The notes under the pieces were generated by a model that had not been told where the DNA came from, did no database searches, and saw nothing but the letters and a program-made list of their open reading frames with translations. Positions 1-43,829 of a stretch of 43,829 nt of DNA are shown one piece after another (within the stretch, counting starts at the first letter, position 1; every line of letters begins with the position of its first letter). Origin of the DNA: a virus. Location: the IMG/VR virus record IMGVR_UViG_3300024346_000138, positions 1 through 43,829 of that record. The stretch is one strand, 5' to 3'. Both the position numbers and the translations under genes were made by a program.

Positions 1-885
1 AGCATTTTTAAAAACGTTAACTCCTTTAATAATTGTACCTAATCCAAAGTTGCCGCTGTTAATATCACCTAGTATACTTCCAATGCCACCTAATACTCCA
101 CCGTCACCAAACAAACTGTTTACTCCACCGCCGCCTACACCTAACGGACTTGGCGATTTATCATAGTGAGTAGTAGCAAATGTTGCAGGACTGTCTTCGC
201 CAACTGCACCTCTATCATACAATACATTTTCGTATACAAGAGTCATAGCATTTTCAGCAATGCCAGTTGTCTCGCTTTGATTCATAGTATCATGACCCCA
301 TTGTGAAATCATAGGATTTACTAATGTATATTCTGTATATTCGTGTCTAGCAAATTGATACAATTTTATATCTTTAAAGAACGGAAAACGTCTACTATTA
401 TCTAACCCGTATCTTAATCCGTTTGTTACTTCTTGGTACGTGCCTCTTGGATGATAACTGTCTTCAATTGTTGTTATATTTGAATCGTTAAAGTAATATC
501 GATAGTACGCTTCCATCAGCATAGTAGTCAACCCAAGATTGTCGTCGTGCATTCTTAGTTGTATAGGTTGATAGTCTACTCTTGTTTGTACATTCTTTTT
601 TCGATTATATTGATTTTTTGTAGAAACTTCTGCGGTATACTGCGGTAAGTCAACTTGTTTAACTAACATGTTTAACTCAGCTGTATGATTGTTTGACAGT
701 TTAGGAAATTGTTGTAATACAAGAGGGTTAAAAGTAAAATTTACAAAATAAAGAAATTTTACTTTAGGTGCTAGTCTAAATGCATCGTCTACATAAAGTC
801 TTTGAGCATGCTGGAAGTCACCAACATTGCCTCTAGGGTTAAGTGCTGCATTAAAAAAGTTATCTAAAAATCCATTAAGTTTCAT
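1..885 (-). CDS. Tail-tube-like virion protein, 3'-truncated by the window edge
   Basis: The frame is open from an ATG at 885 down to base 1, so at least 295 residues are present and the C-terminus lies outside. The N-terminus begins MKLNGFLDNFFNAALNPRG. The middle has a tail-tube-like order of strands: a 'KFLYFVNFTFNP' strand, 'MLVKQVDLPQYTAEV', 'VDYQPIQLRMHDDN', and later 'EYTLVNPMISQWGHD' and 'AMTLVYENVLYD'. The end visible here is Gly-rich (Gly-Val-Gly-Gly-Gly-Gly). It follows gp19 on the same strand but is separated from it by a terminator and its own late-type box. I infer a second tail-tube-fold protein, either a gp19 paralogue or something like the gp54 tube initiator. The fold assignment is tentative, but a structural role is likely from context. 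Confidence 0.6.
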   Translation of the reverse strand, partial: MKLNGFLDNFFNAALNPRGNVGDFQHAQRLYVDDAFRLAPKVKFLYFVNFTFNPLVLQQFPKLSNNHTAELNMLVKQVDLPQYTAEVSTKNQYNRKKNVQTRVDYQPIQLRMHDDNLGLTTMLMEAYYRYYFNDSNITTIEDSYHPRGTYQEVTNGLRYGLDNSRRFPFFKDIKLYQFARHEYTEYTLVNPMISQWGHDTMNQSETTGIAENAMTLVYENVLYDRGAVGEDSPATFATTHYDKSPSPLGVGGGGVNSLFGDGGVLGGIGSILGDINSGNFGLGTIIKGVNVFKNA

Positions 886-890
886 AAAAG

Positions 891-898
891 TATTTATC
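891..898 (-). promoter_or_regulatory. Late-type promoter box, 5 bases from the start codon
   Basis: The minus strand reads GATAAATA, then CTTTT, then the ATG of the truncated gene at 885. It matches the T4 late box TATAAATA except at the first base. A transcript starting 5-6 bases after the box would begin at the ATG and have no leader. No Shine-Dalgarno sequence fits between box and ATG. Confidence 0.6.
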
Positions 899-920
899 TT
901 ATATAGTTAAGTACATACAT

Positions 921-948
921 AATAAAAAAGGGAGCATAAAGCTCCCTT
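921..948 (-). terminator. Rho-independent terminator after gp19
   Basis: On the minus strand an 8-bp perfect stem, AAGGGAGC / GCTCCCTT, encloses a 5-base loop (TTTAT). A T-rich run follows immediately. It lies about 30 bases past the gp19 stop codon and before the next gene's late box, so it should end gp18-gp19 transcription. Confidence 0.85.
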
Positions 949-976
949 AAATATCGGCAATCTATTTTAGATTAAA

Positions 977-1609
977 TTAAGTTGCGCCACCGCCGCCTGT
1001 TACTAGAGTATTAACTGTACGCCCAATTGCTGTACCAACTCCTGTACCTTGTGGTGACTGAATAGCATTATCATAACGTATGTTTAACGAAATTGTAACA
1101 GCATCGTTAGTTGCATAGTTTAGTGTATTATAGTTTGCACTTTGTAGCATACAACCGTATAATTCCCAAGTTTCTAATACACCTACTTCATTTGCTCCGT
1201 TACCACCGTCTAAGATTTCAATACGTGATGTAAATTTGTAATCAATACCAGATGCTGCACTTGACTGTTCGAAAAAGTCGAATTGCTTCTGTAGCTGTTC
1301 GCCAACTAGTTTTGTTACGTTACCGTTTACGTCATCTCTAACGTTTAATGTGATTGGTTCCCAAGTATGCTTACCTGCTAGATAGCTTCTTGAGTTGTAA
1401 ACATCTAAAGTAATTTCTTCAAACGTTACATTCGGTCTTGATACATCAACTACTTGTTTTGTAATTTCTGTTGTGTCAGCACTTACACCAAAGTTTTCTA
1501 GCGAAACTCTAAAGCGATATTGCAATTTAGGCATTAGTAAGCCTTGGTTATTTGCACTTTGATCGCTTGCTAGTGGTACTGTGATTTTTGATAATGTTGA
1601 GATTGCCAT
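977..1609 (-). CDS. gp19: Tail tube protein gp19
   Basis: This 210-residue protein is the T4-like major tail tube subunit, which stacks as hexameric rings inside the sheath to form the DNA channel. Features seen: an N-terminal strand 'LQYRFRVSLENFG', 'ITKQVVDVSRPNVTFEEITLDVYN', a central 'HTWEPITLNVRDDVNG', and a C-terminal 'ETWELYGCMLQSANYNTLNYATNDAVTISLNIRYDNAI', the usual end of the gp19 fold. It is somewhat longer than T4 gp19 (about 163 residues), with a Gly/Thr-rich tail. It lies directly downstream of the sheath gene in the T4 order 18-19. The start at 1609 is supported by AGGAGAA about 8 bases upstream and a late box at 1632-1639. A strong terminator follows. Confidence 0.9.
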   Translation of the reverse strand: MAISTLSKITVPLASDQSANNQGLLMPKLQYRFRVSLENFGVSADTTEITKQVVDVSRPNVTFEEITLDVYNSRSYLAGKHTWEPITLNVRDDVNGNVTKLVGEQLQKQFDFFEQSSAASGIDYKFTSRIEILDGGNGANEVGVLETWELYGCMLQSANYNTLNYATNDAVTISLNIRYDNAIQSPQGTGVGTAIGRTVNTLVTGGGGAT

Positions 1610-1631
1610 TTATATTTTCTCCTGTTACAAG

Positions 1632-1639
1632 TATTTAGC
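1632..1639 (-). promoter_or_regulatory. Late promoter box for gp19
   Basis: The minus strand reads GCTAAATA, then CTTGT, then an A at 1626. That would start a 17-base leader containing the AGGAGAA ribosome site. Box and spacing match those of gp18. Confidence 0.65.
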
Positions 1640-1645
1640 AAATTT

Positions 1646-1676
1646 AAGCCCCATATTTCAGGGGCTTATTTTTTTA
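1646..1676 (+). terminator. Hairpin with T-run oriented on the plus strand at the gp18/gp19 border
   Basis: AAGCCCC (1646-1652) pairs with GGGGCTT (1661-1667) around an 8-base loop. On the plus strand it is followed by ATTTTTTT, a good intrinsic terminator. On the minus strand the downstream sequence is TTAAATTTG, a weak one. The gp18 stop codon lies inside the T-run. It may let gp18 transcripts read partly into gp19 while blocking antisense transcription into gp18. Confidence 0.6.
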
Positions 1677-4600
1677 GCCTAGCCCTGCAATTTCTCCTGT
1701 ATTTTTCAAACGTAGTGGAATGTAAATAAATTCTACTGCTTTGACTGGTTCAATTGCAATGTCTAGATAAAGTTCATTACGATCAATTCTAGACGGTGTA
1801 TTGTTTGACTCGTCACACACAACTAGGTAGTCGTATAATGCTCTTTGTCCAACTAGCTCTAAACACAAACTTTCTGCTGCATTCTTAATTTGATCACGTG
1901 TGATCTTATCATTTGGTTCAAACAAGTAAGGCTTAGCTAGTTTGTTTAGCTGTGAGCGCATGTAGATAACCAAACGTGCTACGTTGATTCTGTCTAGCGC
2001 ACTTGCATTTCTTGCACGAGTCTTTTGACCAAATACAACTAATCCACTGCCGTTTAAGAATGTAATTGGGTTAACTGCATTTGAATAAAGCGTATCACGC
2101 TGTCCTTCGTTTAATGCAACACTTACAAATTCGCCTTCATTACTAATGTAACCTGTTGCAGTTGCATTAGTTACTCCGCCACGTCTTGTACCTGCTGGTG
2201 CAAACCATGGATAGCTAACTTGATCGCTTAGTGCAATAGTACGTAGTGCCATATGACTTGCAGGAACAACAACATTGTTACCTACGTTATCACTTGTAAA
2301 GCCTGCTGGGTAGTAAACACCCATGTACTCATCAAAGCTAACTAAACCATCGTCGTTATCTTCAACTGCTTTGCGAATGTTTTGTCCCCACTCATTAAGT
2401 GAAGTAGCATCTGGTGTTAGTCTCATTGGACTGTCACCTACGATAAATGCACTTAGTCCACGATCGTAGTTTAGGCTTACCATTTCACCAATTAGTTCTG
2501 GATAACCTGGTGTTGCCATTACATTAAAGATACGTGATTCGTCATCTCTAATATCATCATTACTGTTTAACATTCCTTGTAATGCTTTAACTACTACACT
2601 ACGCTGTGCTTTACGTCCAAAGCTTCCTGCGCCATCTGCTTGGTTAGGAGACTCTGTAACCCAACGGTGTGGGTAGTATGCTGACATACTTACGTCACCT
2701 GCACGACCATTTTCACCTGTTAAGTCAATGTAATCACGCTCAAAACGCTTAACGTTAAATCCGCTTCTGCGTAAGTTCCATAGCAACATACCTTTTGGAT
2801 ATAGTGCTGGGTCTGGAGCATCTGGATCTAAGTAATCGCTTGAAAGTAGATCTACAATTGTACCTACTGGAGCAACTGTAGCTGTACCGCCTGATGTACC
2901 ATAACGTGCATCTGCAAACAGTACACCATCTTCAGTAGTTTGGTCACCTGAGTCAACTAATACCCAACTTGCGTTTGAATAACGATATACAGTTGGATAA
3001 TTTTCAAGGTTACTTGTGTCAATCCATAAATCGTTATCTTGTAAGTTAGTTGCGCCATCTGATTGTCTAGTTGGTTCTGTTGCACTTACTAATGGACCAT
3101 TAGCATCTGTACTTGGATACAATGTCTTATAGCCTACCCATGTAGTACCGTTGTGTACCAACATGTCAACTTCGTCAACAACTGAACTGTACCACAATGC
3201 GCCGTCAGCTGCTAATGCTGCTGGTGCTGTGCCACTTGCTGTAAATGTAGATTTTTTCCAGTTACTTGCAGTTAATACACTAGTTTCGTCTGTGTATAAG
3301 TGTGCTGTTGTACTTGGGCTGTTTGCAACAAATTCGCTAAATCCAGCATCGGACATAGTAGAATTTGTATCAGCTGTAAATCTAATTTCACCGCCTTGTG
3401 CATGTGAAATTACAATTCTATTTTGTGAATCAACTACAGCACTTACATTTTCAAATCCTGCGCCGTTAATTGCACCTGCAAATAGTTCAGTATCGGATAC
3501 AGAACCTGTACCACTAAATGATACTGCAATGCCTGTATTAAATGCAGTTGCTCCTGCATCTGATTCTGAAATTGTTACACTGTATACTGTGCCGTTTCCA
3601 AATGATCCTGCAATTCTTGGTTGCCCAGTAATTGATGTTGCACCATTTTTAGAACGTGTATAAATTCGGAAGCTTGCTAGTGGCTCACCTACTTCTGTAA
3701 CATTTGTTTTTACATAAGATGTTCCTGCTGGTAGATTAAATCCGCCGCCACTTCTATCTAAGTTATATAATGCTGTAGCATGATCTGAATGTAAAGATGC
3801 ATTAACATCGTCAAATAATTCTGTTTCATCATTCCATACTTTAAATCTCCAACGTGCGCCTAAATTTGGTTCAGTAGTTTTAACCCATACACTGCCTGTT
3901 GGACGATTTTCTTCTGCTGTCTTAAATAGCGGAACAGATGTGTGCTTGCTAATTTGTAGTTCTGGTGATCTATATGCTCCAGCTGTAATACCAAGTATTG
4001 CGCCTAAACCAGCACTGTCTGCTACGTTAGCTACTTCGTCACTTGAACCGTCATTAAAAATAGCAATCTTGTTATCAACAACTTGTAAACTAATTCCTGT
4101 ACCAGCTAGTGCAGTATTACCACCTGTTACAATATCACCAAGTGTATCTGCTTCTGCAATTGTAACAACTGCTCCGCTTCCTGGTTGGATTGTAAGTGAT
4201 GCACCATTTGAATTTGAAACACTTGGTGAACTTACTGTACCAGATACTACAGACCAACTAGCTTTCCAATTTGTAGAACCTAACTCAACCCATTGATTTG
4301 AAATTCCTAATCTTGTTGCTGTTGCTGCGTCAACTCTATAATATGCTTTTAGCAAATCAGTTGTTGCTTTAATTGCATAACTGCCTACTGCGCCTTCGCT
4401 TTGCTTAGGAAATCCGTTTCCGTCAATTCTTGAAGCTTCGGTAATTACAATAGGTTGTTGTACACTAAATGACTGTCCGCCTGTTGTTCCTGCTGCTGAG
4501 CCGTTCCATGCAAAAATGCCATAGTTACTAGCGTCAGTGTCTAGCCAATAAGTGCCAGATACTGGATTAGCAGTTGGTTCGTCTGCTTGTGGATTAATTG

Positions 4601-4952
4601 CTCCCAAGTCAACATCGGCTCTAGTTACATATACTCTGCTGCTTATTCCTAATATAGAATATGCTGCTTGTAAACCGTATTCGTTTAGTTCGCCGCCGTG
4701 TACTGGGTTGTTATTAGCGTCTGTATAGAACGTTGGGTCTCCGAACGTTTCTGCTAACTCTCTTTGTGATGTAAGCAAGTATGGTTTACCTGCGTTTGCT
4801 GCCAGTGTTCCTGGTGCTGTGCCTGTGCCGCTGCCGTTAATTTTATTACTTGCAGAAGCTACAAAAATCATTGGTACAGTGCCTGGTTCGGCCGGCGTGT
4901 AAAAACTTTCATCAATTACACTAACCTGTACTCCTGGTGATACTAAAGCCAT
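1674..4952 (-). CDS. gp18: Tail sheath protein gp18 with a very large internal insertion
   Basis: This 1092-residue protein is the contractile tail sheath subunit of a T4-like phage. The N-terminal 'MALVSPGVQVSVIDES' and the C-terminal third (about 720-1092, with 'NVMATPGYPELI', 'MGVYYPAGFTSDN', 'YPWFAPAGTRRGGV', 'NPITFLNGSGLVVFGQKT' and 'VKAVEFIYIPLRL') are classic gp18 regions that form the sheath core and arms. T4 gp18 is about 659 residues. Most of the excess lies between about 125 and 715. That region holds at least four Trp-containing modules of the form G-x-x-W followed by an aromatic strand and a closing N/G-x-W ('SGTYWLDTD', 'TGSVWVKTT', 'DGALWYSS', 'DNDLWIDTS'), as seen in phage fibres. 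The insertion probably decorates the outside of the tail. AGGAGA precedes the start and a late box lies at 4985-4992. Confidence 0.95.
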   Translation of the reverse strand: MALVSPGVQVSVIDESFYTPAEPGTVPMIFVASASNKINGSGTGTAPGTLAANAGKPYLLTSQRELAETFGDPTFYTDANNNPVHGGELNEYGLQAAYSILGISSRVYVTRADVDLGAINPQADEPTANPVSGTYWLDTDASNYGIFAWNGSAAGTTGGQSFSVQQPIVITEASRIDGNGFPKQSEGAVGSYAIKATTDLLKAYYRVDAATATRLGISNQWVELGSTNWKASWSVVSGTVSSPSVSNSNGASLTIQPGSGAVVTIAEADTLGDIVTGGNTALAGTGISLQVVDNKIAIFNDGSSDEVANVADSAGLGAILGITAGAYRSPELQISKHTSVPLFKTAEENRPTGSVWVKTTEPNLGARWRFKVWNDETELFDDVNASLHSDHATALYNLDRSGGGFNLPAGTSYVKTNVTEVGEPLASFRIYTRSKNGATSITGQPRIAGSFGNGTVYSVTISESDAGATAFNTGIAVSFSGTGSVSDTELFAGAINGAGFENVSAVVDSQNRIVISHAQGGEIRFTADTNSTMSDAGFSEFVANSPSTTAHLYTDETSVLTASNWKKSTFTASGTAPAALAADGALWYSSVVDEVDMLVHNGTTWVGYKTLYPSTDANGPLVSATEPTRQSDGATNLQDNDLWIDTSNLENYPTVYRYSNASWVLVDSGDQTTEDGVLFADARYGTSGGTATVAPVGTIVDLLSSDYLDPDAPDPALYPKGMLLWNLRRSGFNVKRFERDYIDLTGENGRAGDVSMSAYYPHRWVTESPNQADGAGSFGRKAQRSVVVKALQGMLNSNDDIRDDESRIFNVMATPGYPELIGEMVSLNYDRGLSAFIVGDSPMRLTPDATSLNEWGQNIRKAVEDNDDGLVSFDEYMGVYYPAGFTSDNVGNNVVVPASHMALRTIALSDQVSYPWFAPAGTRRGGVTNATATGYISNEGEFVSVALNEGQRDTLYSNAVNPITFLNGSGLVVFGQKTRARNASALDRINVARLVIYMRSQLNKLAKPYLFEPNDKITRDQIKNAAESLCLELVGQRALYDYLVVCDESNNTPSRIDRNELYLDIAIEPVKAVEFIYIPLRLKNTGEIAGLG

Positions 4953-4984
4953 TTGTGTTCTCCTATATGGGTTGTTGTTAGTAG

Positions 4985-4992
4985 TATTTAGC
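4985..4992 (-). promoter_or_regulatory. Late promoter box for gp18
   Basis: The minus strand reads GCTAAATA, then CTACT, then A at 4979. A leader of about 27 bases ending in AGGAGA would precede the gp18 ATG. It is identical in box and spacing to the gp19 element. Confidence 0.65.
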
Positions 4993-5023
4993 GTATACTA
5001 AACAAAACCCCTTGATAAACACC

Positions 5024-5045
5024 CCGAAAAAGGGACCGAAAAGGG
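5024..5045 (+). repeat. Short G-rich direct repeat in the gp18/HNH divergent region
   Basis: CCGAAAAAGGG and CCGAAAAGGG stand one base apart just upstream of the HNH gene. The second copy ends in AAGGG, which could act as a ribosome site 9 bases before the ATG at 5055. C-rich runs just before could pair with the G runs, but no clean terminator forms. Role unknown. Confidence 0.4.
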
Positions 5046-5047
5046 CA

Positions 5048-5055
5048 GCTAAATA
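5048..5055 (+). promoter_or_regulatory. Late-type box overlapping the HNH gene start
   Basis: The plus strand reads GCTAAATA, whose last A is the A of the first ATG (5055). TGAGT follows, then a second in-frame ATG at 5061. A start of transcription 5-6 bases after the box would fall on the second ATG. The box is the same sequence as at gp18 and gp19. Confidence 0.5.
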
Positions 5056-5402
5056 TGAGTATGCGTCCATTATGTAAAAAATGTAAGAAAAAACCTTCTG
5101 CGATCAACTATCACAAAGATAATAGAACATTCTACCGAAGTATGTGCGAAAGTTGTTGCCGTACAGGCGGAGGAGCCAAAGGTATTCCTCGATGGCAAGA
5201 GAATGGTTATATTAAAAAGTCTAAATGTGAGAAATGCGGATTCAGTAGTAGAAACGAAAAACAGTTTGATGTTTATCACATAGACGGCAGATTAGATAAT
5301 TGTCGTCCTAGTAATTTAAAAACTATTTGTGCTAACTGTCAAAGAGTCCTACAGGATGAGGAAGTCCGTTGGCGTCAAGGTGACCTAATCCCCGATCTTT
5401 AA
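5055..5402 (+). CDS. Small zinc-binding HNH-type protein
   Basis: This 115-residue basic protein has four Cys-x2-Cys pairs: C7/C10, C31/C34, C58/C61 and C92/C95. The C-terminal half reads F-D-V-Y-H75-x-D77, then N82, N87-L and C92-x2-C95. This is the layout of a zinc-stabilised HNH endonuclease (treble clef with a catalytic His). The N-terminal CxxC pairs probably bind a second zinc. It could be a free-standing HNH nuclease or a DNA-binding remnant; activity is not shown. It is the only plus-strand gene between gp18 and gp14. Its 3' end overlaps the converging kinase gene by 71 bases. The start is ambiguous: ATG at 5055 has AAGGG upstream, while ATG at 5061 fits the late box spacing. Confidence 0.75.
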   Translation: MSMRPLCKKCKKKPSAINYHKDNRTFYRSMCESCCRTGGGAKGIPRWQENGYIKKSKCEKCGFSSRNEKQFDVYHIDGRLDNCRPSNLKTICANCQRVLQDEEVRWRQGDLIPDL

Positions 5403-5898
5403 ATTCTATATGATCTATTAGGCTACACACATTAAATTCTAATTCATCAATATCGCCATTGTTGTCAATAGTATAGTCCGACATCCATTGTTCTAAACTC
5501 ATACTATCTTTTGATTCAGGAGGTAGATGATCTGATCTGTCAACCCAAATACAGTAGTCAAACACACCTGTGTTTTGCATTGCAAAGAATTCACGCTTAT
5601 TACGTAGTCCACAATATATGTCAAACTCGTTAAACATTGCTCGTCCTAACCGAGCAGCATCGCCCTTATTATAATCACAAATAGCATTATACCACTCTGC
5701 TCGGTGATTATGCCTATCTGCATAGCATTCTTCTTCGGTAGTATAATTGTACTTGTCTTTTAAATCATTATAGATAAAAAGTTTAGAGCAGAATTGACTG
5801 CTTGATTCAAATGTGTATCCAAATTTATCACGTAAAATTTCGCATACAGTATCTTTGCCGTGGCGGCCGTGTCCAATAACTAATAGTTTAGGTAACAT
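5332..5898 (-). CDS. P-loop deoxynucleoside monophosphate kinase-like protein (T4 gp1 type)
   Basis: This 188-residue protein starts with a strand and P-loop, 'LLVIGHGRHGKDT' (G9-x4-G14-K15-D16-T17). The GKD[T/S] form is typical of phage dNMP kinases such as T4 gp1 and of dephospho-CoA-kinase-like enzymes. These transfer phosphate from ATP to a deoxynucleotide to feed phage DNA synthesis. Further on are 'AARLGRAMFNEFD' and an Asp-containing strand 'YCIWVDRSDHLPP', consistent with the kinase core. It ends 'LPHPVGLFDS'. It has its own sigma70 promoter rather than a late box, as expected for a nucleotide-metabolism gene. Substrate specificity cannot be read from sequence. Confidence 0.75.
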   Translation of the reverse strand: MLPKLLVIGHGRHGKDTVCEILRDKFGYTFESSSQFCSKLFIYNDLKDKYNYTTEEECYADRHNHRAEWYNAICDYNKGDAARLGRAMFNEFDIYCGLRNKREFFAMQNTGVFDYCIWVDRSDHLPPESKDSMSLEQWMSDYTIDNNGDIDELEFNVCSLIDHIEFKDRGLGHLDANGLPHPVGLFDS

Positions 5899-5921
5899 GC
5901 ATATATCTCCAATGTCTTTAC

Positions 5922-5950
5922 AGTATATGCTATTTTTAGTTATTTGTCAA
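5922..5950 (-). promoter_or_regulatory. Sigma70-type promoter for the kinase gene
   Basis: The minus strand has TTGACA (5945-5950), exactly 17 bases, then TATACT (5922-5927). It lies in the short gap between gp13 and the kinase. The leader that follows contains GGAGA about 7 bases before the kinase ATG. The -35 hexamer is consensus and the -10 hexamer has one mismatch. Confidence 0.85.
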
Positions 5951-5958
5951 GTATTTTT

Positions 5959-6720
5959 TTATCCAATTAAGAAACCGTAGCCAGTTCCGCCCGGTACTGC
6001 TTGACTAACTTCTAGTTCTAACTTATCCATCTCTTGCTGAGCTTCAGCTTTTAGTGAATCACCATTAAGACTTGTACCGCCTTGTGGTCCTGCAATAGTA
6101 GCAAACTTTGAACGTGCTTCGCCTAGCATATATTTACAACCTGCTAGTGTATAATCTTTAATCCATTGTTTCGCAAGATAGTCGTTTAGTAATTCTGAAT
6201 CAGGACGATAGTTGTAAGCGTATAATAATACATTTTCGTTTGCTCTTGGACGCTGTAATATAGTTAATTTTTTAGTAGTGTTATTCCAAGTAAACTCTAT
6301 AAATGCGCCGAACATACGTCCTACTAATTCTTGATACCCTGCAAACATTTCATACGTAGCAAGCCCGCCCATTTGACTTGATCCACTTAAAAGGTATGTG
6401 TTTGTATAAGCAAGGTTAAACGGTTCGTGTAAACTTCCGCCGTCTCCACCGCCTGTACGTGAACCAATACTTCTACGATAGACTTTACGGATTTCCATCA
6501 CTTCACTTGGTAATATATAATCGTTTTGATCTTCAACTAAATCTAGAAATAAGTAACTTTCTTCTACACTTGCATCACTGCGTTGTCTAAAACGTGTAAG
6601 TGCCTTGGTCAATGCTGTGTCATAGTGGATAGGATCAAGTTCAACATCGACCATTCCTCCGCCTAAGAATGCATTAACGTAATCAAATATTTCTTGTTTT
6701 TGTGTTTGTAAATTTGCCAT
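5959..6720 (-). CDS. gp13: Neck protein gp13
   Basis: This 253-residue protein is one of the two T4-like neck proteins that close the filled head and connect it to the tail. It shares the T4 gp13 layout: an N-terminal helix and 'GGGMVDVELDPIHYDTALTKALTRFRQ' (compare T4 '[21 protein letters not shown]'), a beta-rich middle, a helical 'KQWIKDYTLAGCKYMLGEARSKF', 'EAQQEMDKLELEV', and the diagnostic C-terminal 'GYGFLIG' (T4 '...FGILVG'). It is slightly shorter than T4 gp13 (about 309). GGAGA precedes the ATG, and a late box at 6739-6746 drives it. It is transcribed divergently from gp14, unlike in T4. Confidence 0.9.
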   Translation of the reverse strand: MANLQTQKQEIFDYVNAFLGGGMVDVELDPIHYDTALTKALTRFRQRSDASVEESYLFLDLVEDQNDYILPSEVMEIRKVYRRSIGSRTGGGDGGSLHEPFNLAYTNTYLLSGSSQMGGLATYEMFAGYQELVGRMFGAFIEFTWNNTTKKLTILQRPRANENVLLYAYNYRPDSELLNDYLAKQWIKDYTLAGCKYMLGEARSKFATIAGPQGGTSLNGDSLKAEAQQEMDKLELEVSQAVPGGTGYGFLIG

Positions 6721-6738
6721 GTGATGTTCTCCGTATAG

Positions 6739-6771
6739 TATTTATCGTAGTTGCTATCGTTACGATAAATA
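6739..6771. promoter_or_regulatory. Palindromic pair of divergent late boxes between gp13 and gp14
   Basis: TATTTATCGTA (6739-6749) and TACGATAAATA (6761-6771) form a perfect 11-bp inverted repeat with an 11-base centre. Each arm contains a GATAAATA late box. The left arm reads toward gp13 on the minus strand (then CTATA and a GGAGA ribosome site). The right arm reads toward gp14 on the plus strand (then TGTAT and ATG at 6777). The symmetry makes both neck genes fire from one compact divergent promoter. Confidence 0.65.
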
Positions 6772-6776
6772 TGTAT

Positions 6777-8000
6777 ATGCCAAGATTAAGTTTATATAAA
6801 CCCCAAAGGGGAAATGATTACAAGTTTATGGACAATAGAGTCTATGAAATGTTTACCATCGGCGGTACTGATGTGAATATACACAAGTACATAGGTACTG
6901 ATGACGGTGAATCTGTAAAAGATCACACCCAAATACAAGACATACTTTTCTTAGAAAATAGAGACCGAAAATACGATCCAGACATATACACAATACGTTG
7001 TGTCTATAATGTACAGGATATTGATTTTGATTTAAGTCAATTTGGGTTATTTTTAAGTAATGATACACTGTTTATGACTATTCATATTACAAGAAGTGTT
7101 GCTGCTCTTGGAAGAAAAATTATGAGCGGCGATGTTATTGAATTGCCGCACTTACTAGACGAACATGCCGAAAATGATTTTGCTACAAGTTTGAAAAGAT
7201 ACTATGTAGTAGAAGATGTTAATCGTGCAGCAGAAGGGTTTTCTCCTACATGGTATCCTCACTTATATAGACTTAAATTAAAACAGTTAGTTGACTCGCA
7301 AGAATTTGCAGATGTGTTAGTACGTCCTGAAGATGATGATATTTTTATAGGTGATTACGATAGTAGCATAACATACGAAATTGGGCAAGTTGTAAAATAT
7401 AAAGGAAAATTGTATAAAGCAACGGCTCAAACTATTGGTAATACTCCTACTGATGTTTTTAATTGGGGCGAATATACTGAGAATACTTTGAGAGATCTTT
7501 TAAGTACATACGAAAATGAAATGCAAATAAACAATGCTGTACTTTCAGAAGCAGAAGCAGACGCTCCGGAAAGCGGATTTGATATTTCTCATTATTATAC
7601 TCTTGCTGTAGACGAAAACGGAAGAACACAAGTTGATACTGTAGAAGATCCAAATGCCAGTAGGCCAGACAGATCAGGTTATGCAGGATATTTGGTGTCT
7701 GGTGATTCTCCTCCTAATGGTACAGCATTTGGTAGTGGTACTTCTTTTCCTAATATTAACGAAAAAGACGATTATTTTTTAAGGACTGATTATCTGCCTA
7801 ATAGACTATTTAAATATGACGGATCTAGATGGATGAAAGTAGGTGACGATGTACGCATGACAATGACTAACGGCGTAAATCGACAAACACTTAAAGGAAC
7901 ATTTATCAATAATGTTAAAACAGATAATATCGGTGGCGAAGCTGTACAAGAAAGACAATCTCTTAGTAAAGCACTTAGGCCTAAGGCGGATGATGTATAA
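6777..8000 (+). CDS. gp14: Neck protein gp14 with an embedded carbohydrate-binding-like module
   Basis: This 407-residue T4-like neck protein works with gp13. The start chosen is the ATG at 6777 ('MPRLSLYKPQRGNDYKF'), from my memory of marine T4-like gp14 N-termini and because it sits 5 bases after a late box. ATG 6771 is 2 codons upstream, and longer starts would translate the promoter. Family features are 'NDTLFMTIHITRSVAALGRKIMSGDVIELPHLLDEH' and 'YYVVEDVNRAAEGFSPTWYPHLYRLKLKQL'. T4 gp14 is about 256 residues. The extra length includes 'ITYEIGQVVKYKGKLYKATA', a Trp/Tyr-rich module resembling CBM5/12 repeats in the giant fibres, and 'RLFKYDGSRWMKVGDD'. It overlaps gp15 by one base (TAATG), suggesting coupled translation. 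Confidence 0.88.
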   Translation: MPRLSLYKPQRGNDYKFMDNRVYEMFTIGGTDVNIHKYIGTDDGESVKDHTQIQDILFLENRDRKYDPDIYTIRCVYNVQDIDFDLSQFGLFLSNDTLFMTIHITRSVAALGRKIMSGDVIELPHLLDEHAENDFATSLKRYYVVEDVNRAAEGFSPTWYPHLYRLKLKQLVDSQEFADVLVRPEDDDIFIGDYDSSITYEIGQVVKYKGKLYKATAQTIGNTPTDVFNWGEYTENTLRDLLSTYENEMQINNAVLSEAEADAPESGFDISHYYTLAVDENGRTQVDTVEDPNASRPDRSGYAGYLVSGDSPPNGTAFGSGTSFPNINEKDDYFLRTDYLPNRLFKYDGSRWMKVGDDVRMTMTNGVNRQTLKGTFINNVKTDNIGGEAVQERQSLSKALRPKADDV

Positions 8001-9487
8001 TGCAATATTTTTATGATGGACAAATTAGACGCTATATTACTCAAATGGTGCGTTTATTAAGTAATTTCAATGTAAGTGATTCACATAATAATCTTACACA
8101 AATACCTGTAATGTACGGAGACTTAACTAGACAAGTAGCTAATATTATTCGAGACAATAGTGAAAATAAAATTCCTAGTGTGCCAAGAATTGCAGTATAT
8201 GTAACTGGTTTAGAAATGGATCGCGAAAGAACAGGTGATAGTAGTTTTGTAAACAAAATAAGTGTTAGAGAACGGGCATATGATTCTACAAATGAAGAAT
8301 ATTTAAATACACAAGGTAAAAACTATACTGTTGAAAGATTGATGCCAAGTCCTTATACACTAAGATTACAAGCTGATATATGGGCAAGTAATACCGAACA
8401 AAAATTACAGATATTAGAACAAATACTTGTACTGTTTAATCCTAGCTTTGAAATACAAACAACAGACAATTATCTTGACTGGACTAGTTTAAGCGTTGTA
8501 AATTTAGATAATGTAACCTTTAGTAGTCGTAGTATTCCTGTAGGAGTCGACTCCGAAATTGATGTTGCAAACATGCAATTTAGTACTCCTATATATCTAA
8601 CTCCTCCTGCAAAAGTAAAACGCCTTGGCGTGGTTACAAATATTATTACAAGTATATTCAACGAAGACACTGGAAGTATTAATTTAGGATTAACGCTAGA
8701 TGGTGTTGAACCTATATTTGAATCAACAAGAACAGAAGTAGGCGAAGACGGTGAAGAAGAAAGAATTGTTGATGACGGACAATTTCCTAATGACGGGACT
8801 GGTGTTATGGATATCAGTGCAGAGTATAGATGGGCAGGTCTAACATCTAGCTCAACATATCGTAATTACGGATTAAATGTCATCGGTAGTGAAGCAGAAG
8901 TAGTATATAGAGGTACATCAGGAGAAGTTACATTTACTGAACTATTAGACACTATTCCAGGTACATATACAGCAGATGTAAGTAAAATATATCTAAAAAC
9001 AGATGACTCAGATAATTATGTAATTGGCACAATTACAATAAATGCTTTAGATAATACAAAATTATCTATTAACTTTGACAACGACACATTACCTAACGAT
9101 ACTGTTATTACCGGGCCTACTGGAGATAGAGCTAGTATTGATTATATAATTGATCCGTTACGTTTTGATCCTAATCAAGACAAATCAGTAGGTATAAGAA
9201 TATTATTACTTGGAGCCATCGGCGACGATGACAATCAAGACGGTGCAGATGCTTGGAAAAATACAGACGGTACTGACTTTGTAGCACAAGAAAATGATAT
9301 TGTAGAATGGGACGGATCTAGATGGCATATAATATTTGATAGTAATGTTGACGACAGTACAACTATCTATACAAGTAATCTTACATCTGGTATACAATAT
9401 AAATGGGATAATGCTAACAAATACTGGGTAAGGTCTTACGAAGGTGAGTATTATCCCGGAACATGGACATTCATATTAGATGCCTAA
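8000..9487 (+). CDS. gp15: Tail completion / sheath terminator protein gp15
   Basis: This 495-residue protein caps the tail tube and sheath and is the tail-side half of the head-tail joint. The N-terminal 270 residues match T4 gp15: 'MQYFYDGQIRRYITQMVRLLSNFNV' (T4 'YFYNSSFRRYATLMGDLFSNI'), 'QIPVMYGDLTRQV', 'IPSVPRIAVYVTGLEMDRER', 'RLMPSPYTLRLQADIWASNTEQKLQILEQILVLFNPSFEIQ' and 'VANMQFSTPIYLTPPAKV'. T4 gp15 is only about 272 residues. The C-terminal 200 or so here are an Asp/Thr-rich beta extension with 'DIVEWDGSRWHIIFDS' and 'YKWDNANKYWVRSY'. The extension may decorate the neck. It starts on the last base of gp14. Confidence 0.88.
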   Translation: MQYFYDGQIRRYITQMVRLLSNFNVSDSHNNLTQIPVMYGDLTRQVANIIRDNSENKIPSVPRIAVYVTGLEMDRERTGDSSFVNKISVRERAYDSTNEEYLNTQGKNYTVERLMPSPYTLRLQADIWASNTEQKLQILEQILVLFNPSFEIQTTDNYLDWTSLSVVNLDNVTFSSRSIPVGVDSEIDVANMQFSTPIYLTPPAKVKRLGVVTNIITSIFNEDTGSINLGLTLDGVEPIFESTRTEVGEDGEEERIVDDGQFPNDGTGVMDISAEYRWAGLTSSSTYRNYGLNVIGSEAEVVYRGTSGEVTFTELLDTIPGTYTADVSKIYLKTDDSDNYVIGTITINALDNTKLSINFDNDTLPNDTVITGPTGDRASIDYIIDPLRFDPNQDKSVGIRILLLGAIGDDDNQDGADAWKNTDGTDFVAQENDIVEWDGSRWHIIFDSNVDDSTTIYTSNLTSGIQYKWDNANKYWVRSYEGEYYPGTWTFILDA

Positions 9488-9514
9488 CCTACATATTTTT
9501 CTATAACTAATTAT

Positions 9515-9958
9515 ATGAAGGACATTATTTGTAGTGGTGCATTACTATATGCACTTAACACTAAACGATTTTTATTTTTGCATCGTGCTAAAGGCAAGCA
9601 CAAAGATCTTTGGGGATTAGTAGGTGGTACTAGTGAGCTCGGAGAGACTCCTTGGTCTGCATTACAACGTGAAATACAAGAAGAAATTGGCAACGTTGAT
9701 GTTGTTAAAACAATACCGTTAGAAAGTTTTGTCAGTAATGATAACGCCTTCCATTTTCATACATATCTCGGAATAGTCGAACAAGAATTTTTACCTAATC
9801 TAAATGACGAACACACTGGTTATGCGTGGGTTGAATTAGGAAAGTGGCCTAAGAGCTTACACCACGGGCTACGTAATACTTTACAAAACAAAACAATACA
9901 ATCTAAACTTAAAACTGTTATAGATGTAATAAACTTATTAGAGAAAAATAATGGATAA
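9515..9958 (+). CDS. Nudix hydrolase
   Basis: This 147-residue Nudix protein hydrolyses a nucleoside diphosphate linked to another group. The box G38-x5-E44-x7-R52-E53-I-x-E56-E57-x-G59 is intact except that the final hydrophobic position is Asn60. The upstream 'RFLFLHRAKGKHKDLWGLVGG' is the usual strand before the box, as in MutT/ADP-sugar types. It sits 27 bases after gp15 with no visible ribosome site, and overlaps the cupin gene by 8 bases. The cupin next door resembles sugar-phosphate cupins, so a GDP-mannose-type substrate is possible, but this is a guess. Damaged-nucleotide sanitation is the alternative. Confidence 0.85.
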   Translation: MKDIICSGALLYALNTKRFLFLHRAKGKHKDLWGLVGGTSELGETPWSALQREIQEEIGNVDVVKTIPLESFVSNDNAFHFHTYLGIVEQEFLPNLNDEHTGYAWVELGKWPKSLHHGLRNTLQNKTIQSKLKTVIDVINLLEKNNG

Positions 9959-10307
9959 TATTAAAGAAACTACTTATGGCTATGAAATATGCTGGGCAAC
10001 TACTGAAAATTATTCAGGAAAAATACTTATCTTTAATAGACCGATAAAAACTGATTTAGCATTTCATAAAGAAAGACAAAAATCATGGTTTATAAATTCA
10101 GGCGATTTTAGAATTAGATGGATAGATACTGCTGACGGTAAACTCTACGAAAAACAAGTAAAAGAAGGTAGTGTATTCCATGTTGATCCGTTAACTCCTG
10201 TTAGTATTGAATCTCTCACTAGTGACGGAAGTATTGCAGAAGTAAGTACTCCAGAAAAAGATAATGACACATGCTGTGTTATACCTTCGCAGAATATTGG
10301 AGATTAA
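9951..10307 (+). CDS. Cupin-domain protein resembling mannose-6-phosphate isomerase C-termini
   Basis: This 118-residue protein begins 'ETTYGYEICWATTENYSGKILIF', like the KPWGxE-x-IWA start of type II sugar-phosphate cupins. It continues with 'AFHKERQKSWFINSGDFRIRW' (a degenerate cupin motif 1) and 'EKQVKEGSVFHVDPLTPVSIESL...AEVSTPE' (the typical P-G-x-x-H-x-I...EVSTP ending, with His replaced by Ser). The replaced residues suggest altered or lost metal binding, so it may bind a sugar without isomerising it. It is translationally linked to the Nudix gene by an 8-base overlap, and the next gene starts 1 base after its stop. Confidence 0.65.
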   Translation: MDNIKETTYGYEICWATTENYSGKILIFNRPIKTDLAFHKERQKSWFINSGDFRIRWIDTADGKLYEKQVKEGSVFHVDPLTPVSIESLTSDGSIAEVSTPEKDNDTCCVIPSQNIGD

Positions 10308-10308
10308 T

Positions 10309-10566
10309 ATGTTTCCAAAGTTACAAGAAAACAACAAAGTCCAAAAAGAGTTAAAAAAGTTTGATGCAGCTATTAAACAAATAAAAAATATTCACGTTAA
10401 AAACTCGGCAGCAAACTTGTTACAAGAATTAAAAAACGAATATGAAATTATTGACGGATCTTTTTTAGGAACAAACGGTCCGGTAACTCCTGGCGTAGCA
10501 AGAGAATCTGCAATGAAAACAATGGATTTGCGTAGTAAACTTAATAGTCTGTTAAAGCGACGATAG
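10309..10566 (+). CDS. Small helical protein, unknown function
   Basis: The ATG at 10309 is chosen because TTGGAGAT lies just upstream and the previous stop ends at 10307. A longer reading frame from 10264 would overlap the cupin gene. The 85-residue product (MFPKLQENNKVQKELKKFDA...) is Lys-rich and largely alpha-helical, with a coiled-coil-like stretch over the first 50 residues. It then has 'DGSFLGTNGPVTPG' and a basic C-terminal helix ending LLKRR. I do not recognise it. Its place at the end of the gp14-gp15 operon suggests a virion-assembly or small accessory role. It overlaps the converging fibre gene by 15 bases. Confidence 0.6.
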   Translation: MFPKLQENNKVQKELKKFDAAIKQIKNIHVKNSAANLLQELKNEYEIIDGSFLGTNGPVTPGVARESAMKTMDLRSKLNSLLKRR

Positions 10567-12195
10567 TCTTTTTACAGTAATAGATCCAACCATTGCCGGA
10601 TGTAGTGTACATTGATATGCAAATGTACCACTAGTACTTTCCGGTATACTCCATATTAATGTTCCGCCATCTTGTGCTTGTGCGCTTGTATCTGCACTAG
10701 GAGTACCATCTTCTGCAATGTGTAATAAATTAGTAGTAATCGGAGTCAAAGTGCCGTCTAGGATTTCAAACGGATGTCCGCCTACATTAAGTTTAAAACT
10801 GATTTGCATTCCGCTGATAACAAAAATTGATGGATTGCTTCCAGTGTATAAAGGATTAAATGTATAAGCAGTTGCACCAATATTATCTACTTCAAAATGC
10901 ATTCCGCTTCGTACAACAAATTCGTCAATAGTTGCTAAGTTGGCAGTTTGTGCATCTCCTAACTGATCAAAATCAGTTACACCAGATGCTCCATTGTAAC
11001 TTACAGTAATCGTATCACCAGATACTGCTGTTGTAATACCAGCACCGCCAGCAACTGTTAATGTATCAGTTGCTGAATTTGCAGTTGTTGACCCAGTGTC
11101 ACCGGATACTGTTTCAAATAAATTTTGTGTTGCTCCGCCAGCAGACACAGTCCTAAAAGTAAAGTTTCCAAACCCATCTGTGCCAAGTACTTGATTGTTT
11201 GATCCATCAGCAATACCTAAGTCAGTTAAGTCAGCAGGTATAATACTGCCTGTATCTGTAAGATCTCCTAGGTCAGTAGGTATAGTAGGCGTACTAGATA
11301 AATCAGTATAAAGCCCGCTTGTTGCTACTGTTGCAAATCCTGCTTCTACTGGTGTTTGGTTTATCCATGAACTAGATGCGTTATCATATGCTAGGAGATC
11401 ATTGTCTCCTACTGATGTAATTGCTATATCAGTAATATTATCTATTGCTACACTTACCAAAGCACCAATTCCTGCTGCTGTAGGCGGAGTGTATCTAAAA
11501 ACACCTGTTGTGTTGTCGTATCCAATAGCGCCGTTACCACTAGCTGTAAGTTCATTGCCTACACTAAAGTCCGTTAATGTAGCAATGGCTGGAGTGTTAC
11601 TAAAGTTATTGTAATCTAAAAAGTATGTACTATCAAAGCCGTCAAGTGTATCAGCGTCAGTACCGCCGCCTCCAGATGTAGCGTCTGCTCCAGGTGCCCA
11701 ATTAGTTCCGTTCCATTTTAGCACCTGTCCACTTGTTGGAACACTGCTAGAAGTATCAACATCACTTAAAAAGTCAATTCCAAATGCATCCATATTTACA
11801 GTAAGATTAGAAGTGTCTGTTGATATCTCTGTAGAGATATTAGTACCGCCTAAAATATTTAAAGTATCGTCCTCACCGCTTGCTACTGCTGTACCGTCAT
11901 CTGATACTATATTCTTAAATACATCGCCTGCGCCGCCGCCTGCTTCGCCTGTAAAATTAAATGTAACAATATCGTCAACAACACTAGTTGCAATATTTGT
12001 GCCGCCTGCTAATGTTAATGTGTCAGCAACTCCGTCTGCGGTTGTTTGACCTGTGTCACCTTGGATTGTTGCAAAGATATTTGCGCCGGCTGCTGAAGAC
12101 GTTACATTCCAAGCAGTTCCGTCCCATTGCCACGTTGTATTACCGACAGTAAATACCTCGTTTAACCCGGGTGATGCTGGATAATTAATTGCCAT
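10552..12195 (-). CDS. Fibre-like virion protein with C-terminal amicyanin-like copper domain
   Basis: This 547-residue protein starts 'MAINYPASPGLNEVFTVGNTTWQWDGTAWNVT', a common phage fibre opening. It then has three copies of a roughly 45-residue repeat, 'F-x-T/N-I/V-x-GDTG-x-TTA...DTLT-V/L-AGG-x-I', near residues 38, 88 and 355. Between them is 'SGQVLKWNGTNWAPG', another fibre module. The last 110 residues form a cupredoxin-like domain: 'FVISGMQISFKLNVGGHPFEI' with His474, and 'TFAYQCTLHPAMVGSITV' with Cys529, His532 and Met535. Those four residues match the type 1 copper ligands and C-x2-H-x2-M spacing of amicyanin. It is probably a tail fibre or collar protein displaying a copper domain at its tip. 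AAAGGT precedes the start, 17 bases after the upstream gene. Confidence 0.8.
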   Translation of the reverse strand: MAINYPASPGLNEVFTVGNTTWQWDGTAWNVTSSAAGANIFATIQGDTGQTTADGVADTLTLAGGTNIATSVVDDIVTFNFTGEAGGGAGDVFKNIVSDDGTAVASGEDDTLNILGGTNISTEISTDTSNLTVNMDAFGIDFLSDVDTSSSVPTSGQVLKWNGTNWAPGADATSGGGGTDADTLDGFDSTYFLDYNNFSNTPAIATLTDFSVGNELTASGNGAIGYDNTTGVFRYTPPTAAGIGALVSVAIDNITDIAITSVGDNDLLAYDNASSSWINQTPVEAGFATVATSGLYTDLSSTPTIPTDLGDLTDTGSIIPADLTDLGIADGSNNQVLGTDGFGNFTFRTVSAGGATQNLFETVSGDTGSTTANSATDTLTVAGGAGITTAVSGDTITVSYNGASGVTDFDQLGDAQTANLATIDEFVVRSGMHFEVDNIGATAYTFNPLYTGSNPSIFVISGMQISFKLNVGGHPFEILDGTLTPITTNLLHIAEDGTPSADTSAQAQDGGTLIWSIPESTSGTFAYQCTLHPAMVGSITVKRLSSL

Positions 12196-12212
12196 ATTGT
12201 GTACCTTTTAAA

Positions 12213-13391
12213 TTATGCATAAGTGTTTAAACTTCCGTAGACAATCCAACTGCTCGATAATCGTAGTAAAGTAAATCCTACTATATCAGTTTGACTTGCA
12301 GTTCCGCTAGGCGCTGATCCGCCTTGCCATAATATTGTTTGCGCTACGCCGTCCACTTGAAGTGCTGTAGGCAAATACGGAGTTGATCCTTGCGTAATTA
12401 CTACAGCAATACTTATTGATTTATTATCGTCTGTTGGAACATTAGTGATATCCGCTGTAAAATTAGCAGCAGATGATGTATGTTGCCATAGCGATGATAT
12501 ACTAAAGTCGTGTGTTACAACTCCAGTTGCTCCTACTATTAATTGCACATTTTCTCTTGTGCCTGCAAGATCAGCTATTCCTGTAATACTAATGTCACCT
12601 GCAACACTTATATCGTTGCTTACATTTACTGCATCTGGTGCAGTTAAATTTATACTACTTGCACTTGTTATACCAGGAGTTCCTACTCCTGTTGATGTAA
12701 TGCTATCTGCAGAAATTGTTGTTGCTGTTATTTCGTCAAATGCTACATCGTCAGTTGTATTAAGAGATTGGTTATAAGAGGTGCCACCGCCGCCACCTCC
12801 GCCACCAGTTACAGTTGTAAATGAAAACGCTCCTGAACCGTTGGTTGTTAAAACTTGTCCTGAGCTGCCATCTGAAATTCCTAAGTCTAGTAAACTTATT
12901 GGTATAGTAGGTTTATTTTGTACGTTTGCCCAATCTAATATTGGAAGGGGATAACTTGGTTGTATCCATTGACTAGAATCAGTGTCAGTTACATATACAT
13001 AAATTTGGCCGTTAGTGCTGTTGAACCAAATATTTCCTTGTTCTGGTGATGTAGGTACTGTATCACCTACATCTACACTTGCTCCGCCGCCGCCTTCAAA
13101 CCCGCTTGCTGTAATTTTATTAGCAAATACAGTGTTATCGATGTTTGTAAGATCTGCAAGAGCTATTCCTGCTTCAGACGAAGCAGATTGAAATTGTGCT
13201 GTAGTTACATTAGTTAGATCGCTTCGAGCAATTTCAAAACCGCCAGTATCTTTACCGCTATACACTCTAAGTGTATTTGATGATTTACTAAAGAAAATCT
13301 CGCCGCTTGATCCTACATTCCGATCTAAAAAGTCAGTCGGACGTGGGATAATTCTAATTCTGTCTACTACAGGTGCTTGTGATGATGACAT
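12213..13391 (-). CDS. Fibre-like virion protein with a polyglycine hinge
   Basis: This 392-residue protein has an N-terminal 'IIPRPTDFLDRNVGSSGEIFFSKSSNTLRVYSG', then 'GDTVPTSPEQGNIWFNSTNGQIYVYV...SQWIQP', the Trp-module common in marine phage fibres. Next come 'LDWANVQNKPTIP', 'SSGQVLTTNGSGAFSFTTV' and a run of eight glycines near residue 200 that should act as a hinge. A Ser/Thr-rich shaft ('ITATTISADSITSTG', 'VNVSNDISVAGDISITG') and a beta-rich C-terminus ('LLRLSSSWIVYGSL') follow. It is first in a two-gene late operon with the cupredoxin-bearing fibre. AAGGAG precedes the start. Its ligand is unknown. Confidence 0.75.
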   Translation of the reverse strand: MSSSQAPVVDRIRIIPRPTDFLDRNVGSSGEIFFSKSSNTLRVYSGKDTGGFEIARSDLTNVTTAQFQSASSEAGIALADLTNIDNTVFANKITASGFEGGGGASVDVGDTVPTSPEQGNIWFNSTNGQIYVYVTDTDSSQWIQPSYPLPILDWANVQNKPTIPISLLDLGISDGSSGQVLTTNGSGAFSFTTVTGGGGGGGGTSYNQSLNTTDDVAFDEITATTISADSITSTGVGTPGITSASSINLTAPDAVNVSNDISVAGDISITGIADLAGTRENVQLIVGATGVVTHDFSISSLWQHTSSAANFTADITNVPTDDNKSISIAVVITQGSTPYLPTALQVDGVAQTILWQGGSAPSGTASQTDIVGFTLLRLSSSWIVYGSLNTYA

Positions 13392-13409
13392 ACTATACTC
13401 CTTGTATAG

Positions 13410-13417
13410 TATTTATT
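13410..13417 (-). promoter_or_regulatory. Late promoter box for the two-gene fibre operon
   Basis: The minus strand reads AATAAATA, then CTATACAAGGAG before the ATG at 13391. It overlaps the stop codon of the upstream unknown gene, so the fibre pair can be transcribed late, independently of the halogenase operon. Confidence 0.6.
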
Positions 13418-13832
13418 AATATTTGGTATAGTACAATCGATTAGCAATGTCTTGTACGTTATCATTTTTTAGGATAAACTTGCGTACATTGTCTATATGA
13501 ATAAGTTTCCTTTGTTTTCCAGGAAAACTTACTACTGGAAGATGATTCATTCTTAACAATTCGTCGCCTCTGTAAGATTCAATTTCGATAGGAACTTCAT
13601 CTATTGGTAACATTCCATAGTGTTTAAACTTCATTGTACACACTGACGTTACTAATTTGTCGTCTTCGATATATTCCATAATTAATTCATTTTCTTTTAA
13701 TAATTCTATTACCCATTCATACAACTTTTTTCGATCTTTTTGTATCTTACGTTTACTGTACTCGTCACCTTTATCTTTCCGCGGAGTAACTGTGTATATT
13801 ACTAGTTCGTCTGTATAAAATTCTTCCATCAT
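13416..13832 (-). CDS. Unknown protein, last gene of the modification operon
   Basis: This 138-residue protein is highly charged ('TPRKDKGDEYSKRKIQKDRKKLYEWVIELLKENELIMEYIEDD') with a long basic-acidic helical N-half. The C-half is 'MLPIDEVPIEIESYRGDEL', 'HLPVVSFPGKQRKLIHIDNVRKFILKND'. No signal peptide or membrane segment is visible. I do not recognise a family. Its start overlaps the stop of the preceding gene by 4 bases (ATGA), so it is coupled to the DUF6065-like gene. A late box for the next operon is embedded in its end. Confidence 0.65.
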   Translation of the reverse strand: MMEEFYTDELVIYTVTPRKDKGDEYSKRKIQKDRKKLYEWVIELLKENELIMEYIEDDKLVTSVCTMKFKHYGMLPIDEVPIEIESYRGDELLRMNHLPVVSFPGKQRKLIHIDNVRKFILKNDNVQDIANRLYYTKY

Positions 13833-14563
13833 GATTTGCTTCCAAAATACTTATAGTATATATCTTTAATTAATGTTCGTTTTTGTTTAAACGTATGATT
13901 CATTAAAAATTTAGATTTAGTAACCCAATTTAAATCTTTTTCTGTTGCATTACGCACTTCCAAGTCAAAGATTTTTTCTGACAATGGTATTATCTGTGCT
14001 AATGGTTGTCCTGCTTTAATCATAAATTTACCTTTAGGTACATTACAGTATGCTTGTATGTTTATTTCAGAACTTATGCCTGGGTCTAATATACCCGAAC
14101 TACTTTCAAGTTCAAAATTATCAGGATAAGGTATTGGAATCATTAGAAACTTTACACCTTTAGGAGCAATAATGTGCCACGGCATATTAATCTTTAATAA
14201 CGGTCCAACAGTCCAAGGTTTTACAGGCATTAATGTTTCGACGCCAGTCTGTTGTCTTGAAATAATGTCTTTACCACTTGCTAGATCAACTATATCTGAT
14301 GTAGGGATAGTCCATTTATAATTTCCTGTGCCATCTGTTTCTATTAAAACATCGTGCCACATTGGAATAATGTATCCAGTTTTTGCTAAATCAAAAATAC
14401 CCGGGCATTGGTATATGTGATCCATTCTGCCGTCGGCTGCATCTAATTTTCTTTTAAAATCGTTTCTGGCTCTATTCATCCAGTCTGGTTTATATTGCTT
14501 TGCTGGTATGATCGGAACTGCTTCAGCTAAGCCGTCAATAGTACTAAAAAATTCAATTTTCAT
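13829..14563 (-). CDS. DUF6065-like beta-barrel protein of the modification operon
   Basis: This 244-residue protein carries 'GYIIPMWHDVLIETDGTGNYKWTI', 'KINMPWHIIAPKGVKFLMIPIPYPDN', 'SSGILDPGISSEINIQAYCNVPKGKFMIKAGQPLAQIIPL' and a helical C-terminus. The pattern P-x-G-Y-x-x-x-x-x-P...G-I-x-D...P-x-G-x-x-I-x-x-G-x-P-x-A-Q-x-I-P resembles, from memory, the DUF6065 family, which keeps company with oxygenases and halogenases. The closing 'AGQPLAQIIP' also recalls dUTPase/dCTP-deaminase barrels, but the catalytic motifs of those enzymes are not evident. It overlaps the preceding gene by 11 bases and the next by 4. Its role is unknown; it may bind the operon's product or substrate. Confidence 0.6.
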   Translation of the reverse strand: MKIEFFSTIDGLAEAVPIIPAKQYKPDWMNRARNDFKRKLDAADGRMDHIYQCPGIFDLAKTGYIIPMWHDVLIETDGTGNYKWTIPTSDIVDLASGKDIISRQQTGVETLMPVKPWTVGPLLKINMPWHIIAPKGVKFLMIPIPYPDNFELESSSGILDPGISSEINIQAYCNVPKGKFMIKAGQPLAQIIPLSEKIFDLEVRNATEKDLNWVTKSKFLMNHTFKQKRTLIKDIYYKYFGSKS

Positions 14564-15131
14564 TTTTAAACCTTATGTCAAATGCAATATTAATTCTAGA
14601 TTTATTAGATAAATTCGGTTCAACTTCGTGCGGTAACCAACTAGGCCACATAATTAAATCTTTGTCCTTAGGTGAAAAGAAAAAGTCTCTAGTAAATGGA
14701 CTTTTTGTATTACACTCACCTAATGTATTTGCAGGATTCATAATACGGAGATCACCTGTACCTGATCCTTGTATATAATACACTCCGGATAATATTCCAG
14801 GCTTGTGTGCATGCATAACATTTCTCGAACCGATATTATTTACGTTTGCCCAGTAATGAATGTCAAACTGTTGATTAGAATACATTGCAAAAGTATTATC
14901 AATATCTGAATAATATTTAAATTGTTCTTTTACTGATGTTTCTATTGCCTCTAATAAAAATTTAATATTATGTAATTGTTGAGTACCTCGCCAGCAACCG
15001 TCGTTACTAAACGAACTATTAGGAAACTTTGTACTGTTTTCTAATATTTCTTGTTTTAATAAATCTAAATTACTATCTGAACCAACTTCATTATAATTAA
15101 AAAGTCCAGCATGTAGGATTGTTGGGATCAT
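14553..15131 (-). CDS. 2OG-Fe(II) oxygenase-like protein (second in operon)
   Basis: This 192-residue protein looks like the TIGR02466-type putative 2-oxoglutarate/Fe(II) oxygenases that hydroxylate or desaturate small substrates. Key residues are H107-x-H109 in 'RNVMHAHKPGILSGVYYIQG', His168 in 'DLIMWPSWLPHEVEPN', and Arg179 in 'SRINIAFDIRF', the position expected to hold 2-oxoglutarate. The classic HxD is read here as HxH, as also in the sister gene at 16643. It overlaps the halogenase stop by 4 bases and the next gene by 11. It shares the family layout with the 199-residue protein upstream, but overall identity looks low. Confidence 0.8.
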   Translation of the reverse strand: MIPTILHAGLFNYNEVGSDSNLDLLKQEILENSTKFPNSSFSNDGCWRGTQQLHNIKFLLEAIETSVKEQFKYYSDIDNTFAMYSNQQFDIHYWANVNNIGSRNVMHAHKPGILSGVYYIQGSGTGDLRIMNPANTLGECNTKSPFTRDFFFSPKDKDLIMWPSWLPHEVEPNLSNKSRINIAFDIRFKNEN

Positions 15132-16639
15132 CTATCATACCAATCAGTTAAGTACTCGTATTGATTTTTAAACATGTTTTCAACTAAATCTAATCTTGCA
15201 TTAGTGCAATCAATAAAATACTTTCCGTATCGTTCTTGAGATTCTGTTAAGTACGGCTCTACGTCTTTATATGCGCCGCCTGCGTGTAATACACTAAACC
15301 ATTGAGTAATATTAAACATACTACTTGGTGTTAAATTCATAAAGCGTTGAGGATAAGGCAAAAATGCTGATAATATATCTTTAATAAACTTTGGCATTTC
15401 TTCTAATTTTTGCTCACGTATTTCTTTCCAGTACGGTGTATCATTACGTGAACTAAAGTAATAGTGCGCCCAAACAAATGCTAGAATTTCTTCTGACATT
15501 TCACTAAAGCCTCTATTAATAAATCCTTTTGTTTCAGTATTCCAAATATTTCCAGTATTATTCAATAAATCAACAATGCTCATAACTGCACCTGTTGTAA
15601 ACGTAATGCCTGTTGCTTCTAACGGTTCAACAAATCCTGCACTTAGTCCAACTGCAATTACATTTTTTACTGCAATTTCTTTGTGATACCCGCATTTCAT
15701 TTTTAAATGATTTGCAGGAGCTACGTATTCTCCAATTGACTCACGCAACTCTGCTTCAGCGTCTTCTTTAGATATATGCTTACTAGAATATACATACCCA
15801 TTTCCTACTCTTGTAAAAATAGGAATAGTAAAGCGCCAACCTGCTTTCATTGTAGTTGCTTTTGTATACGGAAAACATTCTTCTTCTGGATTTTTATATT
15901 GTTTAGGTATAACTACTGCACTATCATTTAGCAGTATGTCGTTATAACTATGGAAGGGAATATTAAGTTCTTTTTCAAGTAATCTACTTTGAAATCCTGT
16001 ACAATCAATATATAAGTCTGCAGAATACTTATTTCCATTAGAGTCTATTAATGCTGTTATACCGTTTTGATCTTTTTGTATATTGTCTATTTTAGCATCA
16101 ATATGTTGTATTGTGTCGCCTAATATTTCTTTAAGAGTTTTAATTATATTATGAGCATTAAAATGTACTGCACCAAAGTGTAATGGCCCCATACGATGAT
16201 TTACATCTAAGTAGTCATCAAATTTTTGACATATGTTTTGTTTTGCAAGACGGTATGCAGGATGATAGTCTTTAAATTCTTTATTTGTTTTACCTATAAA
16301 GTAATCAGAGATATAATAATCTTCTGCAATTAATGTATTATCAGGAGAGTCGTTATCTACAAAGTACGGCTCATCATTCCATCCCTCAAGCTCAACACCA
16401 TACTTAAAACTAGCATCACTTGTATTCATCCATTGCTTTGGTGGTATACCGCATTTACCTAAAAAGTGTGCGGTGGCAGGTTGTGTTCCTTCACCAACTC
16501 CGATTGGCCCTGCACTGACATCTTCTATTAATGTTATTTTAGTGGGACGTTGTAAATTTCTAGACATATATGCAGCAGTTAGCCAGCCGCTTGTTCCGCC
16601 GCCAAAGATTATTATGTGTTGTACTTTATTTAAAAACAT
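15128..16639 (-). CDS. Flavin-dependent (tryptophan-type) halogenase
   Basis: This 503-residue protein has the full tryptophan-halogenase plan. 'HIIIFGGGTSGW' (GGGTSG at 13-18) binds FAD. 'GVGEGTQPATAHFLGKCGIPPKQWM' follows, then 'SFKYGVELEGW' with Lys79, the position of the catalytic lysine that carries or guides HOX in PrnA. 'AGWRFTIPIF' is the W-x-W-x-I-P signature with its second Trp replaced by Phe270. 'VGLSAGFVEPLEATGI' carries Glu341, the partner of the lysine. 'YIDCTGFQSRLL' is also typical. The enzyme would oxidise chloride or bromide with FADH2 and O2. A flavin reductase partner is not in the window. It overlaps the following oxygenase by 4 bases and follows the other oxygenase after 3 bases. 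The substrate is unknown and need not be free tryptophan. Confidence 0.92.
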   Translation of the reverse strand: MFLNKVQHIIIFGGGTSGWLTAAYMSRNLQRPTKITLIEDVSAGPIGVGEGTQPATAHFLGKCGIPPKQWMNTSDASFKYGVELEGWNDEPYFVDNDSPDNTLIAEDYYISDYFIGKTNKEFKDYHPAYRLAKQNICQKFDDYLDVNHRMGPLHFGAVHFNAHNIIKTLKEILGDTIQHIDAKIDNIQKDQNGITALIDSNGNKYSADLYIDCTGFQSRLLEKELNIPFHSYNDILLNDSAVVIPKQYKNPEEECFPYTKATTMKAGWRFTIPIFTRVGNGYVYSSKHISKEDAEAELRESIGEYVAPANHLKMKCGYHKEIAVKNVIAVGLSAGFVEPLEATGITFTTGAVMSIVDLLNNTGNIWNTETKGFINRGFSEMSEEILAFVWAHYYFSSRNDTPYWKEIREQKLEEMPKFIKDILSAFLPYPQRFMNLTPSSMFNITQWFSVLHAGGAYKDVEPYLTESQERYGKYFIDCTNARLDLVENMFKNQYEYLTDWYDR

Positions 16640-16642
16640 TTT

Positions 16643-17242
16643 TTATTCCTGATATGTGTATCTAAAATCAGCATTAAATGCCAATGATATTCTAGTATTA
16701 GTTGTCCGGTTGGGCATAACTTTATGTAATAGCCAATTTGGAAATAATAAAAGCATGCTTTGCTCTACTGCTATATTTACAATATTTGTATAAGTTGGTG
16801 TCTGATGTGGGAACGATACTACAAACGGATTTGGGCTTTTGAATTGTATATCGCCACTGCCTGGAGTAAATTTATGATAATATACTCCGCTTACTACATT
16901 TGGTTGATACCCGTGTTCGTGAAATCCAATTAACTGTTCAGTAGAAAATTTATTAAGCCACGAACTGTTTACATTAATACTATCAGTTTGATAACGTTGC
17001 CCAGTTTGTTCTAAGTAGTTTTTAACATGTTGTTTTATAACATCATTAGTAACTTTCATATCAAAAGTTGGTATGATATTCATCATATCATTACTAAAGG
17101 TTGTTTCAGCTGTATCGTTATCAGGTTGCCAATCATTTTTAAATATAGCACTAGACACTACATTATCTATTTCAATATCTAATAAGTCAGTATCTTCAAC
17201 AGTATGAATATAGATTGGGGTAGAGAAAAAGTTTTCAATCAT
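16643..17242 (-). CDS. 2OG-Fe(II) oxygenase-like protein (first in operon)
   Basis: This 199-residue protein is similar in plan to TIGR02466-type oxygenases: 'MIENFFSTPIYIHTVED' at the start, 'SSWLNKFSTEQLIGFHEHGYQPNVVSGVYYHK' with H108-x-H110, 'MLLLFPNWLLHKVMPNRTTNTRISLAFN' with His173 and Arg184. It would use O2, Fe(II) and 2-oxoglutarate to hydroxylate an unknown substrate. It sits between the methyltransferase fusion (4-base ATGA overlap) and the halogenase (3-base gap), so the three are made together. The HxH in place of HxD may still bind iron or indicate a halide-accepting site. Confidence 0.82.
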   Translation of the reverse strand: MIENFFSTPIYIHTVEDTDLLDIEIDNVVSSAIFKNDWQPDNDTAETTFSNDMMNIIPTFDMKVTNDVIKQHVKNYLEQTGQRYQTDSINVNSSWLNKFSTEQLIGFHEHGYQPNVVSGVYYHKFTPGSGDIQFKSPNPFVVSFPHQTPTYTNIVNIAVEQSMLLLFPNWLLHKVMPNRTTNTRISLAFNADFRYTYQE

Positions 17243-18906
17243 TTAGCTACAACAAGTATATATAACCCGTTCCACCATTGACTAATATCTTCAACATCAT
17301 TTAGCATTAGTTTTTCGTATGTAACATAACCTCCGCACTCATTAATGCCTTCTCTAGCACCATTAACTACTCCGTCCCAATTTGCATCATCAAATATTAA
17401 AACAGTTTCGTTTTTAAAAGTATTCCAATAATGTTTAACTACATTCTTTGTAGATTCTTGATCATGAGGACCATCGTAGAAAAACATGCTAAATGCATTT
17501 GACATATTTGTAGTATCAATTGCAAACATATCATTATTAATTACTTCAATTCTATTATTGCCTTTATACGGTTCAACATTTTTAATAAACTCATCTAAAG
17601 AGTTAGGAGGAGTAGTACTTCCATTAGCTGGCTGTATTTGCTCTTCCCACTTATCGATAGCAACAGCAAGAAGCATATTGTCTTTTAATACCGAACTTAG
17701 AGTTGCTCCTAAATACGATCCAATTTCTAAATAAGAGTCGACACCTTTTGCAATAGAGTTAAGAAGAGTTTGTACTCTAGGTGAAGTTAGCCCAGGTATG
17801 TCAACTTTTGTTGTAGGAATACCGCTTGACTCAACACAAGTAACTACATGCTTAACTAAATCGCTGTGATCAATTTCTGTTTTTGCTTTGTAAATTTTAT
17901 CGCAAAATTGACATTCCCAACAGTCAAATTTACAGTTCTTAATAAGTTTGCGCCATGCGTCAATAGGACGTTCTTTTAAATTTGTATCTTCTAAATATTG
18001 GTTAAATGTTTCTATTAATATTTCTTCGTTATCGTCCCATTTTTTAATTATAGTCATGGTTTCGAAAAGTCTACTTACTGCTTCTCTACCATGCATTTTA
18101 AATACGTCAATACCGCAATCATTAATCAATTCTTCCCAATCTTCTTTCCATGGCGGCAGATCAGAAGTTTTTAAATGTACTGCTGGATCTATAAAGTCCC
18201 ATTTAGGACAACTTACTCGACTTATAGGATCATTAAAGTATTGCGGATCGTTACCTTGTCTAGTATTATTATATTCAAAATGTTCTACCATCATAGGGCA
18301 GTTACCTAAACACCCTTCATTTGCTAATAAACTAATTTTAATTTCTTTTCCTAAATTATCCTTAATCCATTCTTTAGCGGCTTTAATGCGTAATAGCGTA
18401 TCTCTGTCACGCATTAAGTCTCTATCTAAATTGATATAATCAAACCCAACTTTAGCAAGATTTACTATTTCAGTTGCAGTTCTTACATCACGTAAAATAG
18501 TATTCTTAACCATTAACTCAGGAAATGCACGTTTTATTTGACCAGTTGCCATCCAGTGTGTATGTGGTATAGTAGCTATACGTACACCTGCATCATATAT
18601 AGGTTTGAAATTCTTTATAAAGAGATCTAAATTCTTTTGTGTCGGGGGAACTTGTATATTATTAAATGTTGCACTGATCGGAATATCTAAACTTTTTTGT
18701 ATATAGATAGCCATGTCAATAGCATGAGAATAGTCTTCGTTATGTATAAAGATATCTCCCATTGCATCTTGTGCAAAGGGGGAAATCCTCGAAGTAAAAT
18801 ATACATCGTAAATTAAATGTTTATATGTTTTTAGAAAAGAAATAAACTCGTCGAATTCTTCTTTACTTAATTTAGGATTTAAAGGTACACTGAATATCTT
18901 TTGCAT
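17239..18906 (-). CDS. Fusion: U32-like Cys-rich domain plus class I SAM methyltransferase
   Basis: This 555-residue protein has two parts. Residues 1-345 look like a TIM-barrel of the U32-peptidase/UbiU-V kind: 'YDVYFTS...', 'IPISATFNN', 'ANEGCLGNCPMMVEH' (Cys199, Cys203), 'VSCPKWDF' (Cys233) and 'NCKFDCWECQFCDK' (Cys325, 329, 332, 335). The cysteines could ligate an iron-sulfur cluster or zinc. Residues about 370-555 are a Rossmann methyltransferase of the Methyltransf_24 type: 'SYLEIGSYLGATLSSVL' is the SAM loop and 'FFYDGPHDQEST' the acidic motif. The methyltransferase call is firm; the U32-like call is tentative. It is the first gene of the modification operon, with a consensus sigma70 promoter. 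The ribosome site (GAGTGAG) is weak and lies within the operator arm. Confidence 0.75.
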   Translation of the reverse strand: MQKIFSVPLNPKLSKEEFDEFISFLKTYKHLIYDVYFTSRISPFAQDAMGDIFIHNEDYSHAIDMAIYIQKSLDIPISATFNNIQVPPTQKNLDLFIKNFKPIYDAGVRIATIPHTHWMATGQIKRAFPELMVKNTILRDVRTATEIVNLAKVGFDYINLDRDLMRDRDTLLRIKAAKEWIKDNLGKEIKISLLANEGCLGNCPMMVEHFEYNNTRQGNDPQYFNDPISRVSCPKWDFIDPAVHLKTSDLPPWKEDWEELINDCGIDVFKMHGREAVSRLFETMTIIKKWDDNEEILIETFNQYLEDTNLKERPIDAWRKLIKNCKFDCWECQFCDKIYKAKTEIDHSDLVKHVVTCVESSGIPTTKVDIPGLTSPRVQTLLNSIAKGVDSYLEIGSYLGATLSSVLKDNMLLAVAIDKWEEQIQPANGSTTPPNSLDEFIKNVEPYKGNNRIEVINNDMFAIDTTNMSNAFSMFFYDGPHDQESTKNVVKHYWNTFKNETVLIFDDANWDGVVNGAREGINECGGYVTYEKLMLNDVEDISQWWNGLYILVVAK

Positions 18907-18913
18907 TAATTAT

Positions 18914-18951
18914 CTCACTCTCTATTAGTAGTTATTATAACAGAGAGTGAG
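18914..18951. promoter_or_regulatory. Perfect 10-bp dyad flanking the -10 box (candidate operator)
   Basis: CTCACTCTCT (18914-18923) and AGAGAGTGAG (18942-18951) are exact inverse complements 18 bases apart. On the minus strand one arm lies between -35 and -10 and the other in the early leader. Because only one arm is transcribed, it is not an RNA hairpin. A dimeric repressor site covering -10 and +1 fits best. Confidence 0.65.
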
Positions 18952-18962
18952 CTAGTTGTCAA
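18934..18962 (-). promoter_or_regulatory. Perfect-consensus sigma70 promoter of the modification operon
   Basis: The minus strand has TTGACA (18957-18962), 17 bases, TATAAT (18934-18939): every position is consensus. It sits in the 52-base gap between the unknown gene (whose stop it overlaps) and the U32-like/methyltransferase gene. No late box is present, so the operon should be read by host-type RNA polymerase. Confidence 0.9.
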
Positions 18963-19507
18963 GTTGGTTCTAGCCAATGTATCTTAAATTTTGGAGCTCT
19001 CTTCCTGCGCATATTAATCGGAAACCCTACATCAAAGTAGTCATACATTAATTCTTGGGTTGCATTTATAGTAGTTAATTGATTAATTGCTGCATTTAAA
19101 CCAGCAACTGATTTACTGTTTGGCTCAGTATGATTTTTTAAGTGTATTCGCATTATAGTTTTATAAAATTCTACACAGTTAAGGGTATCTGTTTGTGTAA
19201 GTCTGTAGTAAACTTTAGTTTCATCCAGTTCTTCAGTATCTCCGCTTCCGTCAAATATTTCAGCATAAACGTTTGTCGACTTTCTTACAGAAATTTCACC
19301 TTCGTGGGCACTAGTAAATTTATAAGCTTTAGCTACATTCTCTGATACTTTCTGACCATGTAACCAAGAGTACACAATGTCATCGTTATTGCTAGGAAAT
19401 TTAATGACGCTATAGCACCAAAACTCTCCCATTCTTTCCATTAGAGGATGCAATCGAGGATCGTCACCTGCAACAGTTTCATGTATTATATAAGTCGTAT
19501 CCGTCAT
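18959..19507 (-). CDS. Unknown phage protein
   Basis: This 182-residue mixed alpha/beta protein begins 'MTDTTYIIHETVAGDDPRLHPLMERMGEFWCYSVIKFP' and ends in a basic 'NMRRKRAPKFKIHWLEPT'. No known motif, signal or membrane segment is visible. It starts 29 bases inside the preceding gene, so it is co-translated with it. The pair follows the fibre cassette and has a late box, so it probably encodes virion or assembly proteins. Its terminal codons overlap the -35 hexamer of the modification operon. Confidence 0.7.
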   Translation of the reverse strand: MTDTTYIIHETVAGDDPRLHPLMERMGEFWCYSVIKFPSNNDDIVYSWLHGQKVSENVAKAYKFTSAHEGEISVRKSTNVYAEIFDGSGDTEELDETKVYYRLTQTDTLNCVEFYKTIMRIHLKNHTEPNSKSVAGLNAAINQLTTINATQELMYDYFDVGFPINMRRKRAPKFKIHWLEPT

Positions 19508-20339
19508 CTAATGTTGTATCCTGTGTAGTTAGTTGCGGCCCGTCATTTGGTGAATTATCTATACCCAATGACGTTAAGTCTGGTTTAGTAAGCGACAAAT
19601 TACTTCCGTTCTCAAGACCTAAATCTTTCTCAACTTCTAATTGAATAGCAGTTTCGGCTTCTTTCAACTGCGTAGCAAAACTATGAGCTAATGCTAAAGT
19701 GTGCGCTTGTTGTTCTTCGCTCATACTTAATATTGCATCCATATTACCTGTATTAACTCGACCATAGAATAACAAATCTGATGCTGCTTGTTTACCTAAT
19801 CTATGTGTCCAATACTCTTGTTCATACAGATCTTCTTCGTCTGTATTAATAATATCAAAGTAAGTTCTACCGGTACCGTCTGGTAATAGTACTTCGGGTG
19901 ATGCTTTAAATTCATTTATGAGATCGATAAATTGTTGTCTTTCTAAAAACCAATCTTGTAGTCTACGTCTAGTAGCAACTTGTTGTCTGTTTAACTTGTC
20001 TGCTTCTATTGCGTGTAATCTTTTCTCAAATGGGTCAGGATCGTGTTCTGCTAGATAAGTGTGTCTATCTATTTCAACTTGCCATTTTAGAATTTCGTAT
20101 TCTGTATGTTCAATACCTTCTTCACGAGTACGTAACTCTAAAAGCCACTGACGCAATTTTGCAAAAGGTGTTATTTGAGTTTGACCTACAAAGTATCTCA
20201 TTTTGAACTTTGGGTTAGTCCATTCTTTGTTTATAGCAAACAATACAGTTTGCTGATCTTCATCAGATAACGAATCGGTATTAGTTCTTAAATCATTTAT
20301 ATAGTGGGTGTTCGCAAACTGCGCTAATCTATCAACCAT
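19479..20339 (-). CDS. Unknown phage protein, helical
   Basis: This 286-residue protein is predicted mostly alpha-helical and highly charged ('WLLELRTREEGIEHTEYEILKWQVEIDRHTYLAEHDPDPFEKRLHAIEADKLNRQQVATRRRLQDWFLERQQF'), with a Ser/Thr/Asp-rich C-terminal tail. The N-terminus is 'MVDRLAQFANTHYINDLRTNTDS'. I do not recognise it. GGAGAT precedes the ATG, and a late box lies at 20366-20373, so it is expressed late. Position after a fibre cassette suggests a fibre assembly or adaptor protein, which is inference only. Confidence 0.7.
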   Translation of the reverse strand: MVDRLAQFANTHYINDLRTNTDSLSDEDQQTVLFAINKEWTNPKFKMRYFVGQTQITPFAKLRQWLLELRTREEGIEHTEYEILKWQVEIDRHTYLAEHDPDPFEKRLHAIEADKLNRQQVATRRRLQDWFLERQQFIDLINEFKASPEVLLPDGTGRTYFDIINTDEEDLYEQEYWTHRLGKQAASDLLFYGRVNTGNMDAILSMSEEQQAHTLALAHSFATQLKEAETAIQLEVEKDLGLENGSNLSLTKPDLTSLGIDNSPNDGPQLTTQDTTLDDGYDLYNT

Positions 20340-20365
20340 AATATCTCCTAAGGCTTATGTGAAAA

Positions 20366-20373
20366 TATTTAGT
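20366..20373 (-). promoter_or_regulatory. Late promoter box for the two unknown genes
   Basis: The minus strand reads ACTAAATA, then TTTTC, then A at 20360, giving a leader of about 21 bases with TTAGGAGA before the ATG at 20339. Spacing is the same as at gp18 and gp19. Confidence 0.6.
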
Positions 20374-21842
20374 TAGTCTCGCCAGCCACCGATACCTGAA
20401 CTGGTACCTGGTATTCCTGATGGTTGCATTGACGATGCTCCAGTTGTTTGCACTTCTGTTGCATACACAAATTTTGCTGATAAATTATTCTGTAGTCCGT
20501 TATACTGACCTAACATATACTGATGATCTTGGCCTAGTGTATAGTTTTCTTCGCCACAGTTAGTATATGCTTTACCAATACCAGGAGTAGTTACTGTACC
20601 AGTCGTAAAGTTTGTTTTACGATATGTATATCCACCGGCCCAAGATCCTTCATTACCTGCATATCCATTAACTACCTTACTTTGAATAGATTTTTGTTGG
20701 AAATGTCTTCCTGAATGTGTTCCGGAACGTGTAGTTATTGTTTCTGTAGCAAAAACGAAATCCCAGTGGTTTACGCCGCCGCCACTGCCTTCTCCACTAT
20801 ACCAAATACCGTAATTTTCATCACAAGTCATACCCCACGGTCCGCCTGCTGTAGCGCCGCCTTGCCCACTGTAACTCGGATTGTTAAAAATACTTGAAGT
20901 TACCATAGATTCTGTAATAGTATCAAATTTTTCAATTTCTCCTCTATTACCGCCCATAATCCAAGTAGCATAATGTTCTTTAAATATAGTACCCATATGC
21001 CCGCGGCTGTTTGCCATATGTGAGCGACTCTGCGGGGAAAACGCAGTTTCTGTTCTTGAACTAAATCCTGTAGTTAAGTTACTAGATGCATTGTGTGCAT
21101 TACCTGCACCAAACACAAAAATTCTATCTTTACCTACTGCACCTGCTTTGTAGTTAAAGGTTCTATCTAATAAATCTCCTAGATCAGTAGTAACATCTGT
21201 TGCTGCAACAGTTCTGTTGACTCTTTTGTACGTTACTCCTGACTTATATCCGCCTAAAATATAACCATTAGTAATAATACTTCTATGGAGGTACGGAATA
21301 GTAAAGTCTTCCCATTTGCCGTCATATTCGGTTGTATAAAATTCTACTTTATTTTTATCTGTATTATAACGAATTACACCAGCATCAGGAATAACATCAA
21401 ACAAATACATTGCAGAGTAATTATCAAATGAATAGTTTCCAGCTGCATAGTCTTTATAGTAGATATACATTGTGTCGCCGTAACCGGTTAGATATGGCTT
21501 GTTAGTTTCAATGAGTGTCCACCCGGTGAGGTCAACAGCTGACCAGCTTTGCTGGCGCATTAGATAAACTCTGCAGGCTGGCAATGCCCACGTTGATCCT
21601 TCAGTGTCATTAATACAAGTTGTGGTCCTTAATCCTAACAGATAGTCTGGTAAATTTCTATAGTCTGACCAACCTGATCCGTTACCACTAATTGTAAGAG
21701 ATAAACCGTTTGAAGCGATAGCAGTATTATTATTAAATAATCCACTTAATGTTATATTTAAAGTTCCTCTTTCAGCAGTTGTGCCGCCAGGTATTTTAAT
21801 ATAACCTGTGTCATTAATAATACTATTTTTTAACGTTGCCAT
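20373..21842 (-). CDS. Propeller-like fibre adhesin, long paralogue
   Basis: This 489-residue protein opens with a shared module 'MATLKNSIINDTGYIKIPGGT', then carries an extra segment of roughly 100 residues with 'SGWSDYRNLPDYLLGLRTTT' and 'WTLIETNKPYLTGYGD'. Afterwards it parallels the 348-residue neighbour: 'GVIRYNTDKNKVEFYT', 'ITNGYILGGYKSGVTYKRVNRT', repeated 'FVFGAGN', 'TWIMGGN', 'GYAGNEGSWAGGYTYR' and the shared C-terminal 'GQDHQYMLGQYNGLQNNLS'. The repeated G-G-Y/G-A-G-N blades look like a kelch-type beta-propeller. It is likely a receptor-binding fibre tip. AAGGAAA precedes the start. The apparent TATAAATA before the ATG is just the A-rich gap to the ribosome site. Confidence 0.75.
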   Translation of the reverse strand: MATLKNSIINDTGYIKIPGGTTAERGTLNITLSGLFNNNTAIASNGLSLTISGNGSGWSDYRNLPDYLLGLRTTTCINDTEGSTWALPACRVYLMRQQSWSAVDLTGWTLIETNKPYLTGYGDTMYIYYKDYAAGNYSFDNYSAMYLFDVIPDAGVIRYNTDKNKVEFYTTEYDGKWEDFTIPYLHRSIITNGYILGGYKSGVTYKRVNRTVAATDVTTDLGDLLDRTFNYKAGAVGKDRIFVFGAGNAHNASSNLTTGFSSRTETAFSPQSRSHMANSRGHMGTIFKEHYATWIMGGNRGEIEKFDTITESMVTSSIFNNPSYSGQGGATAGGPWGMTCDENYGIWYSGEGSGGGVNHWDFVFATETITTRSGTHSGRHFQQKSIQSKVVNGYAGNEGSWAGGYTYRKTNFTTGTVTTPGIGKAYTNCGEENYTLGQDHQYMLGQYNGLQNNLSAKFVYATEVQTTGASSMQPSGIPGTSSGIGGWRD

Positions 21843-21854
21843 ATTTATATTTCC

Positions 21855-22901
21855 TTAAGATGTCCATGCTGCAACAGCACTACTCATTCCTGCGTGACCT
21901 TTAGGTTCACCCGACGAGCCAAGTTGGAAGCCTGTTTGTGTACTATAGTTCCATCTGTGACTTAAATTATTTTGCAGTCCATTATACTGACCTAACATAT
22001 ACTGATGGTCTTGACCCATTGTATAGTTTTCTTCACCACAATTGCCAATTGGTTTATTTACAGTTCCGCTAGTAGTATTAGTATACATATTAGTTACACG
22101 ATACGTATAGCCGCCACTATAAGACCCATTCTCGCCACACCATTGATACGAGTGCTTTGACTGTACTGATTTTTGTTGGTGATGATTGCTTACTGTTGTT
22201 CCGCCTCTAGAAGTAAGTGTTCTTGTAGCAAATGTCCAATTCCTATTGTCATTTGATGTAAATAGAATTGCAAAATTTTCATGACTCATTGCCCATGCAT
22301 TACCTGTTGTATATGAACTACCGCTTGCACCAATATGAGTTTTTGTGGTCATATTGTATTCTTCAATTTCTGCGTTACCGCCTCCATGTATCCAAGCATA
22401 GTCGTTTTCTTGGAACGCACAACCAAAGCGTATTCTGTTATGATTCATATTACGATTTATATCAGTCATATTTTGTTCAGTGCGCATGTTATATGCAATA
22501 ACATAGTTTGATGCTACAACATGTCCGTTACCTGCGCCAAAGGTATATGCATAATCTTTTGAACATGCACCAGCTTGATAGTTATGTCCTCTTTCAATAC
22601 TACCGTCGCCTAGGTTAATTGTTGTGTCTGTTGATGTAAAACATTTGTTTACATTACTCCATACCGCTGAACTTTTATATCCGCCGTGTACATATGCTGT
22701 TGATATAATTTGTCTATACGGAAACGCAATAGTATTTGTTTCCCAACCAAACCCGCTCCAGTATTCTAGATCACCGCTTGTACTATTAATTCTTACTGCG
22801 CCTAGTACACTTGGGTCTCCAGCCGGGCGTTCAGCATCATTACCTATCGGTAATCGTAAGTAGCCTGTGTCATTAATAGTTGTTGCTTTTAAATTTGCCA
22901 T
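21855..22901 (-). CDS. Propeller-like fibre adhesin, short paralogue
   Basis: This 348-residue protein has the shared opening 'MANLKATTINDTGYLRLPIGNDAERPAG', then 'GAVRINSTSGDLEYWSGFGWETN', a standard fibre collar. Propeller-like repeats follow ('YVHGGYKSSAVWSNVNK', 'YTFGAGNGHV', 'AWIHGGGNAEIEEY', 'CGENGSYSGGYTYRVTN'), with the same C-terminal 'GQDHQYMLGQYNGLQNNLS' and a Gly/Ser-rich end. It differs from its neighbour mostly in the blade loops, the expected ligand-facing part. GGGAT lies before the ATG and the upstream gene ends 3 bases away. Probably an alternative or partner host-recognition fibre. Confidence 0.75.
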   Translation of the reverse strand: MANLKATTINDTGYLRLPIGNDAERPAGDPSVLGAVRINSTSGDLEYWSGFGWETNTIAFPYRQIISTAYVHGGYKSSAVWSNVNKCFTSTDTTINLGDGSIERGHNYQAGACSKDYAYTFGAGNGHVVASNYVIAYNMRTEQNMTDINRNMNHNRIRFGCAFQENDYAWIHGGGNAEIEEYNMTTKTHIGASGSSYTTGNAWAMSHENFAILFTSNDNRNWTFATRTLTSRGGTTVSNHHQQKSVQSKHSYQWCGENGSYSGGYTYRVTNMYTNTTSGTVNKPIGNCGEENYTMGQDHQYMLGQYNGLQNNLSHRWNYSTQTGFQLGSSGEPKGHAGMSSAVAAWTS

Positions 22902-22904
22902 GTT

Positions 22905-23804
22905 TTATATCCCAAACTTGTTTCTAAGTGCGACTGTATTTCTTATCATATCATCATCATCGAGTCCAGCACTATATATTGCAAAAAATGCTAACTTGGC
23001 ATCCCATGTATTTGCATATTCTCTACAATTGCCTACTTGCGCTGCTGTTCCGTTTAAATCAATGTTTTTAGCAGTAGTACCAGTTTCTACAAGATTAATA
23101 CCATTTTTCCAAATACTTCTTGCTTGTTTATTTTTTAAACACCTAAATGCAATTACATTCCAACGAGTCATTATTGGTTCTCCGTAGGGAGATGAGTTAG
23201 TGTCTACTCTTTCGTCTGCATCACAACACCCGCCTTGATCAAAATATATATGATTATTTGACCAACTACAGTGAGCAAATATTCCTCGTCCTGGTGATGA
23301 TGCAACTCCAGTGCCACCTTCCCATCTAAACGCTCCACTTGAGTTTGGACTATTTTGTCTAAATACCATAAAAACTGTATAGCCGCTGTTATTATCAATG
23401 TTAAAACTATTTGACGCCGGGCCTTCTGCTCGTACGCCATTTGTTTCAATATATGGAATACCCGGGCTATTATGTTCGTGTGTTGTGTCGTATCCGATAG
23501 TTCTTGCAGTTGACCAAACAAAGTGTCTGTCGTTGCCACTTATATCAAGCCAATTTGTACTGCCACTTGTAAAGCTTGCTGAACTACCTACGTCTAGTAC
23601 TAATTCTAGATTTGGACCAGTAATACCTCCGGTATTAGTTCTAGCATCTACCCAAAATCCTCTGTAATAAAATTCTACATATCCAAGATCAGTATTATAC
23701 CTACAGTCGCCGTTTACTGGATTAGTTGGACGCTGACCTGTAGTTCCTACTGGTATTTTCATTGAAGCTGTATCATCAATAATTGTATTTTTAAGTGTTG
23801 CCAT
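22905..23804 (-). CDS. Fibre protein with LamG/concanavalin-like lectin domain
   Basis: This 299-residue protein has the shared N-module 'MATLKNTIIDDTASMKIPVGTTGQRPTNPVNGDCRYNTDLGYVEFYYRGFWVDA'. Residues about 70-299 look like a LamG-type lectin: 'LELVLDVGSS', 'TNWLDISGNDRHF', 'GYTVFMVFRQNS', 'WNVIAFRCLKNKQARSIWKNGINLV', 'WDAKLAFFAIYSAGLDDDDMIRN' and a final 'NKFGI'. Such domains bind surface glycans. Cysteines at 'GGCCDADE' and 'NCREY' are possible stabilisers. Third of three genes with the same N-terminal module, so all three may dock on the same baseplate or fibre partner. Confidence 0.8.
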   Translation of the reverse strand: MATLKNTIIDDTASMKIPVGTTGQRPTNPVNGDCRYNTDLGYVEFYYRGFWVDARTNTGGITGPNLELVLDVGSSASFTSGSTNWLDISGNDRHFVWSTARTIGYDTTHEHNSPGIPYIETNGVRAEGPASNSFNIDNNSGYTVFMVFRQNSPNSSGAFRWEGGTGVASSPGRGIFAHCSWSNNHIYFDQGGCCDADERVDTNSSPYGEPIMTRWNVIAFRCLKNKQARSIWKNGINLVETGTTAKNIDLNGTAAQVGNCREYANTWDAKLAFFAIYSAGLDDDDMIRNTVALRNKFGI

Positions 23805-23812
23805 TTAGATTA

Positions 23813-24700
23813 TTACCCTCGAGTTTTTAATTCTTCTACCTCTTTAGTAAGAGTTTTAACAGCTTCAATCAAATAAGCCGTTAGCTTTGTATACTGGATA
23901 CCATTTCCTTGTACTACATTAGGTAAAATCTTTTCAACGTCTTCTTTAATTAGACCAGCTTCCATTTTACTTGAACCATCTTTACGATCGTACGTTACAC
24001 CTGCAAGTTGCATGATAGCGTCTAATGCATTATTAATTGGATTAACATTCTCTTTGAGTGTTATACTCGAAGTCTCTGTAATAGTTGAAGCAACTAAGGT
24101 TGCAAATGTTCCGTTAGCGGCACTTGCACTACCAATAGTAGTTCCGTCTATATTACCAGCATTTATATCAACAGTTGACAGTGTACTTGTTCCTGTTGCA
24201 TTTATACCAGTTACAGATATATTATTAACATTTAATGTGCCTGAACTTGGTGTAAATTCTATTTTATCATTACTATATGTTAGTGAATTAATACTTCCAT
24301 CGTCAGCATCAGCATCATCCATTAAGGCGACATAATATGCGCCTGTTGACGTAGTATTATTATTTGCTTCTATACTAAAGTCTCCGAAGCTTACAGTACC
24401 ACCAGTGTCTACTAGCATTGCATAGCCGTTTGCTGCTGGTGCTGCTGCTGGCATAGTTAAAGTATACGATGTAACATCATTTGGTGCTTTAATGCCAACG
24501 TATGCACTAGTATCAGCATCACCAAGTCGAAGTTCGCCTTGGGCATTAAGTTGCAAATGGCTATTACATTTTGTAATACCTGATCCGTTTGCATCTAAAA
24601 TAATATCGATATTAGTTTCGATAGATTTTAGAGTATTTTCTTCGGCAGTAAGTGTACCTAATATCGGTCCACCTTGAATACCTGTTGTAATTCTACGCAT
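23813..24700 (-). CDS. Fibre protein with C-terminal S74-type chaperone domain
   Basis: This 295-residue protein has an N-terminal 'MRRITTGIQGGPILGTLTAEENTLKSIETN', a beta-shaft with 'NGSGITKCNSHLQLNAQGELRLGD' and 'LNVNNISVTGINATGTSTLS'. The last 85 residues (from Ser211) look like the S74 intramolecular chaperone of endosialidases: 'SSITLKENVNPINNALDAIMQL', 'GVTYDRKDG', 'MEAGLIKEDVEKILPNVV', 'YTKLTAYLIEAVKTLTKEVEELK' with a final coiled coil. In that family the domain trimerises the shaft, then cuts itself off using a Ser-Lys dyad; Ser and Lys216 are present, though the usual S-D is S-S. AAGGAG precedes the ATG. Confidence 0.82.
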   Translation of the reverse strand: MRRITTGIQGGPILGTLTAEENTLKSIETNIDIILDANGSGITKCNSHLQLNAQGELRLGDADTSAYVGIKAPNDVTSYTLTMPAAAPAANGYAMLVDTGGTVSFGDFSIEANNNTTSTGAYYVALMDDADADDGSINSLTYSNDKIEFTPSSGTLNVNNISVTGINATGTSTLSTVDINAGNIDGTTIGSASAANGTFATLVASTITETSSITLKENVNPINNALDAIMQLAGVTYDRKDGSSKMEAGLIKEDVEKILPNVVQGNGIQYTKLTAYLIEAVKTLTKEVEELKTRG

Positions 24701-24709
24701 ATCTACTCC

Positions 24710-25030
24710 TTATACTGTTGGTGTTTCTATGCCGTAAATAACTGCTGATACATCAGTGCTATTGCTTCTTATAACAATAACTTTGTTTGCATCTACAACT
24801 ATTCCGCCACGTTCTAGTACACCGTTACCAATTAATGCAGTGTCATATTCAATGAAATCAGCTAATGCTGGTACTGCGCCATCAGATATTGCAATTCTTA
24901 CTGCTCTATCTTGACCGTTACGATTTGCAACATTAACTGTTATAACACTAAAAGTATCAGCTGGAACAGTGTATACTGCTGTGTCTGTTGCAGCGGCTAA
25001 GTCTGCTCTTCCTAAAACTCCGGTTGCCAT
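24710..25030 (-). CDS. Small beta-rich virion-associated protein
   Basis: This 106-residue protein has 'AVYTVPADTFSVITVNVANRNGQDRAVRIAISD', 'LERGGIVVDANKVIVIRSNSTDVSAVIYGIE'. The alternating strands suggest a compact beta-sandwich like the 109-residue protein at 39714-40043, which has an analogous layout and also neighbours a giant fibre gene. No enzymatic motif. AGGAGAAAG precedes the ATG and the gene starts 12 bases after the 2907-residue fibre gene. Probably a structural cap or adaptor protein, inferred from context. Confidence 0.7.
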   Translation of the reverse strand: MATGVLGRADLAAATDTAVYTVPADTFSVITVNVANRNGQDRAVRIAISDGAVPALADFIEYDTALIGNGVLERGGIVVDANKVIVIRSNSTDVSAVIYGIETPTV

Positions 25031-25042
25031 GTCTTTCTCCTA

Positions 25043-28000
25043 TTATCTCAACATATAGTTTAATGCTAAAGGTATACCTGTTACAGATTTTGTAAAGTTT
25101 ACGTTTGCATTGATATTTATTAGTTCTCCACTCACAGTGGTTATTTGGTTGGTATTTATGAATATGTCACCAGCTGTAACACTGTTAACATTAAGTGACG
25201 CACCACCGCCACCAATTTGTGCTTCGATATATGCTTTAACTGCTCGCTGTGTTGGTACAACACTATCGCTATTTGCAGTAAAGAATGGATCTGTACTAAA
25301 TTCAGTAATTGAAGCTGAGTTACCGCCTAGTGTAACTGTTCCTAGTGATAGTTCTTGTAGACCAGCAATATTAAATGCTTCAGCATCAAGTGTAGCAACA
25401 CCTGTTGCCTGTTCAATACTAAACAAGTCGCCAACTCTAAAGTTACCATCTTGGTCAGTTGCTGTGAAGAATACTCGTCCACCTGCACTATCAGTGGTTT
25501 CTTTATTTTGATCTGGCAAGTTAACTGGCGGACCATTTACTTCATTTGGATAGTTTGAATCAGCAAAGTTACCTGTTCCGATATCTAAGAAGTCATGTCC
25601 TGTTAATCGTACCTGACTAAATCTAATTCTTAGTTCTAATTCAGTACCTTCAGTTGGTGCTTCGTCAATTTCTAATGTTGGCGAAACTTGTAAGAACCCA
25701 GTAAAGCTACCTTCGTTAGTTCCTCTAAAGCTAACAGTATTAACAAGTTTAAATACTCTTCCAGGCAAACTTGTAAATTCAATATTAGAACCTGCTACTG
25801 GTCTTGAACTTAGTCTCTTAACAGCTACAAATGCTCCTGATTGGAAGAAGTCTGCAGATCCATTAGATGCATTTTCATTTACATCTGATGTTGCTGTAAT
25901 AAATCCTGTTCCTCTATTTGCAAAAGTAGGATTAGCAAGTAGTCCAGTTCCTACACGTACTTGTATGTTTACATCTTCAGTATTGTTAGGATCAGTTACA
26001 GTAATTGTTGGAGTACTTGTATAGTTTGAGCCTGGCTCTTCTAGTCTAATAGCAAATACTTGCTCATTTGCAGTACTTGCACGACCTCTTGCTTGAACTC
26101 CTAATCTAACATTCATTACATCAGCAGTAATGCCAGAACCTATTGCTACAAATTTTGGTGTCTTATCTGGGTTACCAAATGCAATTGCACCGCCTGCACT
26201 AAAGTTAAAGCCTGCGCCGCCTTCAGTTGCCCATGTTAGCCCATATTCAGAATATGTTAGTTCATTAGAGTTACTAGTAACAGCAAACATTCCTTGTCCG
26301 TAAGCAATTTTACTATATGTACCAGTTGGTAAATCTTGTTGTGTCCAAGATACACCGTCTAAACTGTATGCTGCTGTTCCGTCTGTAGCAATAGCAATAA
26401 ATCTACCATTACCCCACGATATGTCTATCCACGGTGCGCTTGGCAATCCGGTACCTGCACTCCAAACTAATCCGTCCGCAGAGTACATTGTATCTGTTGT
26501 ACCGCTTCTAAGAGCTACAAATTTTCCTGCTCCATTTGCTAGTGCAGAATAGTTTGTACCAGTAAGAACTGTGCCTGTAGTTGACCAAGTAACGCCGCCG
26601 TTGTCACTATACACAACGTCAGTATCATTACCACTAATTGCAATAAATCTACCAAGGCTTTCTGCAACTTGTCCAAATGCAACCATTGATGCACCTGCTG
26701 TTGCAAATGTACCTGGTAACGTAACACTAGTCCATGCTACACCATCTAAACTATATGCAGCAGGGCCGCCTTCGGATATTGCTATAGCAACACTTTGTTT
26801 AAATGTTGACGATCCGTCATCTATTAGTCCACTTGTAATATTATCCCAAGAGTTACTTGCTCCAGCATCTGGTAATGAATTTGAAACCCACGTAACACCG
26901 TCAACACTATATGCGCCGCCGATATTAGCATCTGGTATCGCAACAAATACTCCTTTTTGTCCGTAGCCGCTAAAGTCAAAGTCTACAACAGCTCCGTTTA
27001 CATCAACAGTAGTAATTGTAATTACTAGATCATTTAATGGAGTTGCACCACCTAATGACGTACCTGGTATTTCACAATGATTTAGTCTTCCGTAGCCTGC
27101 ACCACCTTGGTTAAGAGTTACATAGTACTTTTCACCATTACGTGTTACATCAAATGTTGCTCCAAGACCATCAGATTCTGTTAATGTTACTACATTAGTA
27201 TATTGCGCCGATGTAGTAACATATGTTGCATCAGTATAAGTATTTGAAGTTATAGTTGCTTGTGTTGCAGTATTTGTCGGAGCACTAAATGCTACTGCTG
27301 GTTCAATTTGATATGTTGTTGTAGCATTTGGAGCAACAATAGGTGTTCCAGGAACAACATGATTCCATTCAGTAACTGTTACTTCTTTAGTACCAGCATC
27401 GTATGTTTGAATAATAGCATACTGTCCATTACCTGCACCACCTACAAGCTGTATTCTAGTTCCAGGGTATGCTGAACTTAAATTACCATCTGTTGCTGAT
27501 ATAAATATTCCTGTTAAGCTTCCTGACTGTGCAACGTTTGACACTGTTGTATAACCAGCACCACCTGTTGTAACACCTTCAGTTTCACTAGGAATAATTC
27601 TACCTTCAAATACGCCTAAGTCTCTAAATTCGTCTGTAATTACAACTTCGTTTGCACCGCCGCCGAATATTTCAAGTTCAGCTTCAGTATAATCATTACC
27701 TGCATGTGTAAATTCTATGTTAAGTATTTGGTTAGCATCTGTGTTAACTAATCCTACAGTAGCGTTATACTGTGTAAGATTGTCAACAACAGCTGATGTT
27801 GCAGTTTCTTCTGGATCAACACCTTCTGCTACAGAACCAAATTTACCGTATGAATTGTTACCGTTTGTAGCACGTACTCTACCGCCGGACTCTGCCAAGT
27901 ATCCCATGTGTGAGTAGTATGTAAACACTGACACAAGTTCTGCTCTACCGTTGTTAAGAATGTGTGCGCCAATACCGTCACTTATGACTTGTGTAAAGTC

Positions 28001-31000
28001 GTTACTAACAATTGAATCATTACCGCCGTTATGCAATGCACCGTCAATTCTTTGACCAGTTGCACCAAATCCGAATGTTGTACAGTTTTGTACATACGGT
28101 GAACGTGCAGTAATCCATACACGTTTATCATCTGGACCCCAACCTGGATCAAGTGATGCATATGCTCCTGCTGTTGGTCTACGTGTTCCGTATATATTAC
28201 TTGCACCTAGATCACCATTTAGACCTTGCATAGTTTGTAGTCTTAATCCTGTACCATTACGTAAGTAATAGAAATCTTCTTCTTGCGATCCTATCATTGC
28301 ATTTACATAATATCTTGCTGCAAGTCTTGTTTTATAAGCAGCAGGACGATAAACTACAACATCGTTAGTGTAAGTTCTCTTCCATTCCTGGCCCCATACT
28401 AGATCCCATTTCATAGCATTAATATATTCTTTAATATCTCTAGCACAAATAGCTCTATTATATGTATATGCTGTTTTTACAATAAACTGGTTATTTGTTC
28501 CGTCTACTTGTACATACACGCCGCCTACTGTATTTGAAACAGCAAACTCAGTAGCACTAAAGACATCAGCAACATAAAACTTATTATTTAGGAAGAAGTT
28601 AGTATTTGTTAAAATGTTATTTGGATTTTCAAATGCTATTTCCATTCCAACTTTTAGCCAACCTGTATCTGCAACAGTAAGTGTATACAGATCTACTCCG
28701 CCTGATGCACCACCAATTGTTACAGTAGTATCAGTTACAGTTGACCTAAAGTAATCATTGACATATGCTATTGCTTCGTCTACAATAAATTCTTTATTCA
28801 CCTCTAGTTGTCTAACAGCATTATAAACTTCAATATCGTCTGTTTGTCTATTACCACCTTCATTTGATCCTGCCCAGATTGTATCTTGTACTAGATCCCA
28901 TGTTTCATTAATTCCAGTAATAGCTGTAGCTTCAGAAATTTCTGCAACAGCTAGTCCTAGCGCAAATTGATTTGCTGCTATTGTTGCTGTTTTTTGCGGA
29001 CCTGTTACTTTATTACTAGTTCTACGTAAGTAAGACAAGCCTGCATTAACACTTGCATAGTTTGTTCCTAGCATCCAATCATATCTAGCAGCATCAATTA
29101 TAAGTCCTAAATCTCTAGAACACTTAGCATGATCGTATTTAAAGTCATTGTATGTATTTGTAATAAACTGAATTACATTTAATATTACGTCTGATCTACT
29201 ATTGTCAATAGTTGTTTTAGCAGTTGTAAATTCAGCATCTGCCCATGTTACACTTGGATATGACACTGCGCCTAATACTGCCGACAATGTTGTAGTACCG
29301 TCAATTACATCACTAACTGTTTCTACAAGTGCTTGAACTGCACTTCCTTCAGTTGCACTTGCTGGTGTTCCTAGTGTAGTTTGTAGTGTAGTATTTCCAG
29401 TTTGTGCAGTTACAGAAGTCTCTTGTACGATATCTGACATAATGCTTGCTAAGTGATTGTAAGCTGCTGCTGTTTCTGTAGTTTGACCATCTACTTGTAT
29501 TGTTCCGTTTACAAAATAAGATTCACAAATTCTACTAGTAGCTTGGTTACCGCCATATAAGATATCATAACTTGCTGCGTTAACAATGTATTCTACATCT
29601 CTTGCACACTTAGTACTATCATAAACTAAAGAACCATAGTTTTGTGCAATATACGCAATAACATCATCTTTCATAAAAGCAATGTTTGCTTGTAAGTTAT
29701 CTTTTGCATCTACTTTATTTTGGTCAACGCCTGATGGGCTTGGTAATACTAATGCATTAACTGTGCCGTCTCCTGGCATTGCTGTACCTAACGACCCGTT
29801 TTGGATAATATCAACTATTTCGTTATATGCAGTATTAAGTCTAGTTAAGTCATTGCCAGAACCAAGTAAAACTCTATACTGATCTCTAGCATTTCTAATA
29901 GCACCTACAGTTTCAACTCTTTGGTTTTGTAGATTGTATGCATTATTTGGGCGCTGATAAGCAATGCCGTTAAATGTAGCGTTATAGTTTGTACCAAGCG
30001 CAATATCATATGCTGTATCAGTAATAATGTTTGTTAAGTCTCTGCGGCACTTTGCACTATTATATTTAAAGCTACCAAAGTTTGCATTTATAAAGTCAAT
30101 TGTTTTTTCTTGTATAACTGGTAACGCTGCAACTAAGTTTGTGCTATCTGATTGTAATCCAACTGAAGCACCTGCAACACTTGGATATGTTATCGATGCA
30201 GCTGAGATACCGTTAGTGACCGCAGGTATAACTGTATTATTAAACAATGCTGCAATAGCGTTTGATACTGTTGCATTACCTGGCTTACCACTAATTTGTG
30301 TTACGCCTGTTTGATATGTTGGAGTAACTGTAATATCACGTCCTACTGTTTGTAATAAATCACGCAAGTATCCGTAAGATGCAATAGTAGCAAGCTTTTG
30401 CGGAGTGTCAATACTTACATCGTCAATATCAACAATACCTGCTGCATCAGTTTCAAAAACAATTTCTGTTTGCAATGCAGTAGCAGTAAACGTATACGAA
30501 ACACTGCTTGTAGATGTAAGATCTATTGCAGTAGCTAATGCTGTGTCTGAATTTGGATTTCTTGCAAATACACTTGCTCCGTCAGCAGTATGAGTAACTG
30601 AAACGTTTACTGTATATTCTTGACCTGGCGTAGTATAAACAGTTTGCAATGCAGTACCTGCAGTTCCACCGGCAGCAACAAGTTCGTTACCTGTTATTGC
30701 AAATGCACCATTTGTAATAGTCCAATCAGTTGTGGTTGCAAAATCGCCGTTAGTTATTAAACCAGTTATTTTATTAACATTTCCACTACCGTCATAGTAT
30801 GATTTAGTAGCATTATATGTCTGCCAGTTGCCGCCATAAACTAGATCGTATGCAACTGCATCTATTATAAATCCAACATCTTGTTTACATTTTGTTTTAC
30901 CATATTCAAGATTTGGATATTGATCTGCAATATATGCAATAATTTCTTCTTGTATAAACTCTTTGTTAGAAGCATTTAGTTCTATTGCATAACCGTACTC

Positions 31001-33766
31001 TGGTACACCTAACTCATGTGGCTTAGGTAAAATAGCATTTTCTTTAATACCTGTTCCAATTGCAACTCTGTCAGCAATATTTCTTGCTAGGCGCTTTGTT
31101 TCAGTAGCTACAGGAGTAGTTTCTGCGTAAGGCCACGTAACATCTTGTGTTGTTGTATTGCCTGTAGTTGGAGTAACTGCTGAACCTATTACAACATCTC
31201 CTACAATTGCTTCAATTCTTTTAATTGCTTGGTAACTGTAGCTGATATCTTTTTTGTCTGTTAATGTACTATTAATAGTTGTTCTTGGCTGTACATTAGT
31301 AGAACGAAGTTCGTCTCCTATAATACAGCATTCTGCTGGAACAACAATTGGAAGTACTTCGTAGTACTTTCCGGTTGACACTTTAATTAATGTATTTCTA
31401 ATTAATCTTTCAGGTATATTAGTAGCAACACCTGCTGTTATTGCATCTGTAATAATCTTTGCTAGACCTTGAATGTCTGCATAAACACTTTCTGTTCTTA
31501 GTAATTCATTAGTAAACTGTACTGATACTCTAGTACTATTATCACCATTTGTTGTTTGATAGTTAACTGCTGGTGCTGTTTGATCTAATATATTTTCAAT
31601 TAAAGTAATGCCGTAATTTATAGAAGCATTAGTTTCAGCTTTTTGTGTTAAGTATGGTGATCCTACTGTATCATTTACATAAGATAATGCTGCTTCTCTA
31701 GAACGTACATTACCGCCGTGTGTAATATCCCAAATTAGAGCATCAACGATTAGACCCATATCTCTTTCACATTTTTCTGTCTTGTAATCAAATGCTGTAG
31801 TAAATGGTGCAAGGTTATTTGTTATTTGGTACTGTGTCCATTCAACAATTTCTCTTTGTATAAATCTTCTGTTAAGTTCTAATAACTGTGCTGCATCTGG
31901 ATTTCTAGCACCTTGCTCAACTTGCTGTGCTGCATACTTAATTGTTTTATAAGGTTTATCAATTGTTGTACCATAAATTGGAGCAGGTAAATCTAAACCG
32001 TGTTCTGCAACATAATAAACATCAGCAGTAGAACCAATAAATGCCCATTCCGGAATACCAGTTGAACTTACTGTTAATACTTGTCCGTCTCTACCTACTG
32101 GTAGTCTAGTTGGTGCTGAACCACTATAATAAACTAGGTCGCCTTTGGTTGTAAGTACACTAGACTCTGAACCAATTGCTAATGCACTCCAAAACTGTCC
32201 GCTATCTGCTAAGTCTGGGCGTGATCCTTCAGCACCTGAGCTTAGTGAACTATAATCGTCGCCTTCTGAAATATGTCCTAATATACATACATATGAATTG
32301 TCGCCATAACGTACAACATCACCTTCGTAATACTGTGCATCATCTCTCCACTCACCTCTCCACTCAAAACCGTAGTTTAATCTTGTCCAATAAACTTCGT
32401 TAGGTGGTATTTGGTTTTGGTGATCTGCAATACAACGATATGTATAGCCGCCGTGTCTTACAACGTTACCTACTTGATATTCGTATTGTGACGAATCTGC
32501 TCCCCAGTCGCCGATGAATTTAAATCCTTCAGTAAATAGGTCCCAGCTTGCTGGAACAACAGTTGGTCGATCATTTTCGTTATCTGTTTTACTAATATAC
32601 TGGTTACCACCGTAGCGTACAATGTCGCCTGGTTGGTAAACACCATTATATGCCCATTCATTTTCAAATTGGAAGCCTTCTACAAACTTTTCCCAGTTTG
32701 CACTATCGTCTGTAAATGCAGCAGCACTTGTATGATAGCTAGTTGCAATCCATAAGCTCGCACCGTACTTTACAACATCATTAACAAGATATTTTCTACC
32801 TGTAAGCCATTCATTTTGATAGCGGATACTTTGATTAAATGCGTCCCACTTTATTAAGTCATTTTCTAAACCTAAGCCTGTGCCAATTCCTGTAGACTGG
32901 TGCGGATCGATACAAACAAAACTTGCACTACCGTACTTAACAAAATCACTTAAACGGTAATGGAAATCTTCGTGCCATTCGCCCTTCCAATCTAATCCAT
33001 CAGCAAATACATTCCAATTGGCTAAATCTGTTTCTAAACCTAAGCTAATAATTTCTGCACTTGCATTGCTGCTCATGCCAGCATGTTGATAGCAGAAATA
33101 ATGAAGTGTGTCTGGAGCGTCATCTGGAACAGTAATACGCATTTCTCTAGTAGTAGCAGCAGCAAATCCTGCATCGTATGCTGCGGCATCAACTACTTCG
33201 ACAGCATCTAGGAAATATGTTACACCGTCAGTATATATTGCTCCGCTGTTGTGTGTTCCGTCTTTAGTAGTACTAATAACCATTGGATGTCTAGCAACGC
33301 CGGCACCAGCGAATAAGTTAGTAGCACTATTTTGCTGCCATATATATGTGTTGCCTCTTACCATTTGAATGTCTGGAGCCGCAACGCCGTCTATATAAAA
33401 TACGCCGTTACTTACATTAGGGTCGTCTGCTACTGTGATTACATATGTTTCGGAGTCGGACTGTGTGGTAGAAGTATGAATGGCATCACAAATATATAAC
33501 CTTGCACCGTACTTTACAATATCATTGTACACATATGATGTGCCGTTAGCCCAGTCACCCTTCCAAGTTTGACCATCACTAACTAAATTCCACTTTGTCG
33601 GAACTACATCTAAATCTGTAAAAAAGTTAGCATCACTGCTATGTCCTTCTACACATATATACGCTTTCCCACCAAAAGCAATTACGTCATCCTTGTAGTA
33701 AACAGTGCCTGTGGTCCAGTCACCTTTCCATACAAAGCGTATTCTACCTAACTTAAATTCTGCCAT
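25043..33766 (-). CDS. Giant fibre/baseplate protein, 2907 residues, multi-domain
   Basis: In order: seven Trp-rich modules of the form W-x(6-9)-Y-x(3)-D-x-V-x-x-G-x-x-Y (about 12-500), like CBM5/12 repeats. A cupredoxin-like domain is inserted after the second (about 100-245; His160, Cys225, His228, Met231 with C-x2-H-x2-M spacing). Then a 'DVYYVAEHGLDLPAP...KPYKTIKYA' beta-helix entry and 'CCIIGDELRST', six helical repeats with K/I-C-x-R/Q-D (about 670-1800), a beta-helix block 'LDPGWGPDDKRVWI...GALHNGGNDS' (about 1870-1990), Asp-box-like 'YSLDGVSW' blades (about 2280-2540), and a C-terminus 'DQDGNFRVGDLFSIEQATG...VPTQRAVKAYIEAQ'. It is a host-surface binding virion protein of the type in marine T4-like phages. 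A late box lies at 33790-33797 with TGGAG before the ATG. Confidence 0.85.
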   Translation of the reverse strand: MAEFKLGRIRFVWKGDWTTGTVYYKDDVIAFGGKAYICVEGHSSDANFFTDLDVVPTKWNLVSDGQTWKGDWANGTSYVYNDIVKYGARLYICDAIHTSTTQSDSETYVITVADDPNVSNGVFYIDGVAAPDIQMVRGNTYIWQQNSATNLFAGAGVARHPMVISTTKDGTHNSGAIYTDGVTYFLDAVEVVDAAAYDAGFAAATTREMRITVPDDAPDTLHYFCYQHAGMSSNASAEIISLGLETDLANWNVFADGLDWKGEWHEDFHYRLSDFVKYGSASFVCIDPHQSTGIGTGLGLENDLIKWDAFNQSIRYQNEWLTGRKYLVNDVVKYGASLWIATSYHTSAAAFTDDSANWEKFVEGFQFENEWAYNGVYQPGDIVRYGGNQYISKTDNENDRPTVVPASWDLFTEGFKFIGDWGADSSQYEYQVGNVVRHGGYTYRCIADHQNQIPPNEVYWTRLNYGFEWRGEWRDDAQYYEGDVVRYGDNSYVCILGHISEGDDYSSLSSGAEGSRPDLADSGQFWSALAIGSESSVLTTKGDLVYYSGSAPTRLPVGRDGQVLTVSSTGIPEWAFIGSTADVYYVAEHGLDLPAPIYGTTIDKPYKTIKYAAQQVEQGARNPDAAQLLELNRRFIQREIVEWTQYQITNNLAPFTTAFDYKTEKCERDMGLIVDALIWDITHGGNVRSREAALSYVNDTVGSPYLTQKAETNASINYGITLIENILDQTAPAVNYQTTNGDNSTRVSVQFTNELLRTESVYADIQGLAKIITDAITAGVATNIPERLIRNTLIKVSTGKYYEVLPIVVPAECCIIGDELRSTNVQPRTTINSTLTDKKDISYSYQAIKRIEAIVGDVVIGSAVTPTTGNTTTQDVTWPYAETTPVATETKRLARNIADRVAIGTGIKENAILPKPHELGVPEYGYAIELNASNKEFIQEEIIAYIADQYPNLEYGKTKCKQDVGFIIDAVAYDLVYGGNWQTYNATKSYYDGSGNVNKITGLITNGDFATTTDWTITNGAFAITGNELVAAGGTAGTALQTVYTTPGQEYTVNVSVTHTADGASVFARNPNSDTALATAIDLTSTSSVSYTFTATALQTEIVFETDAAGIVDIDDVSIDTPQKLATIASYGYLRDLLQTVGRDITVTPTYQTGVTQISGKPGNATVSNAIAALFNNTVIPAVTNGISAASITYPSVAGASVGLQSDSTNLVAALPVIQEKTIDFINANFGSFKYNSAKCRRDLTNIITDTAYDIALGTNYNATFNGIAYQRPNNAYNLQNQRVETVGAIRNARDQYRVLLGSGNDLTRLNTAYNEIVDIIQNGSLGTAMPGDGTVNALVLPSPSGVDQNKVDAKDNLQANIAFMKDDVIAYIAQNYGSLVYDSTKCARDVEYIVNAASYDILYGGNQATSRICESYFVNGTIQVDGQTTETAAAYNHLASIMSDIVQETSVTAQTGNTTLQTTLGTPASATEGSAVQALVETVSDVIDGTTTLSAVLGAVSYPSVTWADAEFTTAKTTIDNSRSDVILNVIQFITNTYNDFKYDHAKCSRDLGLIIDAARYDWMLGTNYASVNAGLSYLRRTSNKVTGPQKTATIAANQFALGLAVAEISEATAITGINETWDLVQDTIWAGSNEGGNRQTDDIEVYNAVRQLEVNKEFIVDEAIAYVNDYFRSTVTDTTVTIGGASGGVDLYTLTVADTGWLKVGMEIAFENPNNILTNTNFFLNNKFYVADVFSATEFAVSNTVGGVYVQVDGTNNQFIVKTAYTYNRAICARDIKEYINAMKWDLVWGQEWKRTYTNDVVVYRPAAYKTRLAARYYVNAMIGSQEEDFYYLRNGTGLRLQTMQGLNGDLGASNIYGTRRPTAGAYASLDPGWGPDDKRVWITARSPYVQNCTTFGFGATGQRIDGALHNGGNDSIVSNDFTQVISDGIGAHILNNGRAELVSVFTYYSHMGYLAESGGRVRATNGNNSYGKFGSVAEGVDPEETATSAVVDNLTQYNATVGLVNTDANQILNIEFTHAGNDYTEAELEIFGGGANEVVITDEFRDLGVFEGRIIPSETEGVTTGGAGYTTVSNVAQSGSLTGIFISATDGNLSSAYPGTRIQLVGGAGNGQYAIIQTYDAGTKEVTVTEWNHVVPGTPIVAPNATTTYQIEPAVAFSAPTNTATQATITSNTYTDATYVTTSAQYTNVVTLTESDGLGATFDVTRNGEKYYVTLNQGGAGYGRLNHCEIPGTSLGGATPLNDLVITITTVDVNGAVVDFDFSGYGQKGVFVAIPDANIGGAYSVDGVTWVSNSLPDAGASNSWDNITSGLIDDGSSTFKQSVAIAISEGGPAAYSLDGVAWTSVTLPGTFATAGASMVAFGQVAESLGRFIAISGNDTDVVYSDNGGVTWSTTGTVLTGTNYSALANGAGKFVALRSGTTDTMYSADGLVWSAGTGLPSAPWIDISWGNGRFIAIATDGTAAYSLDGVSWTQQDLPTGTYSKIAYGQGMFAVTSNSNELTYSEYGLTWATEGGAGFNFSAGGAIAFGNPDKTPKFVAIGSGITADVMNVRLGVQARGRASTANEQVFAIRLEEPGSNYTSTPTITVTDPNNTEDVNIQVRVGTGLLANPTFANRGTGFITATSDVNENASNGSADFFQSGAFVAVKRLSSRPVAGSNIEFTSLPGRVFKLVNTVSFRGTNEGSFTGFLQVSPTLEIDEAPTEGTELELRIRFSQVRLTGHDFLDIGTGNFADSNYPNEVNGPPVNLPDQNKETTDSAGGRVFFTATDQDGNFRVGDLFSIEQATGVATLDAEAFNIAGLQELSLGTVTLGGNSASITEFSTDPFFTANSDSVVPTQRAVKAYIEAQIGGGGASLNVNSVTAGDIFINTNQITTVSGELININANVNFTKSVTGIPLALNYMLR
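28380..31800 (-). repeat. Six diverged repeats around a Cys-Arg/Gln-Asp motif in the giant fibre
   Basis: Within the 2907-residue protein, six segments share Y-x-x-x-[KI]-C-x-[RQ]-D-x-x-x-I-x-[ND]-A-x-x-[YW]-D-x-x-x-G. Examples are 'EKCERDMGLIVDALIWDITHG', 'AKCRRDLTNIITDTAYDIALG' and 'AKCSRDLGLIIDAARYDWMLG'. Spacing is roughly 150-250 residues. Most copies are followed by a Tyr- or Arg-rich helix. The 1823-residue paralogue has only one degenerate counterpart without the Cys. Confidence 0.75.
32265..33730 (-). repeat. Seven Trp-rich carbohydrate-binding-like modules (2907-residue fibre)
   Basis: Each module contains a [GN]-[DE]-W start, a Tyr, D-[IVF]-V, then [YF]-G and an aromatic strand, e.g. 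'KGDWANGTSYVYNDIVKYG', 'NEWLTGRKYLVNDVVKYG', 'GEWRDDAQYYEGDVVRYG'. Similar to CBM5/12 chitin-binding modules by motif. A cupredoxin-like domain splits the array after the second module. Confidence 0.75.
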
Positions 33767-33789
33767 TTGTTCTTAACTCCAGTTATATA

Positions 33790-33797
33790 TATTTATC
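33790..33797 (-). promoter_or_regulatory. Late promoter box for the 2907-residue fibre gene
   Basis: The minus strand reads GATAAATA, then TATAT, then A at 33784, followed by a leader with TGGAGTTAAG before the ATG at 33766. It probably also serves the downstream fibre cassette to 20373, because no other late box or terminator is visible between those genes. Confidence 0.65.
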
Positions 33798-33799
33798 CA

Positions 33800-36700
33800 T
33801 TACTGCGTGGTGTCGTTAAATGTTTTTAACACTAGCATTTGACTTAAAAATGTTCCTTGGACCCTAGGTAAATTACCAAATGCATCTACACCTGAGAAGT
33901 CTACCGGAACATTTATTTGTAATGTTTCATCGTTATTCATATTAAATTCGTTTGCTTCGCCGCCAATAATAACTTGACCAGCAACTAATCTATTTGTTTC
34001 AAGATCCTCGCCACCTACAGATAATCTGTCTGCGAGGAATGTTGCAATTGCACGTTGTGTTGGAACAACGTTATTACTATCTTCTGACATAGTCGGGTCA
34101 GTAGAAAAATCTCTAACTGCTGCGCCCGAACCACCTAGTCTAACTCCGCCTAGTGATAGTTCTGAAAGCCCGTCTAAGTCAAAAAACTCAGCACTAATAG
34201 TAACAATACCTGTACTCTGTTGCACACTAAATAATTCACCAGTTCTAAAGTTACCGTCTTGGTCTGTACTTGTATAAAATACTCTACCGCCGTTTGTTTC
34301 ATATACTTCATTTTCAGGTGCTGCAACAAAATAATTTCCGTCTGCATATAGTTCTGGATAATTTGATTGAATGAAGTTTCCTGTACCAATATCTAGGAAA
34401 TCGTGCCCAGTAATTCGTGCTTGACTGTATAGTGATCTTAATTCAACACCTGTAGCGTGAGCAAGATTGTCTTCATTATCTATAGATGGTGAAATTTGCA
34501 TTTGAACTAATCTAGTTGCATTACCAGTTCCGTCATCTCCTAAGTCTGTTATCTTAACACCGTTAAATAATTTTAAATCATTAGGATCTTCAGTAAGAGG
34601 ATCAAGAATAGTATTAATTCTTATTTGAACACCTGGACCTGGAACTGTATCAACACCAGCAAGTGTTATTGTATTAGCTTCTGGTATAATATCAGCATAA
34701 CCGTCACCAGTTAAAGTAACTACTGTAGAATTTGATCTGTATCCCGAACCTCTACTCTTAAAGCTAGGTTGAGCTATTGTTCCATTACCTATTCTTTTTT
34801 CTAGTTCGACCTCTGTTACAAACTGTGTGTCTGTTACAGTAATTGTCATATTATCAGGATTAGGTGAATATCCACTACCCGGATCCCATATCTTTACACG
34901 TTGGAATATTCCAGTAAAAGTATCTGATCTAAGTTTTGCTCGCTTACCTGTTTTAATATTTGCAACTCCGCCTAATGTTACACCGTCAGCTAGTAACACC
35001 CATTTTGGATCACCGTCAAGTGACGCAAATGATAACGTTTTCCACGACTGAGACGATGCTAAATTATTTTGTCTCCATACCAGCCCATCTTCAGTAGTAG
35101 CATTTAAACTTGTTGGAGTTCCGCCATCAGTACTGATTACCATAAACACACCTTGAGCATATTTACAATCTACATATGATAAACTAGATCCGCCATTTTG
35201 CGGAACATTTTCACCTTGAATAAAAGTTTCGCCTTTATCAACACTATACATAACTGATCCGTCTGATCTAATTATTATAAATCTATTATCTCCGTAAACT
35301 AAACTTACAATAGTCGGTGCACCGCCTAGTGGTAAAGCAGTACGTGATGTCCAAGTGTTCCCGTTATTATCTGAAGTTATAACAGCACCTGATTCAGCGA
35401 TACAAACATATCTTCCTTGACCATATGCAACTTTAGTGTAAGTGTCTGCTGCTACTGTAGAACTTGAACTCCATGTTAAACCGTCAGTACTGTATGCAAA
35501 TTCTGTTGCTCCGTTTGCAACTACCACAAATCCTGTTGGACTTGCTGCTGCATCTGACCAGTCTTCTGTTGCTGGTAATGCTCTTGTAGTCCAGTTTTCG
35601 CCTGTATAAGAAAAGTTATATTGATTAGTTCCTGATGCTATTGCTATAAATCTATTTTTGTTAGCAAGTACTTTAATCCAAGTTGCTGTTATATCAAGAT
35701 TAGATTCTTGCCAAGTAGTACCAGTATCACTGTATACAACAAAGTTTGGATCTGCTAATGCTACAAATCTTCCGCCTCTACCTGTACCTGATGATTTAAT
35801 AGTAGCAATACTATTTGTACTATCATCTGATGTAGTTAATACATCAATTATAAGATCATTGTCAGGAGTTGCACCTCCTAGTAAATCACCTCTGATAGTT
35901 AATCTATCATTCTCAGCATATCCAGCACCAGCATTGTTTATAGATACAAAGTAGTCACTACCTCTTCTTGAAACATTAAATATTGCTTCAATTTGAGGTA
36001 ATCCAAATGTTTCGCCAGTTCCTAAGCCGCCTGTTAACCCTCCGTAAGTATTTGTTATTCCACCAAAGTCAACGTCAATAAATGTTCTTTCTGCTGGTAA
36101 ATTTTGTACAGTAGAAGTAAACCCTGGATGACTAACTGCCATTCTCGGTTCTATTCTATATCTAGCAGTTGAATCAAATGCTGCTACTAGAGGTGTACCA
36201 GGAATTAAATGATCCCATCCTGGCTGATCGTCAGATTCTCTTGATACAGTAACTTGTCTAGTTACTGCACTGTATCCAGATATATAACCGTATTGTCCGT
36301 ATCCAGTGCCTTGAATAACTAGTATTCTCATGCCTGCAACATCTTCATAAAATTGTGTTGCATCACTTGTACTTAATTTTAAGTATTGGCTTGCATCTAA
36401 AGTTTCTTGGGCGTTACCTTGTCTTACTAGATAATTTGTACCGCCTTCGCTTCCTGATCCTTTAGTGTTTATAAGTCTAACATTATATAATGAGCCATCT
36501 CTAAAGTCATCAAATTCTACATTAACGCCAGCGCCAGCACCTGTAATTGTAGCCGATGCTGATTTATAGTTCTCGCCACAATGCTCGTATTCAAACAATG
36601 CTATACTATCTACTGTTCCACCGGAATCAGCAGTGTCTACAAAAGCTTGATTATTTCTATTCCATATTGTTGCTGTATCAGGTATTTCTGTTGGATCGTT

Positions 36701-39271
36701 TCCGTCTGCAATTGACCCGTAATCACCATAAGAGTTGTTGCCGTTTGTAGCACGTATAATTCCGCCGTCTTCAGCAAAATATCCTACAGCACAATAATAT
36801 GTAAACACAGAAACAAGTTCTGCTCTGCCCCCATTGGTTATCCAAGCGCCTATCCCGTCACTTAGTACTTGGGTAAAATCGTTTGATGTCATAGACTTGT
36901 TGCCGCCGTTATGTAGGCTGCCGTCTACTTTTTTACCTACACAAGAACTGCCAATATTTGTTACGCCTTGGATATAAGGTGATCTATTATTAATCCATAC
37001 ACGACTATCATCTGGTCCCCAACCTGGATCTAATGCAACAAATGCACCACCTGTTGGACGTTGGTATAAGTCAAATACACCTGGAGGATTAAGCGTTCCG
37101 ACCAATCCTTTTAATGTACATTGTCTAATTCCTGTAGTATCTCTTACCCAAAATAGATCATCGTTTTGTGATCCGTTGGCAGCATTTATATATCGTCTCG
37201 ATGCAAGTAAAGTTGCATAGTTTCCGCTATATTTCAAATCTCTTGCAAGGCCTCTAAATATAGAATTTACATCTTCGTACACTGTGTCTTTGTCTACAGT
37301 AAACCCTTCTTGTAGTAAGAACGCATAAATTTGTCCACTAATAAAAATAATGTTTTGGCTAATATTTTCGCCACCATTAACAAAATTAGTGTCTGCGTTT
37401 AATGTATTAGATCCGGTCATTACTGGACTAATTTCTCCAGTAAACACGTTAAATTCTACATTATTTTTATAGTCTGTAAATAATTCAACACATCGTTGTG
37501 CTACGTCTTCCGAACCAAAAGGACCATTTAAAACTTGTGTTTCGGTATTACCTGTTAATGGTGTGATTGGAACATTTAATAATAAGTCAAGAATAAATGT
37601 TTCAGTAAATGTTAAATAATCTTGTACTTGGTTATAATTATCGTAGTAATCTTGTTTCCTAGGGTTTGCAACAATTGTAGTAGATCTTAATTCGTCTCCC
37701 ATTATTGCACAACCTGCTGGAACTGTTATTGGACCAATTTCTTCGTAATAGCCTGTTGCTATTGATATTTTTACTGGATTGCCAGCTATAAAATTATCTT
37801 CAACAAATTCGGATGCATACTTAACTGTTTTAAATGGGCGCAAAGGAGTTCTACCGTAACCTGGTCTGTTTATTCCTTCGTTACTAACATATATAACATC
37901 GCTATCAGTTAAAAAGTTTCTCCAAAATAAATCTAAATCAGTAGTAACAGATAATGCTTGTCCTACTTCGTCGCCTATTTTTAATCTAGTGTCTCCTACA
38001 GTACTACCGTCATCAGCACCTGTTCTACTTAAACCAAATGTTAATAAATCACCCTTGTCGTGAAGTCCGCCTGGCTGTCCTGCTTGTACAAGTATATCCC
38101 AATAATCGTAGCCGCTTCCGTTATCGCCTGGAAAGTTTTCAGCAGTTGCTTGGTGTTCAAAATTACAAAAGTATGCAGTACCTAGATGATATACTATTTC
38201 ACCAACTGCATAATATCCTGTAGTACTCCATGGACCAACAAACTTTTTACCTGGTATAATTAGTTCGTATATTTCTGGGTCTTGCCAAACCAACGTACTA
38301 TCGTCGCCGTCGTTAATATTAACATCTCTTAGAATTTGGTATAGATAGCCGCCTCGTACAACAATGTCACCTGTTTTGTAAGGAGATGTTATATCCCAGT
38401 CGCCTCTAAAATTATATGTTTTTGCAAGTACAATCCAATCTTGGGTACTGTCGCCACCTGATGTATAACCAGCTGTTACTCTGCTAGGGTCGCTATCAAT
38501 ATTGTTTGCAACTGCGTAGTACACATGTCCGCCATATCTAACAATATCACCTAAATTATATGCAGTTAAACTTGACCATTCACCGTCAAACTGTGTACCA
38601 GGAAATTCTAATGTAAACTTTGTATCATCAAGTTGCACAACACCCGAAGTATGAGTTTCTGTACAACGGAACACAGAAGCACCATATCTTACAATATCAT
38701 TTTTTCTATAAACGGTTTCAGTTATCCAAGAATTTCTATATTCGTCACCTACATGAAATTCTAACCAATCTGTTTGGTTGTCTTCTAAAGTAGCACTACC
38801 AATATGTGCTACTAGACATTTGTAAACATATCCGTTATACTTTACAAGAGCACCGTGTGCATATGTAGTATTAGGTGTCCAGTTAGAAACAAAACTAATG
38901 CTTTTAGTAAATACTTCCCAGTTTGCAATTTCAGTTGCAAAACTTTGCCCGTTATGTGCTTCAATACAAAGCCAAACAGTACCGCCATTTAAAACAAGAT
39001 CGCCCTTGTTATAATTTGTAGCAGTTACCCATTCGCCGATAAAACTTTTACTTACAGTCATTACGATCCATCTTGGATCTGGTTGCGGCGGAACACTATT
39101 AGGTATTGTAGCATTTAAGTCACTGCCAAAATCACCTGATGATGTGTGACCTTTAATACACACATACGATCTACCGTTTATCCTTGCAATATCGTCTCGT
39201 TTATAATCTGAACTTGGAGCCCAATCTCCCTTCCAGTTATACTTAAATCTATCAATTTTAAATTCTGCCAT
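33800..39271 (-). CDS. Giant fibre/baseplate protein, 1823 residues, paralogue of the 2907-residue one
   Basis: The start 'MAEFKIDRFKYNWKGDW' parallels 'MAEFKLGRIRFVWKGDW' of the neighbour. In order: seven Trp modules (about 12-375), 'VIYVSNEGINRPGYGRTPLRPFKTVKYASEF' (beta-helix entry), 'AGCAIMGDELRSTTI', one degenerate helical segment, 'LDPGWGPDDSRVWINNRSPYIQG' and 'SLHNGGNKSMTSNDFTQVLSDGIGAW' (beta-helix), Asp-box-like blades ('YSDTGTTW', 'YSTDGLTW', 'SDNNGNTW'), and the family C-terminus 'STDQDGNFRTGELFSVQQSTG...VPTQRAIATFLADRL'. It lacks the cupredoxin domain and the Cys repeat expansion. AAAGG precedes the ATG. It is probably a baseplate-proximal fibre. Confidence 0.85.
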   Translation of the reverse strand: MAEFKIDRFKYNWKGDWAPSSDYKRDDIARINGRSYVCIKGHTSSGDFGSDLNATIPNSVPPQPDPRWIVMTVSKSFIGEWVTATNYNKGDLVLNGGTVWLCIEAHNGQSFATEIANWEVFTKSISFVSNWTPNTTYAHGALVKYNGYVYKCLVAHIGSATLEDNQTDWLEFHVGDEYRNSWITETVYRKNDIVRYGASVFRCTETHTSGVVQLDDTKFTLEFPGTQFDGEWSSLTAYNLGDIVRYGGHVYYAVANNIDSDPSRVTAGYTSGGDSTQDWIVLAKTYNFRGDWDITSPYKTGDIVVRGGYLYQILRDVNINDGDDSTLVWQDPEIYELIIPGKKFVGPWSTTGYYAVGEIVYHLGTAYFCNFEHQATAENFPGDNGSGYDYWDILVQAGQPGGLHDKGDLLTFGLSRTGADDGSTVGDTRLKIGDEVGQALSVTTDLDLFWRNFLTDSDVIYVSNEGINRPGYGRTPLRPFKTVKYASEFVEDNFIAGNPVKISIATGYYEEIGPITVPAGCAIMGDELRSTTIVANPRKQDYYDNYNQVQDYLTFTETFILDLLLNVPITPLTGNTETQVLNGPFGSEDVAQRCVELFTDYKNNVEFNVFTGEISPVMTGSNTLNADTNFVNGGENISQNIIFISGQIYAFLLQEGFTVDKDTVYEDVNSIFRGLARDLKYSGNYATLLASRRYINAANGSQNDDLFWVRDTTGIRQCTLKGLVGTLNPPGVFDLYQRPTGGAFVALDPGWGPDDSRVWINNRSPYIQGVTNIGSSCVGKKVDGSLHNGGNKSMTSNDFTQVLSDGIGAWITNGGRAELVSVFTYYCAVGYFAEDGGIIRATNGNNSYGDYGSIADGNDPTEIPDTATIWNRNNQAFVDTADSGGTVDSIALFEYEHCGENYKSASATITGAGAGVNVEFDDFRDGSLYNVRLINTKGSGSEGGTNYLVRQGNAQETLDASQYLKLSTSDATQFYEDVAGMRILVIQGTGYGQYGYISGYSAVTRQVTVSRESDDQPGWDHLIPGTPLVAAFDSTARYRIEPRMAVSHPGFTSTVQNLPAERTFIDVDFGGITNTYGGLTGGLGTGETFGLPQIEAIFNVSRRGSDYFVSINNAGAGYAENDRLTIRGDLLGGATPDNDLIIDVLTTSDDSTNSIATIKSSGTGRGGRFVALADPNFVVYSDTGTTWQESNLDITATWIKVLANKNRFIAIASGTNQYNFSYTGENWTTRALPATEDWSDAAASPTGFVVVANGATEFAYSTDGLTWSSSSTVAADTYTKVAYGQGRYVCIAESGAVITSDNNGNTWTSRTALPLGGAPTIVSLVYGDNRFIIIRSDGSVMYSVDKGETFIQGENVPQNGGSSLSYVDCKYAQGVFMVISTDGGTPTSLNATTEDGLVWRQNNLASSQSWKTLSFASLDGDPKWVLLADGVTLGGVANIKTGKRAKLRSDTFTGIFQRVKIWDPGSGYSPNPDNMTITVTDTQFVTEVELEKRIGNGTIAQPSFKSRGSGYRSNSTVVTLTGDGYADIIPEANTITLAGVDTVPGPGVQIRINTILDPLTEDPNDLKLFNGVKITDLGDDGTGNATRLVQMQISPSIDNEDNLAHATGVELRSLYSQARITGHDFLDIGTGNFIQSNYPELYADGNYFVAAPENEVYETNGGRVFYTSTDQDGNFRTGELFSVQQSTGIVTISAEFFDLDGLSELSLGGVRLGGSGAAVRDFSTDPTMSEDSNNVVPTQRAIATFLADRLSVGGEDLETNRLVAGQVIIGGEANEFNMNNDETLQINVPVDFSGVDAFGNLPRVQGTFLSQMLVLKTFNDTTQ
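38140..39240 (-). repeat. Seven Trp-rich carbohydrate-binding-like modules (1823-residue fibre)
   Basis: Modules include 'KGDWAPSSDYKRDDIA', 'GEWVTATNYNKGDLVLNGG', 'SNWTPNTTYAHGALVKYNG', 'NSWITETVYRKNDIVRYG', 'GEWSSLTAYNLGDIVRYGG', 'GDWDITSPYKTGDIVVRGG' and 'GPWSTTGYYAVGEIVYHLG'. Same number and motif as in the 2907-residue paralogue, so the array predates their divergence. Confidence 0.75.
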
Positions 39272-39282
39272 TGGTCAAACCT

Positions 39283-39714
39283 TTAATAATCTGTTGTACT
39301 GTTTGAAGTAATTACTTCGCTATCTTTGCCTTCGCCATAACCAGGCGAACTTATATTTTGTGGGAAATCATACCCTTCGGAAATACGTTGAACAAGAAAT
39401 CCTGTATCTTGTTCTATGTAATATATTAAGCTTCTACCGTCCCATTTAAGTTGTGGATAACGTAAGTTTGGATATACAACTGCACCATCTGTACCTACAC
39501 CGTCTAAGAAATCAATACCTTCTTCAAAGTCTGGAAAGTTTTCTTCTTCAATACCTAAATCGTTAATAACAACAACATTTTCGTCGCCGCCTTGTAATTG
39601 GTCAACTCTAACTAAAAACAATTCGCCATCATCATTTCTACGTAAACCGTAAAAATATCTTTTGATAAATCCGTTTGCTACTTGTTCTGGTGTATTCCCT
39701 ATAAAATGACTCAT
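39283..39714 (-). CDS. Small conserved-type virion accessory protein, unknown
   Basis: This 143-residue acidic protein begins 'MSHFIGNTPEQVANGFIKRYFYGLRRNDDGELFLVRVDQLQGG' and contains 'PDFEEGIDFLDGV', 'YPQLKWDGRSLIYYIEQDTGFLVQRISEGYDFP'. No enzyme motif. Its ATG overlaps the stop of the upstream small gene by one base (TAATG), with GCGGAGAT upstream, so the two are translationally coupled. I recall similar small genes beside giant fibres in marine T4-like phages, but cannot name the function. A baseplate or fibre attachment role is likely. Confidence 0.7.
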   Translation of the reverse strand: MSHFIGNTPEQVANGFIKRYFYGLRRNDDGELFLVRVDQLQGGDENVVVINDLGIEEENFPDFEEGIDFLDGVGTDGAVVYPNLRYPQLKWDGRSLIYYIEQDTGFLVQRISEGYDFPQNISSPGYGEGKDSEVITSNSTTDY

Positions 39715-40043
39715 TATACAATCTCCGCAAAGCTGACGATAACGTCTACGCTATCGCTTACACTTGATTTTACTTGTAATTTATTACTAGGTGCAAGTAT
39801 CAATTTTTCACCTGTTGCTACTACACGTAGACTTGTGTTTGCAGGCAATAATGTTTCTTTCAAATAGTATCCAGTTACACTACTGTCATCTTGCACTAGT
39901 ACATCTACATAAACAAAACTTGTTGTTAAGTTTGTAATACTCATGCCAATTACCGTTGCTCGCTGTGTAACATCTGTTTCAAATATATCTACAGGTAAAA
40001 CACCTATGTTTTTTATTACTTTGTTTTTTAAAATTGCTGCCAT
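39714..40043 (-). CDS. Small beta-sandwich-type virion protein
   Basis: This 109-residue protein reads 'MAAILKNKVIKNIGVLPVDIFETDVTQRATVIGMSITNLTTSFVYVDVLVQDDSSVTGYYLKETLLPANTSLRVVATGEKLIL'-like strands, with 'LAPSNKLQVKSSVSDSVDVIVSFAEIV' at the end (shown here in two parts). The strand-turn pattern is Ig-like and resembles the small protein at 24710-25030. It begins 4 bases after the partial giant gene ends and is coupled to the next gene through a TAATG overlap. Likely a structural connector, by context. Confidence 0.7.
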   Translation of the reverse strand: MAAILKNKVIKNIGVLPVDIFETDVTQRATVIGMSITNLTTSFVYVDVLVQDDSSVTGYYLKETLLPANTSLRVVATGEKLILAPSNKLQVKSSVSDSVDVIVSFAEIV

Positions 40044-40047
40044 GTTA

Positions 40048-43000
40048 TTATCCGAATATTAATACCTTTTCAATTGCAAGATCCTCTGCGTCTGCTGGAG
40101 TTAGACCCCCTTGCGAACCTGCGACACTTACCCAGTTAACACCATCAAATACTTCAACCCTTTGGTCTTCAGTGTTAAAACGAGTCATGCCTATTTCTCT
40201 ATAACCAACGCCGGGTCTCTGAGGACTTGTACCTACCGGTAAAACTAATCCAAATGTTCCGTCAAATTTGACATAACCATTATTAGTATTTTGGAATAAT
40301 GTAATACTATCAGAAACTGTGTTTGTAATAGTATTATTTTTTATTCCAAAATTTTCAAATCTTACCGAACCAGTACCTTGGGCTGTTAATAATAAATCTG
40401 TATCTGCACTACTACTTATCTCATTGTTGTCTATGGTAATATTATCTACGGTTAATTTATTAACATTTAATCTATCTGAATCTAAGTCAGCAACTAAAAC
40501 ATTTTGACTGTAAAAACGTATTACTCCGTCATTATCACCTTCGTTTAGTTCTGCAGTAATTTTAGTATCACCGTCTAAATCTTCAACGCCTTGTAGTATT
40601 ACCCAATTAGATCCATTGTATCCTTCATATCTCTGTAAAGAAGTATTGTATCTAATTTGTCCAGCTGCTAGTACTGCTGGTCTAGTACCTGTAGAACCTA
40701 CTGGTATATTCAACGCACCAGTGGAATCAATTATTACATGTTCAGAACCAGGATCTAATATAATGTCATTAGTTGATGTTATTGTACTATCAAATATTTC
40801 AAAATTATCTATTACTACATTACCAGTGCCACTTGTTTTTAGTTCTAAATTACTGTTTGAATTTGTTGTAGTAATATAATTACTATCAATTAAAATATCA
40901 CCTGTAGTAAATCTATTTGCAGTAATAGTCCCAGATGCATCAATATCTTCTACAAATAATGTGCTAACAATATTTAGATCGTTATTAATAACAACATTAT
41001 TATTTGGTATTTCAATGACGCCTGTACCATTTGCACGTAAGTCTAAATTACTATTTGAAAGAGTAGTTTCTAAAACATTCCCTGCAATACGTATATTTTC
41101 AAATTGCATTGCACTAGTAATATTAACACCGCCGGAAACTGTAAGATTGCCTGTTAAATTATAATCGCCAGTCTGTGAAGTATTACCTACGTGTGTAGTT
41201 GTTCCTGTAATAGTTGTGTCTTGTAAATTAGTATCACCGTTTACAGTTAAGTTTTGTTCTAGTATAACATTATTACTAGGTACTACAACTTCACCAGTGC
41301 CATTAGCACGTAATTCTAAATCACTGTCTGTTTGAGTAGTAGTGATAAAGTTATCGTCAATTAATACATCGCCAGTAGTAAATTGATCAGATGTAACAAC
41401 ACCACTATTTACAATAGTTGTTGTTGTAAGTTGACCTGTAATTTGTGTGTTATTATTAACTACAAGATTATTACTAGGAATAAGAATGTCGCCAGTGCCA
41501 TTAGCACGTAATTCTAAATCAGCATTTGATGTAGTTGTAGTAATAAAGTTGTCGTCGATTAATATTTCTTCAAACTGCGCTGTGCCTGTAACATCTAAAT
41601 TATTACCTACATTAACATTATTGTTAACAGTATATTCACCTGCTTGTGTAATGTCACCTGTAATTGCAACGTTACCAGTTAATGTTGTGTCGCCAAGTGT
41701 AGCATCGCCACTAACAAATAAGTTATTAGTAATTCTAACATCGTTATTAGGAATTAGTATATTACCAGTGCCGCTTGCACGTAGTTCTAAATCTGAATTA
41801 CTTTCAGTTGTAGTAATAAAATTATCTTCAATTAATATATTACCGTTAGTAAATTCTCCTAGTAATGTTAAATTACCAGTTTGTGTTGTATTACCAATTT
41901 GAATAACACTTCCGTTAATTGTAACATCATCTAAATCAGTACTACCGTTTACAGTTAAACTTTGTGATATTGTTGTGTCATTATTAATAATAACACTACC
42001 TGTACCGCTTGTGCCTAATTCTAAATCACTATTAGAAAGTGTTGTTGTTATTGTATTACCGAGGATTTGTATATCATCTGATTGGAATACTGTAGCATTT
42101 ATTGTTTGTGATGCAGTAATGTTGTCAGCTGTAATATCACCGGTTACGTCTAAATTATTTGTAATTTCTACATCGTTGTTAGGTATTAAAACTTTTCCTG
42201 TGCCTGCTGCACGTAATTCTAAATCAGTGTTTGACGTAGTTGTAGTAATAAAGTTATCGTCAATTAATATTTCTTCAAACTGTGCAGATCCTGTAACATC
42301 TACATCTTGTGTAACTGTTAAGTTGCCAGTAATACCTAAGTTACCAGTTTGTGTTGTATCGCCAACATGAGTAACTGTACCTGAAATAGTAGTACCTTGT
42401 AAGTTAGTTGAGCCGCTTACAGTTAAGTCATTATCAATTTGTACATTATTATTAGGAATTAATATTTTGCCAGTGCCATTAGCACGTAACTCTAAATCAG
42501 CATTTGACGTAGTTGTAGTAATGAAGTTATCTTGTATCTCAATGTCGTCAATATTAGCTTGATCTACATATAAATTTCTCCAGCGTAAAGACGCAGTTCC
42601 TAATTTATACTGACTAGTTTCACTAGGAATCATGTCACTGTCAATGCCTGCAACAAATTGGATAGTATCGCTTGCTTCGTCACCGATTGTAATATTACCG
42701 CCTATTGTAACATTACCTGTGACATCTAAATTACCTGTTACATTTACATTATCTTGTAGATTTATTGTTCCGCTGTTTGCGTCAATATTTACATCACCGG
42801 CTAGTGTTTCTATAGTATTTCCACTAAGTCGATAATTGCCTATTTCAATTTTTTCACCATTTACAAAACTTGTATTTCCGTTTGTATTAAACGTTACACC
42901 GTCAGTAATATCAATGTTTAGACTGTTAAGTGCAAAGTTAACTGTACCGCTTTGTTGGTCTACAAAGAATAAATCGCCTACTCTAAAGTCGCCGTCGTGG

Positions 43001-43829
43001 TCAACAGAGTTATATCTAATTTTAGAATCATTTAATTCTATTATTTCATTTGCTTGTATAACTGTGCCTGGATCATTAGTAACTTCTTTACCGTTACCAA
43101 TGTATGCAAGATTGTGTCCAATAGCATAAACTAATACGCCTGGTCCGTCTCCTACTAATCCTTGATTACCGTAAACACTAGCTGAACCAATCATTCTAAT
43201 TTCAGCACCAAAGTCTCTTACATCAAGATTTTCAATTGTTGTAGCAGTGCCGCTGCCGCTAAATGCAATAGTTGCTGGTGTAGTATCAAATCCAATTAGT
43301 CCAGTAACTTTACTATCTATAACAAGTATGTCACCACCTTCGACACTTTCAATTGTTAAAGGACCAACAACAGTTGAACTATCAGTTGATGTGAATGTTA
43401 CAGTTTGTGCTGCTGCTGGCGCAGTTCCAGATAAGCCACTTAATCTAATACGTGTTTTACCGTCGTTGTATTTTCCTGCTGTGCCGTCTAAGGCGTATAC
43501 ACCTTTATCAGCAAAGTATGAAAAAGAATTTAACCATTCTACTCTAACACCATTTGTTGCTACAAGTGCGTTAACATTCGGTGTAATAAACGTTACTGCG
43601 TGGAATAGACATGCTGCTTCTTTTGAGCTTGCGTTAACAACACTACCATCTAAGTATGCACCTGCACCTGCATCGCCTTGATTAAAGCCTCTAGGATCTT
43701 CAGCTGTTAATACACTACCTTTTGTAATAACCGTTACGTTTCTTATGTATGGACTTCTGCTTGAAACAAGCATATTGTTTGCATATTTAAATGCATAGCC
43801 TGGGCTATAAAAATCTTTTATTGTTACAT
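40048..43829 (-). CDS. Giant fibre protein, third paralogue, 5'-truncated by the window edge
   Basis: The frame stays open to base 43829 (upstream residues ...VTIKDFYSPGYAFKYANN), so the ATG at 43773 is internal and the true start is outside. At least 1260 residues are visible. 'LVSSRSPYIRNVTVITKG' and 'GAYLDGSVVNASSKEAA' match the beta-helix block of the two neighbours. 'SVDHDGDFRVGDLFFVDQQSGTV' matches their C-terminal motif. After this point the protein departs from them with a nine-copy fibre-shaft repeat, then 'LVLPVGTSPQRPGVG...MTRFNTEDQRVEVFDGVNWVSV', a fibre tip module. It lacks Trp modules in the visible part. Long repetitive shafts of this type usually trimerise. Confidence 0.82.
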   Translation of the reverse strand, partial: VTIKDFYSPGYAFKYANNMLVSSRSPYIRNVTVITKGSVLTAEDPRGFNQGDAGAGAYLDGSVVNASSKEAACLFHAVTFITPNVNALVATNGVRVEWLNSFSYFADKGVYALDGTAGKYNDGKTRIRLSGLSGTAPAAAQTVTFTSTDSSTVVGPLTIESVEGGDILVIDSKVTGLIGFDTTPATIAFSGSGTATTIENLDVRDFGAEIRMIGSASVYGNQGLVGDGPGVLVYAIGHNLAYIGNGKEVTNDPGTVIQANEIIELNDSKIRYNSVDHDGDFRVGDLFFVDQQSGTVNFALNSLNIDITDGVTFNTNGNTSFVNGEKIEIGNYRLSGNTIETLAGDVNIDANSGTINLQDNVNVTGNLDVTGNVTIGGNITIGDEASDTIQFVAGIDSDMIPSETSQYKLGTASLRWRNLYVDQANIDDIEIQDNFITTTTSNADLELRANGTGKILIPNNNVQIDNDLTVSGSTNLQGTTISGTVTHVGDTTQTGNLGITGNLTVTQDVDVTGSAQFEEILIDDNFITTTTSNTDLELRAAGTGKVLIPNNDVEITNNLDVTGDITADNITASQTINATVFQSDDIQILGNTITTTLSNSDLELGTSGTGSVIINNDTTISQSLTVNGSTDLDDVTINGSVIQIGNTTQTGNLTLLGEFTNGNILIEDNFITTTESNSDLELRASGTGNILIPNNDVRITNNLFVSGDATLGDTTLTGNVAITGDITQAGEYTVNNNVNVGNNLDVTGTAQFEEILIDDNFITTTTSNADLELRANGTGDILIPSNNLVVNNNTQITGQLTTTTIVNSGVVTSDQFTTGDVLIDDNFITTTQTDSDLELRANGTGEVVVPSNNVILEQNLTVNGDTNLQDTTITGTTTHVGNTSQTGDYNLTGNLTVSGGVNITSAMQFENIRIAGNVLETTLSNSNLDLRANGTGVIEIPNNNVVINNDLNIVSTLFVEDIDASGTITANRFTTGDILIDSNYITTTNSNSNLELKTSGTGNVVIDNFEIFDSTITSTNDIILDPGSEHVIIDSTGALNIPVGSTGTRPAVLAAGQIRYNTSLQRYEGYNGSNWVILQGVEDLDGDTKITAELNEGDNDGVIRFYSQNVLVADLDSDRLNVNKLTVDNITIDNNEISSSADTDLLLTAQGTGSVRFENFGIKNNTITNTVSDSITLFQNTNNGYVKFDGTFGLVLPVGTSPQRPGVGYREIGMTRFNTEDQRVEVFDGVNWVSVAGSQGGLTPADAEDLAIEKVLIFG
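40338..42550 (-). repeat. Nine-copy fibre-shaft repeat
   Basis: Nine diverged copies of 'D-N-F-I-T-T-T-x-S-N-x-D-L-E-L-R-A-x-G-T-G' followed by a short 'I-P-N-N-N/D' strand, each 75-100 residues apart. Copies 1, 2, 4, 5 and 6 are nearly identical. Copies 3, 7, 8 and 9 are more diverged. DNA-level similarity between copies is high (e.g. near 41490-41560, 42215-42260 and 42480-42530), making recombination between copies likely. Confidence 0.85.

Follow-up and report, generated by a model that had tools for sequence, protein, structure and literature searches.

Late promoters of the T4 type lie against start codons in marine phages and point to leaderless late mRNAs

Analysis of a marine T4-like phage fragment and its relatives pointed to late promoters of the T4 type that are fused to start codons, and the late mRNAs made from them would be leaderless, with initiation independent of a leader. 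We assign this reading a probability of roughly 0.84; it is an inference from sequence, and no RNA 5' end has been mapped. The phage structural genes concerned would then probably be translated without a ribosome-binding leader, the mode of translation itself being inferred. The DNA under study (the window) is the whole stretch of 43,829 bases from a virus record. It carries T4-like structural genes (sheath, tube, a second tube-like gene, a head-tail adaptor and a gp14-like structural gene) together with a gp15-like gene and baseplate or fibre genes.

A preliminary description of the window had noted a late box exactly 5 nt before the ATG of three genes, at 885 on the minus strand and at 5061 and 6777 on the plus strand, and all three arrangements are present in the sequence. 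The features are as follows, with N4 and N5 denoting spacers of four and five bases.

1 to 885, minus strand: tail-tube-like gene, cut by the window start (PHROG 13438)
891 to 898, minus strand: its late box, GATAAATA; 66 of 79 homologues have box-N4/N5-ATG
883 to 890, minus strand: spacer CTTTT and ATG (ATG 885-883), predicted +1 at 885
5061 to 5402, plus strand: HNH endonuclease-like gene (PHROG 14736/2255, weak)
5048 to 5055, plus strand: its late box, GCTAAATA; 40 of 42 homologues have box-N4/N5-ATG
5056 to 5063, plus strand: spacer TGAGT and ATG, predicted +1 at 5061
6777 to 8000, plus strand: virion structural gene, the "gp14" of the preliminary description (PHROG 11591)
6764 to 6771, plus strand: its late box, GATAAATA; 60 of 79 homologues have box-N5-ATG
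6772 to 6779, plus strand: spacer TGTAT and ATG, predicted +1 at 6777

In T4 the late box TATAAATA lies at -13 to -6 (PMC1524935), and the predicted +1 is therefore the sixth base after the box, which is the A of the ATG in the three genes. The late box reads NATAAATA in S-PM2 and CTAAATA in Aeh1 (PMC1524935, PMC2984593). It had also been stated that the three ATGs lack a normal ribosome site. No Shine-Dalgarno (SD) sequence was seen there, but this absence is forced by the geometry: because the box at -13 to -6 fills the place of the SD, its lack is no independent evidence. At the HNH gene an AAAGGG ends 15 nt before the ATG and an in-frame ATG (5055) overlaps the box, and at the gp14-like gene an in-frame ATG (6771) overlaps that gene's own late box; neither of these earlier ATGs is kept in relatives.

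Two side observations concern the same genes. Just upstream of the HNH late box, at 5027-5047, the window carries a conserved AAAGGGACC-N-AAAAGGGCA that recurs in most homologues (L161-L192, L203), and the loci L193 and L194 keep the AAAGGG motifs with the box missing. This element could be an operator, a decoy or the remnant of an insertion site. The gp14-like protein (6777-8000) gave a weak match to a carbohydrate-binding module (PF02839, 25.8 bits, just under the cut-off).

Late boxes stand at nine gene starts in the window, three fused to the ATG and six leadered, and the leaders of these six carry GGAG or AGGAG.

1632 to 1639, minus strand: leadered late promoter GCTAAATA of gp19, leader AACAGGAGAAAATATAA
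4985 to 4992, minus strand: leadered late promoter GCTAAATA of gp18
6739 to 6746, minus strand: leadered late promoter GATAAATA of the 6720 gene (head-tail adaptor)
13410 to 13417, minus strand: leadered late promoter AATAAATA of the 13391 gene
20366 to 20373, minus strand: leadered late promoter ACTAAATA of the 20339 gene
33790 to 33797, minus strand: leadered late promoter GATAAATA of the 33766 gene

The preliminary description had the box followed by five bases and an A that fits +1 at four of these, and rightly so: gp18 (GCTAAATA-CTACT-A), gp19 (GCTAAATA-CTTGT-A), the 20339 gene (ACTAAATA-TTTTC-A) and the 33766 gene (GATAAATA-TATAT-A). The two that it omitted have C as the sixth base, namely the 6720 gene (GATAAATA-CTATA-CGGAG) and the 13391 gene (AATAAATA-CTATA-CAAGGAG). 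Among leadered promoters, the sixth base was A in 37 of 50 from the cultured phages HTVC008M, Mosig and Melnitz and in 62% of 26 from T4; in the window's clade it was only 44% A, with 22% G (n=89). The late boxes of the leadered 6720 gene and the putatively leaderless gp14-like gene are divergent and 17 bp apart (6739-6771), and this pair was found again in many relatives.

The late box is not enriched in the window (161 matches with at most 1 mismatch vs 160 expected), but its placement before start codons is. When 14 boxes with the prefix NA, GC or AC were considered, 3 had an ATG at exactly +5 that opens an ORF of at least 60 aa; after other all-A/T hexamers such an ATG was met at 9 of 4932 places, which corresponds to 0.026 expected. 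A window-only count of the pattern that ignored ORFs was weak (3 observed; simulated mean 0.63 and largest value 4 in 200 simulations). Proof of the box-ATG pattern rests on relatives.

We scored the box-ATG distance in six records (the window, G001, G002, G005, G006 and G007; 722 kb), which hold 213 boxes with the prefix NA, GC or AC, and counted ATGs that open ORFs of at least 60 aa. The observed spacing was bimodal: 31 cases fell at 4-5 nt and 5 at 6-16 nt, and a second, broad rise began at 17 nt. Of the 31, 13 come from the three genes used to find the records and 18 from others, including gp25 and virion proteins, and about a quarter of the usable boxes (31/120) adjoin a start codon. Such scoring over the genome and its relatives had been proposed in the preliminary description; the zone of 6-16 nt proved almost empty, and some gp25 and gp2 loci have 6-8 nt. 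With any two leading bases, TAAATA gave 26 cases at 5 nt vs 2.6 expected and 18 at 4 nt vs 3.2 expected, the expectation being taken from 14 other permutations of its letters. The 4-5 nt peak exists for ATG and not for GTG/TTG (4 at 5 nt vs 0-6 elsewhere). The large terminase gene of G007 has its ATG 5 nt from a GT-prefixed box. Among 80 gp25 loci of the clade, 63 were N4/N5, 11 had 6-7 nt, and 6 had no box but an SD-like AAGGA/AGGA. A separate 4-nt class, often GGTAAATA-CAAT-ATG, was seen in G001, G002, G005, G006 and G007 at gp25, HNH and a virion gene of 655-890 aa, and suggests a +1 one base nearer the box. Weak phmmer matches to gp55 were obtained for ORFs in G001, G002, G005 and G006 (E 3e-6 to 3e-8), and phmmer gave no gp55 match in the window and G007, both of which are fragments.

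Start regions were then read at homologue loci from viral contigs, with the best 80, 80 and 43 taken for the gp14-like gene, gene 885 and the HNH gene. All three sets go back to genes that had already looked leaderless, and they contain many near-copies: there are 30, 27 and 12 distinct start regions in the respective N5 groups. Besides its N5 loci, the gp14-like set (n=79) had 17 with box and leader and 2 cut by contig ends; the gene 885 set (n=79) had 64 N5, 2 N4 and 13 with box and AGGAG leader; the HNH set (n=42) had 32 N5, 8 N4 and 2 without a box. No intermediate spacing occurred among gp14-like or gene 885 loci. According to the preliminary description, a spacing that varied freely between related genomes would refute the leaderless reading; in the homologue sets it was 5 nt, with a minority of 4, and did not vary freely. 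Alleles without the 4-5 nt spacing mostly have an SD leader: leadered gp14 and 885 alleles keep the box and the same five bases, their leader, with AAGGAG or AGGAG, runs from the predicted +1, and all but one have an SD. When mode was placed on the protein trees, we observed 4 changes for gp14, at least 3 by starred branches, and 1 for gene 885. Gene 885 of the window is two N-terminal codons shorter than in most relatives, and the 5-nt spacing is still kept.

These data bear on two other explanations. The box could be a real late promoter that lies close to the ATG through genome compaction, with most protein made from longer RNAs that begin further upstream and the leaderless RNA a minor species. 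This would suit the compactness of phage genomes and possible read-through transcripts, and the AAAGGG motifs upstream of the box are conserved in HNH homologues. However, compaction alone would neither empty the 6-16 nt zone nor put AGGAG leaders into departing alleles, and longer transcripts would carry the box, not an SD, before the AUG; we regard this explanation as unlikely. The other possibility is that the A/T-rich octamer is no promoter at these genes and instead works at the RNA level, where it would enhance ribosome binding without an SD; A/U-rich stretches before AUG can aid SD-less initiation. Such an enhancer would not account for a peak that is confined to TAAATA among the permutations of its letters, for a box that is retained in leadered alleles at least 17 nt from the start, or for spacer bases that are alike in the leadered and leaderless classes (e.g. 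GTNNT in pelagiphages), and we consider it very improbable.

Support for promoter-start codon fusion also came from cultured phages. In the Pelagibacter phage HTVC008M, 11 genes have the box exactly 5 nt before the ATG (12 if any prefix is allowed vs 0.84 expected), among them genes for a gp25-type baseplate wedge, tube cap, DNA end protector, tape measure, tube-type protein and CsgF. In NC_020484 these ATGs are at 6280, 7562, 11972, 16007 (minus strand), 18916 (minus strand), 19456, 31132, 49760, 75559, 75830 and 142360. At 25 DNA-end-protector loci of the HTVC008M type, 18 were N5, 6 had 8 nt and 1 was without a box. Mosig has 6 cases at 5 nt vs 1.5 expected, with the annotated start confirmed in 4 of 4 checked (two near 60 kb were left out), and Melnitz 3 vs 0.4 expected, confirmed in 2 of 2 checked. 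All three phages have gp55-like ORFs with strong phmmer matches. The tube-type protein is predicted to be leaderless in both HTVC008M and Mosig, and gp25 in both the window's clade and HTVC008M. The annotated starts speak to a further possibility, namely that the true starts lie downstream with ordinary SDs and that the ATG beside the box is there by chance. Homologues of gene 885 do vary by a few N-terminal residues, but the fused ATGs of HTVC008M are the RefSeq start codons in 11 of 11 cases, and from codon 2 onward the gp14 protein sequence is preserved while its codons change synonymously, which leaves this possibility hardly credible.

Elsewhere, no 5-nt case was found in Syn9 or KVP40, and the counts for S-PM2 (1, 0.4 expected) and PA5oct (3, 1.6 expected) were weak. 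T4 had 3 with any prefix (0.7 expected), and its sole match with an accepted prefix sits inside mobB. The cyanophage P-SSM2 had 4 at 5 nt vs 0.27 expected; it was not counted as support, three of these having poor boxes. In the nearest cultured relatives by gp14, TAAATA-N5-ATG counts were near or little above a reversed-pattern control (Phosso 3/2, Atu_ph07 15/9, PA5oct 15/12, SCTP-2 24/19, 121Q 6/11), and none of the gp14 homologues of these five is box-N5-ATG; that of PA5oct reads GATAAATA-CCTAT-AACTAGGAG. Cr30 and phiM12 gave no match. From the counts across phages, the mode would therefore be present in the window's clade and in the marine Kyanoviridae of heterotrophs, two groups that stand far apart. 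Judged by base patterns alone, it is hardly seen in the cyanophage, enterobacterial and Vibrio types examined.

The leadered gp14 alleles have an unusual start. In 16 of 17 loci AGGAG is followed by ATT (7) or ATC (9) as codon 1 (L017, L019, L029, L032, L033, L036, L044-L047, L051, L052, L057, L058, L067 and L080). Of these 16, 13 have no nearby in-frame ATG and 3 have one two codons earlier, 1 nt after AGGAG; the upstream codons vary and the protein is conserved from codon 2. The only leadered allele with ATG (L018) lacks a clear SD. Leaderless alleles keep AUG, while leadered ones with a strong SD would have acquired AUU/AUC starts repeatedly; the switch between modes occurs at no fewer than 3 places in the tree. 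This suggests, as a hypothesis, that gp14 output is kept low whichever mode is used. IF3 acts against leaderless starts and likewise against AUU/AUC starts. A wider idea, which we offer only tentatively, is that this marine T4-like family uses the fusion as translation control, with only late RNA translated, and keeps the gp14-like gene under weak, factor-sensitive initiation in either mode; if so, the opposition of IF3 to both modes means that neck assembly would be IF3-responsive. A reading by copy number, in which low-copy proteins are leaderless, is only a partial fit: the leadered state of gp18 and gp19 in the window is in line with it, but HTVC008M and Mosig have a leaderless tube-type protein.

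In the mechanism that we propose, a gp55-like late sigma factor on the host RNA polymerase would read the fused box and RNA would begin on the A of AUG or no more than about 3 nt away. The predicted leader is 0 nt for N5 and at most 3 nt where the spacing is 6-8, and initiation on such a late mRNA would take place at the 5'-terminal AUG without need of a leader or an SD, as by 70S ribosomes. The same genomes also appear to use the ordinary form, in which box and five bases are followed by a leader that contains an SD and measures at least about 12 nt. Since the box occupies the SD place, longer transcripts, such as read-through from earlier promoters, would be poorly translated at fused genes and protein would come only from late RNA; the fusion would in this way probably tie translation to late transcripts, a function that is likewise inferred. 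The claim that the three window genes give leaderless late transcripts gains support from the spacing kept in relatives and remains an inference with unmapped 5' ends. The preliminary description knew of no account of this mode for T4-like phages, and no description was found in open papers among the matches listed.

Comparable arrangements exist in other systems. Leaderless mRNAs of mycobacteria are reportedly a comparable bacterial case, and lambda cI transcribed from PRM is a leaderless phage mRNA. In poxviruses the late promoter element TAAAT overlaps the ATG, and polymerase slippage adds a poly(A) leader; a late promoter element adjoins the start codon there too, but the system is unrelated and the marine phages have no A-run at +1. 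The marine promoters resemble the gp55-dependent late promoters of T4, whose activation needs gp33 and gp45, in the box, its predicted place relative to +1, the late structural genes and the gp55-like factor, whereas in T4, KVP40, S-PM2 and Syn9 the late boxes lie 12-40 nt or more before the ATG, with a leader. A paper on phage AR9 describes phage transcripts as often leaderless (PMC5312081), and there, as in lambda cI, the AUG is at or near the 5' end; these cases involve single repressor-type genes or other polymerases and are not known to be a repeated feature of T4-type late promoters. Among mapped 5' ends of Lactococcus cremoris, no leader measures between 4 and 14 nt (PMC10986495), and the spacings missing from the clade agree with this empty zone between two leader-length modes. 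L. cremoris differs in that its ends are mapped and belong to host genes with ordinary sigma promoters, whereas the phage lengths are predicted and depend on a late sigma factor. In T4, translation from late RNA only is achieved by hairpins over the SD in I-TevI, segB, soc, e and gene 25 (PMC2988022). The probable purpose is alike, and gene 25 and homing endonucleases occur both in that list and among the leaderless genes (gp25, HNH). The marine fusions differ in having neither hairpin nor SD, the promoter itself taking the SD place.

A search of bacterial genomes with gp14 led to two contigs of one Neomarinimicrobiota MAG (L475 and L476; PBPT01000082.1, 153 kb, and PBPT01000016.1, 335 kb), which have a 56% gp14 homologue, identical flanks and box-N5-ATG. 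These are probably phage contigs binned into the MAG; we did not conclude that Neomarinimicrobiota are the host of the clade, because binning does not prove a host. Leaderless translation is testable in a cultured pair, HTVC008M or Mosig on Pelagibacter HTCC1062. For gene callers, box spacing provides a start signal at genes without an SD. Prediction of late promoters has been reported as "unsuccessful in PMP genomes" (PMC7029224), and leaderless late genes may explain this failure, a link that we infer. The textbook picture of late transcription in T4 is one of leadered mRNAs that depend on an SD. In ocean phages many late genes seem to have lost this leader, core genes for baseplate, tube and DNA end protector among them.

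What the first reader, a model, noticed from the sequence alone, without database searches (positions are those of the whole stretch)
10552..12195. Amicyanin-like type 1 copper site at the tip of a fibre protein
The last ~110 residues of the 547-residue fibre carry His474, Cys529, His532 and Met535 in a cupredoxin-like strand pattern ('GGHPFEI' ... 'CTLHPAM'). Amicyanin has C-T-P-H-P-F-M with the same C-x2-H-x2-M ligand spacing and an upstream His. All four blue-copper ligands are therefore kept, suggesting real metal binding on the virion surface. Copper could stabilise the fibre tip, sense or scavenge copper at a host outer membrane, or bind a copper-loaded host protein.
Basis: partly seen in the sequence, partly recalled or inferred. 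Interest (0 to 1): 0.78.

Follow-up and report, generated by a model that had tools for sequence, protein, structure and literature searches.

The report
Copper-protein fold on phage tail fibre
The end of a tail-fibre protein of a probably marine virus of bacteria is built like the blue copper proteins that carry electrons in cells, all four copper-holding residues are kept in many related phages, and no paper found here describes it.

Summary
Residues 424-547 of the 547-aa fibre (minus strand) fold confidently as a cupredoxin (AlphaFold pLDDT 92.7). Solved structures closest in fold are almost all copper proteins. His474, Cys529, His532 and Met535 align column for column with amicyanin's four copper ligands. 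A search model with the ligand columns masked found the domain widely. The two His and the Cys are either all present (131 of 206 non-redundant copies) or all absent (66), rarely in between (9). In 80 loci fetched by a neighbouring gene, the C-terminal copy kept Cys and first His in 58 of 58 cases, while sister copies in an adjacent protein have mostly lost the ligands. The domain is the C-terminus of PHROG 677 proteins ("baseplate wedge tail fiber connector") in marine cyanophages, whose N-terminus matches T4 gp10/gp9. It is therefore not an oddity of one phage, and this phage has a second intact copy at 33035-33460. The site is probably a real type 1 copper site. Copper binding itself, position at the physical tip, and any role (tip stabilisation, receptor binding, copper piracy, redox) are unproven. 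I favour a metal-locked receptor-binding or assembly head loaded with copper after lysis. No paper describing it was found.

The parts
10552..12195 (-). 547-aa tail fibre protein with the C-terminal cupredoxin domain
   Evidence: PHROG 677 (tail, 'baseplate wedge tail fiber protein connector') E 6.6e-61, PHROG 9627 and 9729
10927..12195 (-). residues 1-423: N-terminal anchor-like part (MAINYP..TWQWDGTAW) and shaft of short beta repeats
   Evidence: sequence; PHROG 677 match of the shaft without the cupredoxin domain, E 3.1e-25
10555..10926 (-). residues 424-547: cupredoxin domain
   Evidence: AlphaFold2 pLDDT 92.7, pTM 0.85; VIA Z 12.1 to copper nitrite reductase; Foldseek hits rusticyanin, amicyanin, pseudoazurin, plastocyanin
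10774..10776 (-). His474, first type 1 copper ligand (GGHPF)
   Evidence: aligned with amicyanin His53; invariant in close homologues
10609..10611 (-). Cys529, thiolate ligand, the only Cys of the protein
10600..10602 (-). His532, second His ligand
10591..10593 (-). Met535, axial ligand
   Evidence: axial position is Gln or Lys in 6 of 131 copies that keep H-C-H
33035..33460 (-). second cupredoxin-type domain with all four ligands (H58, C123, H126, M129 of this stretch; codons ending at 33289, 33094, 33085, 33076), inside the 2907-aa fibre protein 25043-33766
   Evidence: hhalign to the first domain 98.2%, E 5.8e-14; AlphaFold2 pLDDT 81.1; VIA Z 8.9 to two-domain laccase
12213..13391 (-). upstream neighbour: second fibre protein, no copper ligands; an N-terminus like its own is joined to the cupredoxin in homologue L017

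Best explanation
The C-terminus of this tail fibre is a cupredoxin domain with an intact type 1 (blue) copper site: two His, one Cys, axial Met. In PHROG 677 relatives of marine T4-like phages the protein is an N-terminal baseplate anchor (T4 gp10/gp9-like in cyanophages), a shaft of short repeats and this domain at the C-terminus. The virion would thus carry multiple copies projecting from the baseplate. The domain most likely binds one copper ion, picked up after the particle leaves the copper-poor cytoplasm. The metal most likely locks the ligand loops so that the head keeps a stable surface for binding a host receptor or a partner tail protein. Shown: fold prediction, ligand set, conservation, place at the C-terminus, family context. 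Inferred: copper as the metal, loading after lysis, the distal position in the particle, and the stabilising/binding role. My separate estimates: cupredoxin with type 1 ligand set 0.93; copper bound in nature 0.75; structural/binding role as stated 0.45-0.55.
For: Fold: pLDDT 92.7, Z 12.1 to CuNiR and 10.6 to the N-terminal cupredoxin domain of Hyphomicrobium NirK at 21% identity. Profile search of all PDB sequences: 42 of 43 matches at E<=1 are copper proteins or CuA domains (best 2.1e-4 CuNiR, 5.3e-4 amicyanin). Ligands align with amicyanin's four. Conservation with ligand columns masked: 131 copies with H+C+H, 66 with none, 9 between, of 206 at 90% non-redundancy; independence predicts 58 and 8. 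Sample fetched by the neighbouring gp8 gene: 54 C-terminal copies HCHM, 4 more keep H and C with a small loop insertion, none lost, while internal sister copies next door have mostly lost the ligands. Cys529 is the only Cys, so an intramolecular disulfide is excluded. Baseplate anchoring: the Syn9 homologue's N-terminus matches T4 gp10 E 1.6e-7 and gp9 E 4.7e-5.
Against: No measurement of metal. Ligand-free subfamilies keep the sequence family (and presumably the fold), so the fold need not require the metal. The tree needs only about 4-5 changes between ligand-bearing and ligand-free states (2 forced by well-supported branches), so the all-or-none pattern rests on few independent events. P0001 itself has no detectable T4 gp9/gp10 N-terminus.
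Confidence: 0.55

Rival explanations
1. The domain is a receptor-binding cupredoxin head whose site binds zinc or another thiophilic metal in the virion, not copper.
For: General knowledge: cupredoxin sites also bind Zn(II) and Hg(II), and recombinant azurin often carries zinc. Phage proteins are assembled in the cytoplasm, where free copper is almost absent.
Against: The axial Met and the short C-x2-H-x2-M loop are what copper sites have; Met is kept in 125 of 131 copies with H-C-H, and a zinc site would not need it.
Confidence: 0.15
2. Copper piracy ('Trojan horse'): the copper-loaded head is offered to a host outer-membrane copper-uptake receptor, as proposed for iron in other phage fibres.
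For: The analogous iron hypothesis for HxH fibres of T4 and marine phages exists in the literature (PMC11705849). The domain is at a fibre C-terminus and widespread in aquatic phages.
Against: No receptor is known and no link with host copper genes was seen in the window; related fibres carry versions without ligands.
Confidence: 0.12
3. Redox role: the site exchanges electrons with host surface or periplasmic partners, or senses the redox state to trigger tail contraction.
For: Type 1 sites are electron-transfer sites; the best structural relatives are electron-transfer or oxidase domains.
Against: No redox partner is evident among the fibre genes, and nothing in phage entry is known to need electrons (general knowledge).
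Confidence: 0.07
4. Metal-free scaffold: the domain is only an Ig-like beta-sandwich adhesin, and the four residues are inherited leftovers.
For: Ligand-free subfamilies exist in related fibre proteins (SSQM, YNQM, NDEI and others).
Against: Leftovers would decay one by one; intermediates are rare (9 of 206), and all four are kept between domains only 22-50% identical overall.
Confidence: 0.11

Closest known systems
Amicyanin and the plastocyanin/azurin family (PF00127)
   Same: Cupredoxin fold; H...C-x2-H-x2-M with the shortest ligand loop (CTPHPFM against CTLHPAM); C-terminal M-x-G-x-V strand
   Different: Not a periplasmic electron carrier; no signal peptide; sits at the end of a phage fibre; H-P-F instead of P-H-N at the first ligand; below Pfam and NCBIfam cut-offs
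Copper nitrite reductase, rusticyanin and two-domain laccase cupredoxin domains
   Same: Closest by fold (Z up to 12.1; Foldseek E about 1e-4). From general knowledge, H-P-F resembles the type 1 His motif of multicopper oxidases
   Different: No type 2/3 copper ligands, single domain, no enzyme context
PHROG 677, cyanophage gp9/gp10-like 'baseplate wedge tail fiber connector' (Syn9, S-SSM5, P-TIM40)
   Same: Shares shaft and C-terminal cupredoxin with intact ligands
   Different: The Syn9 member begins with a T4 gp10/gp9-like anchor that P0001 lacks; none of the records seen is annotated as a copper protein
HxH iron-binding tail fibres (T4 gp37, alterophage R22Y; PMC11705849)
   Same: Metal site in a phage fibre, including marine phages
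   Different: Octahedral iron coordinated by HxH histidines of the fibre trimer; here a one-chain His2-Cys-Met site; P0001 has no HxH
Cyanophage plastocyanin (petE auxiliary gene)
   Same: A type 1 copper protein encoded by the same phages
   Different: Separate small gene that scores 66-71 bits with PF00127; the fibre domain is a different branch

Membership tests
Cupredoxin / type 1 copper protein | Greek-key cupredoxin beta-sandwich | tested here: met
   (prediction, no experimental structure)
Cupredoxin / type 1 copper protein | His-Cys-His plus axial Met/Gln in the canonical order and spacing | tested here: met
   alignment with amicyanin
Cupredoxin / type 1 copper protein | Ligands conserved together in relatives | tested here: met
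   few independent losses
Cupredoxin / type 1 copper protein | Ligand side chains within bonding distance | tested here: inconclusive
Cupredoxin / type 1 copper protein | Bound copper, ~600 nm band, small hyperfine coupling | not testable with these tools
   needs protein
Amicyanin (TIGR02657) | Score over the curated cut-off | tested here: not met
   16.2 bits against 110.2
Pfam PF00127 Copper-bind | Score over the gathering cut-off | tested here: not met
   12.3 bits against 21.2; 17 of 28 relatives match weakly, best E 0.0088
PHROG 677 (cyanophage gp9-like) | Shaft and C-terminal part of the profile | tested here: met
   E 6.6e-61, best stretch 329-542 on profile 192-409 of 412
T4 gp9/gp10 baseplate wedge proteins | T4 gp10/gp9 N-terminal baseplate anchor | tested here: not met
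   no PDB match for P0001; present in the Syn9 homologue
HxH iron fibre (T4 gp37 type) | HxH motifs | tested here: not met
   His only at 433, 474, 492, 532

The most novel reading that the evidence does not exclude
A large share of marine T4-like phages display copper-loaded blue-copper heads on baseplate-anchored fibres and use the metal to recognise hosts (copper-receptor piracy or a copper-dependent adhesion switch), making virions a carrier of copper in the sea.
Probability: 0.12. Interest if true: 0.9.

Novelty: new variant of a known kind. Interest (0 to 1): 0.66.

Why it matters
Metal in phage tails is so far known mainly as iron (HxH fibres, tail spikes). A conserved one-chain type 1 copper site at the C-terminus of a fibre family found in many marine T4-like phages would add a new metal and a new kind of site to virions. 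It also gives a direct, cheap test: the domain is about 120 residues, is carried by culturable cyanophages (Syn9, S-SSM5, P-SSM2), and should turn blue with copper. It would make phage adsorption potentially sensitive to copper, and phages part of the marine copper budget.

Tried and rejected
Literature: searches for cupredoxin, blue copper, plastocyanin-like or copper-binding with phage tail/baseplate found no description of such a domain; the library lacks most subscription journals, so this is weak evidence of novelty. Rejected: a phage petE plastocyanin gene (that is a separate gene in cyanophages); an intramolecular disulfide as the reason for the conserved Cys (only Cys in the protein); an HxH iron site (no HxH). 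The first alignment A1 was picked with a C..H..M pattern, so its invariance is circular; the masked model and gp8-anchored sample were made for that reason. A scan with the second domain found only an identical sequence. A genome scan for cellular relatives gave five hits, at least some perhaps phage-derived contigs in MAGs or single-cell genomes (not resolved).

Full report
OBSERVATION. The ORF lies on the minus strand, 12195 to 10552, 547 aa; the plus strand is closed. His474, Cys529, His532 and Met535 are as stated. Cys529 is the only cysteine. C-x2-H-x2-M occurs twice in 14,033 residues of the window's proteins against 0.036 expected from shuffling, and both places prove to be cupredoxin-type domains.

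FOLD. Residues 424-547 were modelled with 27 relatives: mean pLDDT 92.7, pTM 0.85, nearly all beta. VIA-align gives Z 12.1 (rmsd 2.3-2.4, 112 aligned) to Geobacillus copper nitrite reductase and Z 10.6 (2.1 A, 94 aligned, 21% identity) to the N-terminal cupredoxin of Hyphomicrobium NirK. Foldseek lists NirK, rusticyanin, amicyanin, pseudoazurin, laccase and plastocyanin at E about 1e-4. A sequence profile of the family against the whole PDB returns 43 matches up to E 1, and all but one (an antibody chain) are copper proteins or CuA domains. hhalign with amicyanin (P-value 3.4e-6) puts the four residues opposite H53, C92, H95 and M98; the typed amicyanin sequence was checked as 1AAC. Single-sequence scans with Pfam and NCBIfam stay below cut-off, so this is a distant branch, not a member of the named families. 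I could not read model coordinates, so ligand distances are not measured.

CONSERVATION. Alignment A1 shows P32, G39, H51, P52, Y104, C106, H109 and M112 invariant, but A1 was chosen by the motif. Two checks without that bias followed. First, profile models with the four ligand columns masked were run over 331 loci. Of 206 copies at 90% non-redundancy, 131 have H, C and H, 66 have none, and 9 are intermediate; independence would give 58 and 8. The same picture holds at 60% non-redundancy: 32, 26 and 8 of 66. When H-C-H is present the axial residue is Met in 125, Gln in 5, Lys in 1. Second, 80 loci were fetched by similarity to gp8, a neighbouring baseplate gene of cyanophages. In these, 54 C-terminal copies are HCHM and 4 more keep H and C with a small loop insertion; none has lost the site. 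Internal copies in the adjacent baseplate protein of the same phages have mostly lost the ligands. Twenty-two loci show no C-terminal copy, through truncation or because a subclade has other proteins there. On a tree of 84 domains the ligand-free state needs about 4 changes (2 forced by strong branches), too few for a formal test of correlated loss.

CONTEXT. The protein belongs by its shaft and C-terminus to PHROG 677, 'baseplate wedge tail fiber protein connector'. The same domain ends that protein in many Synechococcus and Prochlorococcus phages, and the Syn9 member's first ~58 residues match T4 gp10 and gp9. So in cyanophages the plan is baseplate anchor, shaft, cupredoxin head. P0001 has another N-terminus. 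Heads and anchors are exchanged: in L017 the N-terminus resembles that of the window's neighbouring fibre 12213-13391, and in L028 anchor and head are joined in only 280 aa. The window's tail sheath is nearest to jumbo myoviruses such as PA5oct and Atu_ph07, so the host need not be a cyanobacterium. A second cupredoxin-type domain with all four ligands lies in the 2907-aa fibre protein (33035-33460).

MECHANISM. Shown: a cupredoxin-type domain with a full type 1 ligand set, kept under strong constraint at the C-terminus of a tail fibre. Likely (about 0.75): it binds copper. Inferred (about 0.45 to 0.55): copper enters after lysis, because the cytoplasm holds almost no free copper, and it rigidifies a receptor- or partner-binding head. 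Ligand-free subfamilies argue that the head can work without metal where other residues take over. Copper piracy, redox triggering, a zinc site and a metal-free scaffold are kept as rivals.

NOVELTY. The fold and site are known; their use as the head of a tail fibre was not found in the papers searched, while iron HxH sites in fibres are described. Hence 'new variant of a known kind'.

Noticed in passing
window 33035-33460 (-): Second cupredoxin-type domain with all four ligands near the N-terminus of the 2907-aa fibre protein.
   Followed up: yes
window 14553-17242 (-): A tryptophan halogenase (15128-16639) sits between two 2OG-Fe(II) oxygenases inside the tail-fibre gene cluster; the role in a phage is unclear.
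   Followed up: no
window 17239-18906 (-): 555-aa protein with a C-terminal Methyltransf_24 domain and a cysteine-containing N-terminal half without Pfam match.
   Followed up: no
window 1674-4952 (-): Tail sheath of 1092 aa, nearest to jumbo phages of Pseudomonas and Agrobacterium (PA5oct, Atu_ph07), suggesting a large phage genome of which the window is a fragment.
   Followed up: partly
L023 222-584, L034 4519-4884, L006 2132-2464: Copies with axial Gln instead of Met (C-x2-H-x2-Q), as in stellacyanin-type sites; L130 has Lys.
   Followed up: partly
L069, L066, L070, L248-L326: Ligand-free cupredoxin-type domains in related fibre proteins (NDEI, SSQM, YNQM and others), possibly natural apo versions.
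   Followed up: partly
L082 (Prochlorococcus phage P-SSM2) 11581-14736: The cupredoxin fibre gene lies three genes upstream of piuC, annotated as ferrochelatase.
   Followed up: no
BFVD matches A0A7D3QVK4 and A0A481Z6J5: Giant viruses (Fadolivirus, Pithovirus, Marseillevirus) have small proteins of similar predicted fold, one named blue type 1 copper protein.
   Followed up: no

Follow-up and report, generated by a model that had tools for sequence, protein, structure and literature searches.

A conserved six-gene halogenase, oxygenase and methyltransferase cassette among the tail-fibre genes of an aquatic phage, with a protein as its possible target

What does a tailed phage modify with a halogenase, two oxygenases and a methyltransferase encoded side by side? 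The question is raised by six open reading frames, all on the minus strand (13416-18906), of the aquatic tailed phage IMGVR_UViG_3300024346_000138, of which a stretch of 43,829 nt was analysed as a whole (the window). In agreement with the original prediction, four of the five junctions between them are overlaps (4, 4, 11 and 4 bases) and the remaining one is a gap of 3 bases. The features discussed below are as follows.

10552..13391, minus strand: downstream fibre-type proteins of 392 and 547 aa (phrog_9729; phrog_677, tail fibre), position kept in relatives
13416..13832, minus strand: 138-aa protein, position conserved in 29 of 35 non-redundant loci
13829..14563, minus strand: DUF6065-like protein with a predicted dUTPase-like fold (phrog_7084, E 2e-39)
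14553..15131, minus strand: 2OG-Fe(II) oxygenase 2 (PF13759, E 1.1e-17)
15128..16639, minus strand: flavin-dependent halogenase of the tryptophan-halogenase family (PF04820, E 5.4e-98)
16643..17242, minus strand: 2OG-Fe(II) oxygenase 1 (PF13759, E 3e-17), H-x-H...H...R pattern conserved
17239..18906, minus strand: U32-like barrel fused to a class I O-methyltransferase, 555 aa (Methyltransf_24, structure, phrog_1458)
18914..18951, minus strand: 14-bp inverted repeat around the -10 box (RNA fold -19.6 kcal/mol, z -5.8)
18934..18962, minus strand: sigma70-type promoter-like element TTGACA-17-TATAAT with extended -10, 12/12 consensus bases
18959..20339, minus strand: upstream neighbours of 182 and 286 aa (phrog_1409), same order in relatives

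The families that had been named for these genes were recovered by different routes: the halogenase, the oxygenase pair and the methyltransferase by Pfam, the U32-like domain by predicted structure, and the DUF6065-like protein indirectly. The halogenase matches PF04820 over its whole length (329 bits, cut-off 21), and its PDB matches include VirX1 (6qgm, E 1e-55). The FAD-binding GxGxxG motif reads GGGTSGW at residues 13-19, and Lys79 and Glu341, said to be intact, are indeed invariant in 20 aligned phage halogenases and in every member of a larger set (about 50 sequences). At the position of the WxWxIP motif, the window halogenase carries WRFTIP (268-273) and its close relatives L022, L028 and L029 carry WRWTIP. 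Both oxygenases score 63-65 bits against a PF13759 cut-off of 27 and share 31% identity over 85 residues. Their metal and 2OG residues are kept (H-x-H, distal H, R), with H-x-H replacing the usual H-x-D; in oxygenase 2, H111, H113, H172 and R183 (reference numbering of the alignment) are invariant in 47 relatives.

The C-terminus of the 555-aa protein is a Methyltransf_24 domain (Pfam, E 3.4e-9, 37.9 bits, cut-off 26.3), and the protein matches phrog_1458 with an E value of 7e-170. In the predicted structure (mean pLDDT 79), the N-terminus aligns to the U32 protein Mk0906 (5d88; Z 15.9, rmsd 3.4, 221 residues), and the methyltransferase part to O-methyltransferases with Z values of 15-17 (up to 17.0, TrmR 5zw3 15.4). 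Among aligned relatives, Cys199, 203, 233, 325, 329, 332 and 335 are invariant. The N-terminus matched no Pfam family, PF01136 included (hhalign probability 1.5%), and the cysteine spacing differs from the Glu/Cys motif of the U32 family; since the fold is present but this match and motif are absent, we name the domain U32-like and do not count it as a U32 member. To our knowledge, the U32 enzymes characterised to date act on RNA or quinone precursors. The fusion resembles the Bacillus subtilis operon in which the U32 genes trhP1 and trhP2 are accompanied by the methyltransferase TrmR, which methylates hydroxylated uridine (PMC6599085). The operon pairs a U32 hydroxylation protein with a catechol-OMT-like methyltransferase; the phage has the corresponding domains in one fused chain, with no PF01136 match and a different cysteine pattern.

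The PF19541 (DUF6065) profile did not match the window protein, and the label DUF6065-like is supported indirectly: phrog_7084 matches both this protein and L230:6396-7334 (6.2e-43), and the latter also matches PF19541 (30.5 bits, cut-off 26.6). The predicted model (pLDDT 91.7) aligns to dUTPases with Z values up to 11.0 (rmsd 2.5, 119 residues), and hhalign to dUTPase motifs III-IV gave an E value of 2e-4 at a probability of 45%. The motif III Asp is kept; motifs I, II and V are unrecognisable and PF00692 did not match, and the protein is not counted as a dUTPase. A genome scan with the phage alignment returned no bacterial homologues, PF19541 was not found in ten halogenase-carrying bacterial genomes, and neither the U32 nor the DUF6065-like alignment yielded a significant match when searched against PDB sequences. 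The 138-aa protein matched no family and no entry of the phage database other than its own relatives.

The set as a whole is strongly conserved. In dozens of viral contigs, the order 286-aa gene, 182-aa gene, U32-methyltransferase, (2OG oxygenase), halogenase, 2OG oxygenase, DUF6065-like gene, 138-aa gene and fibre genes is kept, down to a halogenase identity of approximately 56%. When the halogenase alone was used to find loci, all 18 had the U32-methyltransferase gene at most 2.5 kb away. Likewise, 31 non-redundant loci found through the DUF6065-like gene, each with at least 3.5 kb of upstream sequence, contained the halogenase in 26 cases, a PF13759-type oxygenase within 3 kb in 26 and the U32-methyltransferase within 5 kb in 29. 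This conservation rules out a chance grouping. The search for the same gene order thus found homologues co-located and their catalytic residues conserved, in line with the earlier view that this is not a lone auxiliary gene but a single enzyme cassette, which looks co-transcribed.

The promoter-like element and the overlapping hairpin stand before the first cassette gene, the U32-methyltransferase. At the same place in relatives, at least 10 of the 12 consensus bases were found in 15 of 39 distinct sequences (about 2 expected) and at least 11 in 8 (0.2 expected), and the hairpin is also formed in relatives whose arm sequences differ. An Rfam search of the window found no known RNA elements. 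Judged by its sequence, the cassette appears to form its own transcription unit among tail-fibre genes, and the proposed virion-region setting was confirmed by flanks belonging to tail sheath, tube and fibre families. In cyanophage S-H25, too, the 286-aa gene stands ahead of the U32-methyltransferase, with no halogenase seen there. The host implied earlier, SAR11 or a cyanobacterium, gained no support: the tail sheath is nearest to those of the jumbo phages PA5oct/MIJ3 and Atu_ph07, and psbA was absent from eight related records, for which reasons a cyanophage-host reading was rejected.

VirX1 (PDB 6QGM; CPUG_00131) of cyanophage Syn10 belongs to the same halogenase family, and its gene has a DUF6065-like gene and oxygenases of the PF13759 type directly behind it. 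Unlike the cassette, the Syn10 locus has two tandem halogenases, more oxygenases and, within the region read, no U32-methyltransferase, and VirX1 falls into a separate clade with approximately 28-30% identity to the window halogenase. The active site of VirX1 is large and open and accepts bulky substrates (PMC8407142). The original prediction described the halogenases of marine T4-like phages as lone genes. However, the halogenase adjoins a DUF6065-like gene in six cyanophage lineages (Syn10/syn9, S-RIM44, S-CREM1, P-TIM40, Sf-FP1/CH3 and Sf-FR1), mostly with a row of 2OG oxygenases, and in four of the six the module comes after genes annotated as structural, tail-fibre or collagen-like. Moreover, a 10-gene cluster in cyanophage S-SSM6a that also groups a halogenase, several 2OG oxygenases and a methylase had already been described (Iyer et al. 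2021, PMC7824862). That cluster is centred on carbamoyltransferases and HAD phosphatases, both absent from the window's six genes (Pfam found no carbamoyltransferase core), and its description contains no U32 domain. Bacterial tryptophan-halogenase loci from 80 genomes share the Pfam family at 30-37% identity, but no DUF6065-like or U32-methyltransferase relative was found nearby; the only partners shared across the 80 loci were one weak match to oxygenase 1 and one to the oxygenase-2 profile, and these loci were rejected as a functional model. New here are the U32-like/methyltransferase fusion with its seven invariant cysteines, the dUTPase-like fold predicted for the DUF6065-like protein, and how closely all the parts are coupled.

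A further phage group carries the DUF6065-like gene between a collagen-like protein and a GT25, PLOD-GT and 2OG protein (Pfam E down to 1e-41), a domain combination known to modify lysines in collagen. A collagen-like gene was present in all 39 of these loci with enough upstream sequence, its product holding tens to more than 100 G-X-Y triplets, and the DUF6065-like gene lay between it and the glycosyltransferase protein in 19 of 67 loci. Among isolates, S-8S55 and Synechococcus phage S-CAM9 encode the fibre, then oxygenases, then the glycosyltransferase, and Roseobacter phage CRP-6 encodes fibre and glycosyltransferase genes. The G-X-Y runs in the isolates comprise 55-99 triplets. The cassette resembles these loci in having hydroxylating enzymes straight after a fibre gene and in the DUF6065-like protein; it differs in that collagen and glycosyltransferases characterise the latter, where neither halogenase nor U32 was found. 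A collagen-like substrate in the window or its clade was rejected, as no real G-X-Y protein was found. The lack of a collagen-like protein in the window and close relatives counts against a fibre target.

We consider it possible, at a probability of roughly 40%, that the cassette modifies a protein, with one of the phage's tail-fibre proteins as the best candidate. This target is favoured by the site in the fibre region, by the lack of scaffold-forming enzymes among the six genes in family searches, and by the recurrence of the DUF6065-like partner with collagen-like fibres and hydroxylase-glycosyltransferases. The phage-specific cassette would then oxidise, O-methylate and halogenate one target. 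The U32-like domain might hydroxylate it and the fused methyltransferase cap the hydroxyl, reactions that TrhP and TrmR carry out as two proteins on uridine in tRNA; the two 2OG oxygenases would hydroxylate further side chains, and the VirX1-like halogenase, with reduced flavin supplied by the host, would halogenate an exposed aromatic side chain. Binding or presentation of the target may be assisted by the DUF6065-like protein, with its predicted dUTPase-like fold, and by the 138-aa protein. A more far-reaching idea, that tailed phages have enzymes dedicated to altering the chemistry of their own tail fibres, among them a VirX1-like halogenase that forms carbon-halogen bonds, is rather doubtful.

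Against a fibre target, phages also keep unrelated accessory genes in the fibre region, the RNA and quinone-precursor substrates of characterised U32 enzymes are not proteins, and a promoter-like start of its own would equally fit enzymes acting early on the host. The cassette could instead make a halogenated, hydroxylated and methylated small molecule from a host metabolite such as an amino acid, or decorate host capsule or lipopolysaccharide, and so alter the host or exclude rivals. Iyer et al. predicted this for the S-SSM6a cluster (PMC7824862), and the start is separate from the fibre genes. Halogenase relatives of the same family chlorinate free tryptophan. However, the six genes include no carbamoyltransferase, glycosyltransferase, NRPS or amino-acid-activating enzyme (the predicted absence of NRPS, precursor peptide and flavin reductase was borne out), and the set stays constant beside fibre genes even in distant relatives. 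We consider this explanation unlikely.

Nucleic acids or nucleotides are an improbable target, although several parts would suit one: the fusion, which mirrors trhP and trmR and resembles TrmR in structure, could modify the tRNA wobble position, and the dUTPase-fold protein with its motif III Asp could work with the halogenase on nucleobases. In haloviruses and S-RIM4, the DUF6065-like protein has relatives encoded close to thymidylate synthase, DNA polymerase or ribonucleotide reductase, which points the same way. The unrecognisable dUTPase motifs I, II and V, the absence of the Glu/Cys spacing typical of U32 proteins that act on RNA, the membership of the oxygenases in PF13759 rather than the AlkB or TET families, and the location within the virion region argue otherwise. 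Quite improbable is that there is no single pathway, and that independently acquired accessory genes share an insertion hot spot and a promoter. Some relatives lack oxygenase 1, some oxygenase 2 and some the DUF6065-like gene, and of the 123 phage records with the U32-methyltransferase, most have no halogenase match; yet the order is conserved over wide divergence, and the DUF6065-like gene adjoins a halogenase in two halogenase clades that lie far from each other. Because the root of the halogenase tree is uncertain and its branches are long, it was not used to argue for independent origins.

In a literature search, no natural substrate was found for viral flavin halogenases, one of which has been crystallised. 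If the cassette does act on fibres, VirX1-like halogenases of viruses would gain this missing substrate. As the halogenase is tied to fixed partners (DUF6065-like protein, 2OG oxygenases and U32-methyltransferase) and to fibre genes, the substrate question becomes testable in phages already cultured. With fibres as the target, phages would join the few protein-halogenating systems, and host recognition could be chemically controlled.

Re-reading of the open reading frames returned the six minus-strand genes of the original prediction (13416-18906) with the same coordinates, overlaps and gaps. Pfam profiles identified a flavin-dependent halogenase (PF04820, E 5.4e-98), two PF13759 2OG oxygenases and a C-terminal methyltransferase domain in the 555-aa protein, while two of the six proteins were without any match in this search; the family name DUF6065-like, given to the fifth gene product, stands by way of intermediates. 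Lys79 and Glu341 of the halogenase, predicted to be intact, are invariant in 20 phage sequences of 26 to 85% identity and throughout a wider set of approximately 50 halogenases. In its WxWxIP motif, Phe replaces the second Trp, which some close relatives have. Both oxygenases (16643-17242 and 14553-15131) carry H-x-H, kept in relatives, and because H-x-D is usual for 2OG enzymes, their iron ligands may be unusual.

The AlphaFold2 model of the U32-METHYLTRANSFERASE protein reached a mean pLDDT of 79 and was weak near residues 198-242 and 327-345. Structural alignment paired its N-terminal part with Mk0906, a U32 protein (Z 15.9, 221 residues); for the C-terminal part it gave O-methyltransferases, TrmR among them (Z 15.4). 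Seven of its cysteines are present in every one of 34 aligned sequences, and the wider set keeps them without exception too. Membership of U32 is not proven, since sequence comparison with TrhP, RlhA and UbiU gave no significance, the PF01136 profile did not match the fusion and the known U32 Glu/Cys spacing is not conserved in it; the N-terminal domain is, as modeled, a U32-like fold.

The same gene order was searched for in viral contigs and holds, together with two upstream genes and the downstream fibre genes, even where halogenase identity falls to about 56%. An IMG/VR scan that used only the halogenase gave 18 loci, all with a U32-methyltransferase gene nearby. With the DUF6065-like alignment, 68 loci were found, of which 31 were counted after near-copies were dropped and sufficient upstream sequence was required; these contained the U32-methyltransferase in 29 cases and the halogenase and a PF13759-type oxygenase in 26 cases each. 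Junctions within the unit mostly overlap, the main gap being that before the U32-methyltransferase. The cassette is thus a conserved unit. A second, short halogenase-family protein occurs in one related locus (L022:8671-9852, 393 aa, PF04820 E 5.8e-31), followed by two PF13759-type oxygenases, and at the same place in L023, L025 and L026; these four relatives are without the DUF6065-like gene.

The main gap holds the following feature:

18914-18962, minus strand: promoter-like element and hairpin, at the same place in relatives

In the window the element is a perfect TTGACA-17-TATAAT, and at least 10 of the 12 bases match in 15 of 39 relatives versus approximately 2 expected. According to predicted folding, the hairpin overlaps the element, with arm sequences varying among relatives. 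By consensus and folding, it is a candidate promoter of the sigma70 type. The T4-type late motif TATAAATA occurs twice in the window, where 8.1 copies would be expected, and so shows no enrichment. In many relatives a T run follows the hairpin, which looks like a terminator sharing sequence with the promoter that comes next.

The window is a linear 43.8-kb IMG/VR record, and its tail sheath is nearest to those of the jumbo phages PA5oct/MIJ3 and Atu_ph07. One related record measures 245 kb, and psbA is absent in eight related records. Three further genes were noted, the first two lying near the fibre genes on the strand opposite to the cassette:

9951-10307, plus strand: small protein matching a cysteine dioxygenase phage family
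9515-9958, plus strand: Nudix-like protein
5332-5898, minus strand: 188-aa protein with internal matches to phage families of dNMP kinase and thymidylate synthase

The 188-aa protein matches these families over one or two segments, which may represent a repeat domain in common.

The view of phage halogenases as lone genes did not hold. In the phage database, the window query hit the DUF6065-like protein in 14 records and the query from cyanophage Syn10 in 15. The 14 shared records come from six lineages, and in them the halogenase adjoins the DUF6065-like gene, as seen in the regions read for each lineage. At least two PF13759-type oxygenase matches occur in five of these six lineages. In Syn10, the crystallised halogenase VirX1 is encoded immediately before the DUF6065-like gene; CPUG_00131, annotated as hypothetical, matches PDB 6qgm over its full length (1271 bits). 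The exception among the 15 records is S-RIM4, where a weak DUF6065-like match adjoins ribonucleotide reductase. A halogenase/2OG/methylase cluster was already known from S-SSM6a through Iyer et al. (PMC7824862), and Sullivan et al. had listed prnA together with several 2OG genes for cyanophages (PMC3037559). The S-CREM1 authors reported a halogenase and ten 2OG genes as separate entries and proposed pyrrolnitrin-type antibiotic protection (PMC9964418). No paper describing the entire arrangement was found in the open-licence literature searched. The cassette is real, of a kind partly foreseen, and its degree of organisation exceeds that described in the papers found to date.

With regards to its target, the DUF6065-like contexts point two ways, to fibres and to nucleotides. 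In structure comparison, the confident model of the protein (pLDDT 91.7) hit dUTPases with Z up to 11.0 (rmsd 2.5, 119 residues), and profile comparison aligned GILDPGISSE and IKAGQPLAQII to dUTPase motifs III and IV (E 2e-4, probability 45%); motifs I, II and V were not recognisable. In two haloviruses and a cyanophage, related genes have thymidylate synthase, DNA polymerase or ribonucleotide reductase in their vicinity:

HSTV-2 (L284), 5914-6783: DUF6065-related gene
HF1 (L286), 5620-6504: DUF6065-related gene
S-RIM4 (L285), 5944-6738: DUF6065-related gene

These neighbors suggest a nucleotide role for this branch of the dUTPase-like family. In Bacillus subtilis, trhP and trmR act by hydroxylation and then O-methylation (PMC6599085), a pairing of U32 protein and methyltransferase comparable to the U32-like fold and methyltransferase of the phage fusion; the analogy is suggestive and alone would not pin the target as tRNA. 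Modification of nucleic acid by the cassette is considered unlikely.

A metabolite or surface product is a somewhat better candidate, if still improbable: Iyer et al. predicted a halogenated-metabolite pathway for the S-SSM6a cluster (PMC7824862). Least probable is a set of unrelated accessory genes, given the conserved unit.

In another phage group, the DUF6065-like gene lies between a collagen-like gene and one for a GT25 + PLOD-GT + 2OG protein, a domain architecture of collagen lysine hydroxylation and glycosylation. All 39 loci of this protein with at least 4.5 kb upstream have a collagen-like gene. Such fibre-plus-enzyme loci occur in the isolated phages CRP-6, S-CAM9 and S-8S55, and the metagenomic locus L230 is a tailed phage, judged from its virion genes; no earlier report of the arrangement in phages was found in the literature searched. 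Where the collagen-like protein adjoins the fusion (loci L091-L095 and L207-L280, and L281, L282 and L283, which are Roseobacter phage CRP-6, S-CAM9 and S-8S55), it shows G-X-Y runs, in many cases containing GQKGQKGE. Of the two contexts, that of the fibres is nearer to the window cassette, because the halogenase stays together with both oxygenases and with the fibre genes. Protein modification is our tentative reading of what the cassette does, at a probability of roughly 40%.

Follow-up and report, generated by a model that had tools for sequence, protein, structure and literature searches.

HxH iron sites have been described in T4 gp37-type tail fibres and in the tail fibres of marine phages, together with the Ferrojan Horse idea (PMC11705849). 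Cyanophages also encode plastocyanin (petE), a copper protein of the cupredoxin superfamily (PMC3037559). Plastocyanin comes from a small gene of its own with a link to the photosynthesis of the host, and the known cupredoxins (AcoP, rusticyanin, amicyanin, plastocyanin, the domains of copper nitrite reductase) are free periplasmic proteins or enzyme domains, whereas the two domains analysed here lie inside predicted structural proteins of a phage tail. The stretches of T4-like cyanophage proteins that match them belong to PHROG 708 (baseplate wedge subunit) and PHROG 677 (wedge tail fibre connector), both without a copper annotation. In the open-licence literature searched, including the available portions of PMC11705849, PMC10966104, PMC10665884, PMC3037559 and PMC2784084, no cupredoxin or type-1 copper domain is described in a phage tail.

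The window analysed was the whole 43,829-nucleotide stretch of the virus record IMGVR_UViG_3300024346_000138, which derives from an uncultured ocean phage. A sequence-only reading of this DNA had proposed two copper-site domains in different virion proteins, one in a giant fibre (here d1) and one in a 547-residue protein (d2), and both domains are indeed present in the window (Table 1).

Results

Table 1. Coordinates of the two predicted cupredoxin domains, their ligands and their carrier genes in the window.
Feature	Position	Strand	Evidence
547-aa gp9-like wedge/fibre connector, carries d2	10552..12195	minus	phrog_677, E 6.6e-61
d2, related predicted cupredoxin domain, C-terminal residues 425-547 of the 547-aa protein	10555..10923	minus	AlphaFold2 pLDDT 93.7; PDB matches
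2907-aa giant tail/fibre protein, carries d1	25043..33766	minus	ORF; PHROG tail fibre phrog_9851, E 3.9e-70, residues 259-454
Second part of the module split by d1, residues 244-256	32999..33037	minus	Comparison with relatives
d1, predicted cupredoxin domain plus short flanking stretches (residues 97-248 of the 2907-aa protein)	33023..33478	minus	AlphaFold2; PDB structure and profile matches
Codons 225-231, C-Y-Q-H-A-G-M (Cys225, His228, axial Met231)	33074..33094	minus	Kept in 12/12 same-site homologues
His160 codon, first predicted copper ligand	33287..33289	minus	Aligned to plastocyanin His in profile alignment
First part of the CBM5/12-like Trp module split by d1, residues 65-97	33476..33574	minus	Pfam CBM_5_12; uninterrupted in 68/80 relatives

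The Trp-rich modules of the 2907-residue protein correspond to Pfam CBM_5_12 (E 7.2e-26, five stretches; the whole scans against Pfam and PHROG covered residues 1-455). The sequence-only reading placed d1 at 33060-33470, which is essentially right, and its ligand positions (His160, Cys225, His228 and Met231) match the open reading frame exactly. The core of the domain spans approximately residues 105-242. As that reading had also claimed, d1 interrupts the module array: it is inserted within the second CBM5/12-like module, which is whole in 68 of 80 close relatives of the fibre N-terminus, while the other 12 carry a d1-type insert at the same site. Six representatives of these inserts are 40-47% identical to d1. 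Loss of the ligands in close homologues had been named as a refutation of the copper site; all four are intact in every one of the 12 inserts. The G+C content of d1 (0.425) falls at the 95th percentile of its own gene, a suggestive but not decisive hint of an acquired module.

Among all stop-to-stop frames of at least 100 residues in the window (17,356 residues), the C-x2-H-x2-M motif occurs only in the d1 and d2 proteins, that is, twice against a chance expectation of approximately 0.016 given the composition of 29 genes of the window. In d2 the ligands are His474, Cys529, His532 and Met535. The ligand set and the C-H-M spacing, which is also that of amicyanin, are thus identical in the two domains as originally proposed, but the His-to-Cys distance is not, being 65 residues in d1 and 55 in d2.

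The AlphaFold2 model of d1 is confident (pLDDT 89.6), and its best nine matches in the PDB are all blue copper (type-1) proteins (E<=1e-3), in line with the cupredoxin fold that had been proposed. The fold matches of d1 and d2 are AcoP, rusticyanin, laccase and copper nitrite reductase; AcoP and rusticyanin are closest to d1, at the distant level of TM 0.37-0.52 for its matches. Searches of the PDB sequences with two profiles gave 14 matches at E<=0.1 and 7 at E<=0.01, all of them cupredoxin-type copper proteins, and in these alignments the ligands of the d1 and d2 profiles coincide with those of plastocyanin. Profiles were needed for this, since a phmmer search of the PDB with the single d1 sequence found no relevant match. 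d2 also aligns to amicyanin. Both domains fall below the cut-offs of the cupredoxin families in Pfam and NCBIfam: for PF00127 (Copper-bind, gathering cut-off) d1 had no match at E<=1 and d2 reached E 0.22, below the cut-off; for the amicyanin family TIGR02657 d2 scored 16.2 bits versus a cut-off of 110.2 and d1 had no match. Meanwhile, 2 of the 58 rows of alignment A4 matched PF00127 at E<=0.01 (best 1.1e-6). Two hallmarks of the cupredoxin superfamily are seen in both domains, namely a beta-sandwich in the models and the ligand pattern His...Cys-x-x-His-x(2-4)-Met (or Gln) on the C-terminal loop. In plastocyanins the first ligand His is followed by Asn, whereas in the phage domain it is followed by Pro. 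Overall, d1 very probably has the cupredoxin fold together with a complete set of type-1 ligands.

d2 was found in all eight d1-bearing records that are long enough to reach its gene. d1 and d2 match the same PHROGs, d1 aligning to PHROG 708 with E 7.7e-22 at profile positions 555-687, and this family was matched by 7/7 insert-type domains; the domain is the only part that the d1 carrier, otherwise a CBM-module fibre, has in common with PHROGs 708 and 677. The tree places d1 and d2 in a single family, on two branches that are old and clearly apart. The direct profile-profile comparison of the d1 and d2 subfamilies is weak (probability 55%, E 1.2e-4, few rows), so the kinship rests on the shared PHROGs, on the iterated profile, which was seeded with both domains, and on intermediates such as the A6 group (99.9% probability against d1). 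In view of the shared PHROGs and the branches of a single family, the description of d1 as an independent second domain is not supported: d1 and d2 are paralogues rather than separate inventions.

The domain family is present in approximately 260 phage records, mostly cyanophages, whose labels read baseplate or tail; cupredoxin was in none of the labels seen. The genomes of the cultured cyanophages Syn9, S-SM1, S-TIM5, Syn33 and Syn19 carry it. For S-SM1, a virion proteome of 41 proteins is available (PMC3037559), and in the S-CREM2 stretch examined, which includes wedge proteins found by mass spectrometry (PMC10665884), the iterated profile found no match to the domain. It should be noted that several collection scans used peptide patterns containing the ligands, which biases their counts, and further sampling, including that through the fibre N-terminus, served as a correction. 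Alignment A5 shows His, Pro, Cys and His without variation, but this was likewise not counted as evidence because its rows had been chosen for kept ligands.

The count of non-redundant copies comes from the iterated profile at E<=1e-5. It retains degenerate rows and leaves out copies of more than 85% identity, as well as 5 of 144 domains in which not every one of the four ligand columns had a letter. Fifty-two of the 62 copies keep all four ligands (six with Gln as the axial residue in place of Met), eight keep none and two keep one. With the degenerate rows included, the Cys ranks 2nd, the second His 4th and the first His 5th in conservation among 103 columns. Ligand losses amount to about four changes on the tree, nested within groups that keep the ligands. 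At E<=1e-3, the threshold used for the insert survey, the tandem domains and the second sample, the sample reached through the fibre N-terminus had HCHM or HCHQ in 15 of 22 places; in the tandem domains of cyanophage wedge proteins the first has all ligands and the second, for example that of the Syn33 wedge protein, none. Only degenerate or truncated copies were found in 3 of 12 insert-free records. A contig search with d1 alone returned a single near-identical contig. The A6 scan of bacterial and archaeal genomes, which reaches close relatives only, gave one locus with intact ligands on a Pelagibacter single-cell contig, and the neighbouring frames look phage-like.

Discussion

The fold, the ligand conservation and the nested losses show that a second copper-site domain was the right description of d1 and that selection is well supported over chance, with intact ligands in all same-site inserts and in most of the non-redundant copies; copper itself and its role we infer. 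The best explanation, to which we assign a probability of roughly 0.5, is that d1 and d2 are paired type-1 cupredoxin domains in which copper has a metal-locked structural role in the tail. Type-1 copper sites are preformed by the fold. Each domain would take up one copper, probably at lysis on contact of the virion with the periplasm or sea water. The metal would pin the loop of ligands onto the beta-sandwich and so make the module in the baseplate/fibre region rigid and stable; a precedent is the iron bound in HxH sites within T4 long tail fibres. Copper is probably bound in the virion; given copper, the odds of a structural role are about even. We prefer this role to electron transfer for three reasons: some relatives have Gln in place of the axial Met, ligand-free relatives persist in the same proteins, and the copy in the fibre is an accessory insertion.

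A chance motif in a fibre protein without the cupredoxin fold would agree with the single-protein Pfam scan, which does not call d1 a copper protein; however, the excess of two motifs over 0.016, the fold matches, the PDB profile matches and the ligand conservation all contradict it, and its probability is negligible. A genuine site that binds some other metal (zinc, or only Cu(I)), or one that is a relic and folds metal-free, is also unlikely. Cys, His, His and Met are able to bind zinc, and the persistence of ligand-free relatives shows that the fold itself does not depend on the metal, but the all-or-none behaviour of the ligands, with Gln the one frequent replacement at the axial position, agrees with type-1 copper.

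If copper is present, its use might be other than structural. Electrons could be passed to or from components of the host envelope, or redox sensing could trigger the tail: in almost every known cupredoxin the type-1 site serves electron transfer, and AcoP and rusticyanin, the closest fold matches, are redox proteins. Against this, the exchange of axial Met for Gln, seen in 6 of 62 copies, would shift the potential of a type-1 site, no partner or catalytic copper domain was seen, and the whole site has been lost repeatedly in the carrier proteins, which leaves a redox role very improbable in our estimate. Alternatively, copper-loaded tail domains could, if exposed at the surface, act as a lure recognised by a copper-uptake or copper-binding protein of the host surface. 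The carriers are classed as tail fibre and baseplate proteins, the fibre copy is gained and lost among close relatives as host-range parts are, and an iron counterpart, the Ferrojan Horse, has been published (PMC11705849). Yet this domain also occurs in wedge and connector proteins that are conserved across cyanophages and not in a variable tip; we consider such a lure quite unlikely.

The predicted domains share with the HxH sites of T4 gp37-type fibres the presence of metal-binding residues in marine phage tail fibres (PMC11705849), but as globular cupredoxin domains they differ from them in fold, ligands and metal. If they hold copper, they would extend the metallochemistry of phage tails, in which HxH iron and other metals are already known, by a new metal and fold, and would provide a copper parallel to the Ferrojan Horse idea. 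Part of two PHROG families so far read only as baseplate proteins also gains a meaning in this way. More tentatively, marine T4-like phages including cyanophages could form an undescribed class of virions with several type-1 copper centres in the baseplate and fibres, the metal being needed for the stability or firing of the tail, and phages would then represent a marine reservoir of bound copper. The family suggests that ocean phage particles may carry copper, and if the sites do hold it, a common group of ocean viruses would have blue-copper centres in the tail machine.

Domain within the Trp-rich array of the giant fibre protein

The 2907-aa tail/fibre protein begins with an array of short Trp-rich modules (Pfam CBM_5_12, five stretches, E 7.2e-26), in which a cupredoxin-like domain, d1, is embedded. 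Its predicted copper ligands His160, Cys225, His228 and Met231 were found in the open reading frame exactly where the sequence-only reading had placed them, and the interruption of the array that it described is a break in the second CBM_5_12 module. A related domain, d2, forms the C-terminus of the 547-aa gp9-like wedge/fibre connector and carries His474, Cys529, His532 and Met535. The motif C-x2-H-x2-M was seen twice against about 0.016 expected from the composition of 29 genes, and none was found outside these two proteins in all stop-to-stop frames of the window of at least 100 aa.

Features of the window and of one further contig
Feature	Location	Strand	Remark
2907-aa ORF	33766 to 25043	minus	open frame
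d1	33023-33478	minus	residues 97-248; splits second Trp-rich module
d2	10555-10923	minus	residues 425-547 of the 547-aa protein
Second giant tail protein	33800-39271	minus	
Enzyme gene block	14553-18906	minus	amid tail genes
Tail sheath	1674-4952	minus	1092 aa
258-aa protein	L162:4800-5576	plus	Pelagibacter single-cell contig

Repeated YSxDGxxW stretches, by eye beta-propeller (Asp-box-like) in look, occur in both giant tail proteins. Genes of the enzyme block code for a flavoprotein resembling tryptophan halogenases (Pfam E 5.4e-98), for two 2OG-Fe(II) oxygenases and for a protein in two parts that has a methyltransferase domain at its end.

Predicted fold of d1 and d2

The AlphaFold2 model of d1 (mean pLDDT 89.6, pTM 0.84) was computed from d1 and 57 further rows that all came from viral contigs, and that of d2 (pLDDT 93.7, pTM 0.87) from d2 and 38 other rows. 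Nine PDB chains matched d1 at E<=1e-3, and all nine were AcoP or rusticyanin, which are type-1 copper proteins (TM-scores 0.37 to 0.59 by either length); rusticyanin and AcoP were also the top matches of d2 (E 1.6e-5). A second structure aligner paired d1 with two-domain laccases (Z 9.3, rmsd 2.9, 111 residues) and d2 with copper nitrite reductase (Z 11.3, rmsd 2.4, 109 residues).

Profile searches of PDB sequences, which are independent of the structure models, gave 14 distinct matches at E<=0.1 for d1 with its relatives and seven at E<=0.01 for d2 with its relatives. All were plastocyanins, pseudoazurin, amicyanins, copper nitrite reductases or a copper oxidase. In the alignments shown, the family C-x-x-H, and in part the first His, falls on the plastocyanin ligands. 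Single-protein scans of d1 and d2 against Pfam and NCBIfam stayed below the cut-offs, so the domain belongs to the fold as a remote member and lies outside the Pfam plastocyanin/azurin family as modelled. By prediction, both d1 and d2 fold as cupredoxins and have all the type-1 ligands; the proteins that carry them are assigned to the tail or baseplate.

Among predicted viral proteins, a structure search gave 59 matches at E<=1e-3, and many of those with names were tail or structural proteins of cyanophages. In BFVD, d1 also had weaker fold matches to A0A481Z6J5, A0A481Z7Q7 and A0A481YVH3, recorded under Pithovirus and Marseillevirus as "beta-sandwich proteins".

One domain family in two predicted tail proteins

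In tblastn searches, d1 matched 265 of 50,697 phage records and d2 matched 262, nearly all of them Synechococcus and Prochlorococcus phages. The labels among the matches listed were hypothetical, unknown, baseplate wedge, wedge-fibre connector, tail pin, tail fibre and structural protein. Both domains matched PHROG 677, while the best PHROG for d1 was 708. In Syn19, Syn33, metaG-MbCM1, Syn9 and S-SM1, a d2-like domain that keeps all four ligands stands at the end of the connector. A wedge protein that follows has two tandem domains, the first with four ligands and the second without. The tandem pair is a built-in contrast of ligands kept and lost within one protein and one domain family.

The domain also occurs, with the full ligand set, in the 258-aa protein of contig L162, whose surrounding genes are phage-like by our own reading. 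Although the cupredoxin matches lie in cyanophages, the tail sheath is closest to PA5oct-like jumbo Pseudomonas phages (46% over 70%) and not to cyanophages.

The fibre insert was found in 13 records, the window and 12 others. At 21.0 to 23.6 kb downstream, eight of these have a d2-type domain with all four ligands, although several records are near-copies of each other and eight overstates the independent cases; the downstream sequence of the other five stops 6.7 to 17.5 kb from the insert, short of the d2-type position. The proposed presence of two copper-site domains in one phage is therefore general, but their proposed independence did not hold: d1 lies in one main half of the family tree and d2 in the other, and the two are not independent inventions.

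Conservation and loss of the ligands

A search with residues 1-94 of the fibre gave at least 598 relatives; the 80 best (66-80% identity) were retained. In twelve of these a domain occupies the same site, and 145 residues separate the module HTS from the next Trp; in the other 68 the gap is 10 to 21 residues. Six representative inserts are 40-47% identical to d1. Loss of Cys, His or Met in these close homologues was looked for, and H, C, H and M were all kept in 12 of 12 inserts. The fibre domain thus comes and goes, and the metal set is kept while it is present.

An iterated profile on 162 loci gave 144 domains at E<=1e-5, 139 with letters in all four ligand columns and 62 after an 85% identity filter. 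The four ligands are complete in 52 of the 62 (46 with axial Met, six with axial Gln), eight have none and two have one. All-or-none copies numbered 60; 5000 shuffles gave 31.9 on average and never more than 40. This test overstates the pattern, because it takes no account of kinship and all eight empty copies belong to a single lineage. In a tree of 91 rows, with few columns and many forks open, the ligand-free copies require four changes (bootstrap 3-4) nested among copies that keep the ligands, a pattern that suggests the full set was lost more than once. The 52 complete copies and the 12 same-site inserts support the suggestion that the copper-site fold is selected.

Since ligand-bearing peptides had served as bait in some scans, a second sample was drawn via the fibre N-terminus. 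Its 12 insert-free records hold 22 places: 14 HCHM (axial Met), one HCHQ (axial Gln), five degenerate and two truncated. A complete set occurs one or more times in nine records; the other three have only degenerate or truncated copies.

Stellacyanin-type copper sites are a known case in which Gln replaces the axial Met while the other ligands are present. The exchange is seen in relatives of the Cyanophage P-RSM6 kind (L008-L018, L172) and, apart from them, in L042. Frames of about 4,600-5,300 aa in G015, G016, G017, G019 and G025 (L167, L171, L175, L178, L181) bear a ligand-poor branch of this domain family, a second lineage in which the metal set was lost.

Possible role of the copper site

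If the predicted type-1 sites take up copper, the metal would most likely, in our view, lock the domain and so make it stiffer within the virion. This role is favoured by the exchangeable axial ligand, the persistence of empty relatives in the same proteins and the accessory nature of the fibre copy. We consider it less likely that copper is a lure for host uptake proteins, that the site serves a redox function at the host envelope, or that it holds another metal or none. Free copper is scarce in the cytosol, so copper loading would probably occur at or after lysis.

Literature searches of open-licence papers found none on cupredoxin or type-1 copper domains in phage tails; the novelty is the setting rather than the fold. 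The sequence-only interpretation thus finds partial support: the copper-site fold is well supported as selected and occurs in pairs, but both copies belong to one widespread family instead of having arisen independently in two tail proteins, and their copper binding and function are putative.
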